Positions 1-54,538 of a stretch of DNA of 54,538 nucleotides are shown piece after piece. The notes below the pieces were generated by a model. It saw only the letters and a program-made list of their open reading frames with translations. It made no database searches and was not told where the DNA came from. Origin of the DNA: Gammaproteobacteria bacterium (GTDB lineage Bacteria > Pseudomonadota > Gammaproteobacteria > Xanthomonadales > SZUA-36); assembly GCA_021772935.1 (NCBI GenBank), contig JAJFLA010000050.1, positions 1 through 54,538 of the forward strand. The letters run 5' to 3'. The position numbers were made by a program, and so were the translations under genes. Numbering within the stretch: position 1 is the first letter of the stretch; every line of letters begins with the position of its first letter.

Positions 1-200
1 TGATGCTTTCGCTTCAATCGCCTGGAATATCTGGGTCCAAACTTGATACACCAGAGTCTGATGGTTTCGTAGCTAACTGTGATGCCCCGTTCAGCGAGCA
101 GGTCCTCAACATCACGGTGACTCAGGTTGAATCGGTAATACGCCCAGACGGCGTAACTGATGATGTCAGGTGGGAATCGATGACGTTTGTAGGTATTCAT
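1..200 (-). CDS. IS6-family transposase, N-terminal part, cut by window edge
   Basis: Read on the minus strand from an ATG at 200, the frame is open to the window edge and gives about 66 residues. It opens MNTYKRHRFPPDIIS and continues with a helix-turn-helix-like segment (NLSHRDVEDLLAERGITVSYETIRLWC). This is the N-terminal DNA-binding region of IS6-family DDE transposases; the catalytic DDE core would lie beyond position 1. An in-frame ATG at 215 is an alternative start. The family moves by replicative transposition and often leaves flanking genes fused or duplicated. Family assignment is from remembered motif similarity. Confidence 0.85.
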   Translation of the reverse strand, partial: MNTYKRHRFPPDIISYAVWAYYRFNLSHRDVEDLLAERGITVSYETIRLWCIKFGPRYSRRLKRKH

Positions 201-240
201 CCCGAGATTATCCATTTTCGGGAGTTAAGTTGTCAGTACC
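1..240 (-). mobile_element. End of an IS6-family insertion sequence
   Basis: The transposase start lies 40 bp from the probable element boundary. On the minus strand the outer sequence reads GGTACTGACAACTTAACTCC from 240 to 221, which fits the position and look of an IS6 terminal inverted repeat. The partner repeat is outside the window, so the exact boundary is inferred. The base composition becomes AT-rich immediately to the right, consistent with an accessory insertion site. Confidence 0.6.
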
Positions 241-268
241 TAAACGAAGTATTACCAACGGCCCTTGC
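239..268. repeat. 30-bp segment shared with chpA (copy at 12165-12194)
   Basis: Positions 239-268 match 12165-12194 in 29 of 30 bases; the only difference is G at 260 against A at 12186. The second copy is inside chpA and encodes LNEVLPTALA. Here the segment lies directly against the presumed IS6 end and is not in a recognisable gene. A match of this length is not expected by chance in 54 kb. Confidence 0.8.
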
Positions 269-331
269 ATACTCCACAAGATTTGCTAAATACTTCTATA
301 AAATTTTAACAACTAAATATAAGGATAAACA

Positions 332-1003
332 ATGGACGATAAAACTGCCGCAAGAACTGTGGGCGCATTATTTCTAATTTCAACTGCAGGTATGGCTTTT
401 GGCAGTGGAATGATAGAAGAACTTTGGCGGGCACCAAATTACCTGAGCTCTATTAGTGGAAACAAAATGGACATGATTTTGGGTGCCTTACTAATGTTAG
501 TCAATGACTTTGCTGTTGTCGGTATCGCGGTTGTCATGTTTCCAATTTTAAAGCGTCACAACGAAACCATCGCTTTGGTCTACCTCAGCTCTCGAATTAT
601 CGAGGGTATTATTCTTGCCGTTGGCGTGGTGTTCTTGCTTTCACTACTAACAATTAGTCGGGAATACCTTAAATTAGACACGCCTGATGTTGCTTATTTT
701 GAAATGTTAGGATCCGTCGTTATTAATGGCAATTTTTGGGCGTTTAATATTGCCATGATTATTCTTAGCATTGGCAGTTTGCCTTTTTGCTTTTTATTAT
801 TCCGAACAGGGCTGCTGCCGAAATGGTTATCAGCCTGGGGCTTTATCGGCTACCTCATATTATTAGTTGGGATAATAGCAACAATGTTTGGTTACAACAT
901 ATTAACCATGTCATTTATTCCTGGTGGCTTATTTGAATTTTGTTTGCCTTTTTGGTTGTTTTTTAAAGGATTCAATTCATCGCCGGAAACTCAAAATGTA
1001 TAG
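332..1003 (+). CDS. DUF4386 family multi-pass membrane protein
   Basis: The 223-residue product is almost entirely hydrophobic, with about six predicted membrane helices. It opens with a first helix containing GALFLISTAGMAFGSGM and has a later segment LILLVGIIATMFGYN. The layout and the N-terminal RTVGALFLIST pattern match the DUF4386 family, which has no known biochemical role. An AAGGA ribosome-binding site lies about ten bases before the ATG. The gene is visibly richer in A and T than the core genes further right and sits beside an IS6 end, which suggests acquisition by transfer. No neighbour suggests a pathway. Confidence 0.8.
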   Translation: MDDKTAARTVGALFLISTAGMAFGSGMIEELWRAPNYLSSISGNKMDMILGALLMLVNDFAVVGIAVVMFPILKRHNETIALVYLSSRIIEGIILAVGVVFLLSLLTISREYLKLDTPDVAYFEMLGSVVINGNFWAFNIAMIILSIGSLPFCFLLFRTGLLPKWLSAWGFIGYLILLVGIIATMFGYNILTMSFIPGGLFEFCLPFWLFFKGFNSSPETQNV

Positions 1004-1111
1004 AAAAACAACTAGAAAGAATGAATATGGCGCTGTCGTAACATAAGGGCAACCTCAATTATACTCCCGGCTATTTCAACCTGATTAATCAGTTGGACTA
1101 CGATAAATACT

Positions 1112-1138
1112 GTCAACCCAGACTAGATCTGGGTTGAC
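1112..1138. promoter_or_regulatory. Perfect 11-bp inverted repeat upstream of LytTR regulator
   Basis: GTCAACCCAGA at 1112-1122 is followed by a five-base spacer and its exact reverse complement at 1128-1138. No T-run follows, so a simple Rho-independent terminator is unlikely. It lies between DUF4386 and the LytTR response regulator and could be an operator or an RNA hairpin. The flanking stretch 1004-1291 has no convincing gene; short readable fragments there suggest decayed coding sequence, which I cannot identify. Confidence 0.5.
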
Positions 1139-1291
1139 GAAAATGGCACTTCACCAGCGAGGTTGATAATGTCTTTTTAACTAAAGTAATGGTATTGACA
1201 AGTTAAGTGGTGTTAGGCAGTGGTCAGGACAGCCACAAAACCCTGTTGGTTGATTGCAGTCGGCGTCAAGAATGATAAGCTGTACATTCGG

Positions 1292-2149
1292 ATGATAGTT
1301 TTAAACTACGGATACATCGATAACTTGAGCGCAGACAAAAAGCAAATTCTTAAAACCCTGATCGTAGATGATGAATCGCTGGCGCGCCGTGGCCTGCTAC
1401 ATCGTCTTAAAAACATTGCAGACATCGAAATCGTAGGTGAAGCTCAAAACGGCCGTGAGGCATTGAAACTCATTGGCGAGAGAAATCCCGACCTGGTGTT
1501 TTTGGATATACAGATGCCCGGTATCAGCGGCTTTGAAGTCGTGCAACAGCTTGACGTTGAAACCATGCCCATCATTCTTTTTCTGACGGCCTATGACGAA
1601 TACGCCGTGCGTGCTTTCGAAGTCAATGCGCTTGATTACATTCTCAAACCCATTGATGAGGAACGTCTGCACCAGGCACTGGACAAAGTGCGGGACAATC
1701 TTAAGCAGAAACGCGCCCTCAAACACAAGCGACTGTTATTGAAACTGGTCAGCGATATCAGTGGTGAGAGCATCAATAGTTTTGAAGAACTGGAGCAAAA
1801 AGATGTTGCGGATCTGATACCCAACGAGCCTTCACGACTCGCCATCAAGGACGGTGGTCGTACCACCTGGGTGAACCAGAATGATATCGAATGGATAGAT
1901 GCAGCCGGTGACTACATGTGTGCTCAGGTCCTGGGTGTCACTTATATCATGCGAAAAACCATGAAGGAACTTGAGAAAGAACTTGATAATAGTATTCTTC
2001 AACGCATCCATCGTTCGACCATTGTTAACGTCAGGCAGGTACGGGAAATGGAATCGCATATCAATGGTGAATATTTCCTAACACTTGAGTCCGGCCACCG
2101 GGTCAAACTATCGCGGACGTATAAAGACAAACTTGAGCTGTTTAAATAA
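1292..2149 (+). CDS. LytTR-family response regulator (orphan)
   Basis: The protein is a two-domain transcription factor. The N-terminal receiver has the acidic pair in LIVDDES, the phosphoacceptor Asp in FLDIQMPG and the conserved Lys in YILKP. The C-terminal half is a LytTR DNA-binding domain, from about PSRLAIKDGG through IHRSTIVNVRQV to RVKLSRTYKDKL. No histidine kinase is adjacent, so its partner must be elsewhere. The start is uncertain. The frame is open from 1220, but the domain starts near 1370. ATG 1292 gives 285 residues and TTG 1325 gives 274, and neither has a clear ribosome-binding site. The target genes are unknown. Confidence 0.85.
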   Translation: MIVLNYGYIDNLSADKKQILKTLIVDDESLARRGLLHRLKNIADIEIVGEAQNGREALKLIGERNPDLVFLDIQMPGISGFEVVQQLDVETMPIILFLTAYDEYAVRAFEVNALDYILKPIDEERLHQALDKVRDNLKQKRALKHKRLLLKLVSDISGESINSFEELEQKDVADLIPNEPSRLAIKDGGRTTWVNQNDIEWIDAAGDYMCAQVLGVTYIMRKTMKELEKELDNSILQRIHRSTIVNVRQVREMESHINGEYFLTLESGHRVKLSRTYKDKLELFK

Positions 2150-2179
2150 TGCGAGACTGAGACGCTTCGCGTCGCACAT

Positions 2180-2243
2180 GGCCCAGGCCACCTTCTCGAC
2201 CGGTGCCCGGTGGCCCAGGCCAGCCTCTCGACCAGTTCCTGGT
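2180..2243. repeat. 32-bp tandem duplication, two copies
   Basis: Copy one is 2180-2211 and copy two is 2212-2243; 27 of 32 positions agree. Each unit begins GGCCCAGGCCA and contains CTCTCGACC or a close variant. The unit is GC-rich and contains the short palindrome GGCC. No function is evident. Confidence 0.75.
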
Positions 2244-2542
2244 CTCACCTTCTCTCACCTTGTCCCTGTGCTCTATCGCGAAGTACCGCACGTCCTGTGC
2301 ATATTCGCTTTGTCGGTGGATTGGAACGGTTCATCGCAGACCATTACGATAGGCACAACCGATCCGACCCGCAGCTGTTCAGAATAGCCACCACTCAGTG
2401 CAATTGAGGTTTGACTGAAATTACTTGTAACGTCTTTATGATTCACAACGTCATAAATACTGAAGTTGAAATTTCAGAACAAGCAAAGCCAGGATATTTT
2501 CTCCCTGATCATCGTCTGACCGACGTTCCTGGCTTCGCTTCC

Positions 2543-2587
2543 ACCGCCCTCGCTGTTAGCCCTCTTTCAGCGCAGGGCGGTTTTTTT
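2543..2587 (+). terminator. Rho-independent terminator, plus strand
   Basis: ACCGCCCT then CGCTG (2543-2555) pairs with CAGCG and AGGGCGGT (2568-2581) around a short loop, followed by seven T residues. It is a strong hairpin reading rightward. The nearest plus-strand gene ends 400 bp upstream, so it may end a small non-coding RNA starting nearer by. It lies just beyond the 3' end of the opposing pyrB. Confidence 0.75.
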
Positions 2588-2612
2588 ATACGCCAAACTT
2601 TGCGCGACAACT

Positions 2613-3527
2613 TTAATCTAACAAAGCCAGCAATACCGCCATGCGCGTGTACACACCATTCCTAACCTGTTGACGAATCAGTGAGTGCTCACCATCAGCC
2701 ACGTCGGGTGCGATTTCGACACCACGATTGACTGGGCCGGGATGTAAAACCACACATCCGGGGGAGGCCAGATCAAGCCGCTTTTGGGTCAAGCCCCAGG
2801 TGTCAAAGTAAGCATTCTCATCCGGCAACTCCAACTGACCAAAACGCTCCCGCTGAATACGCAACATCATGATCACATTGGCGCCACCAACTGCCTCGTC
2901 CAGCGTGGTATATGATTCCACACCATCGATTTCATCAGCAGGCAATAGCTCCACAGGCCCGGCCAGTCGAATACAGCGTACACCCAGTTTTTTAAACAGG
3001 GCGATACCGGAGCGGGCAACCCTTGAGTGCATAATGTCACCAACTATCGTTACCGTCAGTCCGGTAAGATCACCGCATACAGCCTGTAAAGTCACCGTAT
3101 CAAGTAGTGCCTGAGTGGGATGTTGATAGCTTCCATCTCCGGCGTTAATGATGTGCACACCCTCATCAGCTTCAGCCGCCAGTGATTTAACCACACCATC
3201 CCGAGCATGACGTACCGTGATCACATCCGGTCTCATAGCCTGCAAGGTATGAAACGTGTCGATCAGTGCCTCACCCTTTACGGCTGAACTGAAGCCCGGT
3301 TGAAAATTAATAACATGCATACCCAGGTGTTTGGCCGCAATTTCAAAAGAGACCCGTGTCCGTGTGCTGGGCTCAAGGAACAGATTGATCAGCACCCGAC
3401 CTTTAAGACGGTTGCTGAAAACACCAGGGTCATGTGCTATTTGGTGGGATGATTCCAGCAGGGAAATCAACTGCTGCTGACTCAGTGATTCTATATCAAG
3501 CAGATGCTGCAAGTCGGTCTGATTCAA
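2613..3527 (-). CDS. pyrB: Aspartate carbamoyltransferase, catalytic subunit
   Basis: PyrB condenses carbamoyl phosphate with aspartate to form carbamoyl aspartate, the committed step of pyrimidine synthesis. The 304-residue product has the carbamoyl-phosphate loop EPSTRTRVSFE near residue 53, the GSYQHPTQALLD segment in the middle, and HPGPVNRG near the C-terminus, all characteristic of the family. Length is normal. It is the last gene of a minus-strand run after gshB, tonB, yqgE and ruvX. In Pseudomonas the regulator gene pyrR separates ruvX from pyrB and pyrC follows; here the ruvX-pyrB gap is only 54 bp, so pyrR is missing, and no pyrC is next to it. Confidence 0.96.
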   Translation of the reverse strand: MNQTDLQHLLDIESLSQQQLISLLESSHQIAHDPGVFSNRLKGRVLINLFLEPSTRTRVSFEIAAKHLGMHVINFQPGFSSAVKGEALIDTFHTLQAMRPDVITVRHARDGVVKSLAAEADEGVHIINAGDGSYQHPTQALLDTVTLQAVCGDLTGLTVTIVGDIMHSRVARSGIALFKKLGVRCIRLAGPVELLPADEIDGVESYTTLDEAVGGANVIMMLRIQRERFGQLELPDENAYFDTWGLTQKRLDLASPGCVVLHPGPVNRGVEIAPDVADGEHSLIRQQVRNGVYTRMAVLLALLD

Positions 3528-3581
3528 GTGATCATCCCCGTTATTGGCTGCCCCTGTTTTCCGGTCGGGGCAACGGATTAT

Positions 3582-4031
3582 TCATATTGCAGATTGTAAC
3601 CAATTTTCAAGGATAATTTGTGCTGCCATTGCATCTTTTAGTGCGGCATCTTTTCGCCGCATGTCGCCACGCGCCCTGGCGTTTACGAACCGTTGCTCGG
3701 CACTGAATGATGTCAGGCGCTCGTCTTCATATTGCACGGCAATCCCATACCGACCCTCCAACTGACGACCAAAACGACGCGCGTCCGTCGACATCGTCGT
3801 TTCGCCACCATCAGCGGCCAGCGGTAAACCCACCACCAAAGCGACGGGTTTCCACTCATTAATGATCCCGGTGATTTTTTGCCAGTCTGGTTTGCCTGTA
3901 ACCGCCACCACCGCAAGCGCACTACTGGAACCGGTTAGTGTCTGACCAACTGCAACTCCAATACGCCGATGGCCAAAATCAAACGCGAGTATCGTGCCAG
4001 CCGGCAGGTTTTTATTATCAAGCATGCCCAC
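3582..4031 (-). CDS. ruvX: RuvX/YqgF family putative pre-16S rRNA nuclease
   Basis: This 149-residue RNase H-fold protein opens with the metal-binding strand ILAFDFGHRRIGVAVG. It continues with the conserved LVVGLPLAADG segment, the acidic-site block YEDERLTSFSAE and the C-terminal KDAMAAQIILENWL. Members are implicated in maturation of the 5' end of 16S rRNA. The gene overlaps the 3' end of yqgE by 14 bp, the usual yqgE-yqgF arrangement, so the two are probably translated together. ATG 4025 is an alternative start six bases further in. Confidence 0.95.
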   Translation of the reverse strand: MGMLDNKNLPAGTILAFDFGHRRIGVAVGQTLTGSSSALAVVAVTGKPDWQKITGIINEWKPVALVVGLPLAADGGETTMSTDARRFGRQLEGRYGIAVQYEDERLTSFSAEQRFVNARARGDMRRKDAALKDAMAAQIILENWLQSAI

Positions 4032-4599
4032 CTACACCATGCAGGTCATTGATATTGATGCCAAGCTTCCCCACCGCCTTTTCCCAACGGTTTTGTAAGG
4101 CAGAGTCAAACAGGATGCCTTTATCTGCCGCTACTGACAGCCATGCATTTTGGCGCATTTCCGACTCCAGCTGACCGTCACCCCAACCGGCGTAACCCAG
4201 TGCAACCAGGAACTGTTGCGGGCCTTTGCCCGCAGCGATGGCAGACAACACATCCCGGGATGTCGTCACCATAATGTCATCATTAATCTCAATGCTGGAA
4301 TCAAATCCTTCAACTGGTGTATGCAATACAAAGCCATGGTCAGGGCTGACCGGGCCACCTTCCAGCACAATCATTGATGCGATTTTCTCGCTCTCGCAGG
4401 GTATATTCAACTGAAACAAAAGTTCACCCAGGGTGACCCCTGACTGGCGATTGATGGTGATCCCGATCGCACCCTCTTCGTTATGCTGGCATAACAGGGT
4501 CACGCTACGTGAAAAATTCGGGTCAGCCATGGCGGGCATGGCAATCAGCATTTGCTGTTGCAAATATCCACTAACAACATCTTGTGATTTTTTGCCCAT
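4018..4599 (-). CDS. yqgE: YqgE/AlgH family protein (UPF0301)
   Basis: The 193-residue product shows the family pattern: an N-terminal LIAMPAMADPNFSRSVTLLCQHNEEGAIGI-type strand set, then VLEGGPVSPDHGFVLH, then the C-terminal GYAGWGDGQLESE. The biochemical role is not settled; an early link to alginate regulation in Pseudomonas gave the name AlgH. It lies between tonB, with a 108-bp gap, and ruvX, which overlaps it. This arrangement is conserved across gammaproteobacteria and supports a housekeeping role. Confidence 0.95.
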   Translation of the reverse strand: MGKKSQDVVSGYLQQQMLIAMPAMADPNFSRSVTLLCQHNEEGAIGITINRQSGVTLGELLFQLNIPCESEKIASMIVLEGGPVSPDHGFVLHTPVEGFDSSIEINDDIMVTTSRDVLSAIAAGKGPQQFLVALGYAGWGDGQLESEMRQNAWLSVAADKGILFDSALQNRWEKAVGKLGININDLHGVGGHA

Positions 4600-4707
4600 A
4601 TATCAAATTTAGGTCCGGTTATTGACTAAATCAAGCACCAATCAGCGGTCACAGTCTAAACTTGAAAATGTTAACCCTGAATGTGCCAATTATAACAATG
4701 CACTACG

Positions 4708-5568
4708 CTAGTTCAGCCCTTTAAAGTCACGTGAAAAACGCCAGGTACGTGTGATGTGTAAAACATCAACAGACGTGTTGATATGTTCCGGCAATGGTGA
4801 GTACGGTCCGGCCAGACGTACAATCCGGGTTGCAGCCTGGTCCAGCTGCGGCAGACCAGAGCTGCGTGTGATATCAATACTCTCCACGCTGCCATCAAGA
4901 TTGATGCCGACGGTCATCACCAGGTCACCTATCAGCTTTAATCGTCGTACTTCTTCCGGATAATTAAGATTACCCACTCTTTCCACCTTGGCGACCCATG
5001 CCTGCATATACGCAGCGAATTCGTATTCGCGTGTATTGGCCGATATCCATTTACGTCTCGGTAATTTTGACTGTGAATTCCGTTCACGCTGAATCCCCGG
5101 CTGTAGTTTTGCCATCGTCATGCCTTCTTGCATCAAGGTGGCAGCGCTGGGCAACGGTACCTCTGGTTGTTCAATACTGGTAATCTGCTGGGAAAACTCA
5201 ACATCTTTATCTTCGATCAATATTTGCTCGCGTGCTGCATCGGCCACGCTGGATATCTGCTCCTGTTGGTCCAACAAATCATCACCGTCCGTGGGTCCCG
5301 GTGATGCCCCTGTATTTTCTTGCGATGGCCGACTTACCTCGGTGGACTCTCCACCACCCTGCTGTGAGGCCTGGGCCAGAAAATCAGCCTCATCCGGTGC
5401 TACTTCAGATCGCCAGTTCACCAGCACTACATCAAGAGTTTCCAGCGGATGGGTCAATGGTTTGAAATCAAGAGCAAAGCCAACACCCAGCAAAATGGTG
5501 GCATGCAGGCCAAGTGCCATCAGAACACTGACAGCAAAACGGTCGTTACTGGTATGAATAGCGTGCAT
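4708..5568 (-). CDS. tonB: Energy transducer TonB-family protein, next to gshB
   Basis: The 286-residue protein has one N-terminal membrane anchor (VLMALGLHATILLGVGFAL, about residues 15-33). A long polar periplasmic linker follows, then a C-terminal TonB domain starting near MQAWVAKVERVGNLNYPEEVRR and ending with PLPEHINTSVDVLHITRTWRF. Its start codon directly abuts the gshB stop codon (TAA then ATG), so the two are translationally linked. In Pseudomonas the equivalent gene at this spot (tonB3) is linked to twitching motility, which fits the pilus chemosensory operon that starts on the other side of gshB. No ExbB/ExbD genes are adjacent. Confidence 0.9.
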   Translation of the reverse strand: MHAIHTSNDRFAVSVLMALGLHATILLGVGFALDFKPLTHPLETLDVVLVNWRSEVAPDEADFLAQASQQGGGESTEVSRPSQENTGASPGPTDGDDLLDQQEQISSVADAAREQILIEDKDVEFSQQITSIEQPEVPLPSAATLMQEGMTMAKLQPGIQRERNSQSKLPRRKWISANTREYEFAAYMQAWVAKVERVGNLNYPEEVRRLKLIGDLVMTVGINLDGSVESIDITRSSGLPQLDQAATRIVRLAGPYSPLPEHINTSVDVLHITRTWRFSRDFKGLN

Positions 5569-6558
5569 TTATTTCTTCAGCTTTGCCTCAGCAGCATCAA
5601 AAAGTTGCCCGGCAATGTTCAAGTCGAATTCTTGATCCAGTTCACGAATACAGGTTGGACTGGTAACATTAACCTCTGAAAGCCAATCACCAATGACATC
5701 CAGACCAGCAAACAGGATGCCTCGCTTTTTCAACTCAGGCGCGACCTGAGAACAAATCCAACGATCCCGCTCACTCAGTGGCACACCCTTGCTACTGCCA
5801 CCTTTGGCCAGATTGCCGCGAAAATCACCTTTACCTGCAAATCGCGCCAGCGCATAGGGCACCGGCTCCCCGTTAACGACCAGTATGCGTTTGTCCCCCT
5901 GAGAAATTTCATCAATATACTTTTGTGCCATCACCGCTCTCGAGTCATGGCGGGTGATCGTTTCCAGGATGACATTTAAATTCATATCAGTATCACTGAC
6001 CTGGAAAATGGACTCCCCACCCATGCCATCCAACGGCTTGACCACGCAATGCCCGTGTTGTGAGACAAACTCGCGAATCAGATCGGAACGACTGCTGATC
6101 AACATAGCGACGCAACACTGCGGGAAATTACTAATAAAAAACTTTTCGTTAGCATCGCGCAAGCTTTGCGGCCGATTAATTACCAGCGTACCGGTTTTTT
6201 CTACCAACTCCAGCATGTAGGTCGCGTAGATATAGTCCATATCAAATGGTGGATCGCGGCGCATCAACACAATATCCAATTCATCCAGCGGCCGACTGAC
6301 AGCCGGAGTCAGGCTGAACCAATCGCTGGTATTGTCGCGAACTTCAAGCTGCTGCATCATGGCAAACGCCTGACCGTCTTTAGCAAACAGGTTTCCAGGC
6401 TCCATGTAGTACAGCGCATGGCCGCGTCGTTGCGCCTCCAATAACATCGCAAAGGTAGAGTCCTTATACGTTTTGATGTCCCTGATAGGGTCCATGACCA
6501 CACCGGTTTTCAATACCACGGGGTTTGTTTCCTCTGTTTCAGACATGACTATATCCAT
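5569..6558 (-). CDS. gshB: Glutathione synthase
   Basis: GshB is an ATP-grasp enzyme joining gamma-glutamylcysteine to glycine. The 329-residue product has the N-terminal GVVMDPIRDIKTYKDSTFAML block, MRRDPPFDMDYIYATYMLE in the substrate region, the ATP-grasp loop VVKPLDGMGGESIF and the C-terminal GLDVIGDWLSEVNVTSPTC. All are diagnostic. An in-frame ATG at 6546 is an equally likely start. The gene leads the minus-strand run ending at pyrB and is divergent from pilG across 251 bp. Confidence 0.96.
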   Translation of the reverse strand: MDIVMSETEETNPVVLKTGVVMDPIRDIKTYKDSTFAMLLEAQRRGHALYYMEPGNLFAKDGQAFAMMQQLEVRDNTSDWFSLTPAVSRPLDELDIVLMRRDPPFDMDYIYATYMLELVEKTGTLVINRPQSLRDANEKFFISNFPQCCVAMLISSRSDLIREFVSQHGHCVVKPLDGMGGESIFQVSDTDMNLNVILETITRHDSRAVMAQKYIDEISQGDKRILVVNGEPVPYALARFAGKGDFRGNLAKGGSSKGVPLSERDRWICSQVAPELKKRGILFAGLDVIGDWLSEVNVTSPTCIRELDQEFDLNIAGQLFDAAEAKLKK

Positions 6559-6727
6559 ATTAATACTGTCCTATTATCGTGTGCTTGCAGTTCTGATTCC
6601 AGCCGTACAAAAGTCTTTGATTGCTAAATACCTTGATGCTCAATGATATGAAGAACATTTCTGAAAAAATACAACATGCTGGAAACCACTCTTTTCTACG
6701 GGTAAACTAAATGTAAGGCTTCGGAAT

Positions 6728-6748
6728 TGAGGTTTAGTCATAACCTCA
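6728..6748. promoter_or_regulatory. Small palindrome in the gshB-pilG divergent region
   Basis: TGAGGTT at 6728-6734 and AACCTCA at 6742-6748 form a perfect seven-base inverted repeat with a seven-base spacer. It lies 60-80 bp before pilG in the 251-bp region shared with gshB, so it may be an operator for the pilus chemosensory operon. I could not assign a clear -35/-10 pair. The role is inference from position only. Confidence 0.3.
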
Positions 6749-6809
6749 TTACCGAGCGGCATGCAATGAAAGGATTCATTGTAAATATTGTATTACCACG
6801 GAAGATATT

Positions 6810-7235
6810 ATGAGCCAGGAACAATTGAATACAACAGCGGATAAAACCGAAACTACGACCACGGCAAAAACACTTCGCATTTTGATCGTTGACGACAGTG
6901 CCACTATTCGTCGCTCAGCAGAATCCATGCTCGCCAGCGAAGGTTGCGAAGTCTTTACCGCCGAAAACGGTTTTGAAGCATTATCCAAAATTACCCGCCA
7001 CCATCCTGATCTTATATTTGTCGATATCATGATGCCACGTCTGGATGGTTATCAGACTTGTGCCATCATCAAAAACAATAGCGAATTCCGTGATACGCCT
7101 GTAGTCATGCTCACCAGCAAGGATGGGTTGTTCGATATGGCCCGTGGCAGGGTTGTGGGCTCAGATCAGTACCTGACCAAACCCTTTACACGTGAAGAGT
7201 TGCTGGGTGCAGTTAAACGGCACACGGCAATCTAA
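6810..7235 (+). CDS. pilG: Twitching motility response regulator PilG
   Basis: The 141-residue protein is a lone CheY-like receiver domain after a threonine-rich 20-residue N-terminal tail. Visible residues are the acidic pair in LIVDDSATIRR, the phosphoacceptor in IFVDIMMPRLDGYQ, the switch Thr/Ser in VVMLTSKDG and the Lys in YLTKPF. PilG is a phospho-target of the Chp kinase and promotes type IV pilus extension in Pseudomonas. It is the first gene of pilG-pilI-pilJ-chpA-chpC. The second receiver, PilH, which normally follows, is missing: pilI begins 58 bp downstream. Confidence 0.95.
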   Translation: MSQEQLNTTADKTETTTTAKTLRILIVDDSATIRRSAESMLASEGCEVFTAENGFEALSKITRHHPDLIFVDIMMPRLDGYQTCAIIKNNSEFRDTPVVMLTSKDGLFDMARGRVVGSDQYLTKPFTREELLGAVKRHTAI

Positions 7236-7293
7236 CACCATCATTATCCGGTGTCGCCGGAACTATGATTAGTAACTCACGGGGTCAAGGTTC

Positions 7294-7836
7294 ATGAGCA
7301 CGGTAAATACATCCTTTGAAAAACTGCAGAATTATGAACAACGAAGCCTTGCCTTCGAACCGGGGCAGGTCGAGGGACAGATACGCAACGGTGAATGGGC
7401 TGGTGTCATTTTTCGTATCGGTGATGTCCGTCTGGCCTGCAACATAGAACAGGTGCATGAGTTTTTACCCATTCCGGCCTATACACCAGTACCTGGCACC
7501 AAAGCATGGTTACTGGGTCTGGCCAATGTGCGCGGCAATCTGATGACAGTTGTGGACCTTGCCGGGTTTCTAAGCGGGCAAAGAACAACTGTTTCCGTGA
7601 ATACCCGGCTGCTCACAGCCAGTCTTCGTGGCCGACCTGTCGGACTCCTGGTAGACGAGGTGTTCGGTCAGCGCCATTTCGTCAGCAACGAGGGCAAGAC
7701 GCCCCACCTGCCGAACAACTCCCCGCTGAAGGCTTTTGTCCACAAGCAATACCGTTCCGGCAGTGAGGTCTGGCAGGAACTGGATTTGGAATCCTTATTT
7801 GCTACCACAGAATTCCTCAATGGCGCTGCAGCCTGA
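7294..7836 (+). CDS. pilI: CheW-like adaptor PilI
   Basis: PilI is expected to couple the receptor PilJ to the kinase ChpA. The 180-residue product is a single CheW domain from about residue 34 (GEWAGVIFRIGDVRLAC). It has the typical TPVPGTKAWLLGLANVRGN segment, a VDLAGFL strand and the VGLLVDEVFG motif. It sits between pilG and pilJ; pilJ begins 17 bp after its stop, which indicates a single operon. Confidence 0.93.
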   Translation: MSTVNTSFEKLQNYEQRSLAFEPGQVEGQIRNGEWAGVIFRIGDVRLACNIEQVHEFLPIPAYTPVPGTKAWLLGLANVRGNLMTVVDLAGFLSGQRTTVSVNTRLLTASLRGRPVGLLVDEVFGQRHFVSNEGKTPHLPNNSPLKAFVHKQYRSGSEVWQELDLESLFATTEFLNGAAA

Positions 7837-7853
7837 AAACCACGAGAGATAGA

Positions 7854-9887
7854 ATGAGAAATAAACAACCCCAAATAAAAAACCAAAATTCATGGGTGGT
7901 CTTCCTTGCAACAGGTTTCCTGATCATTTCACTGTTATTTGTCGCGATTACATTTTTCCTTCTGGCGCGCCAGGCCCAATACGAACAAGAGTGGGTTTCG
8001 CTTGCTACTGACGTTCAGGTCACATCGCAGCAACTGGCCAAATCTGCAGGTGAAGCAGCAAGCGGTAATCTTGACGCCTTTCTCGAACTCGGAAACGCCC
8101 TCAGTAAAATAGCCGATGCCATAGACACACTGCGCTCCGGTTCTGATTCCACCGAGCTGCCCCATATACCCGCAGCTGTTGAAACGCCAATGCAACAACT
8201 CAACCAGACCTGGGATCGCATGAGCACCAACGCGTCCAGCATCCTTGATCGCGAAAGTTTGATCCTTGAGCTGGCATCAGCACGCAACATCGTTCAGGAA
8301 AATATTCCTGGCATACAGAAAAACACTGATCTCAGCATACGTGCACTAACCCAAAGTGGTGCACCAACCAATCAGGTCGTATTTGCCAGTCGCCAGTTGG
8401 TACTGGCAGATCGAATTTTGCGCCGTGTATCTGAAGTCCTGCAGGGTGGCAGCCACGCTGTTAACGCAGCCGAGAACCTTGACCGTGATCGGGGTCTCTT
8501 CGATCAGGTACTTACCGCGCTGTTGAGTGGTAACTCAAACTTGGGAATCACTCAAGTACGCAATACCCAGGCGCTGCAATCACTGGGAAAGGTCAAGGCA
8601 CAGCTTGCAACCATCGAACCACAAATTAACGCTATTCTAAACTCGTCCGGTGATCTGTTTGAAGTACGCGGTGCTGCAGATGAGATCTTCCTCGACAGTC
8701 GTAATGTCTTTGATCAAGCGGCCAACCTCAAAAACGCCATCACAAAACTACCACAGACACGATTATGGCCATCACAAACGACCGGTGCCATAGGCCTTGC
8801 AGTGATGGTTTCTGTTGTCTGGATACTGGTTTATTCATTCCTGTCTGCAGAGCGCCAACGGGCAAAGATTGCGGCCAGGAGCAATAAGAAAAATCAGGAG
8901 GCAATCCTGAAACTATTGGACGAAATGCGATCGCTGGCCGACGGCGACCTGACAGTACAAGCTTCGGTTACCGATGACATCACTGGAGCGATTGCAGATT
9001 CGGTTAATTTTGCTATCGAACAACTTCGTGAACTGGTCAAGGGAATCAAATACACCGCCCAGCAAGTTGCCAGCTCTGCCATGGAAACCCGGGGTTCAAC
9101 ATCAGAATTAGCTAAAGCGGCAGCCGAGCAGGCCGAGCAGGTTGGTGCAGCAACAGAAACAGTACAGAAAATGTCGCAATCATTCGACACCATGGCGAAG
9201 CGCTCCAGTGAATCCAGCGATGTGGCGCACAAATCTGTTGACATCGCCCACGCGGGTGGTGAAAAGGTTCGTGAAACCATTAATGGCATGGATACCATCC
9301 GTGAGCAAATTCAGCAAACCTCCAAACGCATCAAGCGCCTGGGTGAGTCCATCCAGGAAATTGGTGACATCGTGGAACTGATCAATGGCATTGCCGAGCA
9401 AACCAATGTGCTTGCCTTGAATGCAGCGATTCAAGCAGCGTCTGCGGGTGGTGCCGGCAAAGGTTTTGCAGTCGTAGCTGATGAAGTTCAACAACTGGCA
9501 GAAAGCGCCACCAACGCTACGCGAAGAATTGAAACCCTGGTTCAGACCATCCAGGCTGATACATTCGAAGCTGTTGTATCAATGGAATCAACGATAACAG
9601 AGGTGGTTAGTGGTGCCCGTCTGGCAGAAGACGCGGGTACTGCTTTAGAACAAATCGAGTTGGCATCCAAAGATCTATCCATACTGATCGCCGGTATTTC
9701 AGAAGAGGTCAATACCCAATCGGCGACGGCTACAGATATCTCCAAATTCATGAAAAGTGTTCAAGAGCTGTCTGTGCATGCATCTAAAGGTAGCACTCAA
9801 GCTGCATCGTCAGTGGAAAAACTGGCAGAGCTGGTGATGCGGCTCAGTGATTCAGTGACCGATTTCAAACTGCCGGAAGAGGACTGA
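7854..9887 (+). CDS. pilJ: Type IV pilus methyl-accepting chemotaxis protein PilJ
   Basis: PilJ is the membrane receptor of the Chp system. The 677-residue protein has a first membrane helix (VFLATGFLIISLLFVAITFF, about residues 16-35), a periplasmic helical region with duplicated PilJ-type modules, and a second helix (IGLAVMVSVVWILVYSFL, about 315-333). A HAMP-like segment (SLADGDLTV) follows, then a long signalling coiled coil. The hairpin tip reads EQTNVLALNAAIQAASAGG followed by KGFAVVADEVQQLAES. The C-terminus has no CheR-docking pentapeptide. No methyltransferase (pilK) or methylesterase (chpB) gene is in this cluster, so adaptation by methylation may be absent or supplied elsewhere. 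Confidence 0.95.
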   Translation: MRNKQPQIKNQNSWVVFLATGFLIISLLFVAITFFLLARQAQYEQEWVSLATDVQVTSQQLAKSAGEAASGNLDAFLELGNALSKIADAIDTLRSGSDSTELPHIPAAVETPMQQLNQTWDRMSTNASSILDRESLILELASARNIVQENIPGIQKNTDLSIRALTQSGAPTNQVVFASRQLVLADRILRRVSEVLQGGSHAVNAAENLDRDRGLFDQVLTALLSGNSNLGITQVRNTQALQSLGKVKAQLATIEPQINAILNSSGDLFEVRGAADEIFLDSRNVFDQAANLKNAITKLPQTRLWPSQTTGAIGLAVMVSVVWILVYSFLSAERQRAKIAARSNKKNQEAILKLLDEMRSLADGDLTVQASVTDDITGAIADSVNFAIEQLRELVKGIKYTAQQVASSAMETRGSTSELAKAAAEQAEQVGAATETVQKMSQSFDTMAKRSSESSDVAHKSVDIAHAGGEKVRETINGMDTIREQIQQTSKRIKRLGESIQEIGDIVELINGIAEQTNVLALNAAIQAASAGGAGKGFAVVADEVQQLAESATNATRRIETLVQTIQADTFEAVVSMESTITEVVSGARLAEDAGTALEQIELASKDLSILIAGISEEVNTQSATATDISKFMKSVQELSVHASKGSTQAASSVEKLAELVMRLSDSVTDFKLPEED

Positions 9888-9948
9888 TGATAAAGGCAGC
9901 GACCATGATGGACATACTCTGCGCCGTAAAAGGTAAGGGGTTAGCCTA

Positions 9949-12900
9949 ATGCTACTGGAAGGCTCCAACGCAAGCACGGCATTAACCTGGGTACGTCCCG
10001 ACCTGGATAAACACCTGGACCAAATCCGGGCTCAGATTGAGCACCTTGCCACCAGCACTCACATCGGTGATGGTGTCGGAAAAACTGCCGAACACCTAAC
10101 GCAGCTAAAGTACACCTTTGAAACCCTGGTATTGCAGGGTGCCACGCTCGTAATCGAAGAAATGATCGCGGTTTGTACTGAACTGGAAAGCAGTAACATC
10201 CGCGAGCCACAAAAAGCATTCAGCGCGATGATGGATGCCATCGTGGTGGTGCCGTCCTATCTGGATCGCTTGCAAGCCGGACATCATGATCTGCCTATCC
10301 TTCTGCTACCGGTCATTAATGAACTGCGTGCGGCATACAATGCCAATATTGTGTCGGAAGCCACCCTGTTCGCCCCCAGCCTAGACGTCCCGCTACCGGA
10401 GTTGGAGCGCAAAGCAGACGAGCATGGGCCAGCATTTGATGAATCATTCCAGACTTTTTCCCAACGCATGTGCCGTCAATGGGAAAACGCTTTGCTGCGC
10501 TGGCTACAACGCCAGGACAATGATGAATTGTTATCACCGCTTCACTCTGTCTGCGAAACCCTACATCGCAGGGTGGAAAGAATGGATCTACGGCGACTGT
10601 GGTGGATTGCCGCTGAAGTTATTGATGGACTGCTTGATGGCGTTACCGATAATGATATGAATCTGCGCCGCCTGTTTGCCCGCCTGCACCTGACGCTCAA
10701 GACCTTGGCAGAAGGTGGAGAAGCGGCCATCGATGTTCAATCGGCCAATGCCGTTGCACAGGCATTGTTGTTTCATATCGCGCAGGCCAGGTCAGGTAGT
10801 GCTGGCGTCGATAAGCTCAGAGAACGCTTCCGATTGAAGGAGCTGATTCCTGATCGGGATGTGCTGATCCGAGCACGCGGCGCCGTCACCGGTCGTAATC
10901 GTGACTTGTACATATCCCTGGGTGTAGCAGTCCGTGATGAACTATCTCTGGTCAAGGATGCACTTGATCTTGAACTGCGAACCAGCGAAATAGAGCCTGA
11001 ACGACGCGAACAAAGTCATGAAGCCCTGCTGAGGCTAAAGGACACGTTGAAAATGATGGGTCTGGGCGATTCTGCTCAGTCCATCGAAAAACTGATGCCC
11101 ATTTTTGACGCCAGCAAGGACGTCAATCGTGAACCGGGTCAGCAGTCACGCAAATCACTTTTGATGGAGTTAGCGGCAAAATTAATACAGGTGGAGTCGG
11201 TTCTTGAAGAACAGATTGCGACACTCGGTGAGCCATTGCTTGAGGAACAGGAGTCGAGCTATATCGACCTGCCTCAACACGAACAGCGACGCATCCATGC
11301 GCACCTGCTAGACGAAACCATTTTCAGTCTGCAGCAGGTACAAGACGGTGTTCGACGTCGTTTGGACGGTGACCGAAATGCAGATTACACCACGCCAATG
11401 GAGCACATTGCCGGTGCCTTGGATTTGATTGGTGAACATGAAACAGCGGAACTGGCTCTGAAACTGCGCAATGCGCTCAGCAATCTATTGCGAGTTACCC
11501 GGTCAGAAACAACCATAGACCCTGAAAAACTGGAGATAGTCGCCGATGCAGTGGCTGCCTTTGAGCTTTACCTGGCTGGCTGTCGTGATCAACAAAGCAA
11601 TCGTGGGCGTTTCCTCAAAATACTCAAAGAGCGGTTAGCGCGTTTACCTGTCGGTGATATGGAAGTGACCGAAGTCACAACCGCAACCGCAACACCAACA
11701 CCCGTCAAGGTACCTGCAAAAGAGACCGACAGGCCGGTGGCGAAAGAATCCCTGGCAATTACACTTGAACCAGAATTACTGGCAATATTCCTGGAAGAAT
11801 ATGAATCCGTCACTGACATGCTGGTTGAAAAGACGCCATTATGGATGCAGCATCAGCAAGATGTCGGTCTGATGGCCGACATCCGCCGCGGCTTCCACAC
11901 ACTCAAAGGTAGTGGACGCATGGTGGGCGCAGATGAACTAGGTGAGTTTGCCTGGCACATTGAAGAGCTTCTCAATGCAATGCTGGAAGGCAACATTGAG
12001 GCAACTGGCGATGTTATTACGGTTGTTCGTTTAGCAGAGGCCGTATTACCCGACATAAAAAAACGCATGCTACAGCAACCTTCAAAGCTGAACTCTACTG
12101 CGATTGGGGCGATCTGCCAACAGGCTGACTACGTTGCAGGGGGTATGCCACCCGACTGGTCAAGCCTAAACGAAGTATTACCAACAGCCCTTGCTGAACT
12201 GTTACCCAGTGATTTCATTAGCGCAGCTGAAACACAAAATAAACCCACCATAGTCGACCAAAAAGCTACAGACGCTACGTTGAAAGACCTGGTATGCGAA
12301 GAACTGACAGGCAAAATCGCCATCCTGAATGGTTTGATGGATCGTATCTATAAAAACCGTAACAGCACGGCCAGTAACAATGAGCTGATCGCCATCCACA
12401 CCATTGCAGGCACGGCCGCAATTATCCCTGTGGCAGAAGAATCCGCTATTGCCAAAGCCCTGGGAGGTTTTCTCGAAACACAACGTCGAAGCGGAAGGGC
12501 ATTCAGCAACAATGCAATATGGTTGGTTGCCACCAGCCTGGTGTACTTTGAAACCTGTCTGGCCATGCATAAAGGTGACCCGGAAGCACACCTAAAGGGT
12601 GACGAAGACAACCAGGCAGGGCAGCTGCTCGCCCTGACCCTTGAATATGAAACCCCGGAAAAAGCCGCTAAAGCACTAGATTTCTTTGAAGACGCTGAGG
12701 TGATTCCAGACGCAATTACCAGCGAAGAACCTGACACTGATGTAACCGGCGAATTCGATGAAGTTGAAGAACCTGACACTGACGCAACCGTCAAGCCCGA
12801 TGAAGCTGAAGAACCTGACACTGACGTAACCGTCGAGTCCGATAAAATTGAAGCAGCGACAGTCGCCGAACAAGACCATACAAAAGAACTTGAATCCGAA

Positions 12901-15243
12901 CCTGTTGATACTGAAATACTCAAGATCTTTCTCGAAGAAGCCACGGAAATCCTGGAGCGTTGTGATTCACTACTCAACACCTGGCGTGACAATCTTTCAG
13001 ACCTCAGCATCGTCCAGAACTTGCAGCGGGAGATTCATACATTCAAGGGCGGGGCACGCATGGCGGGTATCACCGCTCTAGGTAATCTCAGCCATTCGAT
13101 GGAAACATTACTGGAGCGTATTGCTGGCCAGTTGCTGCCACCATCGCTATCAGCCATTGACGTGCTGGAACAAGGATGTGACCGGTTAAATGTCTGGGCT
13201 GAACAGGCGGGCCAGGGCATTATGCCACAGGCAGGTGCAGCGTTGAAATTGTTTGAGCAGCAGGTTGATGCATTAACCGCCGTACCGGTGCCCATCTCAA
13301 GCGTCACCGAAGAATCCGCGAGGATTGATACACCACTTGAAAAGTTGCAGGAAATTCCAAATGTCGTAGTTCCGGCGATCGAAGCCGAAGTCATTGAAGA
13401 ACCCAGTGAGGGCGCCACAGGTTCACAACTCATTCGTGTGAATGCCGACTTACTCGACTCATTGGTCAACTCGTCCGGCGAGATTAGTATCTTCCGTTCA
13501 CGCCTTGAGCAACAAGTTGGTCACATGCGTGACAACCTGAAAGAATTTGGTGAAACCGTCTCACGTTTACGGGAACAGTTCCGCAAGCTTGAGATCGAAA
13601 CCGAAACACAGATACGCTCTGGTTATCAAAAAGAAGTACCGGATGACTCGGACGAGTTTGATCCCTTGGAAATGGATCGTTTCTCTTCCATGCAACAATT
13701 GTCACGCAGCCTTTCTGAGTCGGTATCCGACCTGTTAAATTTTCAGGAATTGCTGGACGAAGCTGCACGTAAGTCTGAAGGCCTGCTGGTACAGCAATCC
13801 AGGGCCAGCACAGAACTACAAGAAGGCTTGATGCAAACCCGCATGGTGCATTTTGGCACCATAGCACCGCGCCTGCGCCGTATCATACGTACTGCAGCCA
13901 ACGAGACAGGCAAAAAAGCCCGTTTGCAACTGCGCATGACTGGTAGCGGTGACCAACTGGATCGCAACGTACTGGAAAGGATAACCGCACCGCTGGAGCA
14001 CCTGCTAAGAAACTCAATTGTGCATGGCATTGAGAAACCGAAGCTGCGGCGCAAGCTCAATAAACCGGAGGAAGGTCAGCTCAGTATAACCGTCGCCGCA
14101 GAAGCAACTGAATTTGTGGTGCGCGTGGAAGATGATGGTGCCGGCATGGATCTCAAAGCGATCCACAAACGTGCCATCCAGATGGGCTTGCTTGATAAAA
14201 ACTCCGTGCCTGCACCACAACAGTTGCTACAACTCATTCTCCAAAGCGGGTTTTCGACATCCAAAACTGTCACAGCCCTTGCCGGGCGTGGTGTCGGTAT
14301 GGATGTTGTCAATAGTGAAATCAAGCAGATTGGTGGCTCAGTGGAGATAGATTCCAAAGCCGGCATAAGCAGTCGCTTTACAATCCGAATACCATTCACA
14401 CTAGCGGTCATGCAGGCCATCGGTGTGATGGCTGGCGAGCATCGCTACCTGATTCCTGTCACCTGTGTCGCTGGCGTAGCACGTATGTTGCCCACCGATT
14501 ACCAACGTTTGCTGAAACATGAAAAACCGGAATATGAATTTGCCGGTGAGTTATATCCCATTCTTGAGCTGGAACCACTGCTAGGCGAACCTTCATCCCC
14601 GTTGGCGGGTGACACCATCTCCATTTTGATGATCAAGTCCGGTGAGCAGCGTGCCGCCTTCCGGGTACCAGAACTACTTGGACACCGCGAAATTGTCATC
14701 AAGCCAGTTGGACCACAAATCAGTAGTGTGCCCGGCATTCTCGGTGGAACAATATCGGCCAGTGGCCAGGTGGTCATCATCATTGATACTGGACCATTGA
14801 TCCGGCAAGCACTGTTGACCGGTGCGCGCCCGGCACCATCGCTGGAAACCATCGCCATTCGGCCAGCGAAAACAATGGCCATGGTCGTTGATGATTCCAT
14901 CACCATGCGCAAGGTGACCACCCGAGTACTGGAAGGTCATGATTTTGAAGTTATGACGGCCAAGGATGGGGTGGATGCACTGGAGCAAATGCAGGAGCGT
15001 ATCCCCGACATACTATTGCTGGATATTGAGATGCCACGAATGGATGGTTACCAGGTTGCAGAACACGTACGTGCCGATGCCAGGTTACGTCACATTCCTA
15101 TCGTGATGATTACCTCACGTGCCGGCATAAAACATCGTAAACGCGGCGAAAAAGCAGGCGCCAACGCCTACCTTTCCAAACCCTATAAGGAAACAGAGTT
15201 GATTAGAGAAGTTAACAAACTAACGGGCAAAGAGACGGTATAA
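9949..15243 (+). CDS. chpA: Hybrid chemotaxis kinase ChpA/PilL with Hpt domains and receiver
   Basis: The 1764-residue product is the CheA-like kinase of the pilus chemosensory system. The N-terminal ~600 residues resemble the degenerate front region of ChpA proteins. Canonical Hpt sites are His650 (FHTLKGSGRM) and His1030 (HTFKGGARM); a degenerate copy is at His817 (IHTIAGTA). A HATPase domain has its N-box near residue 1350 (LLRNSIVHGIE), then VEDDGAGMD and AGRGVGMDVV. A CheW-like domain follows, then a receiver with Asp1648/Asp1649, phosphoacceptor Asp1692 and Lys1744. Pseudomonas ChpA is longer and has many more phosphotransfer domains. An acidic tandem repeat occupies residues 926-967. 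AAGGGG precedes the ATG at good spacing. Confidence 0.95.
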   Translation: MLLEGSNASTALTWVRPDLDKHLDQIRAQIEHLATSTHIGDGVGKTAEHLTQLKYTFETLVLQGATLVIEEMIAVCTELESSNIREPQKAFSAMMDAIVVVPSYLDRLQAGHHDLPILLLPVINELRAAYNANIVSEATLFAPSLDVPLPELERKADEHGPAFDESFQTFSQRMCRQWENALLRWLQRQDNDELLSPLHSVCETLHRRVERMDLRRLWWIAAEVIDGLLDGVTDNDMNLRRLFARLHLTLKTLAEGGEAAIDVQSANAVAQALLFHIAQARSGSAGVDKLRERFRLKELIPDRDVLIRARGAVTGRNRDLYISLGVAVRDELSLVKDALDLELRTSEIEPERREQSHEALLRLKDTLKMMGLGDSAQSIEKLMPIFDASKDVNREPGQQSRKSLLMELAAKLIQVESVLEEQIATLGEPLLEEQESSYIDLPQHEQRRIHAHLLDETIFSLQQVQDGVRRRLDGDRNADYTTPMEHIAGALDLIGEHETAELALKLRNALSNLLRVTRSETTIDPEKLEIVADAVAAFELYLAGCRDQQSNRGRFLKILKERLARLPVGDMEVTEVTTATATPTPVKVPAKETDRPVAKESLAITLEPELLAIFLEEYESVTDMLVEKTPLWMQHQQDVGLMADIRRGFHTLKGSGRMVGADELGEFAWHIEELLNAMLEGNIEATGDVITVVRLAEAVLPDIKKRMLQQPSKLNSTAIGAICQQADYVAGGMPPDWSSLNEVLPTALAELLPSDFISAAETQNKPTIVDQKATDATLKDLVCEELTGKIAILNGLMDRIYKNRNSTASNNELIAIHTIAGTAAIIPVAEESAIAKALGGFLETQRRSGRAFSNNAIWLVATSLVYFETCLAMHKGDPEAHLKGDEDNQAGQLLALTLEYETPEKAAKALDFFEDAEVIPDAITSEEPDTDVTGEFDEVEEPDTDATVKPDEAEEPDTDVTVESDKIEAATVAEQDHTKELESEPVDTEILKIFLEEATEILERCDSLLNTWRDNLSDLSIVQNLQREIHTFKGGARMAGITALGNLSHSMETLLERIAGQLLPPSLSAIDVLEQGCDRLNVWAEQAGQGIMPQAGAALKLFEQQVDALTAVPVPISSVTEESARIDTPLEKLQEIPNVVVPAIEAEVIEEPSEGATGSQLIRVNADLLDSLVNSSGEISIFRSRLEQQVGHMRDNLKEFGETVSRLREQFRKLEIETETQIRSGYQKEVPDDSDEFDPLEMDRFSSMQQLSRSLSESVSDLLNFQELLDEAARKSEGLLVQQSRASTELQEGLMQTRMVHFGTIAPRLRRIIRTAANETGKKARLQLRMTGSGDQLDRNVLERITAPLEHLLRNSIVHGIEKPKLRRKLNKPEEGQLSITVAAEATEFVVRVEDDGAGMDLKAIHKRAIQMGLLDKNSVPAPQQLLQLILQSGFSTSKTVTALAGRGVGMDVVNSEIKQIGGSVEIDSKAGISSRFTIRIPFTLAVMQAIGVMAGEHRYLIPVTCVAGVARMLPTDYQRLLKHEKPEYEFAGELYPILELEPLLGEPSSPLAGDTISILMIKSGEQRAAFRVPELLGHREIVIKPVGPQISSVPGILGGTISASGQVVIIIDTGPLIRQALLTGARPAPSLETIAIRPAKTMAMVVDDSITMRKVTTRVLEGHDFEVMTAKDGVDALEQMQERIPDILLLDIEMPRMDGYQVAEHVRADARLRHIPIVMITSRAGIKHRKRGEKAGANAYLSKPYKETELIREVNKLTGKETV
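12165..12194. repeat. Second copy of the 30-bp segment beside the IS6 end
   Basis: This is the in-gene copy of the 239-268 segment, with one mismatch. It encodes LNEVLPTALA in ChpA, about residues 740-749, between the first canonical Hpt domain and the degenerate one. Here it is in a normal coding context, so this copy is probably the ancestral one. Confidence 0.8.
12724..12849 (+). repeat. Three 42-bp tandem repeats in chpA (acidic linker)
   Basis: Units 12724-12765, 12766-12807 and 12808-12849 each encode a 14-residue block beginning EEPDTD and rich in Asp, Glu, Val and Thr. The units differ at several positions. They form an acidic, probably disordered linker between the degenerate Hpt-like region and the last canonical Hpt domain. 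In-frame tandem units of this kind often vary in number between strains. Confidence 0.85.
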
Positions 15244-15244
15244 C

Positions 15245-15706
15245 ATGACCGAGCAAGAAATTCGTACGATTATGGCACCTCTAACAGATGGTCACGTGCT
15301 GCTTCCAAACAGCGCCGTGGCCGAAGTGCTGGATTTCACATCACCCGAACCGCTCAAGCAGTCACCGGCATGGTTACTGGGTGATCTGACCTGGCGCGGC
15401 TGGCAAGTGCCGGTCATCAGTTATGAGCAATTGATTGACAATGTTGAAAGTAACCCCATCACATCAAAAACACGCATCCTGATCATCAAAACACTCGGCG
15501 AATCCACTCAGGTTGTTTACATTGGCCTGCTGATACAGGGTTTGCCCAAGCTGAAAAAGTTAAGCGTAGATTCCCTGCTTGAACAACAGACCGTTGAATT
15601 GCCGAAAACACTGTTCAGTAAGGTTTATGTCGATGACCTGCTTGGCCTGATCCCGGATATTGGCGAACTCACACGGATCGTAGAACAGGCAGCGTATGGA
15701 AAGTAG
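15245..15706 (+). CDS. chpC: CheW-like adaptor ChpC
   Basis: The 153-residue product is a compact CheW-fold protein, the second adaptor of the Chp system. It has HVLLPNSAVAEVLDF at the front, SPAWLLGDLTWRGWQVPVISYEQL in the middle and VYVDDLLGLIPD at the end. It starts two bases after the chpA stop and is the last gene of the operon. The chpB methylesterase gene, which lies between chpA and chpC in Pseudomonas, is absent. Downstream it converges with rsmE after 49 bp. Confidence 0.88.
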   Translation: MTEQEIRTIMAPLTDGHVLLPNSAVAEVLDFTSPEPLKQSPAWLLGDLTWRGWQVPVISYEQLIDNVESNPITSKTRILIIKTLGESTQVVYIGLLIQGLPKLKKLSVDSLLEQQTVELPKTLFSKVYVDDLLGLIPDIGELTRIVEQAAYGK

Positions 15707-15755
15707 GGTGGCCCTCAATACCCAGCCTGCTTTATCAGCAAACACGGGCTAGCGA

Positions 15756-16484
15756 CTACAAATCTCCAGCAGACGCCTGTAAAACCGAGATCGCCACAGG
15801 CCCCGCTGTCTCTGTGCGCAAAACCCTGGGCCCAAGGGATACTGCCGTGAGACCACTGGCCTGCGCTTGTTCCATTTCTTCATCGGTAAAACCACCCTCC
15901 GGTCCAATCAAAATGGAGATAGCGTCACCTATAACTGAAAACGATGAAATTGTAATTTTTGCTAGCGGGTCAAGCACCAATCGTGGCGTTGCAGCCTTAT
16001 CTGCTAACCATTCATCCAGGGAAAGCGGAGCATTTACATTGGGAACAACAGCTCGTCCGCTTTGTTCACAGGCTGAAATCACGAGCCGTTGCCAATGGGC
16101 CAAACGTTTAGCCTGTCTTGCATTATCAAGGCGGACTTCAACTCGACGACTGGTCACCGGCTGAATACAAAACACACCCAGCTCCGTGGCCTTTTGCAGA
16201 GAATAGTCCATTCGCTCACCTCGACTGATTGCCTGCACCAACGTGATTTTCAATGGCGACTCATTGCCGGGTACCTTGCTATCAAGCAAGTTGACCAAAA
16301 TGCGTTGACCTTGAATCTCGCAAACTTCTCCTGAGTAGTCCCATCCATCGCCATTGAACAATGTTACCGGGTCACCTTTGGCTAATCGCAACACACGTGT
16401 CAGGTAATGGCTTGTTGAGCCCACCAATTCAACCTGGTCGGCCAGTGACATTGACTGCGATGTGTATACGCGGGATTGACGCAT
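15756..16484 (-). CDS. rsmE: 16S rRNA (uracil-1498-N3)-methyltransferase
   Basis: RsmE is a SPOUT-class methyltransferase acting on 16S rRNA U1498. The 242-residue product shows the N-terminal PUA-like region (HYLTRVLRLAKGDPVTLFNGDG), the KATELGVFCIQPVTSRR block and the C-terminal knot motif LIGPEGGFTDEEMEQA followed by LGPRVLRTETA. These are diagnostic. It begins eight bases after bioA on the minus strand, so the two are co-transcribed. The bioA-rsmE pairing beside the Chp cluster is also seen in Pseudomonas. Confidence 0.96.
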   Translation of the reverse strand: MRQSRVYTSQSMSLADQVELVGSTSHYLTRVLRLAKGDPVTLFNGDGWDYSGEVCEIQGQRILVNLLDSKVPGNESPLKITLVQAISRGERMDYSLQKATELGVFCIQPVTSRRVEVRLDNARQAKRLAHWQRLVISACEQSGRAVVPNVNAPLSLDEWLADKAATPRLVLDPLAKITISSFSVIGDAISILIGPEGGFTDEEMEQAQASGLTAVSLGPRVLRTETAGPVAISVLQASAGDL

Positions 16485-16492
16485 GAGCAGAG

Positions 16493-17875
16493 TTAACCCT
16501 GGGTCGCCAAATCGATACCGCCCATGGCAGCTTTTGCCATTAAATTAATCTCCTCGGAATTAACAACATAAGGCGGCATAAAATAAACAACGTTGCCTAT
16601 CGGACGAAGCAGTACTCCCTGCGCCATGGCATATTCATACACTTTCATACCCCGCCGCTGTTTCCAGTCGTATTCAATCATGGGTTCGCGCTGTGCCACC
16701 ATTTCTACCGCCAGAATCATACCAGTCTGACGGATGTCACCAATGTGCTCATGATCCCGCAAAGGTGAAATTGCCTCCAACATCTGCTGAGCCAGTAGCC
16801 GGTTGTCGGCCAACACATCACGCTGTTCAAACAACTCCAGCGTCGCCAGTGCCGCCGCGCAGGCCAGCGCGTTGCCGGTGTAACTATGTGAGTGTAAAAA
16901 CCCCCTCAAAGTAGTGTACTCATCATAAAACGCCGCATAAACTTTATCACTGGTCATCACGGCTGACATTGGCAGGTAACCACCCGTCAAACCCTTGGAA
17001 ATGCACATAAAATCCGGTGAAACACCACCTTGTTCACAAGCAAACATGGTACCAGTTCGCCCAAAGCCCACTGCAATCTCATCGGCAATCAGGTGAACCC
17101 GATATTCATCACACAAAGCCCGCAAACCCGTCAGGTAGGAAGGCGGATACATACGCATGCCGCCAGCACATTGAACCAGTGGCTCGATGATGACTGCACA
17201 TATCTCACCTTCGTTCTGTGCAAATATCTTACGCAGATCAGACAGCTTATTGCTGGCATGGGCGTCCCATTGCTCGCGTGGCAAGGCAAAACAATCCGGG
17301 CTGGGCGCAACCAATGGCTCCATCAACAATGGTTCGTAGGCCTGTTTGAACAGCCCGGCATCACCTACGCTTAATGCACCCAAAGTATCGCCGTGGTAAC
17401 TGTTGGACAAAGTCACGAAACGCGTACGACCTTCTTCACCGATGTTGCGCCAGTAATGAAAGCTCATTTTCAGTGAGATTTCGACGGCAGAAGCGCCACT
17501 ATCGGCAAAAAACACCCGCTCCAGCCCTGCTGGTGTGATGTTGACCAGTTTCTCAGCCAGGCGCACAACCGGTTCATGGGTGACGCCCGCCAACAGGACA
17601 TGTTCCAGACGACTGGCCTGTTCACTGACGGCCTGGCTGATGTGTCGGTTGGTATGCCCAAACAGATTAACCCACCAGGAACTAATGGCATCGATATAGC
17701 GCTTGCCCTCCATATCCTCCAACCATACGCCCTGAGCGCTACTGACCGGCAACAATGACAGCCATTCATGGTCTTTCATTTGTGTCGTGGGGTGCCACAG
17801 TACAGCGAGGTCACGCTGGCGGATTGCTTCGTTTTTACTCAAACCTGTCATCCTCTTACTAATCTTTGAAATCAC
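16493..17875 (-). CDS. bioA: Adenosylmethionine-8-amino-7-oxononanoate aminotransferase
   Basis: BioA makes 7,8-diaminopelargonic acid in biotin synthesis using S-adenosylmethionine as amino donor and PLP as cofactor. The 460-residue class-III aminotransferase has HPTTQMKDHEW, RYIDAISSWWVNLFGH, the FFADSGASAVEISLKMSFHYW block, the LIADEIAVGFGRTG segment and the PLP-lysine motif CISKGLTGGYLPMSAVM. An in-frame ATG at 17851 (MTGLSKNEAI) is a plausible shorter start. It is divergent from the inositol-phosphatase-like gene and shares a roughly 110-bp promoter region with it. Confidence 0.96.
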   Translation of the reverse strand: MISKISKRMTGLSKNEAIRQRDLAVLWHPTTQMKDHEWLSLLPVSSAQGVWLEDMEGKRYIDAISSWWVNLFGHTNRHISQAVSEQASRLEHVLLAGVTHEPVVRLAEKLVNITPAGLERVFFADSGASAVEISLKMSFHYWRNIGEEGRTRFVTLSNSYHGDTLGALSVGDAGLFKQAYEPLLMEPLVAPSPDCFALPREQWDAHASNKLSDLRKIFAQNEGEICAVIIEPLVQCAGGMRMYPPSYLTGLRALCDEYRVHLIADEIAVGFGRTGTMFACEQGGVSPDFMCISKGLTGGYLPMSAVMTSDKVYAAFYDEYTTLRGFLHSHSYTGNALACAAALATLELFEQRDVLADNRLLAQQMLEAISPLRDHEHIGDIRQTGMILAVEMVAQREPMIEYDWKQRRGMKVYEYAMAQGVLLRPIGNVVYFMPPYVVNSEEINLMAKAAMGGIDLATQG

Positions 17876-17988
17876 TCGGAGTCTGGTATCATGGAGAGTC
17901 GAAGCCGGCCTTGCAAGCCGCGTTGTACATCAAGGTAAAATTTCCCAAATCACCGATCACCGGGTATCCAAACCATGCCGCAATCACC

Positions 17989-18756
17989 ATGAACGACCAG
18001 CTACTTGCAACCGCATTACAAGCCGCAAAAGCCGCTCGCGAGTTAATTCTGTCTTATTACAACGGCGATTTTGATATCGAAATCAAGGCCGACCTGACAC
18101 CCGTCACCGTGGCCGACCGAGGCGCCGAACAGGTCATTCGCGATACCATAAACAATGCTTTTCCTGAGCATGGTATTTTTGGTGAAGAGTTCGGTGCAGA
18201 TAACAAGAACACTGAATACCTGTGGTTGGTCGACCCTATCGACGGCACCAAGAGTTTCGTAAAAGGCTACGGCATGTTTTCCACCCAGATCGCACTGATG
18301 CACAAGGGAGAACTGATACTTGGCGTTTCCTGTGCCCCCGCAATGAATGAACTGGTCTGGGCAACACGTGGTGGCGGTGCGTTTGACGCTGACGGGCAAC
18401 TACACATCAGCAAAGTGGATGTCATTGAGCAAGCCAGTATTTCTACCGGAAACATACAAAGCCTCGCCGCCAGTGAGCGCTGGACAGCCCTTGGTCGCGT
18501 ACTTGCACAAACCAACCGCACCCGTGGTTATGGAGATTATTATCACTACCACCGCTTAGCTGCCGGCCAACTGGATGCGGTCATTGAGTCTGACGTTAAC
18601 ATCCTCGATATCGCCGCTCTGTACGTCATCGTCACCGAGGCCGGTGGTGTTTTTACTGATCTCGACGGTCAGGCACCCAATTTGGATACCCGTTCTGTAC
18701 TCGCTGCAACTCCAGCCCTTCATACCGCATTGTCTGCTGAGCTGAACCGAAACTGA
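17989..18756 (+). CDS. Inositol monophosphatase-family phosphatase, probable histidinol-phosphatase
   Basis: The 255-residue metal-dependent phosphatase has the family motifs: the acidic loop FGEEFG, the WLVDPIDGTKSFVKG active-site strand and the C-terminal NILDIAALYVIVTEAGG. The segment GYGDYYHYHRLAAGQLDAVIE resembles the HisN type of histidinol-phosphatase more than generic SuhB, so histidine biosynthesis is the likelier role, though substrate cannot be decided from sequence. The frame is open upstream to 17866, but ATG 17989 gives the normal family N-terminus. nudE begins one base after its stop. Confidence 0.82.
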   Translation: MNDQLLATALQAAKAARELILSYYNGDFDIEIKADLTPVTVADRGAEQVIRDTINNAFPEHGIFGEEFGADNKNTEYLWLVDPIDGTKSFVKGYGMFSTQIALMHKGELILGVSCAPAMNELVWATRGGGAFDADGQLHISKVDVIEQASISTGNIQSLAASERWTALGRVLAQTNRTRGYGDYYHYHRLAAGQLDAVIESDVNILDIAALYVIVTEAGGVFTDLDGQAPNLDTRSVLAATPALHTALSAELNRN

Positions 18757-18757
18757 C

Positions 18758-19315
18758 ATGTCAAAGCTTCCCAAAATTCACGCAAGACGTGAACACCACC
18801 CCGATAAATCATTCAAAGTTGAAACGCTGGAAATTGAATTCAGCAATGGCAATCAGCGTACCTATGAGCGGCTGTGTACGCACGGCCTGGGCGCGGTCAT
18901 CGTGGTTGCGATGCGTGACGACGATACCGCATTACTGATCAGTGAATACGCCGTCGGCTTGCATCACTATGAACTTGGGCTGGTCAAAGGCCGGTTGGAA
19001 GCAGGTGAAACCGTACTGGAAGGTGCCGAAAGAGAACTCAAGGAAGAGATTGGTTTTGGGGCGCGCAATATGATTGAACTCACTGCGTTAAGCCTTGCGC
19101 CGGGCTATATGACGCACATCACTCACGTCGTATTGGCGCGTGATCTCTACCCCGAAAAATTAACCGGTGATGAGCCGGAAGAGCTGGAAGTCGTACCCTG
19201 GCCACTGGCTGACCTACATACACTTGTACAACGACCAGACTGTACCGAAGGTCGCAGTATTGCTGCCTTGTACATTGCCCGTGACTACCTGCAACAGGAA
19301 ACATCACATGCTTGA
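18758..19315 (+). CDS. nudE: ADP compounds hydrolase NudE
   Basis: NudE is a Nudix hydrolase acting on ADP-ribose, NADH and diadenosine compounds. The 185-residue product has a complete Nudix box (GRLEAGETVLEGAERELKEE followed by IG) and the N-terminal HARREHHPDKSFKVETLEIEF segment typical of NudE. It lies between two inositol-phosphatase-family genes; the cysQ start codon overlaps its 3' end by eight bases. The nudE-cysQ pair is widely conserved in gammaproteobacteria. Confidence 0.93.
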   Translation: MSKLPKIHARREHHPDKSFKVETLEIEFSNGNQRTYERLCTHGLGAVIVVAMRDDDTALLISEYAVGLHHYELGLVKGRLEAGETVLEGAERELKEEIGFGARNMIELTALSLAPGYMTHITHVVLARDLYPEKLTGDEPEELEVVPWPLADLHTLVQRPDCTEGRSIAALYIARDYLQQETSHA

Positions 19316-20120
19316 AGAAAATCCGGAACATGTACTTGAACAACTGGTGGATATCAGCCGTCGCGCCGGACTTGCCATACTTGAATGGTATGACGGTGAC
19401 ATGGGTATCACCAAAAAAGCCGATGACTCACCACTGACCAAAGCCGACCTCGCCAGCCATGAACTGATCAATACAGAACTCACAAAACGATGGCCTGAAG
19501 TACCCGTTTTATCTGAAGAATCTGCGGACATCCCGTGGAAAACCCGCCAAAGCTGGCAACAATACTGGTTGGTAGACCCACTGGATGGTACCAAGGAGTT
19601 CATCAATCGCAATGGTGAATTTACCGTTAATATCGCCCTGATTCGCGATCACCGGGCGGTGATGGGTATCGTGCATGTACCGGTAACTGACACCAGCTAT
19701 TTTGGTTGCCAGGATACGGGCGCATGGCGTCAACAAGGCACAGCGCCGGCCGCGGCCATTGAGGTCAGACAGCCAGCGGCTGAACCTGTCGTTATCGTCG
19801 GCAGCCGCTCACACGCCAACCCTGAACTCGCAAGCCAACTCAATAAGCTTGGCGCACACGAATTGACCAGCATGGGTAGCTCGTTAAAATTCTGCCGTGT
19901 GGCCGAAGGTCTGGCGGATTTTTACCCACGTTTAGGTCCGACCTGCGAGTGGGACACGGCTGCGGCACAAGCAGTGGTCGAGGCCGCTGGCGGACAAGTC
20001 GTTAAAACCGATGGTTCCCGGCTGGGATATAACAGCAAGGAAGTTTATTTGAATCCACATTTTTTTGTCTTTGGCGATCCGGCAAGGGAATGGTTGTGGC
20101 CATTTCAGGAGATAAATTAG
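19308..20120 (+). CDS. cysQ: 3'(2'),5'-bisphosphate nucleotidase CysQ
   Basis: CysQ removes the 3' phosphate of PAP, the by-product of sulfate assimilation. The 270-residue product has the motifs LSEESADIPW, WLVDPLDGTKEFINRNGEF and CEWDTAAAQAVVEAAGG, and the KADDSPLTKADLASH opening typical of CysQ. The frame is open from 19167, but ATG 19308 gives the family-like start MLEENPEHVLEQLVDISRRA and overlaps nudE by eight bases, indicating coupled translation. A clear terminator follows at 20279-20300. Confidence 0.93.
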   Translation: MLEENPEHVLEQLVDISRRAGLAILEWYDGDMGITKKADDSPLTKADLASHELINTELTKRWPEVPVLSEESADIPWKTRQSWQQYWLVDPLDGTKEFINRNGEFTVNIALIRDHRAVMGIVHVPVTDTSYFGCQDTGAWRQQGTAPAAAIEVRQPAAEPVVIVGSRSHANPELASQLNKLGAHELTSMGSSLKFCRVAEGLADFYPRLGPTCEWDTAAAQAVVEAAGGQVVKTDGSRLGYNSKEVYLNPHFFVFGDPAREWLWPFQEIN

Positions 20121-20278
20121 TGTACCTTTACAGACTTGGTAGTATGTTTTTTTCTTTAAAATCACCAGCATCAACTTGACGCGGGTGATTTCAAAGCGTA
20201 TAAACTTCACCACCAACCTGTTGGGGCTTGCCAAATAACTAGAACGATTGATAAAAGCAGAATAAAACACAGGAACGT

Positions 20279-20300
20279 AAGCGGCTTCGGCCGCTTTTTT
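20279..20300 (+). terminator. Rho-independent terminator after cysQ
   Basis: AAGCGGC and GCCGCTT close a stable TTCG tetraloop (GCGGC at 20281-20285, GCCGC at 20290-20294). Six T residues complete at 20300. It lies 159 bp after cysQ and just before the DUF6776 gene, so it ends the hisN-like/nudE/cysQ transcript. Confidence 0.9.
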
Positions 20301-20335
20301 CTTGTCCGGCATACAAACCGCAGGACTCGTAACTC

Positions 20336-21073
20336 ATGAAACATCCTGATATTCCAAAATGGCTACTGAATACCCTACCGATCACAGCCATCATGTTGGG
20401 TGTTTTTTATGTTGGCAAATACTTCGTCGCTGACGAGTTGATTTATGCCAACTATCAGATAGAGGCCTTACAACAAGACCTGCAAACCGCACACAATCAG
20501 CTTGATGAGGAAAAAGTCCGTTTGGCAATAGCTGAGCGTGAAGCCGATGTCGTTCGCCATGCCAATGCTTTGTTACGGGCAAGCGAACGCGAACACCAGG
20601 ATGAAGTTGCCGGCTTGCAGGCTGACCTGGCATTTTACCGTCGTCTCGGAGGTGCTAATGGTTCACAAGCACCGCTGGCTGTGCACTACCTGGAGTTGCA
20701 GGCCACACAATCTCCCCGGGTCTATCGGATCCTATTCACACTTACGCAAAACCTGCGTTGGGCTGCCGTAATTTCCGGGCGTGTACAACTGGGCGTTGAT
20801 GGTATTCGCAATGGTGTTGCAGAACATTTAACAGAAGAGCAACTATTGGCTGAACGTGAAGAGCCTTTAAGCTTTCGATTCAAATATTTCCAGCAATTTG
20901 AACGACTGATTACCCTGCCCAAAGGCTTTGCAGCAAACCGGTTCAGTATACGTCTGAAATCACGTGGTCTGCCCACGGCGGTTGAGCGGTCAATGGATTG
21001 GCAAAGTCTTTTTAGCCAGGTGACCAACACACACCCTGTCAATGAACCCCCCGCTTTGGCAGCAGATGATTGA
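20336..21073 (+). CDS. DUF6776-like membrane-anchored coiled-coil protein
   Basis: The 245-residue product has one N-terminal membrane helix (TLPITAIMLGVFYVGKYF, about residues 14-31). A coiled coil of about 80 residues follows, rich in Glu, Ala, Leu and Gln, then a beta-rich C-terminal domain (YLELQATQSPRVYRILFTLTQ to RLITLPKGFAANRFSIRLKSRG). This layout matches an uncharacterised gammaproteobacterial family often found upstream of erpA, as here. The function is unknown. An envelope role is inferred from the single anchor. Confidence 0.75.
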   Translation: MKHPDIPKWLLNTLPITAIMLGVFYVGKYFVADELIYANYQIEALQQDLQTAHNQLDEEKVRLAIAEREADVVRHANALLRASEREHQDEVAGLQADLAFYRRLGGANGSQAPLAVHYLELQATQSPRVYRILFTLTQNLRWAAVISGRVQLGVDGIRNGVAEHLTEEQLLAEREEPLSFRFKYFQQFERLITLPKGFAANRFSIRLKSRGLPTAVERSMDWQSLFSQVTNTHPVNEPPALAADD

Positions 21074-21132
21074 AAAAGCCCACCCAAACCGCCATAGTTA
21101 ATGAACCGCTGATTGATTAAACAGAATCCCAT

Positions 21133-21480
21133 ATGCAAAACGACATACCAACAGACGTAATCAAGTTTACAGACGCCGCTGCCAGGAAAGTGATGGAATT
21201 GATCATGGAAGAGCACAATCCAGAACTCAAATTGCGTGTGTACATTTCCGGCGGTGGTTGCTCCGGGTTTCAATACGGCTTCACTTTTGATGAAGACAGT
21301 AGCGATGATGATATCGCCATCAATAACGAGGGCGTAACACTGCTTATCGACCCTTTGAGCTTTCAATACCTGATGGGAGCTGAGGTCGATTACAGCGAAA
21401 ACCTGCAAGGCGCGCAATTCGTTATCCGCAATCCCAACGCGACGACCACCTGTGGTTGTGGTTCTTCTTTTTCGGTTTAG
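21133..21480 (+). CDS. erpA: Iron-sulfur cluster insertion protein ErpA
   Basis: ErpA is an A-type carrier that delivers Fe-S clusters to apoproteins, notably enzymes of isoprenoid synthesis and respiration. The 115-residue product has the conserved cysteine in [14 protein letters not shown] and the C-terminal pair in [11 protein letters not shown], with [15 protein letters not shown] between them. These are the three ligand cysteines of the family. Length is standard. nudC begins six bases after its stop. Confidence 0.96.
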
Positions 21481-21485
21481 CCTGT

Positions 21486-22466
21486 ATGCAAACGTCCGGC
21501 ACGGACCACCTGGCCCGCTCGAGACGAAACCGCTTTACTGCTGTCCGCCTCAACCGCGAAGTAGAGTTGCGTGATGATGCCACGTGGGTAACCGAAACCC
21601 TGACAAAACCGAATACACGCCTGGTGCCACTTTGGCGTAGCCGTAGCCTGCTGGAACGCAGCGCGGATGGCACTACAGCGATTTACCTGTCTCCGAAGGA
21701 TCTGACAGAGCCGGATCGCATCCAGCCACCCACCCTACTGGGCAACGATGGCAAACGCGAATATTTCGCCGTTTCGGTCACCGATAGCCAAAAAGATGAC
21801 ATCCTCGCTGTTTTCCCAGATGCTTGCTTCGCTGATCTGCGCCGGGCTTCTATTGATATGGCCGCCAAGCACGCCGGCATACTCGCCTATGCCAAGGCTC
21901 TACACTATTGGCAACACCGTCACGCGTTCTGCGGTGTGTGCGGGCACCCGAACCGGTTGCGTTCAGCCGGTCACCGCATGGTGTGCAGTAACGAAGAATG
22001 TTCCCGCGAGTCCTTTCCACGTATTGATCCAGCCATTATCGTGTTGGTAACACACAAAGACGCTTGTCTGTTGGGGCGTAATGCCAAGTGGCCACCGAAG
22101 CAGTTTTCGACCCTTGCCGGTTTTGTGGAGCCGGGTGAAAGCCTTGAAGACGCAGTCGTCCGCGAGGTTCATGAAGAGGTCCAGCTGGACCTGGAGGATA
22201 TCCGTTATGTCTCCTCACAACCCTGGCCATTTCCGGCATCGGCCATGTGCGGATTTTACGCAGAGGCGGTCAACCGGGATAGCGGCATCAGCGAAGAGGT
22301 TGACGAAACCCGGTGGTTTACGGTGGACTCATTAACTACTGCTGTACTGGATGACAAGGTGCGGTTATCACCCACCGTCTCCATTGCTTTCAGGCTACTG
22401 GCCGACTGGTTCCGAAAAAGCGGCGGTGGCGATCTGGAAGATCTGGTACGCCGACAACGGCGGTGA
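21486..22466 (+). CDS. nudC: NADH pyrophosphatase / NAD-RNA decapping hydrolase NudC
   Basis: NudC hydrolyses NADH and removes NAD caps from RNA. The 326-residue product has the four-cysteine zinc ribbon (CGVCGHPNRL and MVCSNEEC), the Nudix domain and the NudC-specific SQPWPFPASAMCGF motif. The Nudix box reads GFVEPGESLEDAVVREVHEE followed by VQL, so the usual Gly after EEx is replaced by Gln, an unusual change in an otherwise intact box. ATG 21486 is preferred; the longer frame from 21456 overlaps erpA and adds a non-conserved hydrophobic stub. Confidence 0.93.
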   Translation: MQTSGTDHLARSRRNRFTAVRLNREVELRDDATWVTETLTKPNTRLVPLWRSRSLLERSADGTTAIYLSPKDLTEPDRIQPPTLLGNDGKREYFAVSVTDSQKDDILAVFPDACFADLRRASIDMAAKHAGILAYAKALHYWQHRHAFCGVCGHPNRLRSAGHRMVCSNEECSRESFPRIDPAIIVLVTHKDACLLGRNAKWPPKQFSTLAGFVEPGESLEDAVVREVHEEVQLDLEDIRYVSSQPWPFPASAMCGFYAEAVNRDSGISEEVDETRWFTVDSLTTAVLDDKVRLSPTVSIAFRLLADWFRKSGGGDLEDLVRRQRR

Positions 22467-22554
22467 ATGTTGCCGTGCCAACCTGTTAGAATAACCATGC
22501 TGCCGCAGTGGGTGTCGGCAACTGGAAAGAACAGCATAGAAAGGGCGTGGGTCA

Positions 22555-23436
22555 ATGACCATTATCTCGATACTGATTGCTTTTACGCTTTGCCATTTTG
22601 TACGCGAATTGCGTCATCTACGTCGTTTTGAATGGGTTACCTCATTTACAAAGCATTGCAACGACAAGCTTAAAAAGCTGCCAGGATGGTCAGGCCCAAC
22701 CGGCTTCCTCGTCATTCTTGGGCTGCCACTTCTCGCGACTTACGTCGTCAATAACCTATTGTTTTCGGCCTTGGGCCTTATCGGTCAATTCATTTTCGCC
22801 ATCGTCGTGCTGATCTACACTTTTGGCCCCCGTGATCTGGACATTGATGTTCGCAAGGTTATCCGTGCAGATAATGATAAGCAGCAACAAGACGCTCTGG
22901 AAACTTTACTGGGTGGTCCCATTCCCAAGGAAGAAGACGCTTGTCAGGCAGCTGCAATAGACTCGGTTCTCAGCAAAGCGTTGAGACGCTGGTTCGGAAT
23001 AATATTCTGGTTTGCTGTTTTTGGCATATACGGTGCCCTGCTTTACCGTTTGGCCACATGGCTGAGCGACGGCGACTTTGGCTTGTACGATGAGCAAAAA
23101 AACCTGATCACACGTTTGTGCAAGGTCATGGAGTGGCCTGTTGCCCAGCTCATGACGCTTTCACTCGCGATAGCCACAGATTTTGATTCCGTTTATCGTG
23201 CCTGGAAGCAATATCACAATGAACGCGGCCATGGCCTGTTTGAAGGTAATTACGAATTCATGCTGACCAGCGCACGCACCATTGTCAAAACCGGTCACGC
23301 CGAAAATGATGGCTACGCAGATCAATTACAGGGTCCCATGGCGAGCATCAAACTATCCATGGACCTGGTCTGGCGTTCACTGGGCGTGTGGGCCACAGTA
23401 TTGGCTCTTCTGCTACTGGTGAATGTGATCGCATGA
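22555..23436 (+). CDS. ampE: AmpE-family membrane protein
   Basis: The 293-residue protein has membrane helices near residues 1-15, 45-85, 140-165 and at the C-terminus (VWATVLALLLLVNVI). AmpE-type motifs are GPRDLDIDVRKVIRAD and a WFGIIFWFAVFGIYGALLYRL helix. AmpE is encoded with AmpD in some bacteria and influences beta-lactamase regulation and envelope signalling; its mechanism is unclear and no ampD is adjacent here. The 3' end overlaps the next gene by four bases (ATGA), indicating coupling. Confidence 0.85.
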   Translation: MTIISILIAFTLCHFVRELRHLRRFEWVTSFTKHCNDKLKKLPGWSGPTGFLVILGLPLLATYVVNNLLFSALGLIGQFIFAIVVLIYTFGPRDLDIDVRKVIRADNDKQQQDALETLLGGPIPKEEDACQAAAIDSVLSKALRRWFGIIFWFAVFGIYGALLYRLATWLSDGDFGLYDEQKNLITRLCKVMEWPVAQLMTLSLAIATDFDSVYRAWKQYHNERGHGLFEGNYEFMLTSARTIVKTGHAENDGYADQLQGPMASIKLSMDLVWRSLGVWATVLALLLLVNVIA

Positions 23437-24356
23437 GCTGGTACCCAGTCCGGGTTGTTTCTCACTGGTTGTTGTTTGCTCTTTTTGTTTTTTTCGAATT
23501 GATTACAAGTCGAACAGCTTTTGCCGAGATCAAACTGCTACAGGCAAATGGTAAAACCCTGAGCCTGCCCGCGCCTGCCAAACGTATCATTACCCTGGCA
23601 CCCAACCTCGCCGAACTGGTGTTTTCTGCGGGTGCCGGCGACCAGCTAAAAGCCGTCGTTGAATACAGCAATTTCCCCAAGCAGGCTGCCCAAATACCTC
23701 GCGTTGGCGATGCATTCCGAATCGACCTGGAGCGCATTATTGAGCTCGACCCCGACTTGGTCATCGCCTGGAAATCAGGCAACCCACAGACCGCCCTGCA
23801 AAAACTGGAACAACTGGGTATCACTGTCTGGCAAATCGAAATTACCCGTCCGCAGGAAATCGTCGACGCAGTCAATAATATATCCCGGGCAGCCGGTACT
23901 GAAGCCCACGGTCAACCGGTTGCCCTGCGACTACGTAACAGGCTGGCAGATCTGCAGCTACAAAATAAAGGCAAAGCCCCAGTGGATTACTTCTACCAGA
24001 TCGCACCCCGCCCGTTATACACTATCAATGACCAACACCTCATTAGCATCAGCCTGGAGATTTGTGGTGGTCACAATGTTTTTTCAGAACTGCCAACACT
24101 GGCGCCGCAAATCAGCCGTGAATCCGTCATCCTGGCAAACCCACAAGCCATGATAGCCCCGGAAATCCCAGGCGAACCGGCCGCCTTAAACATCTGGCAT
24201 GACTGGCCTCATTTACAGGCCGTTAAAAACAAGACCATGCTTTACCTGCCTGCTGACAAAATCAGCCAGGCCACACCACGATTGCTGGACAGCATCGAAT
24301 TAGCCTGTAAGCTTCTGGACGAAGTGCGAACAGTTATCAAAAAAGTGAAAAAATAA
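23433..24356 (+). CDS. Periplasmic substrate-binding protein, BtuF/FecB type
   Basis: The 307-residue product begins with a Sec signal peptide ending around ITSRTAFA. It has the helical-backbone binding-protein fold of class III: KRIITLAPNLAELVFSAGAGDQ, PRVGDAFRIDLERIIELDPDLVIAW, LEICGGHNVFSELP and NPQAMIAPEIPGE. It resembles BtuF, the vitamin B12 binding protein, more than siderophore binders. No permease or ATPase gene is adjacent, so it would rely on a transporter encoded elsewhere. It overlaps ampE by four bases and the DUF819 gene by one base. Confidence 0.85.
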   Translation: MSWYPVRVVSHWLLFALFVFFELITSRTAFAEIKLLQANGKTLSLPAPAKRIITLAPNLAELVFSAGAGDQLKAVVEYSNFPKQAAQIPRVGDAFRIDLERIIELDPDLVIAWKSGNPQTALQKLEQLGITVWQIEITRPQEIVDAVNNISRAAGTEAHGQPVALRLRNRLADLQLQNKGKAPVDYFYQIAPRPLYTINDQHLISISLEICGGHNVFSELPTLAPQISRESVILANPQAMIAPEIPGEPAALNIWHDWPHLQAVKNKTMLYLPADKISQATPRLLDSIELACKLLDEVRTVIKKVKK

Positions 24357-25564
24357 TGAATACAAGCATCATTACATCACCTGTCGGCGTCATGACTGTA
24401 CTTATCGCAGTCGTAACTTTCTGGTTCTGGCTGCAACGCAGCACCAACTGGAAGCTATTTGAGTTCCTGCCACCGCTGGTATTTATCTATGCCACACCGG
24501 TACTGCTGTCAAATTTTGGTGTGATTCCATATGAGAGCGGGGCCTATGACTTTTTACGTCATTACGGCCTGCCAATGTTTATCGTATTAATGCTGATCAA
24601 GGTGGATGTTGTCAGCGCCGTTCGCATTATGGGCAAGGGTGTGTTCGTCATGTTATTGGGTAGCGTAGGCGTCGTCTTCGGAGGCGTTATGGCATACAAA
24701 CTCGGGCAGACGCTGACCTTTGGTGATTATTTCCCATTGGCACAGGATAGCTGGCGCGCTTTTGGCACACTGGCCGGCAGCTGGATCGGTGGCACCGGCA
24801 ACATGACCGCTGCGTACGCCGCTCTGGAGGGTGTTCCCACAGATCTCACCATGGCTGCCGCAGCCGATCAGATGGTCTACCTGATCTGGTTGCCGATACT
24901 ACTGGGCAGCAAATCTTTCGCCGACAGATTCAACCGCTGGGCAAGGGTGCCAAGCGGAAGAGTCGAGGCCATGGAAAGTGCCGCAGCTGAATATAAAAGC
25001 AGCGAAAAAGCACCCACGATGACCAGTCTGCTATACCTCGCCTTACTCGCTATTGGCTTTACCTGGATTTCACTTGGCTTGTCAGAGGTGTTGCCACCAG
25101 TGGTTATTCGTGGGGCTACCGTTATTACAGCCAATACCTGGATAATCCTGCTGGTCACAACACTGGCCCTGCTGGCATCTGTTACGCCAGCGCGCAAACT
25201 ACCTGCCGCACAACCCATTGCAATGGCGATCATATACATCTATGTCGCACGGGTTGGCGCCACCATGGATCTAAGTGTTGTGGACTGGGATCAAATGATC
25301 GGTTTTATTGCCATGGCCTACGTCTGGATCATGATCCATGGTCTGTTCATACTCACCGGGGCCTGGATTTTCCGTGTCGACGTACACACCGTTGCTATCG
25401 CGTCTGCCGCCAATATCGGCGGTGCGGCATCCGCACCCATCGTGGCTGCCCATCACCGCGAAACGTTGGTGCCAGCGTCCATACTGATGGCCTTGATCGG
25501 TTACGCCCTGGGCAATTACCTGGCCATCATGACCGGTAACATCGGCCAAATGATCAGTGGCTGA
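24356..25564 (+). CDS. DUF819 family integral membrane protein
   Basis: The 402-residue protein is highly hydrophobic with about ten helices and the DUF819 signature glycine-rich stretch AFGTLAGSWIGGTGNMTAAY plus a C-terminal ASAANIGGAASAPIVAAHHR repeat of the same kind. The two glycine-rich segments look like inverted-repeat halves of a transporter fold. The substrate is unknown. The start codon shares one base with the stop of the binding-protein gene, so ampE, the binding protein and this gene form one translational unit. Confidence 0.88.
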   Translation: MNTSIITSPVGVMTVLIAVVTFWFWLQRSTNWKLFEFLPPLVFIYATPVLLSNFGVIPYESGAYDFLRHYGLPMFIVLMLIKVDVVSAVRIMGKGVFVMLLGSVGVVFGGVMAYKLGQTLTFGDYFPLAQDSWRAFGTLAGSWIGGTGNMTAAYAALEGVPTDLTMAAAADQMVYLIWLPILLGSKSFADRFNRWARVPSGRVEAMESAAAEYKSSEKAPTMTSLLYLALLAIGFTWISLGLSEVLPPVVIRGATVITANTWIILLVTTLALLASVTPARKLPAAQPIAMAIIYIYVARVGATMDLSVVDWDQMIGFIAMAYVWIMIHGLFILTGAWIFRVDVHTVAIASAANIGGAASAPIVAAHHRETLVPASILMALIGYALGNYLAIMTGNIGQMISG

Positions 25565-25624
25565 CCCTGAGGTCACTAATCTGTGCCAGCAGACAACTGA
25601 GGCAGCAACAGTAAACCCTTATCT

Positions 25625-25649
25625 GTCAAGCCACCTGGAGTGGCTTGAC
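25625..25649. terminator. Hairpin between convergent DUF819 and tspO genes
   Basis: GTCAAGCCAC (25625-25634) and GTGGCTTGAC (25640-25649) form a perfect ten-base stem with a five-base loop. It lies between two convergent genes and could stop transcription from both sides. There is no clear T-run on either strand, so it may work weakly or with Rho. Confidence 0.55.
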
Positions 25650-25653
25650 TGGC

Positions 25654-26136
25654 CTACAAGATAGACGCCATCCCACCACCGTTCAGATGCCATTGAACAA
25701 AACCCAACACCCAGGAGAACAACAACCACGCAGCCACCGGTAACATCAGACTGGATGCTTCCCGCTTAATTGACCTGAAGGTCTTAATTACGATCAATAC
25801 GGCCAGCAACCAAAAGCTCAGTACCGCTAGCGCATAGCCTGGACGTTGCAAACCAAAAAACACCCACGACCAACTTACACCGAGCATCAATTGCAGGCCC
25901 CACCATCCCAGCGCAACCGCAGCAATACCACGCTTGGTATCCCACACCATCCATGCAGATACTGCCATCAAAACATACAGCACGGCCCACACCGAAGCCA
26001 TCACCATGGCGGGTGGGTTCCAGGAAGGCTGGTGCATAACCTGGTGGTACCAGTCACCGCCAACAAACTGGCCGCTCACCGCAGCTGCGATAATGACCAG
26101 TAATAAAAAAACAGCTAAAGAAGCAAGTCTGTACAT
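25654..26136 (-). CDS. tspO: TspO/MBR family tryptophan-rich sensory protein
   Basis: The 160-residue protein has five membrane helices and the family pattern of many tryptophans: WYHQVMHQPSWNPPAMVMA, WAVLYVLMAVSAWMVW, WWGLQLMLGVSWSWVFFGLQRPGYAL and a final WLLFSWVLGFVQWHLN. Bacterial TspO proteins bind porphyrins and respond to oxygen or stress. The gene stands alone on the minus strand between DUF819 and rubrerythrin. The rubrerythrin on the far side hints at an oxidative-stress setting, which is inference. Confidence 0.92.
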   Translation of the reverse strand: MYRLASLAVFLLLVIIAAAVSGQFVGGDWYHQVMHQPSWNPPAMVMASVWAVLYVLMAVSAWMVWDTKRGIAAVALGWWGLQLMLGVSWSWVFFGLQRPGYALAVLSFWLLAVLIVIKTFRSIKREASSLMLPVAAWLLFSWVLGFVQWHLNGGGMASIL

Positions 26137-26311
26137 CGTCCATCCATCGTGCTCATTTGATGAGCAATGCTACCTTAAACCCTCGTTGATCAGCAATGAA
26201 CTAAAGCATTGGCGTTGCCTATGGGAATGATCGTAAAAAACAATTTCACCCATCAGTAAAACAGGACTATGCTTTTAACGGCTTATTCATGAATAATTGG
26301 AGAACGAGGAA

Positions 26312-26728
26312 ATGTCATTAAAAGGCACGAAAACTGAACAAAATTTGAAAGATGCATTTGCCGGTGAATCACAGGCAAACAGACGTTATCTCTACTTTGC
26401 ACAAAAAGCCGATATTGAAGGTTACAACGATGTTGCCACGGTATTCCGCTCCACAGCAGAAGGTGAAACCGGACATGCACATGGTCACCTGGAGTACCTT
26501 GAAGAAACCGGTGACCCTGCAACCGGTTTACCCATAGGTACGACCGGAAACAATCTCAAGGCAGCCATTGCGGGCGAAACGCACGAATACACGGATATGT
26601 ACCCGGGTATGGCAAGTGCCGCGCGCGAAGAAGGGTTTGATGAAATTGCTGACTGGTTTGAAACCCTGGGTAAGGCTGAACGTTCTCATGCCAACCGTTT
26701 CCAGAAAGCGCTGGATGAACTGGACTAA
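26312..26728 (+). CDS. Rubrerythrin-type diiron ferritin-like protein, no rubredoxin domain
   Basis: Rubrerythrins are peroxide-reducing diiron proteins. The 138-residue product is a four-helix bundle with ligand motifs [41 protein letters not shown] and [14 protein letters not shown]. It ends at the fourth helix, so the C-terminal rubredoxin domain is absent and an external electron donor is needed. ATG 26312 follows a GAGG site by five bases; the longer frame from 26297 adds five residues without one. The downstream Fe-S and DUF3501 genes are plausible partners. Confidence 0.92.
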
Positions 26729-26753
26729 CCAGTAGCGCTAAACGGAATAATTA

Positions 26754-26824
26754 GGGGTCAGATTCAAATGCATCAACCAACCGTCATCGTTACACAGGAA
26801 TTAAACGCATTTGAGTCTGACCCC
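26754..26824. repeat. REPIN-like inverted-repeat element, copy 1
   Basis: The 71-bp element starts GGGGTCAGATTCAAATGCAT and ends with the near-exact inverted copy (ACGCATTTGAGTCTGACCCC). Its centre of about 31 bp is unlike the other copies. Related elements are at 44021-44091 and 48509-48580. The size, inverted ends and dispersed intergenic positions fit REPIN-type elements moved by RAYT transposases; no such transposase gene is in the window. Confidence 0.88.
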
Positions 26825-26865
26825 GCTTCCCCTGGGTGAACCGCCCTGTTGATGTGCAAGTGAGT

Positions 26866-26887
26866 GGGCGCTGTAGCGCCCCTTTTT
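26866..26887 (+). terminator. Terminator or attenuator between rubrerythrin and CCG-domain gene
   Basis: GGGCGC (26866-26871) and GCGCCC (26876-26881) form a strong hairpin around TGTA, followed by C and five T residues. It ends 22 bp before the next start codon, so no room is left for an independent promoter after it. It may be the rubrerythrin terminator, or an attenuator controlling read-through into the downstream Fe-S gene. Confidence 0.8.
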
Positions 26888-26909
26888 GTCCTGGAGTAGA
26901 GACTCAACA

Positions 26910-28256
26910 ATGAGCAAGTCACCACCATCATCCCGTGAAGGAAGCCTCGAAGCACCAACCCGTCATCCACTGAAGTGGAAGAGCCAGGACTTTTCTGACG
27001 AAGATTCGCTACTTGAAGAATTGGAACGGGTCTATGATATTTGCCATGGTTGCCGACGTTGTGTCTCTTTATGTAACGCCTTCCCCACCCTGTTCGACCT
27101 GGTAGATGAGTCCAAAACCTTCGAGCTTGACGGCGTAGACAATGAAGATTATTGGAAGGTAGTTGGTGAGTGCTACCTATGTGATCTGTGCTACCAGGTC
27201 AAATGCCCTTATGTGCCACCCCATGACTGGAATATCGATTTCCCCCACCTGATGTTGCGGGCCAAAACCATACAGTTCAAAAAAGGCGAACGTAAAACCA
27301 GTCACAAACTGATTAGCAGTACAGATATTACCGGCAGAATCGCTGGCCTCCCGGGAATCAATCAGGCAGCTAATGCGGCCAGCAAAAGCCCAGTCATGCG
27401 CAAAATAGCGTCCAGACTACTGGACATCCACCCCGAGGCCCATTTACCAGCTTACCACCGGGACACGCTAAGAAAGCGTTGCAAAAACCATCAACCAAGA
27501 AGCTTACCGGCCATAGAGGCAGGTCCTACCCGTGGCCGTGCAGCACTGTTTGCTACCTGTTACTGCAACTTCAATGAACCGGGCATAGGTGAAGACCTGA
27601 TTGCTGTATTTGAACATAATGACATACCGGTCAGGCTGACAGAGAAGGAAGCATGCTGTGGCATGCCAAAGCTGGAACAAGGGGATCTTGAAACTGTCGA
27701 TAAACTTCGCAGGAAGAACATCCCGCAACTGCTCAAGCTGATTGACGAGGGTTGGGATATTGTGGCGGCAGTGCCTTCCTGCGTGCTAATGTTTAAACAG
27801 GAGCTACCACTGATGTTCCCTGATGATGCAGACGTATTAAGGGTCAAAAAGTATATGTTTGACCCATTTGAATACCTGTTACACCGTCACAAAGCCGGTC
27901 TACTGAGTACGGATTTTCAGCAACCGCTCGGCACCGTGGCCTGGCATGTTCCTTGCCACCAACGGGTACAGAACATCGGCCCCAAGACGCAACAGGTTTT
28001 GTCATTGATACCGGCAACGGAAATCAATGCTATCGAACGTTGTTCCGGTCATGATGGCACCTATGGTGTACGCAATGACAGCTGGAAAAAGTCTCAAAAA
28101 ATCGCTCGCCCGGTCATCAGTAGAGCGCAAAAAATGCAAGCCGATTACCTGGTCTCTGATTGCCCGATGGCTGCCACACAAATTGCCGATGGACTCGAAC
28201 TGAAGCACGCCGAAACCAACCCCTTGTCCTTACTAAGAAAAGCATACGGAATATAA
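26910..28256 (+). CDS. Iron-sulfur protein with 4Fe-4S and CCG domains (GlpC/HdrB-like)
   Basis: The 448-residue protein has an N-terminal 4Fe-4S region with CHGCRRCVSLCNAFP and CYLCDLCYQVKCPY. A C-terminal half follows with two cysteine-rich CCG modules (ACCGMPKLEQGD with CYCNFNEPG; HVPCHQRVQNIG with ERCSGHDGTYG). This is the architecture of GlpC, LutA and heterodisulfide-reductase-like subunits, which pass electrons through Fe-S clusters. No flavin subunit is adjacent. ATG 26910 is chosen over a TTG at 26886. The next gene, DUF3501, starts two bases after its stop, and a rubrerythrin precedes it. An electron-supply role to the rubrerythrin is inference. Confidence 0.88.
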   Translation: MSKSPPSSREGSLEAPTRHPLKWKSQDFSDEDSLLEELERVYDICHGCRRCVSLCNAFPTLFDLVDESKTFELDGVDNEDYWKVVGECYLCDLCYQVKCPYVPPHDWNIDFPHLMLRAKTIQFKKGERKTSHKLISSTDITGRIAGLPGINQAANAASKSPVMRKIASRLLDIHPEAHLPAYHRDTLRKRCKNHQPRSLPAIEAGPTRGRAALFATCYCNFNEPGIGEDLIAVFEHNDIPVRLTEKEACCGMPKLEQGDLETVDKLRRKNIPQLLKLIDEGWDIVAAVPSCVLMFKQELPLMFPDDADVLRVKKYMFDPFEYLLHRHKAGLLSTDFQQPLGTVAWHVPCHQRVQNIGPKTQQVLSLIPATEINAIERCSGHDGTYGVRNDSWKKSQKIARPVISRAQKMQADYLVSDCPMAATQIADGLELKHAETNPLSLLRKAYGI

Positions 28257-28258
28257 AG

Positions 28259-28843
28259 ATGGCCGCACCGTTGACACGTTCGGATTTAATGAGTCTGGAA
28301 CAGTATGCGCAACAACGCGTAAACTTTAGAAGCAGACTTATCGCTCACAAAAAACATCGGCGTGTAGGTATCGGCCCACATCTTTTCCTGTACTTTGAGG
28401 ACCAACTGACGGTTCAGTACCAGATTCAGGAAATGCTGCGCATTGAAAAGATATTTGAAGCCAAGGGTATTAAAGAAGAGCTGGACACCTACAACCCGTT
28501 AATCCCGGATGGACACAACCTTAAAGCCACCGCGATGCTGGAATACCAGGATGTCGAACAACGCAAAAGGCAACTCGCATTGCTAAGGGGTATCGAAGAC
28601 CTGGTGTGGATCCAGGTTGACGGCTACGATCAAGTTTTGACCGTTTCCAACGAAGATCTCGAGCGCAGCAATGCAGAAAAAACCTCTGCCGTACACTTTA
28701 TGCGCTTTGAACTGGCCCCCGACATGATCGCAGCCCTGCACGCCGGGACCAGGCTTACAATGGGCTCAAACCACAGGTCCTACCTTTACACTACTGAAGC
28801 CGATGCAAGTGTGCGTGCAGCTCTGTTAAACGATTTGGACTGA
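28259..28843 (+). CDS. DUF3501 family protein
   Basis: The 194-residue soluble protein opens LTRSDLMSLEQYAQQR and has the pattern HKKHRRVGIGPHLFLYFED, MLRIEKIFEAKGIKEELDTYN and MRFELAPDMIAALHAGTRLTMG. I recognise it as DUF3501, a family of unknown biochemistry that commonly sits beside a CCG-domain Fe-S protein and a rubrerythrin, as here. It begins two bases after the Fe-S gene, so the two are co-translated. No catalytic motif is evident. Confidence 0.85.
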   Translation: MAAPLTRSDLMSLEQYAQQRVNFRSRLIAHKKHRRVGIGPHLFLYFEDQLTVQYQIQEMLRIEKIFEAKGIKEELDTYNPLIPDGHNLKATAMLEYQDVEQRKRQLALLRGIEDLVWIQVDGYDQVLTVSNEDLERSNAEKTSAVHFMRFELAPDMIAALHAGTRLTMGSNHRSYLYTTEADASVRAALLNDLD

Positions 28844-29035
28844 TAGTTTCCATACAGATTACAAGCAAGTATTCTTAGAAAAAAATATAGTTGATAGTTT
28901 ATCCTTGGTTTACGTCGATTTATTGGGCCAGCACGGAAGCTGCCGACCCAATCCTAATAAGCCATGTAATTTGGGGGCACTGGCTCCTTTTTTGTTATTC
29001 TATGTAACCGCATTAATGGGAAGGAATACAATCAA

Positions 29036-30196
29036 GTGAAACGCATGATATTCGATGATGATCATGACATGTTCCGTGATGGTGTGCGCCGTTTCATGCA
29101 ATCGGAGATCGAACCAAAGATTGAACAATGGCGGGAGAACGGCTGTTGTGATCCGGTGGCCTTTTTGAGGGCCGGCGAACAGGGTTTATTGTGCATGTGG
29201 GCTGACGAAAAGTACGGCGGCCTCGGCATTGAGGATTTCCGTTTTGAGCAAGTCGTCATTGAAGAGACCATCCGACATGGTGACATCGGTCTGTTCCTGA
29301 CACTCCACAGCCGCCTGGTGGGTCCGTATATAGGTCACTTGGGCAGTGAGCCGCTCAAGGCACGTTTGCTACCCAAATGCATTAGTGGTGAGACCATTCT
29401 CGGTATCGCAATGACGGAACCCAATGCTGGCAGCGATCTGGCTGGTATGAAATCCCGGGCAACGCGTGATGGGGATGACTGGATACTGAATGGCTCAAAG
29501 ACATTTATCTCCAATGGCATCAACGGTGGCGCTTTTATTGTCGCCGCCAGGACAGTACCGGGCAAACCACATGGCATCGGTCTGTTCGTCGTTGAAGATG
29601 ACATGCAAGGCTTCAGTCGTGGACGAAATCTGAAAAAAATGGGACTTAAAACCCAGGATACCGCCGAATTATTTTTCGAAAATGTTCGTATACCCGCAGA
29701 AAATGTACTCGGTGACCCGGAAAAGGGCTTCTACAACTTGATGCATCATCTTGCCGAAGAAAGACTCATCAGCGCTTGCCAGGAAGTTGCCCACGCCCAG
29801 GTCGCTTTTGACCTGACCATGGATTACATCCTCGAACGTAAAGCCTTTGGAAAACCCATTGCTGCGTTTCAGAACAGTCGCTTCAAGATGGCCGAAATGC
29901 GTACTTCACTGGATATTTTGCAAACCTTCATCGACCAGTGTGTGCTGTTACACAATCAGGGTGAGCTGAGCGCAGAGCTGGCCGCCGAGGCGAAACTTTT
30001 TGCCAGTGAACTGGAATCCACGGTCATGGACAATTGCGTACAACTGCATGGCGGTTCGGGTTATATGAGCGAATATCGAATCTCCCATATGTTCACCGAT
30101 GCCCGCGTGTCCCGTATTTATGCAGGTAGCTCCGAAATCATGAAAGAAATCATCGCCCGCAGCATCGGGCTTGATGAACGAAAGCTGCTGGGCTGA
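29036..30196 (+). CDS. Acyl-CoA dehydrogenase family protein
   Basis: The 386-residue FAD enzyme is of standard length. The N-terminal helical domain is followed by GIAMTEPNAGSDLAGMKSRA (flavin and substrate loop), WILNGSKTFISNG, KKMGLKTQDTAELFFENVRIP and the C-terminal CVQLHGGSGYMSEYRISHMF block. The substrate acyl chain cannot be told. GTG 29036 follows an AAGGA site by about ten bases; ATG 29045 is an alternative. The following gene encodes an unusual Fe-S protein and starts 28 bp later, so electrons might pass to it rather than to an ETF, which is inference. Confidence 0.93.
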   Translation: MKRMIFDDDHDMFRDGVRRFMQSEIEPKIEQWRENGCCDPVAFLRAGEQGLLCMWADEKYGGLGIEDFRFEQVVIEETIRHGDIGLFLTLHSRLVGPYIGHLGSEPLKARLLPKCISGETILGIAMTEPNAGSDLAGMKSRATRDGDDWILNGSKTFISNGINGGAFIVAARTVPGKPHGIGLFVVEDDMQGFSRGRNLKKMGLKTQDTAELFFENVRIPAENVLGDPEKGFYNLMHHLAEERLISACQEVAHAQVAFDLTMDYILERKAFGKPIAAFQNSRFKMAEMRTSLDILQTFIDQCVLLHNQGELSAELAAEAKLFASELESTVMDNCVQLHGGSGYMSEYRISHMFTDARVSRIYAGSSEIMKEIIARSIGLDERKLLG

Positions 30197-30224
30197 AGGT
30201 TCAGAGGCTGCTTGGATTTACACT

Positions 30225-31205
30225 ATGACTCAGTCCCCCTACAGACCATTCATACCCAATCCAGAACAAATGGCACTGCTGCCAGCAGTATCAGGTAATA
30301 CCATTAATGGTATGGGTGAGACCCAGTTCCGCAGACCAGCGCGTGTGTACTGGCATGATCCGGATACCATTGCACATGGCGAACTGCAGAAGTGGTTTTA
30401 CACCCAGGATCCGGACAACGAAGCCATTAACCACGCGCGCGCAGCACGTTCAAAAGTCCTTGCAATTGAAGTGCCTGCTGTCACCGGCGAGCCACTGCAA
30501 CAACCCGTTGAGGAATGGTCACGACAACTGGCAGCTTACGCCAATACACTGGACCTGGAGTTATTCGGGATTACCGCCTTTAAACCCGAGTGGGGCTATG
30601 ACGGTGTCGTACTTGATTACAAATGGGCCATCATGCTCGGCTTTGCGCATGATTATGAACAAATGAAATCGGCGCCCGAGGCGACAGCCGGTGCCGAGGT
30701 CGTTAGACAATACGGCAGAGCCACCAAGGCCGCCAAGGACATCGCCACATGGATAAGACAACGCGGATGGGATGCGGCCCCACACGCGGGCCCCTTGGCA
30801 GGGCCGTTACTAATGATCCCGCCTGCACTTGAATGTGGTTTTGGCATACTGGGTAAGCACGGTTCGATCATCAGCAAAGACTATGGTTCCTCATTCAGAC
30901 TCGCTTGCGTGCTGACAAATACGCCATTGGCACCGACACCCTATCAAGCCGACTACGACGTCGATGATTTCTGCAGACGTTGCCAGGTCTGCGCCAACGC
31001 TTGTCCACCTGAAGCAATCCTGCCGAAAAAAGTATCGGTTCGTGGTAAAAATAAGTGGTATGTTGATTTCGATAAGTGCATTCCGTTTTTCAACGAGCAC
31101 TTCGGTTGCGCCATCTGCATTACTGTCTGCCCCTGGAGCATACCGGGACGCGGTGTAAGAATCGTCGAACAACTTAAACGACGGGCTCAACGGCTTAATG
31201 CTTGA
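30225..31205 (+). CDS. Reductive-dehalogenase-like 4Fe-4S protein
   Basis: The 326-residue cytoplasmic protein has a C-terminal dicluster. The first motif is Cys250, Cys253, Cys256, Cys260-Pro (CRRCQVCANACP); the second is Cys285, Cys295, Cys298, Cys302-Pro. The middle domain contains GPLAGPLLMIPPALECGFG and YGSSFRLACVLTNTPLAP, recalling reductive dehalogenases and epoxyqueuosine reductase, both corrinoid enzymes. There is no Tat signal and no membrane-anchor partner gene, so respiratory dehalogenation is unlikely. ATG 30225 gives the conserved start. It follows the acyl-CoA dehydrogenase by 28 bp and converges with tetR. The reaction is unknown. Confidence 0.8.
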   Translation: MTQSPYRPFIPNPEQMALLPAVSGNTINGMGETQFRRPARVYWHDPDTIAHGELQKWFYTQDPDNEAINHARAARSKVLAIEVPAVTGEPLQQPVEEWSRQLAAYANTLDLELFGITAFKPEWGYDGVVLDYKWAIMLGFAHDYEQMKSAPEATAGAEVVRQYGRATKAAKDIATWIRQRGWDAAPHAGPLAGPLLMIPPALECGFGILGKHGSIISKDYGSSFRLACVLTNTPLAPTPYQADYDVDDFCRRCQVCANACPPEAILPKKVSVRGKNKWYVDFDKCIPFFNEHFGCAICITVCPWSIPGRGVRIVEQLKRRAQRLNA

Positions 31206-31237
31206 CGCTACAAAACGGGATTAAAGCAAACTCTGTT

Positions 31238-31894
31238 TCAGGCTTGACTTGTCTGCCTGATCAACAGCAAAAAGCTCTCACAGGCCATTTTTTTCATTGA
31301 CTGAAGTGCACTTTCTTGTTGTTTACCAGCACCTACGAACATCGTCATTCCTTCAATAGAGCACGAGACAAATAACGCGAGATGCTTTGCTTGCTGTAGC
31401 TCAAGATTCGGATTGATTGCCTGAATCAAATCACATATTGCTCGCCTCTCAGCCACGTACATGTCTTCCATCAATTCGGCGGCATGCTCATCATGGTTTG
31501 ACAGTGCCCAGAGTTCGGGGAAAAACCTGGTTGTTCGCTGACGGTTCAGATCATCAATAAGATACTCAATGACCGCCACAAAACGATCTTCCGGAATATG
31601 ACCGCTGGCCTTAACGATACGAGCCATTTCCTCCAGATAACCAGAGAGTATTTTTTCAAGCAGGTCTTTTAGCAGGGTCTCCTTGCTAGGGTAATAGTAG
31701 GTTAGATTTCCTACGGTTATGCCTGCACGCAAGGCGATCTGACGCAATGTCATTTTTTTGTAACCCTGGTTAATCAATACCTCCGCAGCCGCATCCAGGA
31801 TGGCATCGATTCGCACCTGGCCTTTTCCATAGGTAGCAGGCCTGGCGTGTCGTTGCTGTTTTTTTTCTTGCATAGGTAACCCGGTTACTTTCAT
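31238..31894 (-). CDS. TetR-family transcriptional regulator, divergent from QHNDH operon
   Basis: The 218-residue protein has an N-terminal TetR helix-turn-helix: IDAILDAAAEVLINQGYKKM, then TLRQIALRAGITVGNLTYYY and PSKETLLKDLLEKIL. A ligand-binding helical domain follows. ATG 31873 (MQEKKQQRH) is a plausible shorter start. It lies head-to-head with qhpA across about 170 bp containing a strong promoter and a palindrome, so it probably controls the amine dehydrogenase operon. In Paracoccus the described regulator of this operon is the AraC-type QhpR, so a TetR here would be a different control. It could also act on the convergent acyl-CoA dehydrogenase unit. Confidence 0.9.
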   Translation of the reverse strand: MKVTGLPMQEKKQQRHARPATYGKGQVRIDAILDAAAEVLINQGYKKMTLRQIALRAGITVGNLTYYYPSKETLLKDLLEKILSGYLEEMARIVKASGHIPEDRFVAVIEYLIDDLNRQRTTRFFPELWALSNHDEHAAELMEDMYVAERRAICDLIQAINPNLELQQAKHLALFVSCSIEGMTMFVGAGKQQESALQSMKKMACESFLLLIRQTSQA

Positions 31895-31909
31895 GTTGAA
31901 ATTCGGTCA

Positions 31910-31924
31910 GGTGTGATCCACACC
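31910..31924. promoter_or_regulatory. Candidate TetR operator: perfect palindrome beside the qhpA promoter
   Basis: GGTGTGATCCACACC is two perfect six-base arms around ATC. It ends at the base before the -35 box of the qhpA promoter and is 16 bp from the tetR start codon. The position suits repression of both divergent genes. Assignment to this TetR protein is inference. Confidence 0.55.
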
Positions 31925-31954
31925 TTGACACTTTTAGGGTGTTTGTCCTATATT
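31925..31954 (+). promoter_or_regulatory. Sigma-70-type promoter for the qhp operon
   Basis: TTGACA (31925-31930) is the exact consensus -35 box and TATATT (31949-31954) a good -10 box, with 18-bp spacing. It points toward qhpA, whose start is about 110 bp further on. An eight-base direct repeat TTGTCCTA occurs at 31943-31950 and again at 31961-31968, overlapping the -10 and the expected start of transcription, and could be a second binding site. Confidence 0.7.
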
Positions 31955-32064
31955 GTACACTTGTCCTAATTTAGTCGCCAGTTACACAACCAGGCTCCAG
32001 TCTTACAGTAAAGCCCGATAAAGAAAACTGGCAAATAACCCAGAGCCCCTTACGGATGCTTGCC

Positions 32065-33630
32065 ATGAAAAACACACTGCTTGGACTAATCACGATAATC
32101 CTTTTATCAGTTACAGGAACCAGTGTGGCCGCTTCGTTTGACAACAGTTCGCTTGTCTGGAAAAAATGCACACGCTGCCACCACCCTGATGAAAACGGAA
32201 ATATAGCCCGCATTGAGGAAATACGAACGACACCTGAAGAGTGGACCGTCATTGTTGACCGTATGCGCCGCCTGTATGGAATGCGTATCCAAAACGGTGA
32301 AATGGCTGCCTTGCTAAAGGAGCTTTGTGCCAGTCAAATACTCAGCCCCGAAGAAGCTACCGAGATTTCCTATATCAACCTGTTTAACAACCCCCAAACG
32401 ATCGAAACACCCAATGATATCGAAGAAGAACAATTGTTTGCTACCTGCGTTCGCTGTCACAGTGCCGGCAAAATTTACTCTTATCGCATGATGGCACCGG
32501 CTTGGGCAAAACTACGCGATTTTCATATCTACATTGACCCGGCCATCATGTATCAGATGCGCGAAATGTACTGGCGCAGTGAAGCAGATACTACGCTAAA
32601 AAGCCTGGCTAAAAAGCTACCCTACTCTCGCTCCTGGACAGCTCCGGAGGCAAAACCCGATGGCGAATGGTTGCTGCTCGGAGTCGAACCTGGCAAGGGT
32701 AATTATCGTGGCAAGGCAGTGCTGAAACCCATGGGTGATGACGAATACACGATGGAAGGGAGCTTAAGTTTTTCTGATGGCACCTTTGAATCGTTTGCTG
32801 GCGAAGCTACCCTCTATGGCGGTTACGCACTTCGTTCACGTACCCAGCAAAACGGCAGCGCAACCATGGGGGCGTTCCGTTTCCTGAACGGAAAGATCAG
32901 CGGTGAACACCACCACAATGCACCAGACTTCCGTACCTCCTCATCTACCTGGTTTCCTCTTACCGAAAAAAGTCAGGCGCTGCGGATCACACCCGGATAT
33001 CTGTTAAGCGGGGAGCAAACAACCATTTTAATTGAAGGCATCAACCTGCCAGAGGTTAGCGCAAAGGATATTTCAGTATCCAATGAGGAGGTCGTTGTTG
33101 AGCAAGCTACAACTACCAGCCCCGAGACCATCGAAGCAGTGCTCACCTACCGTGGTCAGGACCACCACAATCTGGACCTGAGTGTGAAAGGATTAAAAGT
33201 GCTCTCACTAAAGCTGGCACCACGCATTGACTACCTGAGTATGAACCCGAAACTCGGCCGGGCCCGAGTCAATGGTGGTGTCAATTATCCAGCAGAGGGT
33301 GTCCAATTCCAGGCCGTAGCTTACTCTGGCGGTGCAGATGCCGACAACCCACTGGATGACTATCTGTTGGGGCCGGTTGCCGCTGACTTCAGTCTGGCTG
33401 AAGAAGAGACCCGTGCGAACGATGATGACCTTGTCTATCTGGGCGCCATTGAGACCGACGGAACCTACCTTCCAGTGGGTGATTACAACCCCATCCCGAC
33501 CCGTGAATATGGCGGTGAAGGTACCGGTATGGTCAAAGTGATCGCCAAATATACTCGCGGGCCAACCATCTATACGGCTGAAGGACAACTGGTTGTGACT
33601 GTGCCCGACTACATACAAAGATTGAAATAA
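32065..33630 (+). CDS. qhpA: Quinohemoprotein amine dehydrogenase alpha subunit, dihaem
   Basis: QhpA carries two c-type haems that take electrons from the tryptophylquinone of QhpC during periplasmic oxidation of primary amines. The 521-residue product has a signal peptide ending near SVTGTSVAA. Two haem motifs follow: CTRCH at Cys35-His39 and CVRCH at Cys128-His132. The rest is beta-rich, as in known alpha subunits (GEWLLLGVEPGKGNYRGKAV, SGEQTTILIEGINLP, PRIDYLSMNPKLGRARVNGG). ATG 32056 adds three residues and is also possible. It is the first gene of qhpA-D-C-B, two U32 genes, qhpF and qhpE. Confidence 0.95.
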   Translation: MKNTLLGLITIILLSVTGTSVAASFDNSSLVWKKCTRCHHPDENGNIARIEEIRTTPEEWTVIVDRMRRLYGMRIQNGEMAALLKELCASQILSPEEATEISYINLFNNPQTIETPNDIEEEQLFATCVRCHSAGKIYSYRMMAPAWAKLRDFHIYIDPAIMYQMREMYWRSEADTTLKSLAKKLPYSRSWTAPEAKPDGEWLLLGVEPGKGNYRGKAVLKPMGDDEYTMEGSLSFSDGTFESFAGEATLYGGYALRSRTQQNGSATMGAFRFLNGKISGEHHHNAPDFRTSSSTWFPLTEKSQALRITPGYLLSGEQTTILIEGINLPEVSAKDISVSNEEVVVEQATTTSPETIEAVLTYRGQDHHNLDLSVKGLKVLSLKLAPRIDYLSMNPKLGRARVNGGVNYPAEGVQFQAVAYSGGADADNPLDDYLLGPVAADFSLAEEETRANDDDLVYLGAIETDGTYLPVGDYNPIPTREYGGEGTGMVKVIAKYTRGPTIYTAEGQLVVTVPDYIQRLK

Positions 33631-33643
33631 TGGAGTTGATTTA

Positions 33644-35041
33644 ATGGCTGAGCTTTTATCCTGGACTGATCACCGCGTCTTTACCGGTTCCGGCGAAGCA
33701 TTGATCTTTGGGGTAGAGGAAGCAAGTTTGTTTTCACTCAACCATAAAGCGCACGAGACACTGCTTAAATGGCGTTCGACCGAGTTGATTGACCTCGATA
33801 AAACACCATTACCCGATCAGGAAATGTTGCAGGGATTGCGTGATGCACAAATACTTTTGCCGGCAACTTGGCAGAAAGTTTGTCCGACCCCACCCAAACC
33901 CGGGCAAGTGCCACTCTCCACACTGGTACTGGAGGTGGCCCAGGATTGCAATCTGCGTTGTACCTATTGTTATGCTGAATCCGGCACTTATGGCGCAGCA
34001 CCCTGTCTTCTCGACCCTGATACAGCACGCCAGGCGGTACACCATTTGCTGGATAACTCAGGTGACCACAAGCATGTAACACTCATATTTTTCGGTGGCG
34101 AACCCTTGTTAAACATGCAGGCGATACGCGCCGCGGTCAGTGAAGCCATTTTATACGGTGAGAAAATCGATAAACAGGTTCACTTTTCAATTACCACTAA
34201 CGGCACGCTGCTTGACTCCGAAATCGTGGCGTTTTTACACGATAACCGGGTTTCCGTTGCCGTCAGCCTGGATGGACCAGGTCACATTCACGATCACAAC
34301 CGTCCCGATGAAAAAGGCAATGGAACCTATACCGAGATAGTCTCCCGTCTTGGAGTGTTACTGAAAAACTCACCCGTTCCAGTCGCAGCCAGGGTAACCC
34401 TTACACCCGATCAATGGCATGCGATGACCGAGGTTTATGACCACCTCATCGGTCTTGGTTTTCATGAAGTGGGCATCGCTCCGGTAAGCCCGGTGAATAA
34501 AACCTTGCTTGCTACACACGTGCAGCAAACAGCCCTGTTAAAAGGCTTTGAGTCGCTCGCCGATCGTTTTGTAAGCACGGCCAGAAAAGGGCTTGTCCTA
34601 CCCTTTTCGAACCTGCTCGACCTGCTGGCAAGAATTCATCTTGGGCAAACAAGAGCGGTATCTTGCGGTGCCGGTTTTGGCTATATGGCCGTGGATGCCA
34701 AAGGCGAGTTTTTCCCCTGTCACCGACTCACAGGGCAAGCAGATTTCAATGCTGGCAGTCTTGCGGAAGGTATCAATACGGACAGTATTACTTCCTGCTT
34801 GGATTCATTAAACAATGGTCGTTCACAAAGTTGCTCCAAATGCTGGGCGAGAAGTCTTTGTGTCGGCGGTTGCCATTACGAAAATCACTTGCGTGAAAAT
34901 CAGCTGGGTCTGCCACGTGGAACCAGTTGTAATTTTATCCGGAGTTGGCTGGACCTGGGAATCAGGACCTATGCCGAACTGCGCTCGGATGGTGCGATAG
35001 CAGCGATGGGGCAACGGCTTGAGCAACGCGCACAGTGTTAG
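33644..35041 (+). CDS. qhpD: Radical SAM/SPASM maturase QhpD (thioether crosslinks)
   Basis: QhpD uses radical SAM chemistry in the cytoplasm to form three Cys-to-Asp/Glu thioether links in QhpC. The 465-residue product has the cluster motif Cys102-x3-Cys106-x2-Cys109 (DCNLRCTYCYAESG), a GGEPLLN strand and a cysteine-rich SPASM region at the C-terminus (CGAGFGYMAVDAKGEFFPC, then CSKCWARSLCVGGCHYENH). Length and order match the family. A GGAG site lies nine bases before the ATG. It sits between qhpA and its substrate gene qhpC, as in described operons. Confidence 0.96.
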   Translation: MAELLSWTDHRVFTGSGEALIFGVEEASLFSLNHKAHETLLKWRSTELIDLDKTPLPDQEMLQGLRDAQILLPATWQKVCPTPPKPGQVPLSTLVLEVAQDCNLRCTYCYAESGTYGAAPCLLDPDTARQAVHHLLDNSGDHKHVTLIFFGGEPLLNMQAIRAAVSEAILYGEKIDKQVHFSITTNGTLLDSEIVAFLHDNRVSVAVSLDGPGHIHDHNRPDEKGNGTYTEIVSRLGVLLKNSPVPVAARVTLTPDQWHAMTEVYDHLIGLGFHEVGIAPVSPVNKTLLATHVQQTALLKGFESLADRFVSTARKGLVLPFSNLLDLLARIHLGQTRAVSCGAGFGYMAVDAKGEFFPCHRLTGQADFNAGSLAEGINTDSITSCLDSLNNGRSQSCSKCWARSLCVGGCHYENHLRENQLGLPRGTSCNFIRSWLDLGIRTYAELRSDGAIAAMGQRLEQRAQC

Positions 35042-35063
35042 TTCACCTTTGAGGGTATTCGAA

Positions 35064-35396
35064 ATGAAGAAAAAAAGACCGATTCAGGCGCTAAACGCAA
35101 AGGCCAGAGCGATCCAGTCATTGCTCGATGGTGAAGGCAAAACGGTTGCGGCGCTGCAACAAGGGCCACCGGCCATGCCGGTAGGTTGCACCACCATTTT
35201 TGACACTGGCTGGGAAACCAACCCGCGCCCCACTTATCCGGTTGGCAACTGCCAGTCTTCAGCTAAGGATTTTCATGGTTGTGCCGGGGACTGCTGGTGG
35301 CCGGCGCAGGTGCCTGACGGTCTCACCAACCATCAGGATTTTGACAAACAATGCCCCAATGTCGCCAGAGATTGGCGGGTACTTAAGTACGATTAA
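35064..35396 (+). CDS. qhpC: Quinohemoprotein amine dehydrogenase gamma subunit, CTQ precursor
   Basis: QhpC is the small catalytic subunit that becomes crosslinked and carries cysteine tryptophylquinone. The 110-residue product has a Lys/Arg-rich leader of roughly 30 residues. The crosslink partners keep the spacing of the Paracoccus protein: Cys42-Glu51 (Cys7-Glu16), Cys63-Asp69 (Cys27-Asp33), Cys77-Asp85 (Cys41-Asp49) and the cofactor pair Cys73-Trp79 (Cys37-Trp43). The cofactor region reads CAGDCWWP. Trp79 must gain two oxygens for the quinone, yet no qhpG is in the operon. The leader is the expected target of QhpE. The longer frame from 35019 overlaps qhpD and is not used. Confidence 0.95.
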   Translation: MKKKRPIQALNAKARAIQSLLDGEGKTVAALQQGPPAMPVGCTTIFDTGWETNPRPTYPVGNCQSSAKDFHGCAGDCWWPAQVPDGLTNHQDFDKQCPNVARDWRVLKYD

Positions 35397-35419
35397 TAAG
35401 CTGAATCCAGGAACAAGTC

Positions 35420-36433
35420 ATGAACAGAAAAATTACTAATTTGCTGGTCATCACGATCATTTTGTTGGGCATGGGTAGCCAGGACACATTAGCAAAGGAC
35501 ACTTTTTATTACCTCGGCCATGGCATGATTCAGGTTGTTGATGGTAGTACGGATGCCATCGTGGCTGATATCCCGATAGACGGGTGGTTAAGGGAATCTG
35601 ATTTCAGCAGCGACAACAAGTTCCTCTATGTAACCGCAAAACGACATCTCATACACAAAGTTAACCTTGCCGAAAACCGGGTGGTAAAAACGATCGACGT
35701 GGGTGATAGCCAGTGGGAAAGATTCATTTATGGGTTCGATCTTGCACCGGACGGCAAGAGCGCTTTTGTCAATCTCCTGTCCCGCACGACCCGCCAGGGT
35801 GAAGTGGTGGTTGCTGCTCCCCGGTTGGCACAGATAGACCTTGAAGACGGCCATATCTTACGCAGTATTGAGGTGCCCTGGAGTTCTGTTTCGCTGGTCT
35901 CGGTTAAAAACTCCAGTCACATCTATGTCATTGGTAAAGACATTGTAATGGTAGACGTTAGCGATGATGAAATGAAGATCATTGATCGCTACTCCATGTT
36001 CGAAAAAAAGTGGAATATTTTGCCTTTATGGGATAACACAAAAGAAAATGGTGGCATCTTCATGGTCAACTACTACACGCCCGAACTCATGGGTTTGATT
36101 TCCATCGATACAAATAGCGGCGAGATCACCGATACCCCGCTTGATGGTCCGCCAGTTTTTGCTTACAGCGTCATGCGCTCCGTGGATAAAAAGAAAGTTT
36201 ATGCAGTTATGGATGAACTCACGGTTATCGATCTTGAGACACGTAGCTATGGCCCCATTATTCCGGTGCCTGGCGGCACCAATTACGCCATTAATATTTC
36301 CAGCGATGGCAAGAAAATCTACGTCGCGGGTGGTGGTTCGAGCACCACCGTTTTTGATGCAGCAAGCTTGAAACCCATCAAGGTTCTGAAGATGAAGACG
36401 GACGGTATGGATTTCAGACGTTTGACGTTCTGA
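35420..36433 (+). CDS. qhpB: Quinohemoprotein amine dehydrogenase beta subunit
   Basis: QhpB is the beta-propeller subunit that forms part of the amine-binding pocket. The 337-residue product has a signal peptide (about residues 1-26, ending near SQDTLA). Repeated blades of the YVTN/methylamine-dehydrogenase heavy-chain type follow (DGSTDAIVADIPIDGW, SSDNKFLYVTAKRHLIHKVNL, DLAPDGKSAFVNL, SSDGKKIYVAGGG). No haem motif is present, as expected. The start of the first U32 gene overlaps its stop by one base, tying that pair to the structural genes. Confidence 0.94.
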   Translation: MNRKITNLLVITIILLGMGSQDTLAKDTFYYLGHGMIQVVDGSTDAIVADIPIDGWLRESDFSSDNKFLYVTAKRHLIHKVNLAENRVVKTIDVGDSQWERFIYGFDLAPDGKSAFVNLLSRTTRQGEVVVAAPRLAQIDLEDGHILRSIEVPWSSVSLVSVKNSSHIYVIGKDIVMVDVSDDEMKIIDRYSMFEKKWNILPLWDNTKENGGIFMVNYYTPELMGLISIDTNSGEITDTPLDGPPVFAYSVMRSVDKKKVYAVMDELTVIDLETRSYGPIIPVPGGTNYAINISSDGKKIYVAGGGSSTTVFDAASLKPIKVLKMKTDGMDFRRLTF

Positions 36434-37260
36434 TGGAATACGGCCTACGCATCGCCACGCTGGAAAGTGCTTTCAAAAACCCGGCAGATGTCTGTGATGC
36501 AGCCTTATTGAAACACTGTCCCGATGCACCATTAACAGCACTTTATTTCGGATCGGAATTTTGTCAGGAATTATTACCACGTAACAACGAAGCCAACACT
36601 TTTTGCACCCATTGTGCGACACGGAACCTGCAAGCAGTTCTGCTCACACCCGTGGTTACAGGCAAGGGTTTGAAACGCTTGGATCGCCTGCTGACCAGTC
36701 TGGCCGAACGGGGCTGGTTTCCAGCCGTTGTATTTAACGACTGGGGTGTTTTAGAACTACTTCGAAGCAAACACGCAGATCTTTCACGTCATATGGGACG
36801 ACTGATGAACCGGGGATTGAGAGACCCACGGCTTAACATGCAGGCTATCGCCCCCGGTGGCGAAAACACCGAAAGAGGTTCAGGTATCAGAAAACTGGCC
36901 TCGTCCCTCGGTGTGAGTGCAGTGGAATCGGATGCCGACCTGGAACCTGGCTTTTTGGGTACCGCCAACGATGGGTTTACACGTACCCTGCATCTCCCTT
37001 TCACCTTTGTGAGTTCAGGAAGAAACTGCCTGGAGAAAGCTGCGGCTGCGTCTGTGGGCAAAGGAATTTTTACCCAAGGCCTGCACTCTGCCTGTTCCGC
37101 CCCATGTCGAGGTGTGTATCGGCAAGAGATTCGACAAGACACGCAAAAACCGTTGTGGCGTGCGGGTAATACGGTATTTTTTGAAGCACCGCCTGCGTGG
37201 ATCGCGCGTCATATTGAGCTTGCTGACCGGGTAGTATTTCACGAGCAGCCCATGCCATGA
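36433..37260 (+). CDS. U32-family, UbiV-like protein in QHNDH operon
   Basis: The 275-residue protein has no signal peptide. It shows a TIM-barrel-like U32 pattern: LYFGSEFCQELL near residue 37, FPAVVFNDWGVLELL near 96, GRLMNRGLRDPRLNM near 122. Cysteines are at 21, 29, 44, 58, 61, 199, 221 and 225. An early cysteine (Cys44) plus a late C-x21-C-x3-C set (199, 221, 225) resembles the 4Fe-4S ligands of UbiV. UbiV with UbiU hydroxylates a quinone precursor without oxygen. The gene overlaps qhpB by one base and the next U32 gene by four. I infer a role in CTQ formation; the substrate is unproven. Confidence 0.75.
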   Translation: MEYGLRIATLESAFKNPADVCDAALLKHCPDAPLTALYFGSEFCQELLPRNNEANTFCTHCATRNLQAVLLTPVVTGKGLKRLDRLLTSLAERGWFPAVVFNDWGVLELLRSKHADLSRHMGRLMNRGLRDPRLNMQAIAPGGENTERGSGIRKLASSLGVSAVESDADLEPGFLGTANDGFTRTLHLPFTFVSSGRNCLEKAAAASVGKGIFTQGLHSACSAPCRGVYRQEIRQDTQKPLWRAGNTVFFEAPPAWIARHIELADRVVFHEQPMP

Positions 37261-38261
37261 AATCTGTTCATGACAATCAAGGTATTAAAATCCTGTCACC
37301 ACTTAGAAGCGTCAGTGAAGTAGCTCCATTGCTGGCTGCCGGTGCGGATGAGTTTTATTGTGGGCTGGCCCCAACCGGTTGGGAACAACGCTTTGGTGCG
37401 ACATGGACCAACCGCAGACACCCGCATGCAGCAGCGGTGTTAAATGAGCAGGCATTGGCAGACATCATTACCGCCGCTGGCTCAGTACCCGTCCATGTCG
37501 CCCTGAACGCGCCCCACTACCCTCGAGGCGCGGTAAAAGTTTTGACGGAGTTTGGCTGCCAACTATTACAGGATATGGGAGTCAGCGCGCTGATTGTAGC
37601 GGACATGGATCTCTTACTGGCATTGATTGAGGCGGGTCATGCGGCGAAATTGCACCTGTCCAGCCTCGCCACCTGCACCAATATCGGCAGCTCACGGTTC
37701 TTCGGCGACCTGGGTGTCAGCAGGATCATCTTACCAAGACACCTGACGCTGGCTGAGATCGATCAATGCATGATCGATGGCGTAGATTTTGAGACATTCC
37801 TGATCAACGACGGTTGTGTATTTGAAGAGGGCCTGTGCGCCACAACCCATCAAGCGGGTACCTTTTGCCTGGCCGATGGCGATGGGCTGAAAGATATGCC
37901 CGAGGATCTGCTCGAGCGTTACGCCTTTTGGAAATGGACCCAAAACAATTGTGGTTGTAGCTCCAGCAAGGGATACCCTCTGGGCCCCTGTGGGCTTTGT
38001 GCTATTCCAAGATTTCAAGCTGCCGGTGTCATGAGCTTGAAGGTCGTCGGCAGGGAAGCATCTCTTGAACGAAAATATACCTCGGTCAAACTGGCAGTCA
38101 TGGCAAGAGACATCGCCCGAGCCGGAGGCGGCGCGGAAGAGATAAGAGAAGCAACCATAGCGCTTCGCGGTGCTGCCTCACTTTGTCATAACAGTCATGC
38201 CTGTTATTACCCGGATGTTTGGAAAACCGGCACAGACAGCGCCATGGTGGATCACAGATGA
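37257..38261 (+). CDS. U32-family, UbiU-like protein in QHNDH operon
   Basis: The 334-residue protein opens with the U32 pattern KILSPLRSVSEVAPLLAAGADEFYCGL, followed by LHLSSLATCTNIGSSRFFGDLGVSRIILPR. Candidate cluster ligands are Cys187-x6-Cys194, Cys204, Cys232, Cys234, Cys245 and Cys248; the C-x6-C spacing matches the first two ligands of UbiU and TrhP. SLKVVGREAS corresponds to the LKIEGR motif of the family. There is no signal peptide. It overlaps its U32 partner and qhpF by four bases each (ATGA), so all three are translationally coupled. A heterodimeric oxygen-independent hydroxylase acting on QhpC is my inference. The peptidase annotation usual for U32 is probably misleading here. 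Confidence 0.8.
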   Translation: MKSVHDNQGIKILSPLRSVSEVAPLLAAGADEFYCGLAPTGWEQRFGATWTNRRHPHAAAVLNEQALADIITAAGSVPVHVALNAPHYPRGAVKVLTEFGCQLLQDMGVSALIVADMDLLLALIEAGHAAKLHLSSLATCTNIGSSRFFGDLGVSRIILPRHLTLAEIDQCMIDGVDFETFLINDGCVFEEGLCATTHQAGTFCLADGDGLKDMPEDLLERYAFWKWTQNNCGCSSSKGYPLGPCGLCAIPRFQAAGVMSLKVVGREASLERKYTSVKLAVMARDIARAGGGAEEIREATIALRGAASLCHNSHACYYPDVWKTGTDSAMVDHR

Positions 38262-39970
38262 ATTCACTAAAACTGTTTAGTGGACATCTCAGACAGCGAA
38301 AAAAAACGCTGGCAGCACTATTTTTTCTAGGCTTGCTCGGCTCCGCTGCTTCTTTGTCTTCACCTTTAATCGGCAAAGCCTTTATCGATGCGGTAGTTGA
38401 GCGTGATGATTACGACTTGATTCCAATTATCGCCGTGGCACTCATTGTGCTAGCTCTCGCTGATGTCATCATTGGTTTTATTTCAAGACTCGTACACACA
38501 AAACTTTCTGCCGGTATTCTTGTTGAAATCCGGCAAAGACTATTTCATCACTGTTTGTACGCCCGCATGGAAGGCGTGGAGCGCTTCCGTCACGGTGACC
38601 TGCTAAGCCGGTTTGGATCTGACATACCACAAATTCAAGCACTACTGGTTGATGGTGTTATTGGTTTCTTGCACAACCTGCTGTTCCTACTGATTAGTGC
38701 TGTGATATTGGTCTATCTTTCACCTTTGCTGGCATTCTGGAGTTACCTGGGTTTGGCTATTGCACTGATTATCACGACAGTGTTTCGTGGTCCCACAGAG
38801 ACTGGAACACGTAATATTCGAGAAAAAATGGCTGACCTGTCCCATTTTCTCGCCGAACGGCTTGGCGCCATTCGTAGCATCCGGTTTCACCGGACAGAAA
38901 CACAGGAAACAGAAACATTCGCGGCTATCAATGAACAACTGGTCCAGCGTGTCATCAAGTTTCAAACCATCGATTCAGCGGCGACCCAACTACCGGGTTT
39001 AGCGCTGTCAATCAGCCTGGCATGGATCTATCTGCTTGGCGGTGGCCAGTTGCAAAGTGGCGCCATTGGGCTCGGTACCTTTGTTGCCTTTGTGCTCTAC
39101 CAAGGCCGACTCTTCGGACCCGCTGCCAGTCTTTTAGGCTTGTTTAGAACCTTGCAGGCTGCTCGCGTAAGCCTTGACCGAGTGGCAGAAATTCTGGGCG
39201 ACGGGGAGGTCAGGCAGCGGGTTGAATACAGACACGCTGATAAGCAGGCTGCGATATGTCTGGAAAATGTCACATTCACTTATACACAAGACACGCCCGT
39301 ATTGAACGGTCTGAATCTACACGTGGACCACGGCGAAAAGGTTGCCGTATTTGGCACATCCGGTGTCGGTAAATCCACACTTGTACAAATCCTGTTTGGC
39401 TTGCGTAAACCCCATAGTGGCAAAGTCAAAATCACCACTGGCAGTCTCTCCAGCGATGGCATCGGGCAGCCCCAACATGCACTTGGATACGCCTCATCTG
39501 AACCCTTCCTGTTGCATGCAAGTGTCACGGAAAACCTTCGCTACGGAAACCTGACCGCATCCACCGAAGCAATGGTCGAAGCCGCAAGGCTAGCCGAGGC
39601 AAACAAATTCATACTTTCTTTGCCTGAAGGCTTTGACACCATCATTGGCGGTAGAGGTCAGAGTCTTTCAGATGGGCAACGTCAGCGGCTAGGTCTTGCA
39701 CGCCTATTCCTGGCTGATCCGGATGTATTGGTTCTGGACGAGGCATTTTCGGCCATGGACCCGGAAACAGAGCGTCGCGTGCGCGCTAATCTGTTCAACA
39801 CATTTGCTGACCGTGCTGTTTTGACCATCAGCCACCGGCTCACAGGACTTGAACAGTTTGATCGCTTGTTGCTCATGCTCAAAGGCAAGCTACAGCAGGT
39901 AAGTGAAGAAGAATTGTTCAGCTATTTTGAATTGCATCATCCACAACAAGAACAGCCGCGAAAAGCATAG
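38258..39970 (+). CDS. qhpF: ABC transporter QhpF, fused permease and ATPase
   Basis: QhpF is an exporter proposed to move crosslinked QhpC to the periplasm. The 570-residue half-transporter has six N-terminal helices (TLAALFFLGLLGSAASL, LIPIIAVALIVLALADVIIGF and others). The nucleotide-binding domain has Walker A near residue 366 (GTSGVGKST), the signature LSDGQRQRLGLARL, Walker B VLVLDEAFSAMD and the switch His in TISHRL. ATG 38258 overlaps the U32 stop; the frame upstream to 38219 is unused. qhpE follows by 11 bp. Confidence 0.93.
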   Translation: MNSLKLFSGHLRQRKKTLAALFFLGLLGSAASLSSPLIGKAFIDAVVERDDYDLIPIIAVALIVLALADVIIGFISRLVHTKLSAGILVEIRQRLFHHCLYARMEGVERFRHGDLLSRFGSDIPQIQALLVDGVIGFLHNLLFLLISAVILVYLSPLLAFWSYLGLAIALIITTVFRGPTETGTRNIREKMADLSHFLAERLGAIRSIRFHRTETQETETFAAINEQLVQRVIKFQTIDSAATQLPGLALSISLAWIYLLGGGQLQSGAIGLGTFVAFVLYQGRLFGPAASLLGLFRTLQAARVSLDRVAEILGDGEVRQRVEYRHADKQAAICLENVTFTYTQDTPVLNGLNLHVDHGEKVAVFGTSGVGKSTLVQILFGLRKPHSGKVKITTGSLSSDGIGQPQHALGYASSEPFLLHASVTENLRYGNLTASTEAMVEAARLAEANKFILSLPEGFDTIIGGRGQSLSDGQRQRLGLARLFLADPDVLVLDEAFSAMDPETERRVRANLFNTFADRAVLTISHRLTGLEQFDRLLLMLKGKLQQVSEEELFSYFELHHPQQEQPRKA

Positions 39971-39981
39971 GATCAACTGAT

Positions 39982-40635
39982 TTGCCCACGCAAAACCTAC
40001 TGATCGGAATCATAGACACGGGTGTAAATCCATGGCACTCCCACGTCCGCGGCGATGTACGGGGTTGTCGGATTTTCCTAAACGAAAATCAGGGCATCTG
40101 CGAAGACAGTGATTTTTTCGATCCGCTGGGTCACGGTACGGCAGTGGCAGGTATTTTGCGAAAAGCGTTACCTGCAGCCGAGATTTTTGCAGTTCGTGTA
40201 TTTGAAAACGACCTCACCACTTATCCGTCCCTGGTTGCCAGGGCAATCTTGCGGGCTGCCGCTGAGGGCTGCGATGTTATCAATCTGAGTTTAGCGTTGC
40301 CGTCAGGTATTGGTGCTGAATTGCTCGCTGACGCATGTGCTACAGCTCAGCAGGCTGGCTCTATCCTGGTCGCAGCAGGTGATCCGCAACAGCCGGGATT
40401 GCTGCCGGCCTCTTTGTCAGGTGTCTACGAGGTTATCGCTGATGATTCACTTGAAGATGAGCAGATAGAGATGCATGCCGGGGGCGCCTATCCCTGTCGT
40501 GCACGGGCTTACCCACGTGAATTGGATTCCATCCCGCCGGAGGCGAACCTCTGGGGGCATTCACTTGCCTGCGCACGGGTCACGGCTTACCTGGCGCAGG
40601 AATTATCCTGCCAAAATGATGACGCACACAGCTAG
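39982..40635 (+). CDS. qhpE: Subtilisin-like serine protease QhpE (leader peptidase of QhpC)
   Basis: QhpE removes the QhpC leader after crosslinking. The 217-residue product is a minimal subtilase with the full triad: Asp12 (GIIDTGVNPWHSH), His51 (PLGHGTAVAG) and Ser194 (WGHSLACARVTAYL). No signal peptide or propeptide is present, so it acts in the cytoplasm, in line with cleavage before export. The start is TTG at 39982, without an upstream in-frame ATG close by. It is the last recognisable qhp gene; no flavin monooxygenase follows. Confidence 0.93.
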   Translation: MPTQNLLIGIIDTGVNPWHSHVRGDVRGCRIFLNENQGICEDSDFFDPLGHGTAVAGILRKALPAAEIFAVRVFENDLTTYPSLVARAILRAAAEGCDVINLSLALPSGIGAELLADACATAQQAGSILVAAGDPQQPGLLPASLSGVYEVIADDSLEDEQIEMHAGGAYPCRARAYPRELDSIPPEANLWGHSLACARVTAYLAQELSCQNDDAHS

Positions 40636-40725
40636 TGTTCTGTATCGTAATTAGTACTGACAACATGGTCTAGCCACGACAGCTGTGTTAACGTTTTAGA
40701 CTTAGCCATCGCTCGGGATAAGGCC

Positions 40726-43700
40726 ATGCAGGTTAAACACCTGGTTTTGATCTTACTCGTGTTGGCCTGCCAAGCCACGCGAGCTGAGGACTGCCCCTCT
40801 GGACTCCTTGTTGCAGGTGAGCAGATAAACTCCCAGCGTAAGCCTCTGTCATTAGCATCCTTTAACACTTGGCTGAATTCTTGCGACAAACGGGGAATTA
40901 AATCACTGGCGCCTCCAGGCTCTTCAACAGATCGCAAATGGATTCGCCCAGGAATTTATGTTTTATCTCGTGATCTTGCTCGCCGTGAGCATGCGACCTT
41001 TGTTATTGATGTGCCCCTCGGCCAGTTGTTGACCTTACAGGCTGTGATATTAGATAGTGCGAAAGACAGCACCGCCTCTATCTCAAACATCTCTCTTCAA
41101 CTAACCCCACCGGGCGCCAAAACCCGCAGAACAACTTTAAACAAACGCCAGCGCTGGACCGAGCTCAGAACCGTCTCCAGCAGTGGCGAAAGCGCGGAAA
41201 TCCGACTCGGTAGTGACTTGAGCAAGACACCGGCGGGAGTGCTGCTGTCAGCTCAGATAAGCCGCCTGACAGAGGGCGTGGGGGTGGAGGATTCTTCGGC
41301 ACAGCACACGGTGCAGTGGCAAAATGGTTTCCAGGGTCACCTCGGCCTCGAAGACCAACAGGATGTTATCGAGCTCACGGCTGAGCACAGCGGTAAAACG
41401 ATCACCGTAACGACTGACGATGCCGGATTTGGGTTTACCCTGGGCAGCTACGGAGATGACCGACAACTGGCGGACTCGGCCAAGGGCAAAGGCAAGGCCA
41501 GCGTCACCTTGCCAAAAGCCCAGAGAATTTTACTGGCGATCAAGGATGCCAGCTCGATTGATACCAACAGACCTCGTTACCGCGATCGGCGGCGTCATAC
41601 CCGCTACCGCGTGAGCCTGTCAGAAACAACGACCCCAGAGTCTGCTCAAACCGGTACTGAAGACGAAGCGGAAGGTACCGAAGCCCTTCGTACCCGACCA
41701 TTTGCATCAAATCGGGAAGCACGGGCAGCGTTTGCAGCGGAGTTTTTAAAACAAGCAGATTCGAATTGGCAGCCCTTTGAATTCAACAAGGATACGCAAC
41801 AAAGCCTGCTACAGGGCATCGGGACCGCATTCTTTTTGAAGGCAAAACAAACCGATGAGCTTGGATATCACGATTACGACCTGAGCCGCTTATCGGTGAT
41901 ATGGGAATCACTCACAGCGGCGCAAAAGCAACAATACCAGCCCCTGATTCTTCCCCCTGACAATCCCGCCAGCCACTTCCATCCCAAGAATCTCGACTGG
42001 CGGAGTCACCTTCCAAAACTATCCCCTCGGTCGTCTCAAACAAACCAGTGGCAACACTGGATAGACCTGTTTCTTGGCAGTACCAGCGCCCATGCGGCCA
42101 ACATCACAGAGATTCAATTTGATCCCGATGATATCTCTCCTGGAAGTTATGTCACCTGGCACTCAGCGGTTTATGACAACATGATGGTGCATATTCCACA
42201 AAATGTCCTGGCCGCACTTTCAGGAAATTTCAGCGAAGAGTTAGAGCAATCTCTTAACGATCACCTGCTGGATATAGGTGCCAAGGTGCTTACTGCCGCA
42301 GAGCAGGCTTTGCCGAATCAGTTACATTTCTTTGGCATCAACATTTCACAACTTGATTTGCCATTGGAGTTTTGGGTGGTGGGGGATATGTACTCCGGTC
42401 ATGTCTCGTCCGCCAACGGCCTGCACTATAACTGCCAGCAAATGTACATCAGCGCGTGGGCTGAAAAGACCGATGGCACCACGGCCCATGAGCTTTTCCA
42501 TTGTTTCCAGAAAAGCCTCGGCATGATGGGTATGACCGGAATTTTTGATGAAAAATGGATGATAGAGGGCGGCGCGAAGCTGGGGGAGCATATTGGTCTA
42601 CCCCAGCGTGACACTGAGCACAGTTGGTACCCACCCTATGCCAAAAACCCCGACATCTCCCTGTTTACCAAAACCTATTCTGCGGGTCTTGGCTGGTTCG
42701 CCATGTATATGCGACCCGACATGGGCCCCGGCTATGTGCGTGATCAGTTTCTTTATTACGCCGACACCATGAGCAGATCTGCCCACGCCGGGCGGCTGAG
42801 ACCACACTGGCATGACGTCGCTCTGGATTTAAGCAACTCTTCAATAGTGTATGCAAGCAACGAAGGGGTGGTGCCAACAGATTCCGGGATACCGATAGAT
42901 CTATCAATGGTCAAAGTGAAAGACGTTCAGATTGGCAGCATGGAGGCACAATTGTTTGAAGCGGAGTTACAAGCCATGAGTGCTTCTTATATGGATATCC
43001 AGCTTGCGGCTGCAGTACGTAGCAAACTGAATTATGTACGGTTTAGTCTGGGTGGCGAGATTGCGCCACAAGACCCTGATCTGGAAATATCCGTCGCCAT
43101 TCTGACTGCCACAGGCGTAAGTTTTCATGAGGTGGAGTTGGACACCGATGAGCACGGCATCGTTTATTTTCTGATTTGCGTCAAATCCAACACGGTTTGC
43201 GACCAGGCCGGAGAAACCCAAATTTATGAAGGCCTGGTGAGTATGTTTATTACCATCACAAATAGTGCGCCACAAAAGTCCCTGTCAATACTGGGCCTGA
43301 TCGAACCTTTTGGACCCAATCAATACAAATTGCAGAAAGTGCACTTCAACAATGAAACCTTGAGAGTGCCCGCCAGTGGTGGTTCTACACTTAACATCGA
43401 TTTAGACAACGAAACTGAAGAAGATCGCGGTATTTACACCGAGGCAAATAATGCCTGGATGAAGTTCGACAGCCAGTTTTACAACTGGGATGCACTGGAG
43501 TCGCCCCAGACCAACCCGCAAGTGGATGTACACCCCACGCGTCTGACCGGGTATGTTAATGCACAATGCCGATTCCGAGGCCACATGGGCTACGATATTG
43601 AAGATAGCAGCTCAGAGGAACTGGAGGCTGGTTGGATACGCCGCACTTTTAAAATCAAACGTAAAACCGGTGATGACGGCAGTGGTGACTTTTACAAGAC

Positions 43701-43992
43701 AAAACATCGCTTCGTCTGCGGCAAGGCCAAAGCCGGAACCGACCTGGGGGTTGCGGGAATGCCATTCTATGCCGCCTACGCCAAAATGCTGGCCGCGATT
43801 AATGCCACTGACTATGCAGAGGATTCATTTGCCATGAAACTGCGCAGTATTTTTGCACAAACCATATCTCTTGGCTTAATCAGCAATAGTTCCAGCGAAA
43901 GGGAAGGAGAAGTGGCGTTAGAGTTTCAAAGTGACCAGCTACTACGTATCAAGTATTCGGATAATTTGGTTTTGTACTATGTGAAGGAGTGA
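40726..43992 (+). CDS. Large secreted protein with HExxH zincin-like motif
   Basis: The 1088-residue protein has a signal peptide (cleavage likely after QATRA, residue 20). The N-terminal third is beta-rich and resembles pre-peptidase C-terminal-type modules (FQGHLGLEDQQDVIELTAEHSG). The centre has TTAHELFHCFQ with His588, Glu589 and His592, and WMIEGGAKLGEH with Glu614. Two His plus a Glu 22 residues later is a gluzincin layout, so it is probably a secreted metallopeptidase. The C-terminal part is beta-rich with a few cysteine pairs. I do not recognise a named family. It starts 90 bp after qhpE and precedes a VWA protein and another secreted protein. A REPIN sits right after its stop. Confidence 0.75.
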   Translation: MQVKHLVLILLVLACQATRAEDCPSGLLVAGEQINSQRKPLSLASFNTWLNSCDKRGIKSLAPPGSSTDRKWIRPGIYVLSRDLARREHATFVIDVPLGQLLTLQAVILDSAKDSTASISNISLQLTPPGAKTRRTTLNKRQRWTELRTVSSSGESAEIRLGSDLSKTPAGVLLSAQISRLTEGVGVEDSSAQHTVQWQNGFQGHLGLEDQQDVIELTAEHSGKTITVTTDDAGFGFTLGSYGDDRQLADSAKGKGKASVTLPKAQRILLAIKDASSIDTNRPRYRDRRRHTRYRVSLSETTTPESAQTGTEDEAEGTEALRTRPFASNREARAAFAAEFLKQADSNWQPFEFNKDTQQSLLQGIGTAFFLKAKQTDELGYHDYDLSRLSVIWESLTAAQKQQYQPLILPPDNPASHFHPKNLDWRSHLPKLSPRSSQTNQWQHWIDLFLGSTSAHAANITEIQFDPDDISPGSYVTWHSAVYDNMMVHIPQNVLAALSGNFSEELEQSLNDHLLDIGAKVLTAAEQALPNQLHFFGINISQLDLPLEFWVVGDMYSGHVSSANGLHYNCQQMYISAWAEKTDGTTAHELFHCFQKSLGMMGMTGIFDEKWMIEGGAKLGEHIGLPQRDTEHSWYPPYAKNPDISLFTKTYSAGLGWFAMYMRPDMGPGYVRDQFLYYADTMSRSAHAGRLRPHWHDVALDLSNSSIVYASNEGVVPTDSGIPIDLSMVKVKDVQIGSMEAQLFEAELQAMSASYMDIQLAAAVRSKLNYVRFSLGGEIAPQDPDLEISVAILTATGVSFHEVELDTDEHGIVYFLICVKSNTVCDQAGETQIYEGLVSMFITITNSAPQKSLSILGLIEPFGPNQYKLQKVHFNNETLRVPASGGSTLNIDLDNETEEDRGIYTEANNAWMKFDSQFYNWDALESPQTNPQVDVHPTRLTGYVNAQCRFRGHMGYDIEDSSSEELEAGWIRRTFKIKRKTGDDGSGDFYKTKHRFVCGKAKAGTDLGVAGMPFYAAYAKMLAAINATDYAEDSFAMKLRSIFAQTISLGLISNSSSEREGEVALEFQSDQLLRIKYSDNLVLYYVKE

Positions 43993-43997
43993 TTTGA
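43978..43997 (+). repeat. 20-bp direct duplication flanking REPIN copy 2, left
   Basis: This segment, TATGTGAAGGAGTGATTTGA, covers the last codons and stop of the zincin-like gene. An exact copy lies at 44102-44121, on the far side of the REPIN at 44021-44091. Three further upstream bases also agree but for one mismatch. The duplication probably arose when the element was inserted or amplified. Confidence 0.85.
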
Positions 43998-44020
43998 TAC
44001 AGAACTGGGGTTACCGAACC

Positions 44021-44091
44021 GGGGTCAGACTCAAATGCGTTTAGTTCCCGTGTAATAATGACTTATGGTTAATGCATTTGAATCTGACCCC
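44021..44091. repeat. REPIN-like inverted-repeat element, copy 2
   Basis: The 71-bp element begins GGGGTCAGACTCAAATGCGT and ends with ATGCATTTGAATCTGACCCC, the same ends as copies 1 and 3. It lies between the zincin-like gene and the VWA gene, flanked by a 20-bp direct repeat. Confidence 0.88.
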
Positions 44092-44101
44092 TGTTTTATA
44101 T

Positions 44102-44121
44102 TATGTGAAGGAGTGATTTGA
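44102..44121 (+). repeat. 20-bp direct duplication flanking REPIN copy 2, right
   Basis: This is the exact copy of 43978-43997, including the TGA that was the stop codon in the original context. Here it is non-coding, about 40 bp before the VWA gene start. Confidence 0.85.
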
Positions 44122-44157
44122 AGTGAAGGGTCACATCACTAACGGGAGGGATATCCG

Positions 44158-46386
44158 TTGAAGCACTTATACCGTTTAGCATGGCTTACTTTTCTGTCTT
44201 GTAGCAATGTCTGGGCTCAAGCTGATTTTAGTGTTGCTGAGTCCAGCCCTACAGCTGTGAAAGTCGAGCTCTCCTCCGAGGTGGCTGCCGAGGTGCCGGT
44301 TGTGATCCTGTTTGATCGCTCAGCCAGTATGAAAAAAGACCTGGATGGCACACCGCGGATAGACCTTGCGAGGGACGCACTGGATGCATGGAGCACAACA
44401 TTGGCCGGGCGGCGCAATGTGGCCGTGCGCTTTTTCGCCGGTGGTAGTGATGCCTTAAATGAGGCAATCAATTGCGAAGCCAGCGAACTGGTGATTCCAC
44501 TTGGACGCAAAATTGATACACCCGACATGACCGCACTCAGTGAAGCGGTGCGTGCCATCGGTCGTAAAACCAATATTGCCTATGCCCTTAAACAGGCACA
44601 AACCGATCTGGCCGGTAAGGGGCCAGGCAAGATTATTCTGATTTCCGATGGTCTGGAAAACTGTCAGGGCGATCCCGTTCAACTGGCGCGCGAACTGGGT
44701 AATTCGGGTATTCAGATTGACGTTCTGGCCATTGGTAAAGCCCAGGATGTAGCAGGACTGGGTAAAATTGCACTGGCAGCCAGAGGTCAATTTAGTATGG
44801 CCAGCAACGCCCGCCAGTTTTCACAACAGATGCAGCAACAGTTACCCAACTTTGATATTCCAGATATGCCGCCAGCGGGGCAGTCATCCGACGCCATGAA
44901 TTCACCTCTGCTATCCATCATCGAAGTACCAGGCACAGCAACGGCACAGGCGGCACCTGCCATAGAGCCGCTGGTACTTGATAGCACCCTGGTCAGCGAA
45001 GAGCCTCCCGGCCACATCGCGATCGAACTGATACTGGATGCCAGCGGCTCCATGTGGGGCCGGATTGGTGACGAAACCAAGATTTCCATTTCCCGCAAGG
45101 CGCTGGCAGAGACATTGGGAGGGCTGGATGATCCGATTTTCATGGTGGGGCTACGGGCCTACGGGTTTGACAATACCGTGCCCAAGACCGCAGAAGCTTC
45201 TTGCCCCAACACCGAGCTGCTAAGCCCGATAGAAACCGACAACCTGCAGCAAATTCATGCGGTTGCGCAATCGCTGACGCCCTATGGTTATACACCAATT
45301 ACACAAAGCCTCTCCCTGGCGGGTGATGACCTGTCTGTGCTGGAAGCCGACAGCCGAATGATTGTGTTGATTACCGATGGCAAGGAAACCTGCGATGGCG
45401 ATCCGGTTGCTACCGCCCAAAAATTGTGCCAGCTGGGGATTGGGCTGGAGACCCATATCGTCGGTTTTGACCTTGAGCCTGAAATGGTGGCGCAAATGAA
45501 ACGTGTAGCCGAGGTGGGCTGCGGTACTTATAGCGATGCCAGGGACGCCAAAGAACTCACCCAGGCACTCAGCGCCATTGTGGAAGGGGCGCAATCAAAA
45601 ATCGACCCCACCTGGTTGCGCACTATCTATCCCATAGAAGGTGGCAGTAATGCGGAAGCGGCGGTGCCATTAAACAACGGCACTTACACCTTAAAACGCA
45701 GTTTGGCTAAGGCTGAGCAGATGTATTTTCGTGTCAACACGCAGCGTGCACAGCATGGTCTTTTGCGCGGCTTGATTCAATCCGCCAGGTTGGTTCGCAA
45801 GGGCACAGAAATGATCGAATCAGAAATTGGCCTGGCGCAATTCACACTAACGCTTTATCCACCCAACGACAGCAAGGGCCGAGGCAGAAAAATGCGGCTG
45901 GCAGGGGAGCCCGGCAGCTACAACCAAATTGGTTATCTCGACACCCTTGGTGAGGGATTCGTATTTTCCATTGGCAGTAACTACGATACCGTGCACCAGG
46001 ATTCTTTATTCAATGTGGCTGTCCGGGAAGCCGGAGATATTTATGAAGGTTTTGAGGCACCAGGTAAGGAAGACCCTACCAAACCTATTGAGCTGCCAGT
46101 GGACCATGTCGTCATAGCACACTTAGGGGAAGGTGATTTTGCAGATTCATATCAATTGCCTATGCAGACAGGTCGGGCTTCGATCACCACCAGTAACACA
46201 CAATACGCATTTAGTGTCAGTATCTATTCTGCAGATGGGCAGCGGCTCGCTCGCCAACGCGCCAGGGGGCAACTGGATTTCGAGATTCCCGATGGCGCTG
46301 CCGGTGGCAGCTTGCTTATCGAGGATAAAAACCCAAGTTTAAAACAGGTGTTCACCACTTATGAAATATCGCTTTCAACGAAGTAA
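44158..46386 (+). CDS. Secreted protein with two von Willebrand A domains
   Basis: The 742-residue protein starts at TTG 44158, eight bases after GGGAGGG, and has a signal peptide ending near SNVWA. The first VWA domain has the metal-site motif DxSxS at Asp53, Ser55, Ser57 (ILFDRSASM). The second has Asp294, Ser296, Ser298 (LILDASGSMWG). Each is followed by a LISDGLENCQGD or LITDGKETCDGD strand, so the two domains look like duplicates. The C-terminal 250 residues are beta-rich and unassigned. VWA domains bind protein partners through a divalent metal; the secreted zincin-like protein upstream and the overlapping gene downstream are likely partners. Function is unknown. Confidence 0.82.
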   Translation: MKHLYRLAWLTFLSCSNVWAQADFSVAESSPTAVKVELSSEVAAEVPVVILFDRSASMKKDLDGTPRIDLARDALDAWSTTLAGRRNVAVRFFAGGSDALNEAINCEASELVIPLGRKIDTPDMTALSEAVRAIGRKTNIAYALKQAQTDLAGKGPGKIILISDGLENCQGDPVQLARELGNSGIQIDVLAIGKAQDVAGLGKIALAARGQFSMASNARQFSQQMQQQLPNFDIPDMPPAGQSSDAMNSPLLSIIEVPGTATAQAAPAIEPLVLDSTLVSEEPPGHIAIELILDASGSMWGRIGDETKISISRKALAETLGGLDDPIFMVGLRAYGFDNTVPKTAEASCPNTELLSPIETDNLQQIHAVAQSLTPYGYTPITQSLSLAGDDLSVLEADSRMIVLITDGKETCDGDPVATAQKLCQLGIGLETHIVGFDLEPEMVAQMKRVAEVGCGTYSDARDAKELTQALSAIVEGAQSKIDPTWLRTIYPIEGGSNAEAAVPLNNGTYTLKRSLAKAEQMYFRVNTQRAQHGLLRGLIQSARLVRKGTEMIESEIGLAQFTLTLYPPNDSKGRGRKMRLAGEPGSYNQIGYLDTLGEGFVFSIGSNYDTVHQDSLFNVAVREAGDIYEGFEAPGKEDPTKPIELPVDHVVIAHLGEGDFADSYQLPMQTGRASITTSNTQYAFSVSIYSADGQRLARQRARGQLDFEIPDGAAGGSLLIEDKNPSLKQVFTTYEISLSTK

Positions 46387-47575
46387 ATGGATGTGGATAG
46401 CTACAGCCGTTGTAACACTTCATGTTGCATCGGCAGGGGCCGCCACTGAAACCTCGATAGAGCAGCGCTTAGATCAGTATTTTCAGCTGATTGATTCAGC
46501 CCCCAGCCCCACCGATCTGGTGCTACTCAAGAACGCCAGCGACTTTTGGTTAAAAGGTGTTCATGGGCAACATCCCTCGGTGGCTCGGTTTTTCCAATTA
46601 CACGAACCACAGCAGTGGCGCTTCAGTGATCTTCAACAGGCGGGTGATTACGCAGCAATCACCGTGGCTGTTGAGTCACTCAATTATGCACAGCCCTGGT
46701 TGCTTCAGTTTGAACTGTTGAAAAGTGACTCTAACTGGATGATCACTGACTACCGTGATGTGACGTTAAGACCCTATGACGACACAGGCAAGAGCACTGC
46801 CGAAGTGGTGATGGCCTACCTGGACGTGATCAGCACGGCATTAACATTGCGCTCAAACACGGACAAGCCAGATCAGTTGCAGCGAATAAAGCGGTTTTAC
46901 GAACCGGGTGCAGGTTTTTGGAAGAACGGCGCGGTGTACAGCGTGGCATTTATGTTATGGCTGGAACAACAGACGCCAAAGGCTTATGCCTTGGTTGCAG
47001 TCGATGACACAGATGTTAGCGTAAGCTTTTCTGACACTCGCCGTGGTGAAACCCAGATAGTGCGCTTTGGCACGGCCAAAGAAGACGGCCACTTTTTTAT
47101 CAACCAATATACCAATCTGGCCGCTGAAGAGCGTCGCCAGGCAGAAGAAGTGCTGGCGGGTGAATCCCTGCAGGCCCTGGCCCAAGTCACTGCCAGCAAT
47201 GATTCGTCCACACAGGTCGTACAATCACAGCTGGATATTTTAGCCAGCGCAGGCAAAGGCCCTGCCCTTTATGCAGTCATGTCAGAGGTTGCAGAACGCT
47301 CGCAACCATTGTGGCTGCCATCAAAGTCTGCACGCTCATCCCTGGGCCGCCTGATCGGAATTTATGCCGGTCTGTCAACACAGACAGCCGCCCCCCGGTG
47401 GACCCTGACGATAGAAACAAGTGAGGCCGACCGACAGGTAGTCGTTGCCCGTCCCCAAAACCCGCAGGACCTGGGTGCCTTTGCCACCTTGTTGGACGGT
47501 ATTCGTTTTCAAACGATAAAAAGTGAAGACCACTGGAAAATAGAGCACGCGGTGGCTATTCGTCACCAGCCATAG
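46361..47575 (+). CDS. Secreted protein of unknown function after the VWA gene
   Basis: The 404-residue product has a signal peptide (TAVVTLHVASAGAA, cleavage near residue 28) and a mixed alpha/beta body. The segment LQFELLKSDSNWMITDYRDV and a C-terminal repeat of this kind (RFQTIKSEDHWKIEHAVAI) look like two NTF2/SnoaL-type half-domains, a tentative reading. No catalytic motif is visible. It overlaps the 3' end of the VWA gene by 26 bp, so the two are translated together and likely work together. I do not recognise the family. Confidence 0.7.
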   Translation: MKYRFQRSKWMWIATAVVTLHVASAGAATETSIEQRLDQYFQLIDSAPSPTDLVLLKNASDFWLKGVHGQHPSVARFFQLHEPQQWRFSDLQQAGDYAAITVAVESLNYAQPWLLQFELLKSDSNWMITDYRDVTLRPYDDTGKSTAEVVMAYLDVISTALTLRSNTDKPDQLQRIKRFYEPGAGFWKNGAVYSVAFMLWLEQQTPKAYALVAVDDTDVSVSFSDTRRGETQIVRFGTAKEDGHFFINQYTNLAAEERRQAEEVLAGESLQALAQVTASNDSSTQVVQSQLDILASAGKGPALYAVMSEVAERSQPLWLPSKSARSSLGRLIGIYAGLSTQTAAPRWTLTIETSEADRQVVVARPQNPQDLGAFATLLDGIRFQTIKSEDHWKIEHAVAIRHQP

Positions 47576-47683
47576 TCGCGGCCTTCAGGCGATAGCGCCA
47601 ATAAAGCCCACGGCAGATGCCGTGTCAGGTCAAACTGGTTGTGCTCAGGCCGCAGATGTCGCGGTAGGTCAAATCATTTGGCC

Positions 47684-48475
47684 TTAAAGAATCCCGGTCA
47701 CAAGACACAAGCCGACGCCAAACAGGAGTATACCCACCAGAGTTTGCACACTGGTCATGGTCACTTTGTGCAAAAACTTTTTGCCAAGCAGAACACCGCA
47801 AAAAGCCGCAATGGCCCCGGTAATGACCAGTGGCCAAGCAGTGAAGTCACCCGCCTGACCACCTGCCACAGTAAACAGTGCTATGTATACGGAAATACGG
47901 GTTAGATCCACCAAAAACCCAATCGCCGCATTACTGGCCACAAAACGCTCAGTGCTCAGACCGGTCTTAGCCAGAAATGCCGATCTCAGCGCCCCCTGGT
48001 GACCGGACAATCCACCAAAAAACCCAGACAACACACCACCTAACGGTAGATAACGACGCTCGAACTCCAGTGCGCGAAAGCGGGGTAGCAGTTCAAACAA
48101 GGCAAAACCTATCATCAAAAGCCCGATTACCAGCTTGACTGGTGTTATCTCGAGTAGTGTCTGCCCACTGTCGTCGATGATGAGGCTGGAACCAGACCGG
48201 GCAACCCATGCGAGCGCCAGAGCACCCAACACCGCGGCAACGATTGCCGGTAATCCAAATTTCAAAACAACGTCACGATCAGCATGACGTCCCAGCAGGG
48301 CCACTTTGAACACGTTGTTGGCTCCGTGTACCAATGCCGTCGCCACCACGGCCACTTCAGCCGGGAAAAACAACGCAAAAACAGGTAGCAGCAAGGTGCC
48401 CAGGCCGAACCCGGAATAAAGAGTTAAGCCAGCAGCAAGCAGTGACACGAATGCAATTGCCAGATAAGCACTCAC
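47684..48475 (-). CDS. TauE/SafE family permease
   Basis: The 263-residue membrane protein has about eight helices and the two family repeats, the first with LYSGFGLGTLLLPVFALFFP and the second with GGVLSGFFGGLSGHQGALRSAF. TauE/SafE proteins export sulfite or organosulfonate anions; the substrate here cannot be decided. It is a single gene on the minus strand, convergent with the unknown secreted-protein gene. Confidence 0.88.
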   Translation of the reverse strand: MSAYLAIAFVSLLAAGLTLYSGFGLGTLLLPVFALFFPAEVAVVATALVHGANNVFKVALLGRHADRDVVLKFGLPAIVAAVLGALALAWVARSGSSLIIDDSGQTLLEITPVKLVIGLLMIGFALFELLPRFRALEFERRYLPLGGVLSGFFGGLSGHQGALRSAFLAKTGLSTERFVASNAAIGFLVDLTRISVYIALFTVAGGQAGDFTAWPLVITGAIAAFCGVLLGKKFLHKVTMTSVQTLVGILLFGVGLCLVTGIL

Positions 48476-48508
48476 TGACAGCTACCTCAACCGGAGACAG
48501 ACAGACAT

Positions 48509-48580
48509 GGGGTCAGACTCAAATGCATGTAGTACCCAGTGTGAGTATCAACTGTGGTTGATGCATTTGAATCTGACCCC
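48509..48580. repeat. REPIN-like inverted-repeat element, copy 3
   Basis: The 72-bp element starts GGGGTCAGACTCAAATGCAT and ends ATGCATTTGAATCTGACCCC. It lies between the TauE/SafE gene and the dipeptidase gene. Its right end has been extended by a tandem duplication (48568-48611). Confidence 0.88.
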
Positions 48581-48611
48581 TTATTAATGTGAATCTGACC
48601 CCTCATTAATG
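48568..48611. repeat. 22-bp tandem duplication of the REPIN end
   Basis: Units 48568-48589 and 48590-48611 differ at one base. Each contains TGAATCTGACCCC followed by a short AT-rich tail. The second unit abuts the stop codon of the dipeptidase gene, at 48612-48614, exactly. It gives the element a second half-site. Confidence 0.85.
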
Positions 48612-49844
48612 TCAGGACTGTTTTTGTGCATACTCCTCAACCTCACGCCAAACCCGCAACAGGTTGCCACCCATAATGGCACGGATGGTATCAACCGAGT
48701 ATTCACGCTTGAGTAATGCCTCGATCAATGCCGGGTAAAATGAAACGTCCTTCATACCTATTGGCAGGCTGTCACCGACACCATCAAAATCCGAGCCGAT
48801 GCCAACATGTTCTGCACCCACCAGTTCGATGACATGTTCAAAATTTGCAAGCAGGTCATCAATCGTGGCATAAGGGAATGGGTGTTCAACCCTGTAATCC
48901 TTCCCAAACTGCTCCGCTTCGCTGCTGTGCTCATCCAGACCATTTGCTTCAAGATAAGCTGCGCGTTTCTCATCCATCGTGTCATACCACTGCTGGGCCT
49001 GCTGGAGAAGAAACGAAGAGCCGAAATTGATCTGAATAACACCACCATTTTTTGCCAGCGCCTTGATCATTTCATCACTCATGTTTCGTTCCCAACCGGG
49101 CGTAAAGTGGCGAGGTGAAGAGTGAGAGGCAATGACCGGGGTTTTACTCAGTTCAATCACCTGGTAAAAAGCTTCGTCAGAGACGTGAGAGATGTCGACC
49201 ATGACACCAACGCGGTTCATTTCTGGAATCACTTCTTTACCAAAAGGGCTCAAGCCATTCCATTGGTGGTTTTCATCATATGACGAATCGGAAATATGGT
49301 TACTTAAACCGTGAGCAAGCGTGATATAGCGGATACCGCGGTTAGCAAAGAATTGAATATTTTCCAGCTTGTGGTTTATTGGCGAACCATTTTCCATGCC
49401 CAATGCCAGCCCAACACGGCCACTTTGTACCGCTTTTTCGGCGTCTGCCACTGAATGAACCAGCATGAATTTATTGGGTGCACGGGCAGCCAGAGCTTCC
49501 ACAGAATCGATCAGGCGGTTGGCCAGTTGGTAGTTCTCACTGCCATCCCCATCCTTTTCCATATCCGCCGGTGTGTAAATGGACATAAACGGTAGATTCA
49601 ACCCACCCTGTTTCGCCCTCGGATAGTCAAAATCACCATCTTCCGTTGCCTCTGAAACATCAACCCAACCAGCTTCCACACGATAGGGCACATCAATGTG
49701 GGTATCTACCAGTGCATATTGTTCCGCTATTTTTTGCGCTTGATCTTTGATGGATGACTGAGCCGCCAGTACAGGCGTCATCAGTAACAGCCCCATGGAG
49801 GCGGCTATTGTCAGCAAAAGTAGTGTTTTTATTTTTATTTTCAT
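48612..49844 (-). CDS. Membrane dipeptidase, M19 family
   Basis: The 410-residue zinc peptidase has a signal peptide (LLLLTIAASMGLLLMTPVLAA, cleavage near residue 28) and the M19 pattern: metal-binding VDTHIDVPYR, GLALGMENGSPI, VDISHVSDEAFYQV, VIASHSSPRHF and GIGSDFDGVGDSLP. It cleaves dipeptides in the periplasm or at the envelope. It begins three bases after the Nudix gene stop and is the last gene of the tyrS-tyrA-Nudix-dipeptidase run. The REPIN duplication lies directly at its 3' end. Confidence 0.93.
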   Translation of the reverse strand: MKIKIKTLLLLTIAASMGLLLMTPVLAAQSSIKDQAQKIAEQYALVDTHIDVPYRVEAGWVDVSEATEDGDFDYPRAKQGGLNLPFMSIYTPADMEKDGDGSENYQLANRLIDSVEALAARAPNKFMLVHSVADAEKAVQSGRVGLALGMENGSPINHKLENIQFFANRGIRYITLAHGLSNHISDSSYDENHQWNGLSPFGKEVIPEMNRVGVMVDISHVSDEAFYQVIELSKTPVIASHSSPRHFTPGWERNMSDEMIKALAKNGGVIQINFGSSFLLQQAQQWYDTMDEKRAAYLEANGLDEHSSEAEQFGKDYRVEHPFPYATIDDLLANFEHVIELVGAEHVGIGSDFDGVGDSLPIGMKDVSFYPALIEALLKREYSVDTIRAIMGGNLLRVWREVEEYAQKQS

Positions 49845-49847
49845 TGT

Positions 49848-50348
49848 CTATTCAACTCCGGTATTGGTTAATAACTCATAATCAAGCATCGAGTCACCAT
49901 CAAAAACCCAGCAACCCTGGAATTGCTCGCCACCTATCACCAGCGGTAGCCAGATACGGTCATCTTCCCACATCTGCTCGTAAGGTATTTCATCCAGTGG
50001 ACACCAAAGCGGTTTCGCCTCCGCAGACTCCGTAGGCACACCTTCAAAATCTGCAGTCCGGTACACCCACACATGAATGGAATAACCATCAACAAACTGA
50101 AACCGGTGCTGGCCACAATATTGTAGATTGGAAACGGTTATGCCCAATTCTTCCTGGCACTCCCGAATAGCACAATCCCGTGGGCTCTCGCCCTGCTCCA
50201 CTTTGCCACCCGGACCATTGACCTTGCCCTTTCCCAGGCCTGTTTTCTTGTTGATCAGCAGGATTTTGCCATCGCGTATAACAAATACGAGGGTGGCAGG
50301 GTCTTTAGCCTGCCAGCGATCCCAGTCGATATCAGCAAGCCGCTTCAT
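49848..50348 (-). CDS. Nudix hydrolase, MutT/MTH1-like
   Basis: The 166-residue protein has a complete Nudix box (GGKVEQGESPRDCAIRECQEE followed by LGI), preceded by TGLGKGKVNGPGG, which resembles the purine-recognition strand of MTH1-type enzymes. Removal of oxidised nucleotides is plausible but not shown. Its start overlaps the tyrA stop by four bases. Confidence 0.87.
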   Translation of the reverse strand: MKRLADIDWDRWQAKDPATLVFVIRDGKILLINKKTGLGKGKVNGPGGKVEQGESPRDCAIRECQEELGITVSNLQYCGQHRFQFVDGYSIHVWVYRTADFEGVPTESAEAKPLWCPLDEIPYEQMWEDDRIWLPLVIGGEQFQGCWVFDGDSMLDYELLTNTGVE

Positions 50349-51484
50349 ACTTGCCCTCTTTCAATTTCGTCATCAGCACGTGTCAGACGTTGTTTCGCGA
50401 CGCCCATGTAACGGGTAAACACCGCTTCGTCATTGTCAGCAACCGCCGTCACAAGCTCATCCAGTATTTTTTGGAAATGCTTACTCACCTCGGCGGTGTT
50501 GTCATTTCCCTGTTGAATTTCGTAGTACAAATGTGGGTTCTCGGACACCACTTGTGTCGCCACACTCAGCTGTGCGTTAAAGGTCGAACTGGAAATTTGT
50601 TTCAGCAACGGTACCGCTTCGCCACTCTCCGCCAGGGCCCCGGCAAATGCGATATTGACCAGGTGTGACAGTCCCAATACCCAGGCCATGACTTCGTCGT
50701 GCTCTTGAAGACTTAGTTCGACACAGTCGGCAGCGGTGTGGGCAAAGAGTGCCCGCGCCTCAGCAACGGCCGCTTGGTTGCCCACGTCAACAAACAGGAT
50801 GTGGCGCCCGGACAAACCGATCTCATCAGGACCAAACATCGGATGTACTGAGCATACACGACAGCCGCTCTCACGCATGGCGTCCAGCCCTTCACGCATC
50901 GGGCTTTTCAAGGAGCCGATATCAAACACCAGACATTCCGGTTTTAATTCAGCCAGACACAGGAGAATGTCATTGCTGGGTCTTAAGGGTACGGCGACTA
51001 CGATCAGGTCATAGTCATTTACCACCGCCTGCCAGTCATCCACCCGAGCAAACGGTGTTTCACCGGCCGCCCGGTCAGCAACATCCACGTGATAGCCCAC
51101 CATGTCAAGGTAGCGGGACATCCATACACCCATGCGACCAAGCCCACCGATCACCATTGCGCGCTGACCCTGACCATGATCGGACTGGACCAACTTGTGG
51201 GTTTCCTGGTTACTCAGCGAATGATGAATCAGGGTCTGCAAGATGTCACGTGCGACCGAGCCAGAAAGGCCACGTGATTCCGCGCGTGCCATACCGCGAT
51301 CTATGACTTCACGTTCACGTTGATAGTGACGCAGCGGCAGTCCGGTTTTCAGCTTGTGCTCAGCGATCGTGGTGACCACCGCCTGGCGTTCGGCGATCAG
51401 GTCTACGATACCGGTATCGATCTCATCCAGTCGTTGGCGCAGCTCAAGCAACTCGCCAGCTGTTAACAATGTATCACTCGACAT
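50345..51484 (-). CDS. tyrA: Bifunctional chorismate mutase / prephenate dehydrogenase
   Basis: TyrA converts chorismate to prephenate and then to 4-hydroxyphenylpyruvate for tyrosine. The N-terminal 90 residues are an AroQ chorismate mutase ([20 protein letters not shown] with [17 protein letters not shown]). The rest is a NAD-binding dehydrogenase ([35 protein letters not shown]). ATG 51484 overlaps tyrS by 11 bp and gives 379 residues; the frame upstream to 51523 is less likely. Neighbouring tyrS charges the product onto tRNA, a logical pairing. Confidence 0.92.
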
Positions 51485-52673
51485 GTGCTTTGCAGAACTT
51501 GCGTTTGCCCACCTGTAAGACACCTTCGAAACCGGTTTCTAGCAGCAGCGAGCGGTCATCGATCTTGGCTCCATCAATACGCACCCCTCCCTGTTGCAGC
51601 ATGCGAAATGCCTCGGAATTACTGGTTGTCAGCCCACATTGTGTCAATGCCGCGGCGATACCGATACCGGCACCGCCGGTAGCCAGTGTTTTCTCTGCAA
51701 TATCCTCCGGCATGGCCCCGCCTCGGAAGCGTGCAATAAAGGTTTCACGGGCCGCATCCGCTGCTTTGCGGTCATGAAATCGTTCAACAATTTCCTCGCA
51801 CAAAAGAAATTTTATGTCCCGGGGGTTGTCACCGTCTGCAACCCGTTGCTTCAAGGCAAGCAGTTCTTCATTGCTTTTGAAGCTCAGCAAATCAAAATAG
51901 CGCCACATCATCTCATCTGAAATCGACATCAGTTTGCCGAACATTTCATCAGGTGCTTCGGTAATACCGACATAATTATTCAGCGACTTGGACATCTTCT
52001 GCACACCGTCAAGACCTTCCAGCAACGGCAGAGTGATGATGACTTGGGGCTCTTGGCCATATTGTTGTTGTAACTGTCGCCCAACCAGAAGATTGAATTT
52101 CTGATCCGTACCGCCCATTTCTACATCGGTTTCAAGTACCACTGAATCGTAACCTTGCGCCAATGGGTAAAGCAGTTCATGCATGCCAATTGGTTGGCCA
52201 TTGCGATAACGGTTCTCAAAATCATCCCGTTCCAGCATACGTGCCACCGTATATTTTGCAGCCAGGCGGATCATCCCTTCCGAACCAAGTTTGTTGATCC
52301 ACTCTGAATTGAAGCGGATCCTGGTCTTTTCGCGGTCCAGAATCTTGAATACCTGTCTGGCATAGGTATCTGCATTTTCCTTGACGTCTTCCTTGGTCAG
52401 TGGCTTACGGGTTGCACTTTTTCCCGTTGGGTCGCCAATCATGCCAGTGAAATCGCCAATCAGAAATGTGACCTCATGGCCCAAATCCTGGAATTGACGC
52501 ATTTTGTTGATTACCACGGTATGACCGATATGTAAATCGGGTGCCGTTGGGTCAAAACCAACTTTGATCCTAAGGGTTTTTCCTGACTCCAGTTTCTTTT
52601 GCAGGTCCTCGATCTTGATGATTTCTTCTGTGCCCCGCGAGATCAATTCGAGAGCCTGTTTTACATCCGTCAT
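51474..52673 (-). CDS. tyrS: Tyrosyl-tRNA synthetase
   Basis: The class I synthetase of 399 residues has the HIGH motif ([12 protein letters not shown]), the KMSKS loop ([14 protein letters not shown]), the tyrosine-pocket segment [15 protein letters not shown] and a C-terminal S4 RNA-binding domain ([14 protein letters not shown]). ATG 52673 ([14 protein letters not shown]) is the correct start; the frame open upstream to 52754 has no family similarity. It leads the minus-strand run with tyrA, Nudix and dipeptidase genes. Confidence 0.95.
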
Positions 52674-52976
52674 ATACCTGTCCGTGTTGTGCCTGTTTGT
52701 TTTGCAGTAAAAGCAAGAAAATGCATTGTATTGCCTTGTTCGACAAGCCTCCACCCCAAATCAACATATTGCCACCCGCAAAAGCACCAGGCGGTAACTA
52801 ATCAACACTCCAGATCCCGTCTCCTGTGAGCATGTCACCCTACACGGAGGCTCCCTAGCATTGATAATGTTCTGATGGCGTTATTCTTTAGGTTGCGCCT
52901 AAAACCATATGGGGCGAGGAACTATGATCATGCTATCGTGGTCTACGAGACAGTTCGTAAACTGGAGGAAAGCTTG
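52674..52976. other. 303-bp divergent intergenic region, tyrS and TPR lipoprotein
   Basis: No gene is supported here. Promoters for tyrS (left) and the lipoprotein gene (right) must lie in it, but I could not pick a convincing -35/-10 pair. I looked for a T-box-like leader before tyrS and saw no long conserved structure. GGAGG at 52964-52968 is the ribosome-binding site of the lipoprotein gene. Confidence 0.5.
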
Positions 52977-54116
52977 TTGCACAGCATATCAATGCCTCGA
53001 TATCTGCCCAGCAAGGTCTTTATTCTACTGGTAGCGATGCTGATACTCACAGCTTGTGCTTCAAATCCAAAACCAAACCTGAGCCCACCACCTGCCCTGC
53101 AATACCCCACTGCTGATGTACAGGTTACTGATGTCGACGTGCTGGCGTTAACACCTGCCATGGAAGCATTCATGCAGCGTTACGTGCTGCTTCATCCTGA
53201 TCTCGATACCCGACTTAACCTGTTGAACCTGTCAGTCGCCAATACTGGCGTATTGGGTTTTGACTTTGATGATACGCGTACGCTGAGCGCTGCGAAAGCA
53301 TTTGAAACACGCTCGGGTAATTGCATCGGTTTTGCAAACATGATGGTCGCGATGGCGCGCCGGGCTGGTTTGAAAGCCCAATACCAGGAAGTATTGAGAC
53401 GTCCGGAATGGAGCAGTTTTGAGGATACCACAGTACTCACCAAGCACATTAATGTGGTTATCAGCAGCAATAATTACAGCTATGTAGTGGACGCCAGTGG
53501 TGCTTCCATCAAGCCTACAGCTCGCCGTCGACTGATTTCAGACGCTGAGGCCAAGGCCTTGTATTTCAGCAATATTGGCGTCGATGCCCTACTCAACAAT
53601 GATATCGCAACATCCTATGCCTACCTGGTCAAGGCCATTGATGTTGCGCCCCGCATCTCTGGCTCGTGGGTAAACCTGGGTGTGCTTTTCGGTCGTAACA
53701 AGCAACTGGGTGAGGCTGCACAGGTGCAACAAACAGCCCTGCAAATCGATGCCAATGATTATTCGGCAATGAATAACCTGTATGGAGTCTACATTGCGCT
53801 GGATGAGCTTGAAGCAGCTCAAGACCTGCAGGATAAAGTGGAAAAATACCGGCAAAAAAACCCTTATTACCTTTTGAAACTAAGCGAAGAAGCACGCCAG
53901 GAGGCACGCTTCGATGATGCCATCAACCTGTTACAACGTGCGATCCGAAAAAAGGAAAATGAACACCTGCTGCACTTCGCCATGGCCAAAACACAATATT
54001 TATCCGGTGAGACCATAGCCGCACAAACCAGTCTGCAGCGCGCTCGCGAACTGGTGCATGGAGACATGCTGGCGCATTACAATCAGCCTTTGAATGAACT
54101 TGTGAGTCAACAGTGA
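52977..54116 (+). CDS. Lipoprotein with transglutaminase-like domain and TPR repeats
   Basis: The product has a lipoprotein signal (FILLVAMLILTAC, lipobox LTAC). An N-terminal transglutaminase-like domain follows, with the candidate nucleophile in RSGNCIGFANMMVAMARRAGL and a His in TKHINVVI. Then come TPR-like helices (ISGSWVNLGVLFGRNKQLGEA, ALQIDANDYSAMNNLYGVY, DDAINLLQRAIRKKE). The start is set by GGAGG at 52964-52968: TTG 52977 has ideal eight-base spacing (379 residues), while ATG 52992 has none. The frame open further upstream is unlikely. No pathway context is present. Confidence 0.85.
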   Translation: MHSISMPRYLPSKVFILLVAMLILTACASNPKPNLSPPPALQYPTADVQVTDVDVLALTPAMEAFMQRYVLLHPDLDTRLNLLNLSVANTGVLGFDFDDTRTLSAAKAFETRSGNCIGFANMMVAMARRAGLKAQYQEVLRRPEWSSFEDTTVLTKHINVVISSNNYSYVVDASGASIKPTARRRLISDAEAKALYFSNIGVDALLNNDIATSYAYLVKAIDVAPRISGSWVNLGVLFGRNKQLGEAAQVQQTALQIDANDYSAMNNLYGVYIALDELEAAQDLQDKVEKYRQKNPYYLLKLSEEARQEARFDDAINLLQRAIRKKENEHLLHFAMAKTQYLSGETIAAQTSLQRARELVHGDMLAHYNQPLNELVSQQ

Positions 54117-54127
54117 AACGCCTAAAA

Positions 54128-54140
54128 GGGCTCTGACCCC
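54128..54140. repeat. REP-like half-site
   Basis: GGGCTCTGACCCC is the reverse complement of GGGGTCAGAGCCC, which shares GGGGTCAGA with the ends of the three REPIN-like elements. It lies between the lipoprotein gene and the broken integrase, and could mark a remnant of a related repeat. Confidence 0.45.
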
Positions 54141-54179
54141 TCCCGTCTTTTTTTCCTTTTTTGAACTGGGCTTGGCCCG

Positions 54180-54390
54180 TACAACGTCTTCCAGCCAGGT
54201 GGGTAAGGAAGGCCTCAACCTCCTTTTTGCCCATATGCTTAGGGTGTCTTTTTTCATGGAAAAGAATAAATCGCCTGACCCACTGAGTATATGAGCGCTC
54301 TGTAGCCCTACTATATTGATGCAAACGAATGACATTCCGCATTTGATCTAATAGACGGGGCTGTGAGGCATCTGGTTTCACATTTGACAA
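54180..54390 (-). pseudogene. intI: Integron integrase, N-terminal fragment
   Basis: From ATG 54390 the minus strand encodes about 70 residues matching the N-terminal core-binding domain of IntI tyrosine recombinases: LLDQMRNVIRLHQYSRATE, SYTQWVRRFILFHEKRHPKH and KKEVEAFLTHLAG. Similarity then stops; the frame runs on to 53923 through unrelated sequence and the 3' end of the lipoprotein gene. The catalytic Arg, His and Tyr regions are missing, so it is inactive. The break falls next to a REP-like half-site. It shows that a chromosomal integron existed here, with attI and cassettes expected on the right, beyond the window. Confidence 0.8.
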
Positions 54391-54538
54391 GTTAGGTCAA
54401 AAGCGCAAACTATGGGATAGGTCATTTCGGTGCAGTTAAGTAAGGATTTGTCGACTTAACAAGAATTTGTGCGGTTAACGACCAGTAACAATTCAACAAA
54501 TAGATATATTAATCAAAAACATATAAAAAATAATATGA
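54391..54538. other. AT-rich stretch upstream of intI fragment, possible attI remnant
   Basis: The stretch holds short core-site-like words: GTTAAGT (54435-54441), its inverse ACTTAAC (54454-54460) and GTTAACG (54474-54480). The integron core consensus is GTTRRRY, which the first fits exactly. An attI site is expected on this side of intI. The words are short and the arrangement is not a clear attI or attC, so this is tentative. Confidence 0.3.

Follow-up and report, generated by a model that had tools for sequence, protein, structure and literature searches.

A UbiV/UbiU-like pair of U32 proteins takes the place of QhpG in QHNDH operons and is a candidate O2-independent tryptophan hydroxylase for CTQ

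A QHNDH operon with two U32 genes and no qhpG

We identified a qhp operon in a stretch of 54,538 nucleotides of gammaproteobacterial DNA (the window, in what follows) in which two adjacent U32 genes stand in place of qhpG. All genes of the operon lie on the + strand. The operon starts with qhpA (32056-33630), which encodes the QHNDH alpha subunit [PF09098, PF14930 and PF09100; TIGR03908, 265 bits (cut-off 274)] and in which two CxxCH haem motifs were recognised by eye. It is followed by qhpD (33644-35041), encoding a radical SAM/SPASM maturase [best NCBIfam match TIGR03906, 329 bits (cut-off 453)] that is expected to make the thioether cross-links of QhpC, by qhpC (35064-35396) for the gamma subunit precursor [NF037958, 118 bits (cut-off 50), and alignment with 1JMX], and by qhpB (35420-36433) for the beta-propeller beta subunit [TIGR03907, 87 bits (cut-off 223)]. 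The next two genes are U32a (36433-37260), an open reading frame for a UbiV-like U32 protein of 275 amino acids, and U32b (37257-38261), encoding a UbiU-like U32 protein of 334 amino acids. The operon continues with qhpF (38258-39970, ATG start at 38258), an ABC transporter gene (PF00664 and PF00005) whose product is the expected exporter of QhpC, and with qhpE (39982-40635) for a subtilisin-like leader protease [best match NF049966, 137 bits (cut-off 165)]. Divergent from the operon lies an open reading frame (31238-31894, - strand) which was labelled TetR-like by eye from its sequence and which may encode a regulator.

The original prediction had described an operon with all QhpC-processing genes except qhpG, joined to the U32 genes by overlaps of 1-4 bases. 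Both descriptions hold: qhpA, qhpD, qhpC, qhpB, qhpF and qhpE were all recognised, the U32 pair is the sole addition to them, and the overlaps amount to 1 base between qhpB and U32a (position 36433) and 4 bases each between U32a and U32b and between U32b and qhpF. Among the qhp models only that of QhpC was matched above its NCBIfam cut-off. Because QhpA, QhpD, QhpB and QhpE find their best NCBIfam matches in the qhp families and score under the equivalog cut-offs, the QHNDH of the window is a divergent one. The residues needed for the cofactor are in place. Trp79 of QhpC, to which the tryptophan had been assigned, corresponds in the alignment to Trp43 in chain G of 1JMX, and Cys73 and Trp79 form the CTQ pair. 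The cross-link residues C42, E51, C63, D69, C77 and D85 are all retained and are invariant in 11 sequences.

Assignment of U32a and U32b to the U32 family

Of the two genes that had been called U32-family members, U32b is a clear case (PF01136, E 1.3e-25, 90.5 bits, cut-off 22.4), and U32a matched no family in Pfam or NCBIfam at E 0.01. U32a is counted as a U32 protein because of its predicted fold, its match to a UbiV profile, its UbiV-like cysteine pattern and its position in the tree. Single-chain structure models of U32a and U32b (pLDDT 79.5 and 85.5) were compared with the PDB. The U32 protein MK0906 (5d88) ranked first for U32a (E 7.7e-6, TMt 0.51) and second for U32b (E 5.7e-6, TMt 0.50), which is matched by other barrels as well. 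In hhalign comparisons U32a aligned with the UbiV profile over 102 columns (probability 86, E 5e-6), which points to distant kinship only, and with the UbiU profile at E 4e-5; a comparison with the single E. coli UbiV sequence gave no significant match. U32b scored 61.6 bits on the UbiU equivalog model NF047963, far under its cut-off of 440.

Conservation was analysed over matched stretches of more than 240 amino acids (66 rows, 63 of them distinct). C44, C199, C221 and C225 of U32a are invariant in all 66 rows. Their spacing, CXnCX21CX3C, differs from that of UbiV, CXnCX12CX3C, and the UbiV motif is therefore resembled rather than matched; PMC6747719 describes the UbiV cysteines of C...C-x12-C-x3-C as binding [4Fe-4S]. 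In U32b the motif E179-x7-C187-x6-C194 is likewise invariant in 66 of 66 rows, as are C204, C245, C248, C310 and C316 (full-length numbering; the alignment counts from Val4 and is three lower). The spacing CX6CX15CX3/4C, given for most U32 families (PMC6747719), is not kept in U32b past the second cysteine. By analogy, U32a and U32b probably each hold a [4Fe-4S] cluster.

In the tree, U32a and U32b fall into clades separate from UbiU, UbiV, TrhP and RlhA, and the host genome encodes a UbiU, a UbiV and a TrhP besides the pair. The two genes form a conserved module, with U32a preceding U32b on the same strand in all 68 loci that have both (three genomes counted twice).

Distribution of QhpG and the U32 pair

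A sample of 80 qhpC loci was scanned for both systems. The U32 pair was found in 41 genomes (three with U32a only, at a contig end) and QhpG in 30, and no searched genome of the scan had both. The QhpG profile used gave 482 bits against the crystallised QhpG (7CTQ) and 106 against the next chain, CmlS, and near-full-length QhpG scored 376-574 bits in searched genomes. A qhpG gene elsewhere in the host genome, which would have spoken against the original prediction, was not found: in this genome, 98% complete, the profile gave just partial matches of 38 and 26 bits, compared to 509-574 bits in three control genomes. Whole-genome profile searches likewise detected no QhpG in any of the 40 searched U32 genomes of the scan (best match 77 bits), and in the 29 searched QhpG genomes no U32b match exceeded 109 bits, where a true complete U32b scores 361-489 bits. 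Sampled draws yielded ten U32-only genomes (one partial, G584; five repeat scan genomes), all ten without QhpG, eight QhpG-only genomes, and none with both or neither. Co-occurrence of qhpG and the pair in most operons is thus not seen.

Seven genomes with neither gene near the first-found qhpC carry the pair elsewhere (L081, L096, L047 and four more). Whole-genome searches of two Bryobacterales genomes with QhpC (L059, L060) found neither gene, and their loci also lack qhpD; L083 shows neither gene at a locus on a contig edge, and L023 and L050, searched for QhpG only, lack it. An apparent counterexample, a U32b-like match in the qhpG locus of Leisingera ANG1 (L066), scores 105 bits in the whole-genome search and is a UbiU adjoining a UbiV (L108). 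Lone U32b relatives in three genomes (178, 174 and 161 bits in one search, 180-200 in another) were rejected as second copies, as the 13-15 kb surrounding each contained neither U32a nor qhp genes. A plasmid search for U32-type operons gave no U32b match at E 1e-20. Record titles place the pair in Pseudomonadota, Desulfobacterota, Acidobacteriota, Nitrospinota and, as U32a at a contig end, Poribacteria; its hosts, Geobacter (G. argillaceus) among them, include lineages of obligate anaerobes.

The predicted mutual exclusion is strong across the scan and the draws and is not absolute, because 7 of the 27 U32 genomes sampled from one betaproteobacterial family, which we take to be Rhodocyclaceae, also carry QhpG; strict exclusion is rejected. 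In three of these (G1593, G1710, G1754) the operon contains the pair alone and QhpG lies elsewhere in the genome. One of the seven is Aromatoleum aromaticum EbN1, assigned from 5-kb stretches of two contigs that match EbN1 plasmids at 100%; the pair accompanies both of its qhp operons, and qhpG is found at just one of them. By its title, a study of this strain has QHNDHs initiating anaerobic amine degradation. G1586 lacks QhpG genome-wide and the pair on its 72-kb contig. In the Rhodocyclaceae genomes with both systems the pair is no substitute for QhpG and may have a second role.

The history of the exchange was followed in QhpD trees. In the first tree, which takes loci with a QhpD stretch of 330 amino acids or more and omits L015-L018 (taken from the genomes of L022, L020, L021 and L037) along with ten rows of Leisingera type, well supported branches force three switches. 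A wider set, in which two-operon genomes form two rows and Rhodocyclaceae QhpG-only genomes were scored U32-free on fetched stretches (G746 and G1153 searched whole), gave seven switches between U32-only and QhpG-only. The QhpG label of L014 and of three Binatia loci rests, in both trees, on weak matches of 118-197 bits, one of them partial. About 5 of 8-10 phylogenetically independent pairs were as predicted and none opposite, a borderline result (sign test, median p 0.06, range 0.03-0.25). The claim that the pair replaces QhpG is supported by gene content, distribution and switches, outside the Rhodocyclaceae that have both.

Discussion

We propose, with a probability of about 0.82, that U32a and U32b form an Fe-S heterodimer that does the job of QhpG, the hydroxylation of Trp79 of QhpC, without O2. 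The two proteins would associate like UbiV and UbiU and would act in the cytoplasm on the QhpC precursor already cross-linked by QhpD, adding two oxygens to Trp79 (Trp43 of mature QhpC), for which prephenate or its product would be the likely donor. Leader removal by QhpE, export by QhpF and completion of the quinone in the periplasm would follow. Some bacteria would retain both QhpG and the pair.

The number of oxygens added by the pair could be smaller. It is unlikely, though the best of the alternatives, that the pair contributes a single hydroxyl or activates the ring, with water as the putative source of the second oxygen when the ring is oxidised later on, perhaps by the haems of QhpA. 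RNA-modifying U32 enzymes are described as adding a single hydroxyl (PMC6599085), and the modifying enzyme of the other tryptophylquinone systems contributes just the second oxygen, to a tryptophan that is already mono-hydroxylated (PMC7876137); against this, UbiUV is described as substituting for three hydroxylases of one ring (PMC10470549), and QhpG delivers both oxygens in one complex (PMC7876137).

We regard it as improbable that the pair acts on a substrate other than QhpC (RNA, a quinone, QhpA or QhpB) and that it accompanies the operon because QHNDH serves the cell under the same anoxic conditions. The characterised U32 enzymes in the sources available do work on RNA or ubiquinone precursors, and the seven genomes with both systems fit such a role, but it would leave the operon without a tryptophan hydroxylase. 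The distinct clades of U32a and U32b, the UbiU, UbiV and TrhP already present in the host and the repeated exchange of qhpG for the pair along the QhpD tree argue against it as well.

It is very improbable that a second, unrecognised hydroxylase performs the QhpG step elsewhere in U32 genomes: remote flavoproteins could escape the one profile used genome-wide, and many of these genomes give generic FAD-type matches of 25-77 bits, but the same profile found distant Binatia relatives of QhpG (129-197 bits) and an O2-dependent enzyme would be unusable by anaerobic hosts. Least probable is a role of the pair as an additional peptidase or as a chaperone of QhpC, combined with spontaneous or haem-driven tryptophan oxidation, which the family name (peptidase U32) and the supposedly autocatalytic mono-hydroxylation in LodA/GoxA and MADH (PMC7876137) might suggest, since QhpE and QhpD are still in the operon, QhpG is called essential where studied (PMC7876137), both U32 enzymes described with a tested E-x7-C-x6-C motif are hydroxylases (PMC6599085), and spontaneous oxidation would presumably require O2.

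Although CTQ formation as described depends on QhpG and its need for O2, lineages of obligate anaerobes carry qhp genes, and a denitrifier has a functioning QHNDH. The pair stands at the place of the missing oxygen-using enzyme; it would supply this step without O2 and suggests a way for CTQ to form in the absence of oxygen. In the literature covered, to which the EbN1 QHNDH study does not belong, we found no report of a U32 pair hydroxylating QhpC, and none of any U32 protein with a protein substrate. More tentatively, and at somewhat less than even odds, the pair could be the first U32 enzyme with a protein substrate, namely an Fe-S peptidyl-tryptophan dihydroxylase whose oxygen derives from prephenate, and perhaps the older route, with QhpG as a later replacement. 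O2-independent U32 hydroxylation would then extend from RNA and ubiquinone to proteins, the unsettled U32 chemistry would gain a genetically encoded substrate for in vitro study, and, if the pair is the older route, tryptophylquinones need not postdate oxygen.

The closest relatives of the window operon in gene content are the QHNDH operons of Pseudomonas and Leisingera (L012, L013), which share qhpA, qhpB, qhpC, qhpD, qhpE and qhpF and all QhpC cross-link residues with it; the window operon differs from them in having the U32 pair in place of qhpG and in most subunits scoring under the NCBIfam equivalog cut-offs. QhpG (7CTQ), the peptidyl tryptophan dihydroxylase of such operons, has the reaction, substrate, maturation step and qhp-operon location that are proposed for the pair, but it is an O2-requiring FAD monooxygenase of an unlike fold class, which puts on both oxygens within one complex (PMC7876137). 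TrhP and RlhA are prephenate-dependent hydroxylases that have the U32 domain and E-x7-C-x6-C in common with U32b, and the residues of this motif are described as essential in both (PMC6599085); they act on RNA, and U32b belongs to another clade. The nearest parallel to the pair itself is UbiU-UbiV, whose two U32 genes, of the UbiU and the UbiV type, likewise lie side by side and whose proteins have conserved cysteine patterns. UbiU-UbiV is described as a heterodimer (PMC6747719) that stands in for the three ubiquinone-ring hydroxylases UbiIHF with oxygen not taken from O2 (PMC10470549). The window pair differs from it in its reversed gene order, with the UbiV-like gene first, in its separate clades and in its proposed substrate, which is a protein.

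Gene content of the QHNDH operon

The original prediction held that two U32-family proteins replace QhpG, hydroxylating Trp79 of QhpC without O2. The QHNDH operon of the window looks complete and reads, on the + strand, qhpA, qhpD, qhpC, qhpB, U32a (36433-37260), U32b (37257-38261), qhpF and qhpE. The U32-type genes lie exactly where they had been placed and overlap the genes next to them by 1 or 4 bases, and the claimed lack of qhpG was borne out: qhpA, D, C, B, F, E and the pair are present and no qhpG was found in the operon. In an alignment with the known structure (chain G of 1JMX), these residues are conserved in the window QhpC: the CTQ pair Cys73 and Trp79, and the residues of the three cross-links C42/E51, C63/D69 and C77/D85. 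These CTQ and cross-link positions are invariant among 11 diverse QhpC.

Because QhpD, QhpE and QhpF are encoded and QhpG is not, the tryptophan step is the only QhpC step in this operon without an enzyme. The sole extra genes come from a family whose members hydroxylate aromatic rings with no need of O2. QhpG places both oxygens on the cross-linked QhpC tryptophan; water is not their source and the proposed mechanism draws them from O2 (PMC7876137). UbiUV is able to stand in for UbiIHF with no 18O2 incorporated (PMC10470549), RlhA and TrhP require prephenate (PMC6599085), and a review names prephenate as the source of oxygen in anaerobic ubiquinone formation (PMC11574389). No report linking U32 proteins with QHNDH was among the literature matches listed, from a search that left subscription papers mostly outside.

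Elsewhere in the window, positions 26886-28843 encode a protein of 456 aa, in which cysteine-rich, Fe-S-like motifs were recognised by eye, and then a small protein, with an acyl-CoA-dehydrogenase-like ORF downstream (29036-30196). Two large, possibly secreted proteins (by eye) directly follow qhpE (40726-43992 and 44158-46386), the second with von Willebrand-A-like stretches, also judged by eye.

U32a and U32b mirror UbiV and UbiU

Pfam places U32b in the U32 family (E 1.3e-25). Profile comparison gave hhalign probabilities of 99.9 against the UbiU alignment and 99.3 against TrhP, and U32b scored 62 bits on the UbiU equivalog model, which has a cut-off of 440. U32a had no Pfam or NCBIfam match and no significant similarity to single E. 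coli UbiV or UbiU sequences; among three alignments compared, UbiV was best (E 5e-6), followed by UbiU and U32b (both 4e-5). The best match of its AlphaFold model (pLDDT 79.5) in the whole PDB was the U32 protein MK0906 (5d88; E 7.7e-6). In the U32 tree U32a and U32b form two clades, the first closest to UbiV and the second to UbiU. These profile matches, the fold of U32a and the separate clades indicate that the pair mirrors UbiV-UbiU yet is distinct from it. The same genome also encodes, away from the operon, a canonical UbiU (476 bits against the E. coli protein), UbiV (250) and TrhP (589).

Three lone U32b relatives (180-200 bits) occur in the Geobacter phylum, each in a genome that has the qhp pair as well (L305 7501-8514, L306 7711-8724 and L307 6563-7768). 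Neither a U32a partner nor qhp genes were found in the surrounding 13-15 kb, and support separating them from U32b is weak (3). They are possibly a further U32 enzyme.

Cys44, 199, 221 and 225 of U32a and Glu179, Cys187, 194, 204, 245, 248, 310 and 316 of U32b are invariant in 66 of 66 rows (63 distinct sequences each, three genomes having been entered twice; the U32b alignment starts at Val4 and full-length numbers are quoted). UbiV and likewise UbiU hold a [4Fe-4S] cluster with four cysteines (PMC6747719), and by analogy U32a and U32b would each bind one in this way. The Glu179-x7-Cys187-x6-Cys194 spacing of U32b equals that of TrhP E162/C170/C177 and RlhA E161/C169/C176, residues reported to be essential (PMC6599085). 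In all 68 loci with both genes (65 without repeats) the two share a strand and U32a comes first.

Distribution of the pair and QhpG

Survey 1 comprised the best 80 of 556 confirmed qhpC loci in GTDB species genomes, nearest to the window QhpC. Within the locus, 35 had the pair, three U32a alone (L025, L042 and L052, all at a contig end), 26 QhpG and 16 neither. Whole-genome searches for these 16 found U32b in three (L081, L096, L047), QhpG elsewhere in four (L079, L086, L099 and L089, the last a partial 121-bit match where the contig ends), a distant QhpG relative (129-197 bits) in four Binatia, and neither gene in L059, L060 and L083; QhpG was absent from L023 and L050, searched for QhpG only. 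The totals for these best 80 were thus U32 41, QhpG 30, distant QhpG 4, neither 3 and unassigned 2 (L023, L050). Across 40 U32 genomes (all 41 except L048), the best genome-wide QhpG match was 77 bits, which is halogenase level (CmlS scores 106 bits on this profile and near-full-length QhpG 376-574). Conversely, nothing above 109 bits on the U32b profile, the level of UbiU/TrhP, was found in the 29 QhpG genomes searched in full (all 30 except L062; complete true U32b, 361-489). L062, a record named Nocardioides marinus, carries a qhp operon with Leisingera-like scores and is probably a mislabelled or contaminated assembly.

Survey 2 sampled the window's phylum and its order, together with the order to which a Burkholderiales genome belongs and the Geobacter argillaceus phylum. 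Twenty qhpC-positive genome entries were tested, the remaining positives being survey 1 genomes or the window itself; G628 (21 bits, below cut-off) was excluded and G1050, by its size and coordinates apparently G324 over again, was not counted separately. Of these 18, ten had U32b only (G584 partial) and eight QhpG only; five of the ten repeat survey 1 (L020, L021, L022, L037, L047).

Survey 3 covered the family of Methyloversatilis (Rhodocyclaceae in GTDB), where 44 of 297 genomes were qhpC-positive. The qhpC neighbourhoods were examined, and a genome-wide QhpG search covered 34 of these 44, including every genome with U32. The pair occurred in 27 genomes, 20 without QhpG and seven with it (G1645, G1735, G1648, G1755, G1593, G1710, G1754); 16 had QhpG and no pair within the stretches around qhpC, and one (G1586) neither. 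In four U32-only genomes (G1562, G1596, G1830, G1640) about 14-30 kb separate the pair from the operon. The expected mutual exclusion of qhpG and the pair held in surveys 1 and 2, with no searched genome carrying both, and failed in survey 3 for 7 of 27 pair genomes.

No qhpD was detected within the locus stretch of L047, L048, L056, L059, L060 and L090; the U32 pair is nevertheless present in L048 and L056. In L059 and L060 (Bryobacterales) the cross-link residues of QhpC are conserved and neither QhpG nor U32b was found genome-wide, perhaps reflecting a third kind of maturation or a qhpD elsewhere in the genome. Four Candidatus Binatia loci, L091 (from 8129), L092 (from 8152), L097 (from 8123) and L090, have an A-C-B set in which no qhpD was detected; three of these loci also hold a neighbouring set that includes qhpD.

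Switches between the pair and QhpG, and the hosts

The unrooted QhpD tree of 67 loci (39 U32, 26 QhpG, 2 unlabelled) requires at least three label changes, all forced by well supported branches, and a 113-row set, also unrooted, gave seven changes between U32-only and QhpG-only. Among 8-10 independent pairs differing in one trait, the other trait was opposite in ~5 and changed in the same direction in none (sign test, median p 0.06, range 0.03-0.25). According to their record names, U32 hosts include Desulfobacteraceae, Desulfococcaceae HSG8, Desulforhabdus TSK, Geobacter, Acidobacteriota, Nitrospinota and Poribacteria; of these, Geobacter and Desulforhabdus are obligately anaerobic.

G1645 is Aromatoleum aromaticum EbN1, the first 5 kb of two small contigs being 100% identical to its plasmids NC_006823.1 and NC_006824.1. 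It has two qhp operons. One (L209) reads A D C B F E U32a U32b, and its 20-kb stretch lacks qhpG; the other (L208) is flanked on one side by the single QhpG gene of the genome and on the opposite side by a divergent U32 pair. In a 2019 study of this strain, QHNDHs reportedly initiate anaerobic amine degradation, and CTQ maturation is said to proceed without need for O2. In that case the obvious candidate for the O2-free activity is the pair, and having both routes in one genome parallels the bacteria that retain UbiIHF alongside UbiUV.
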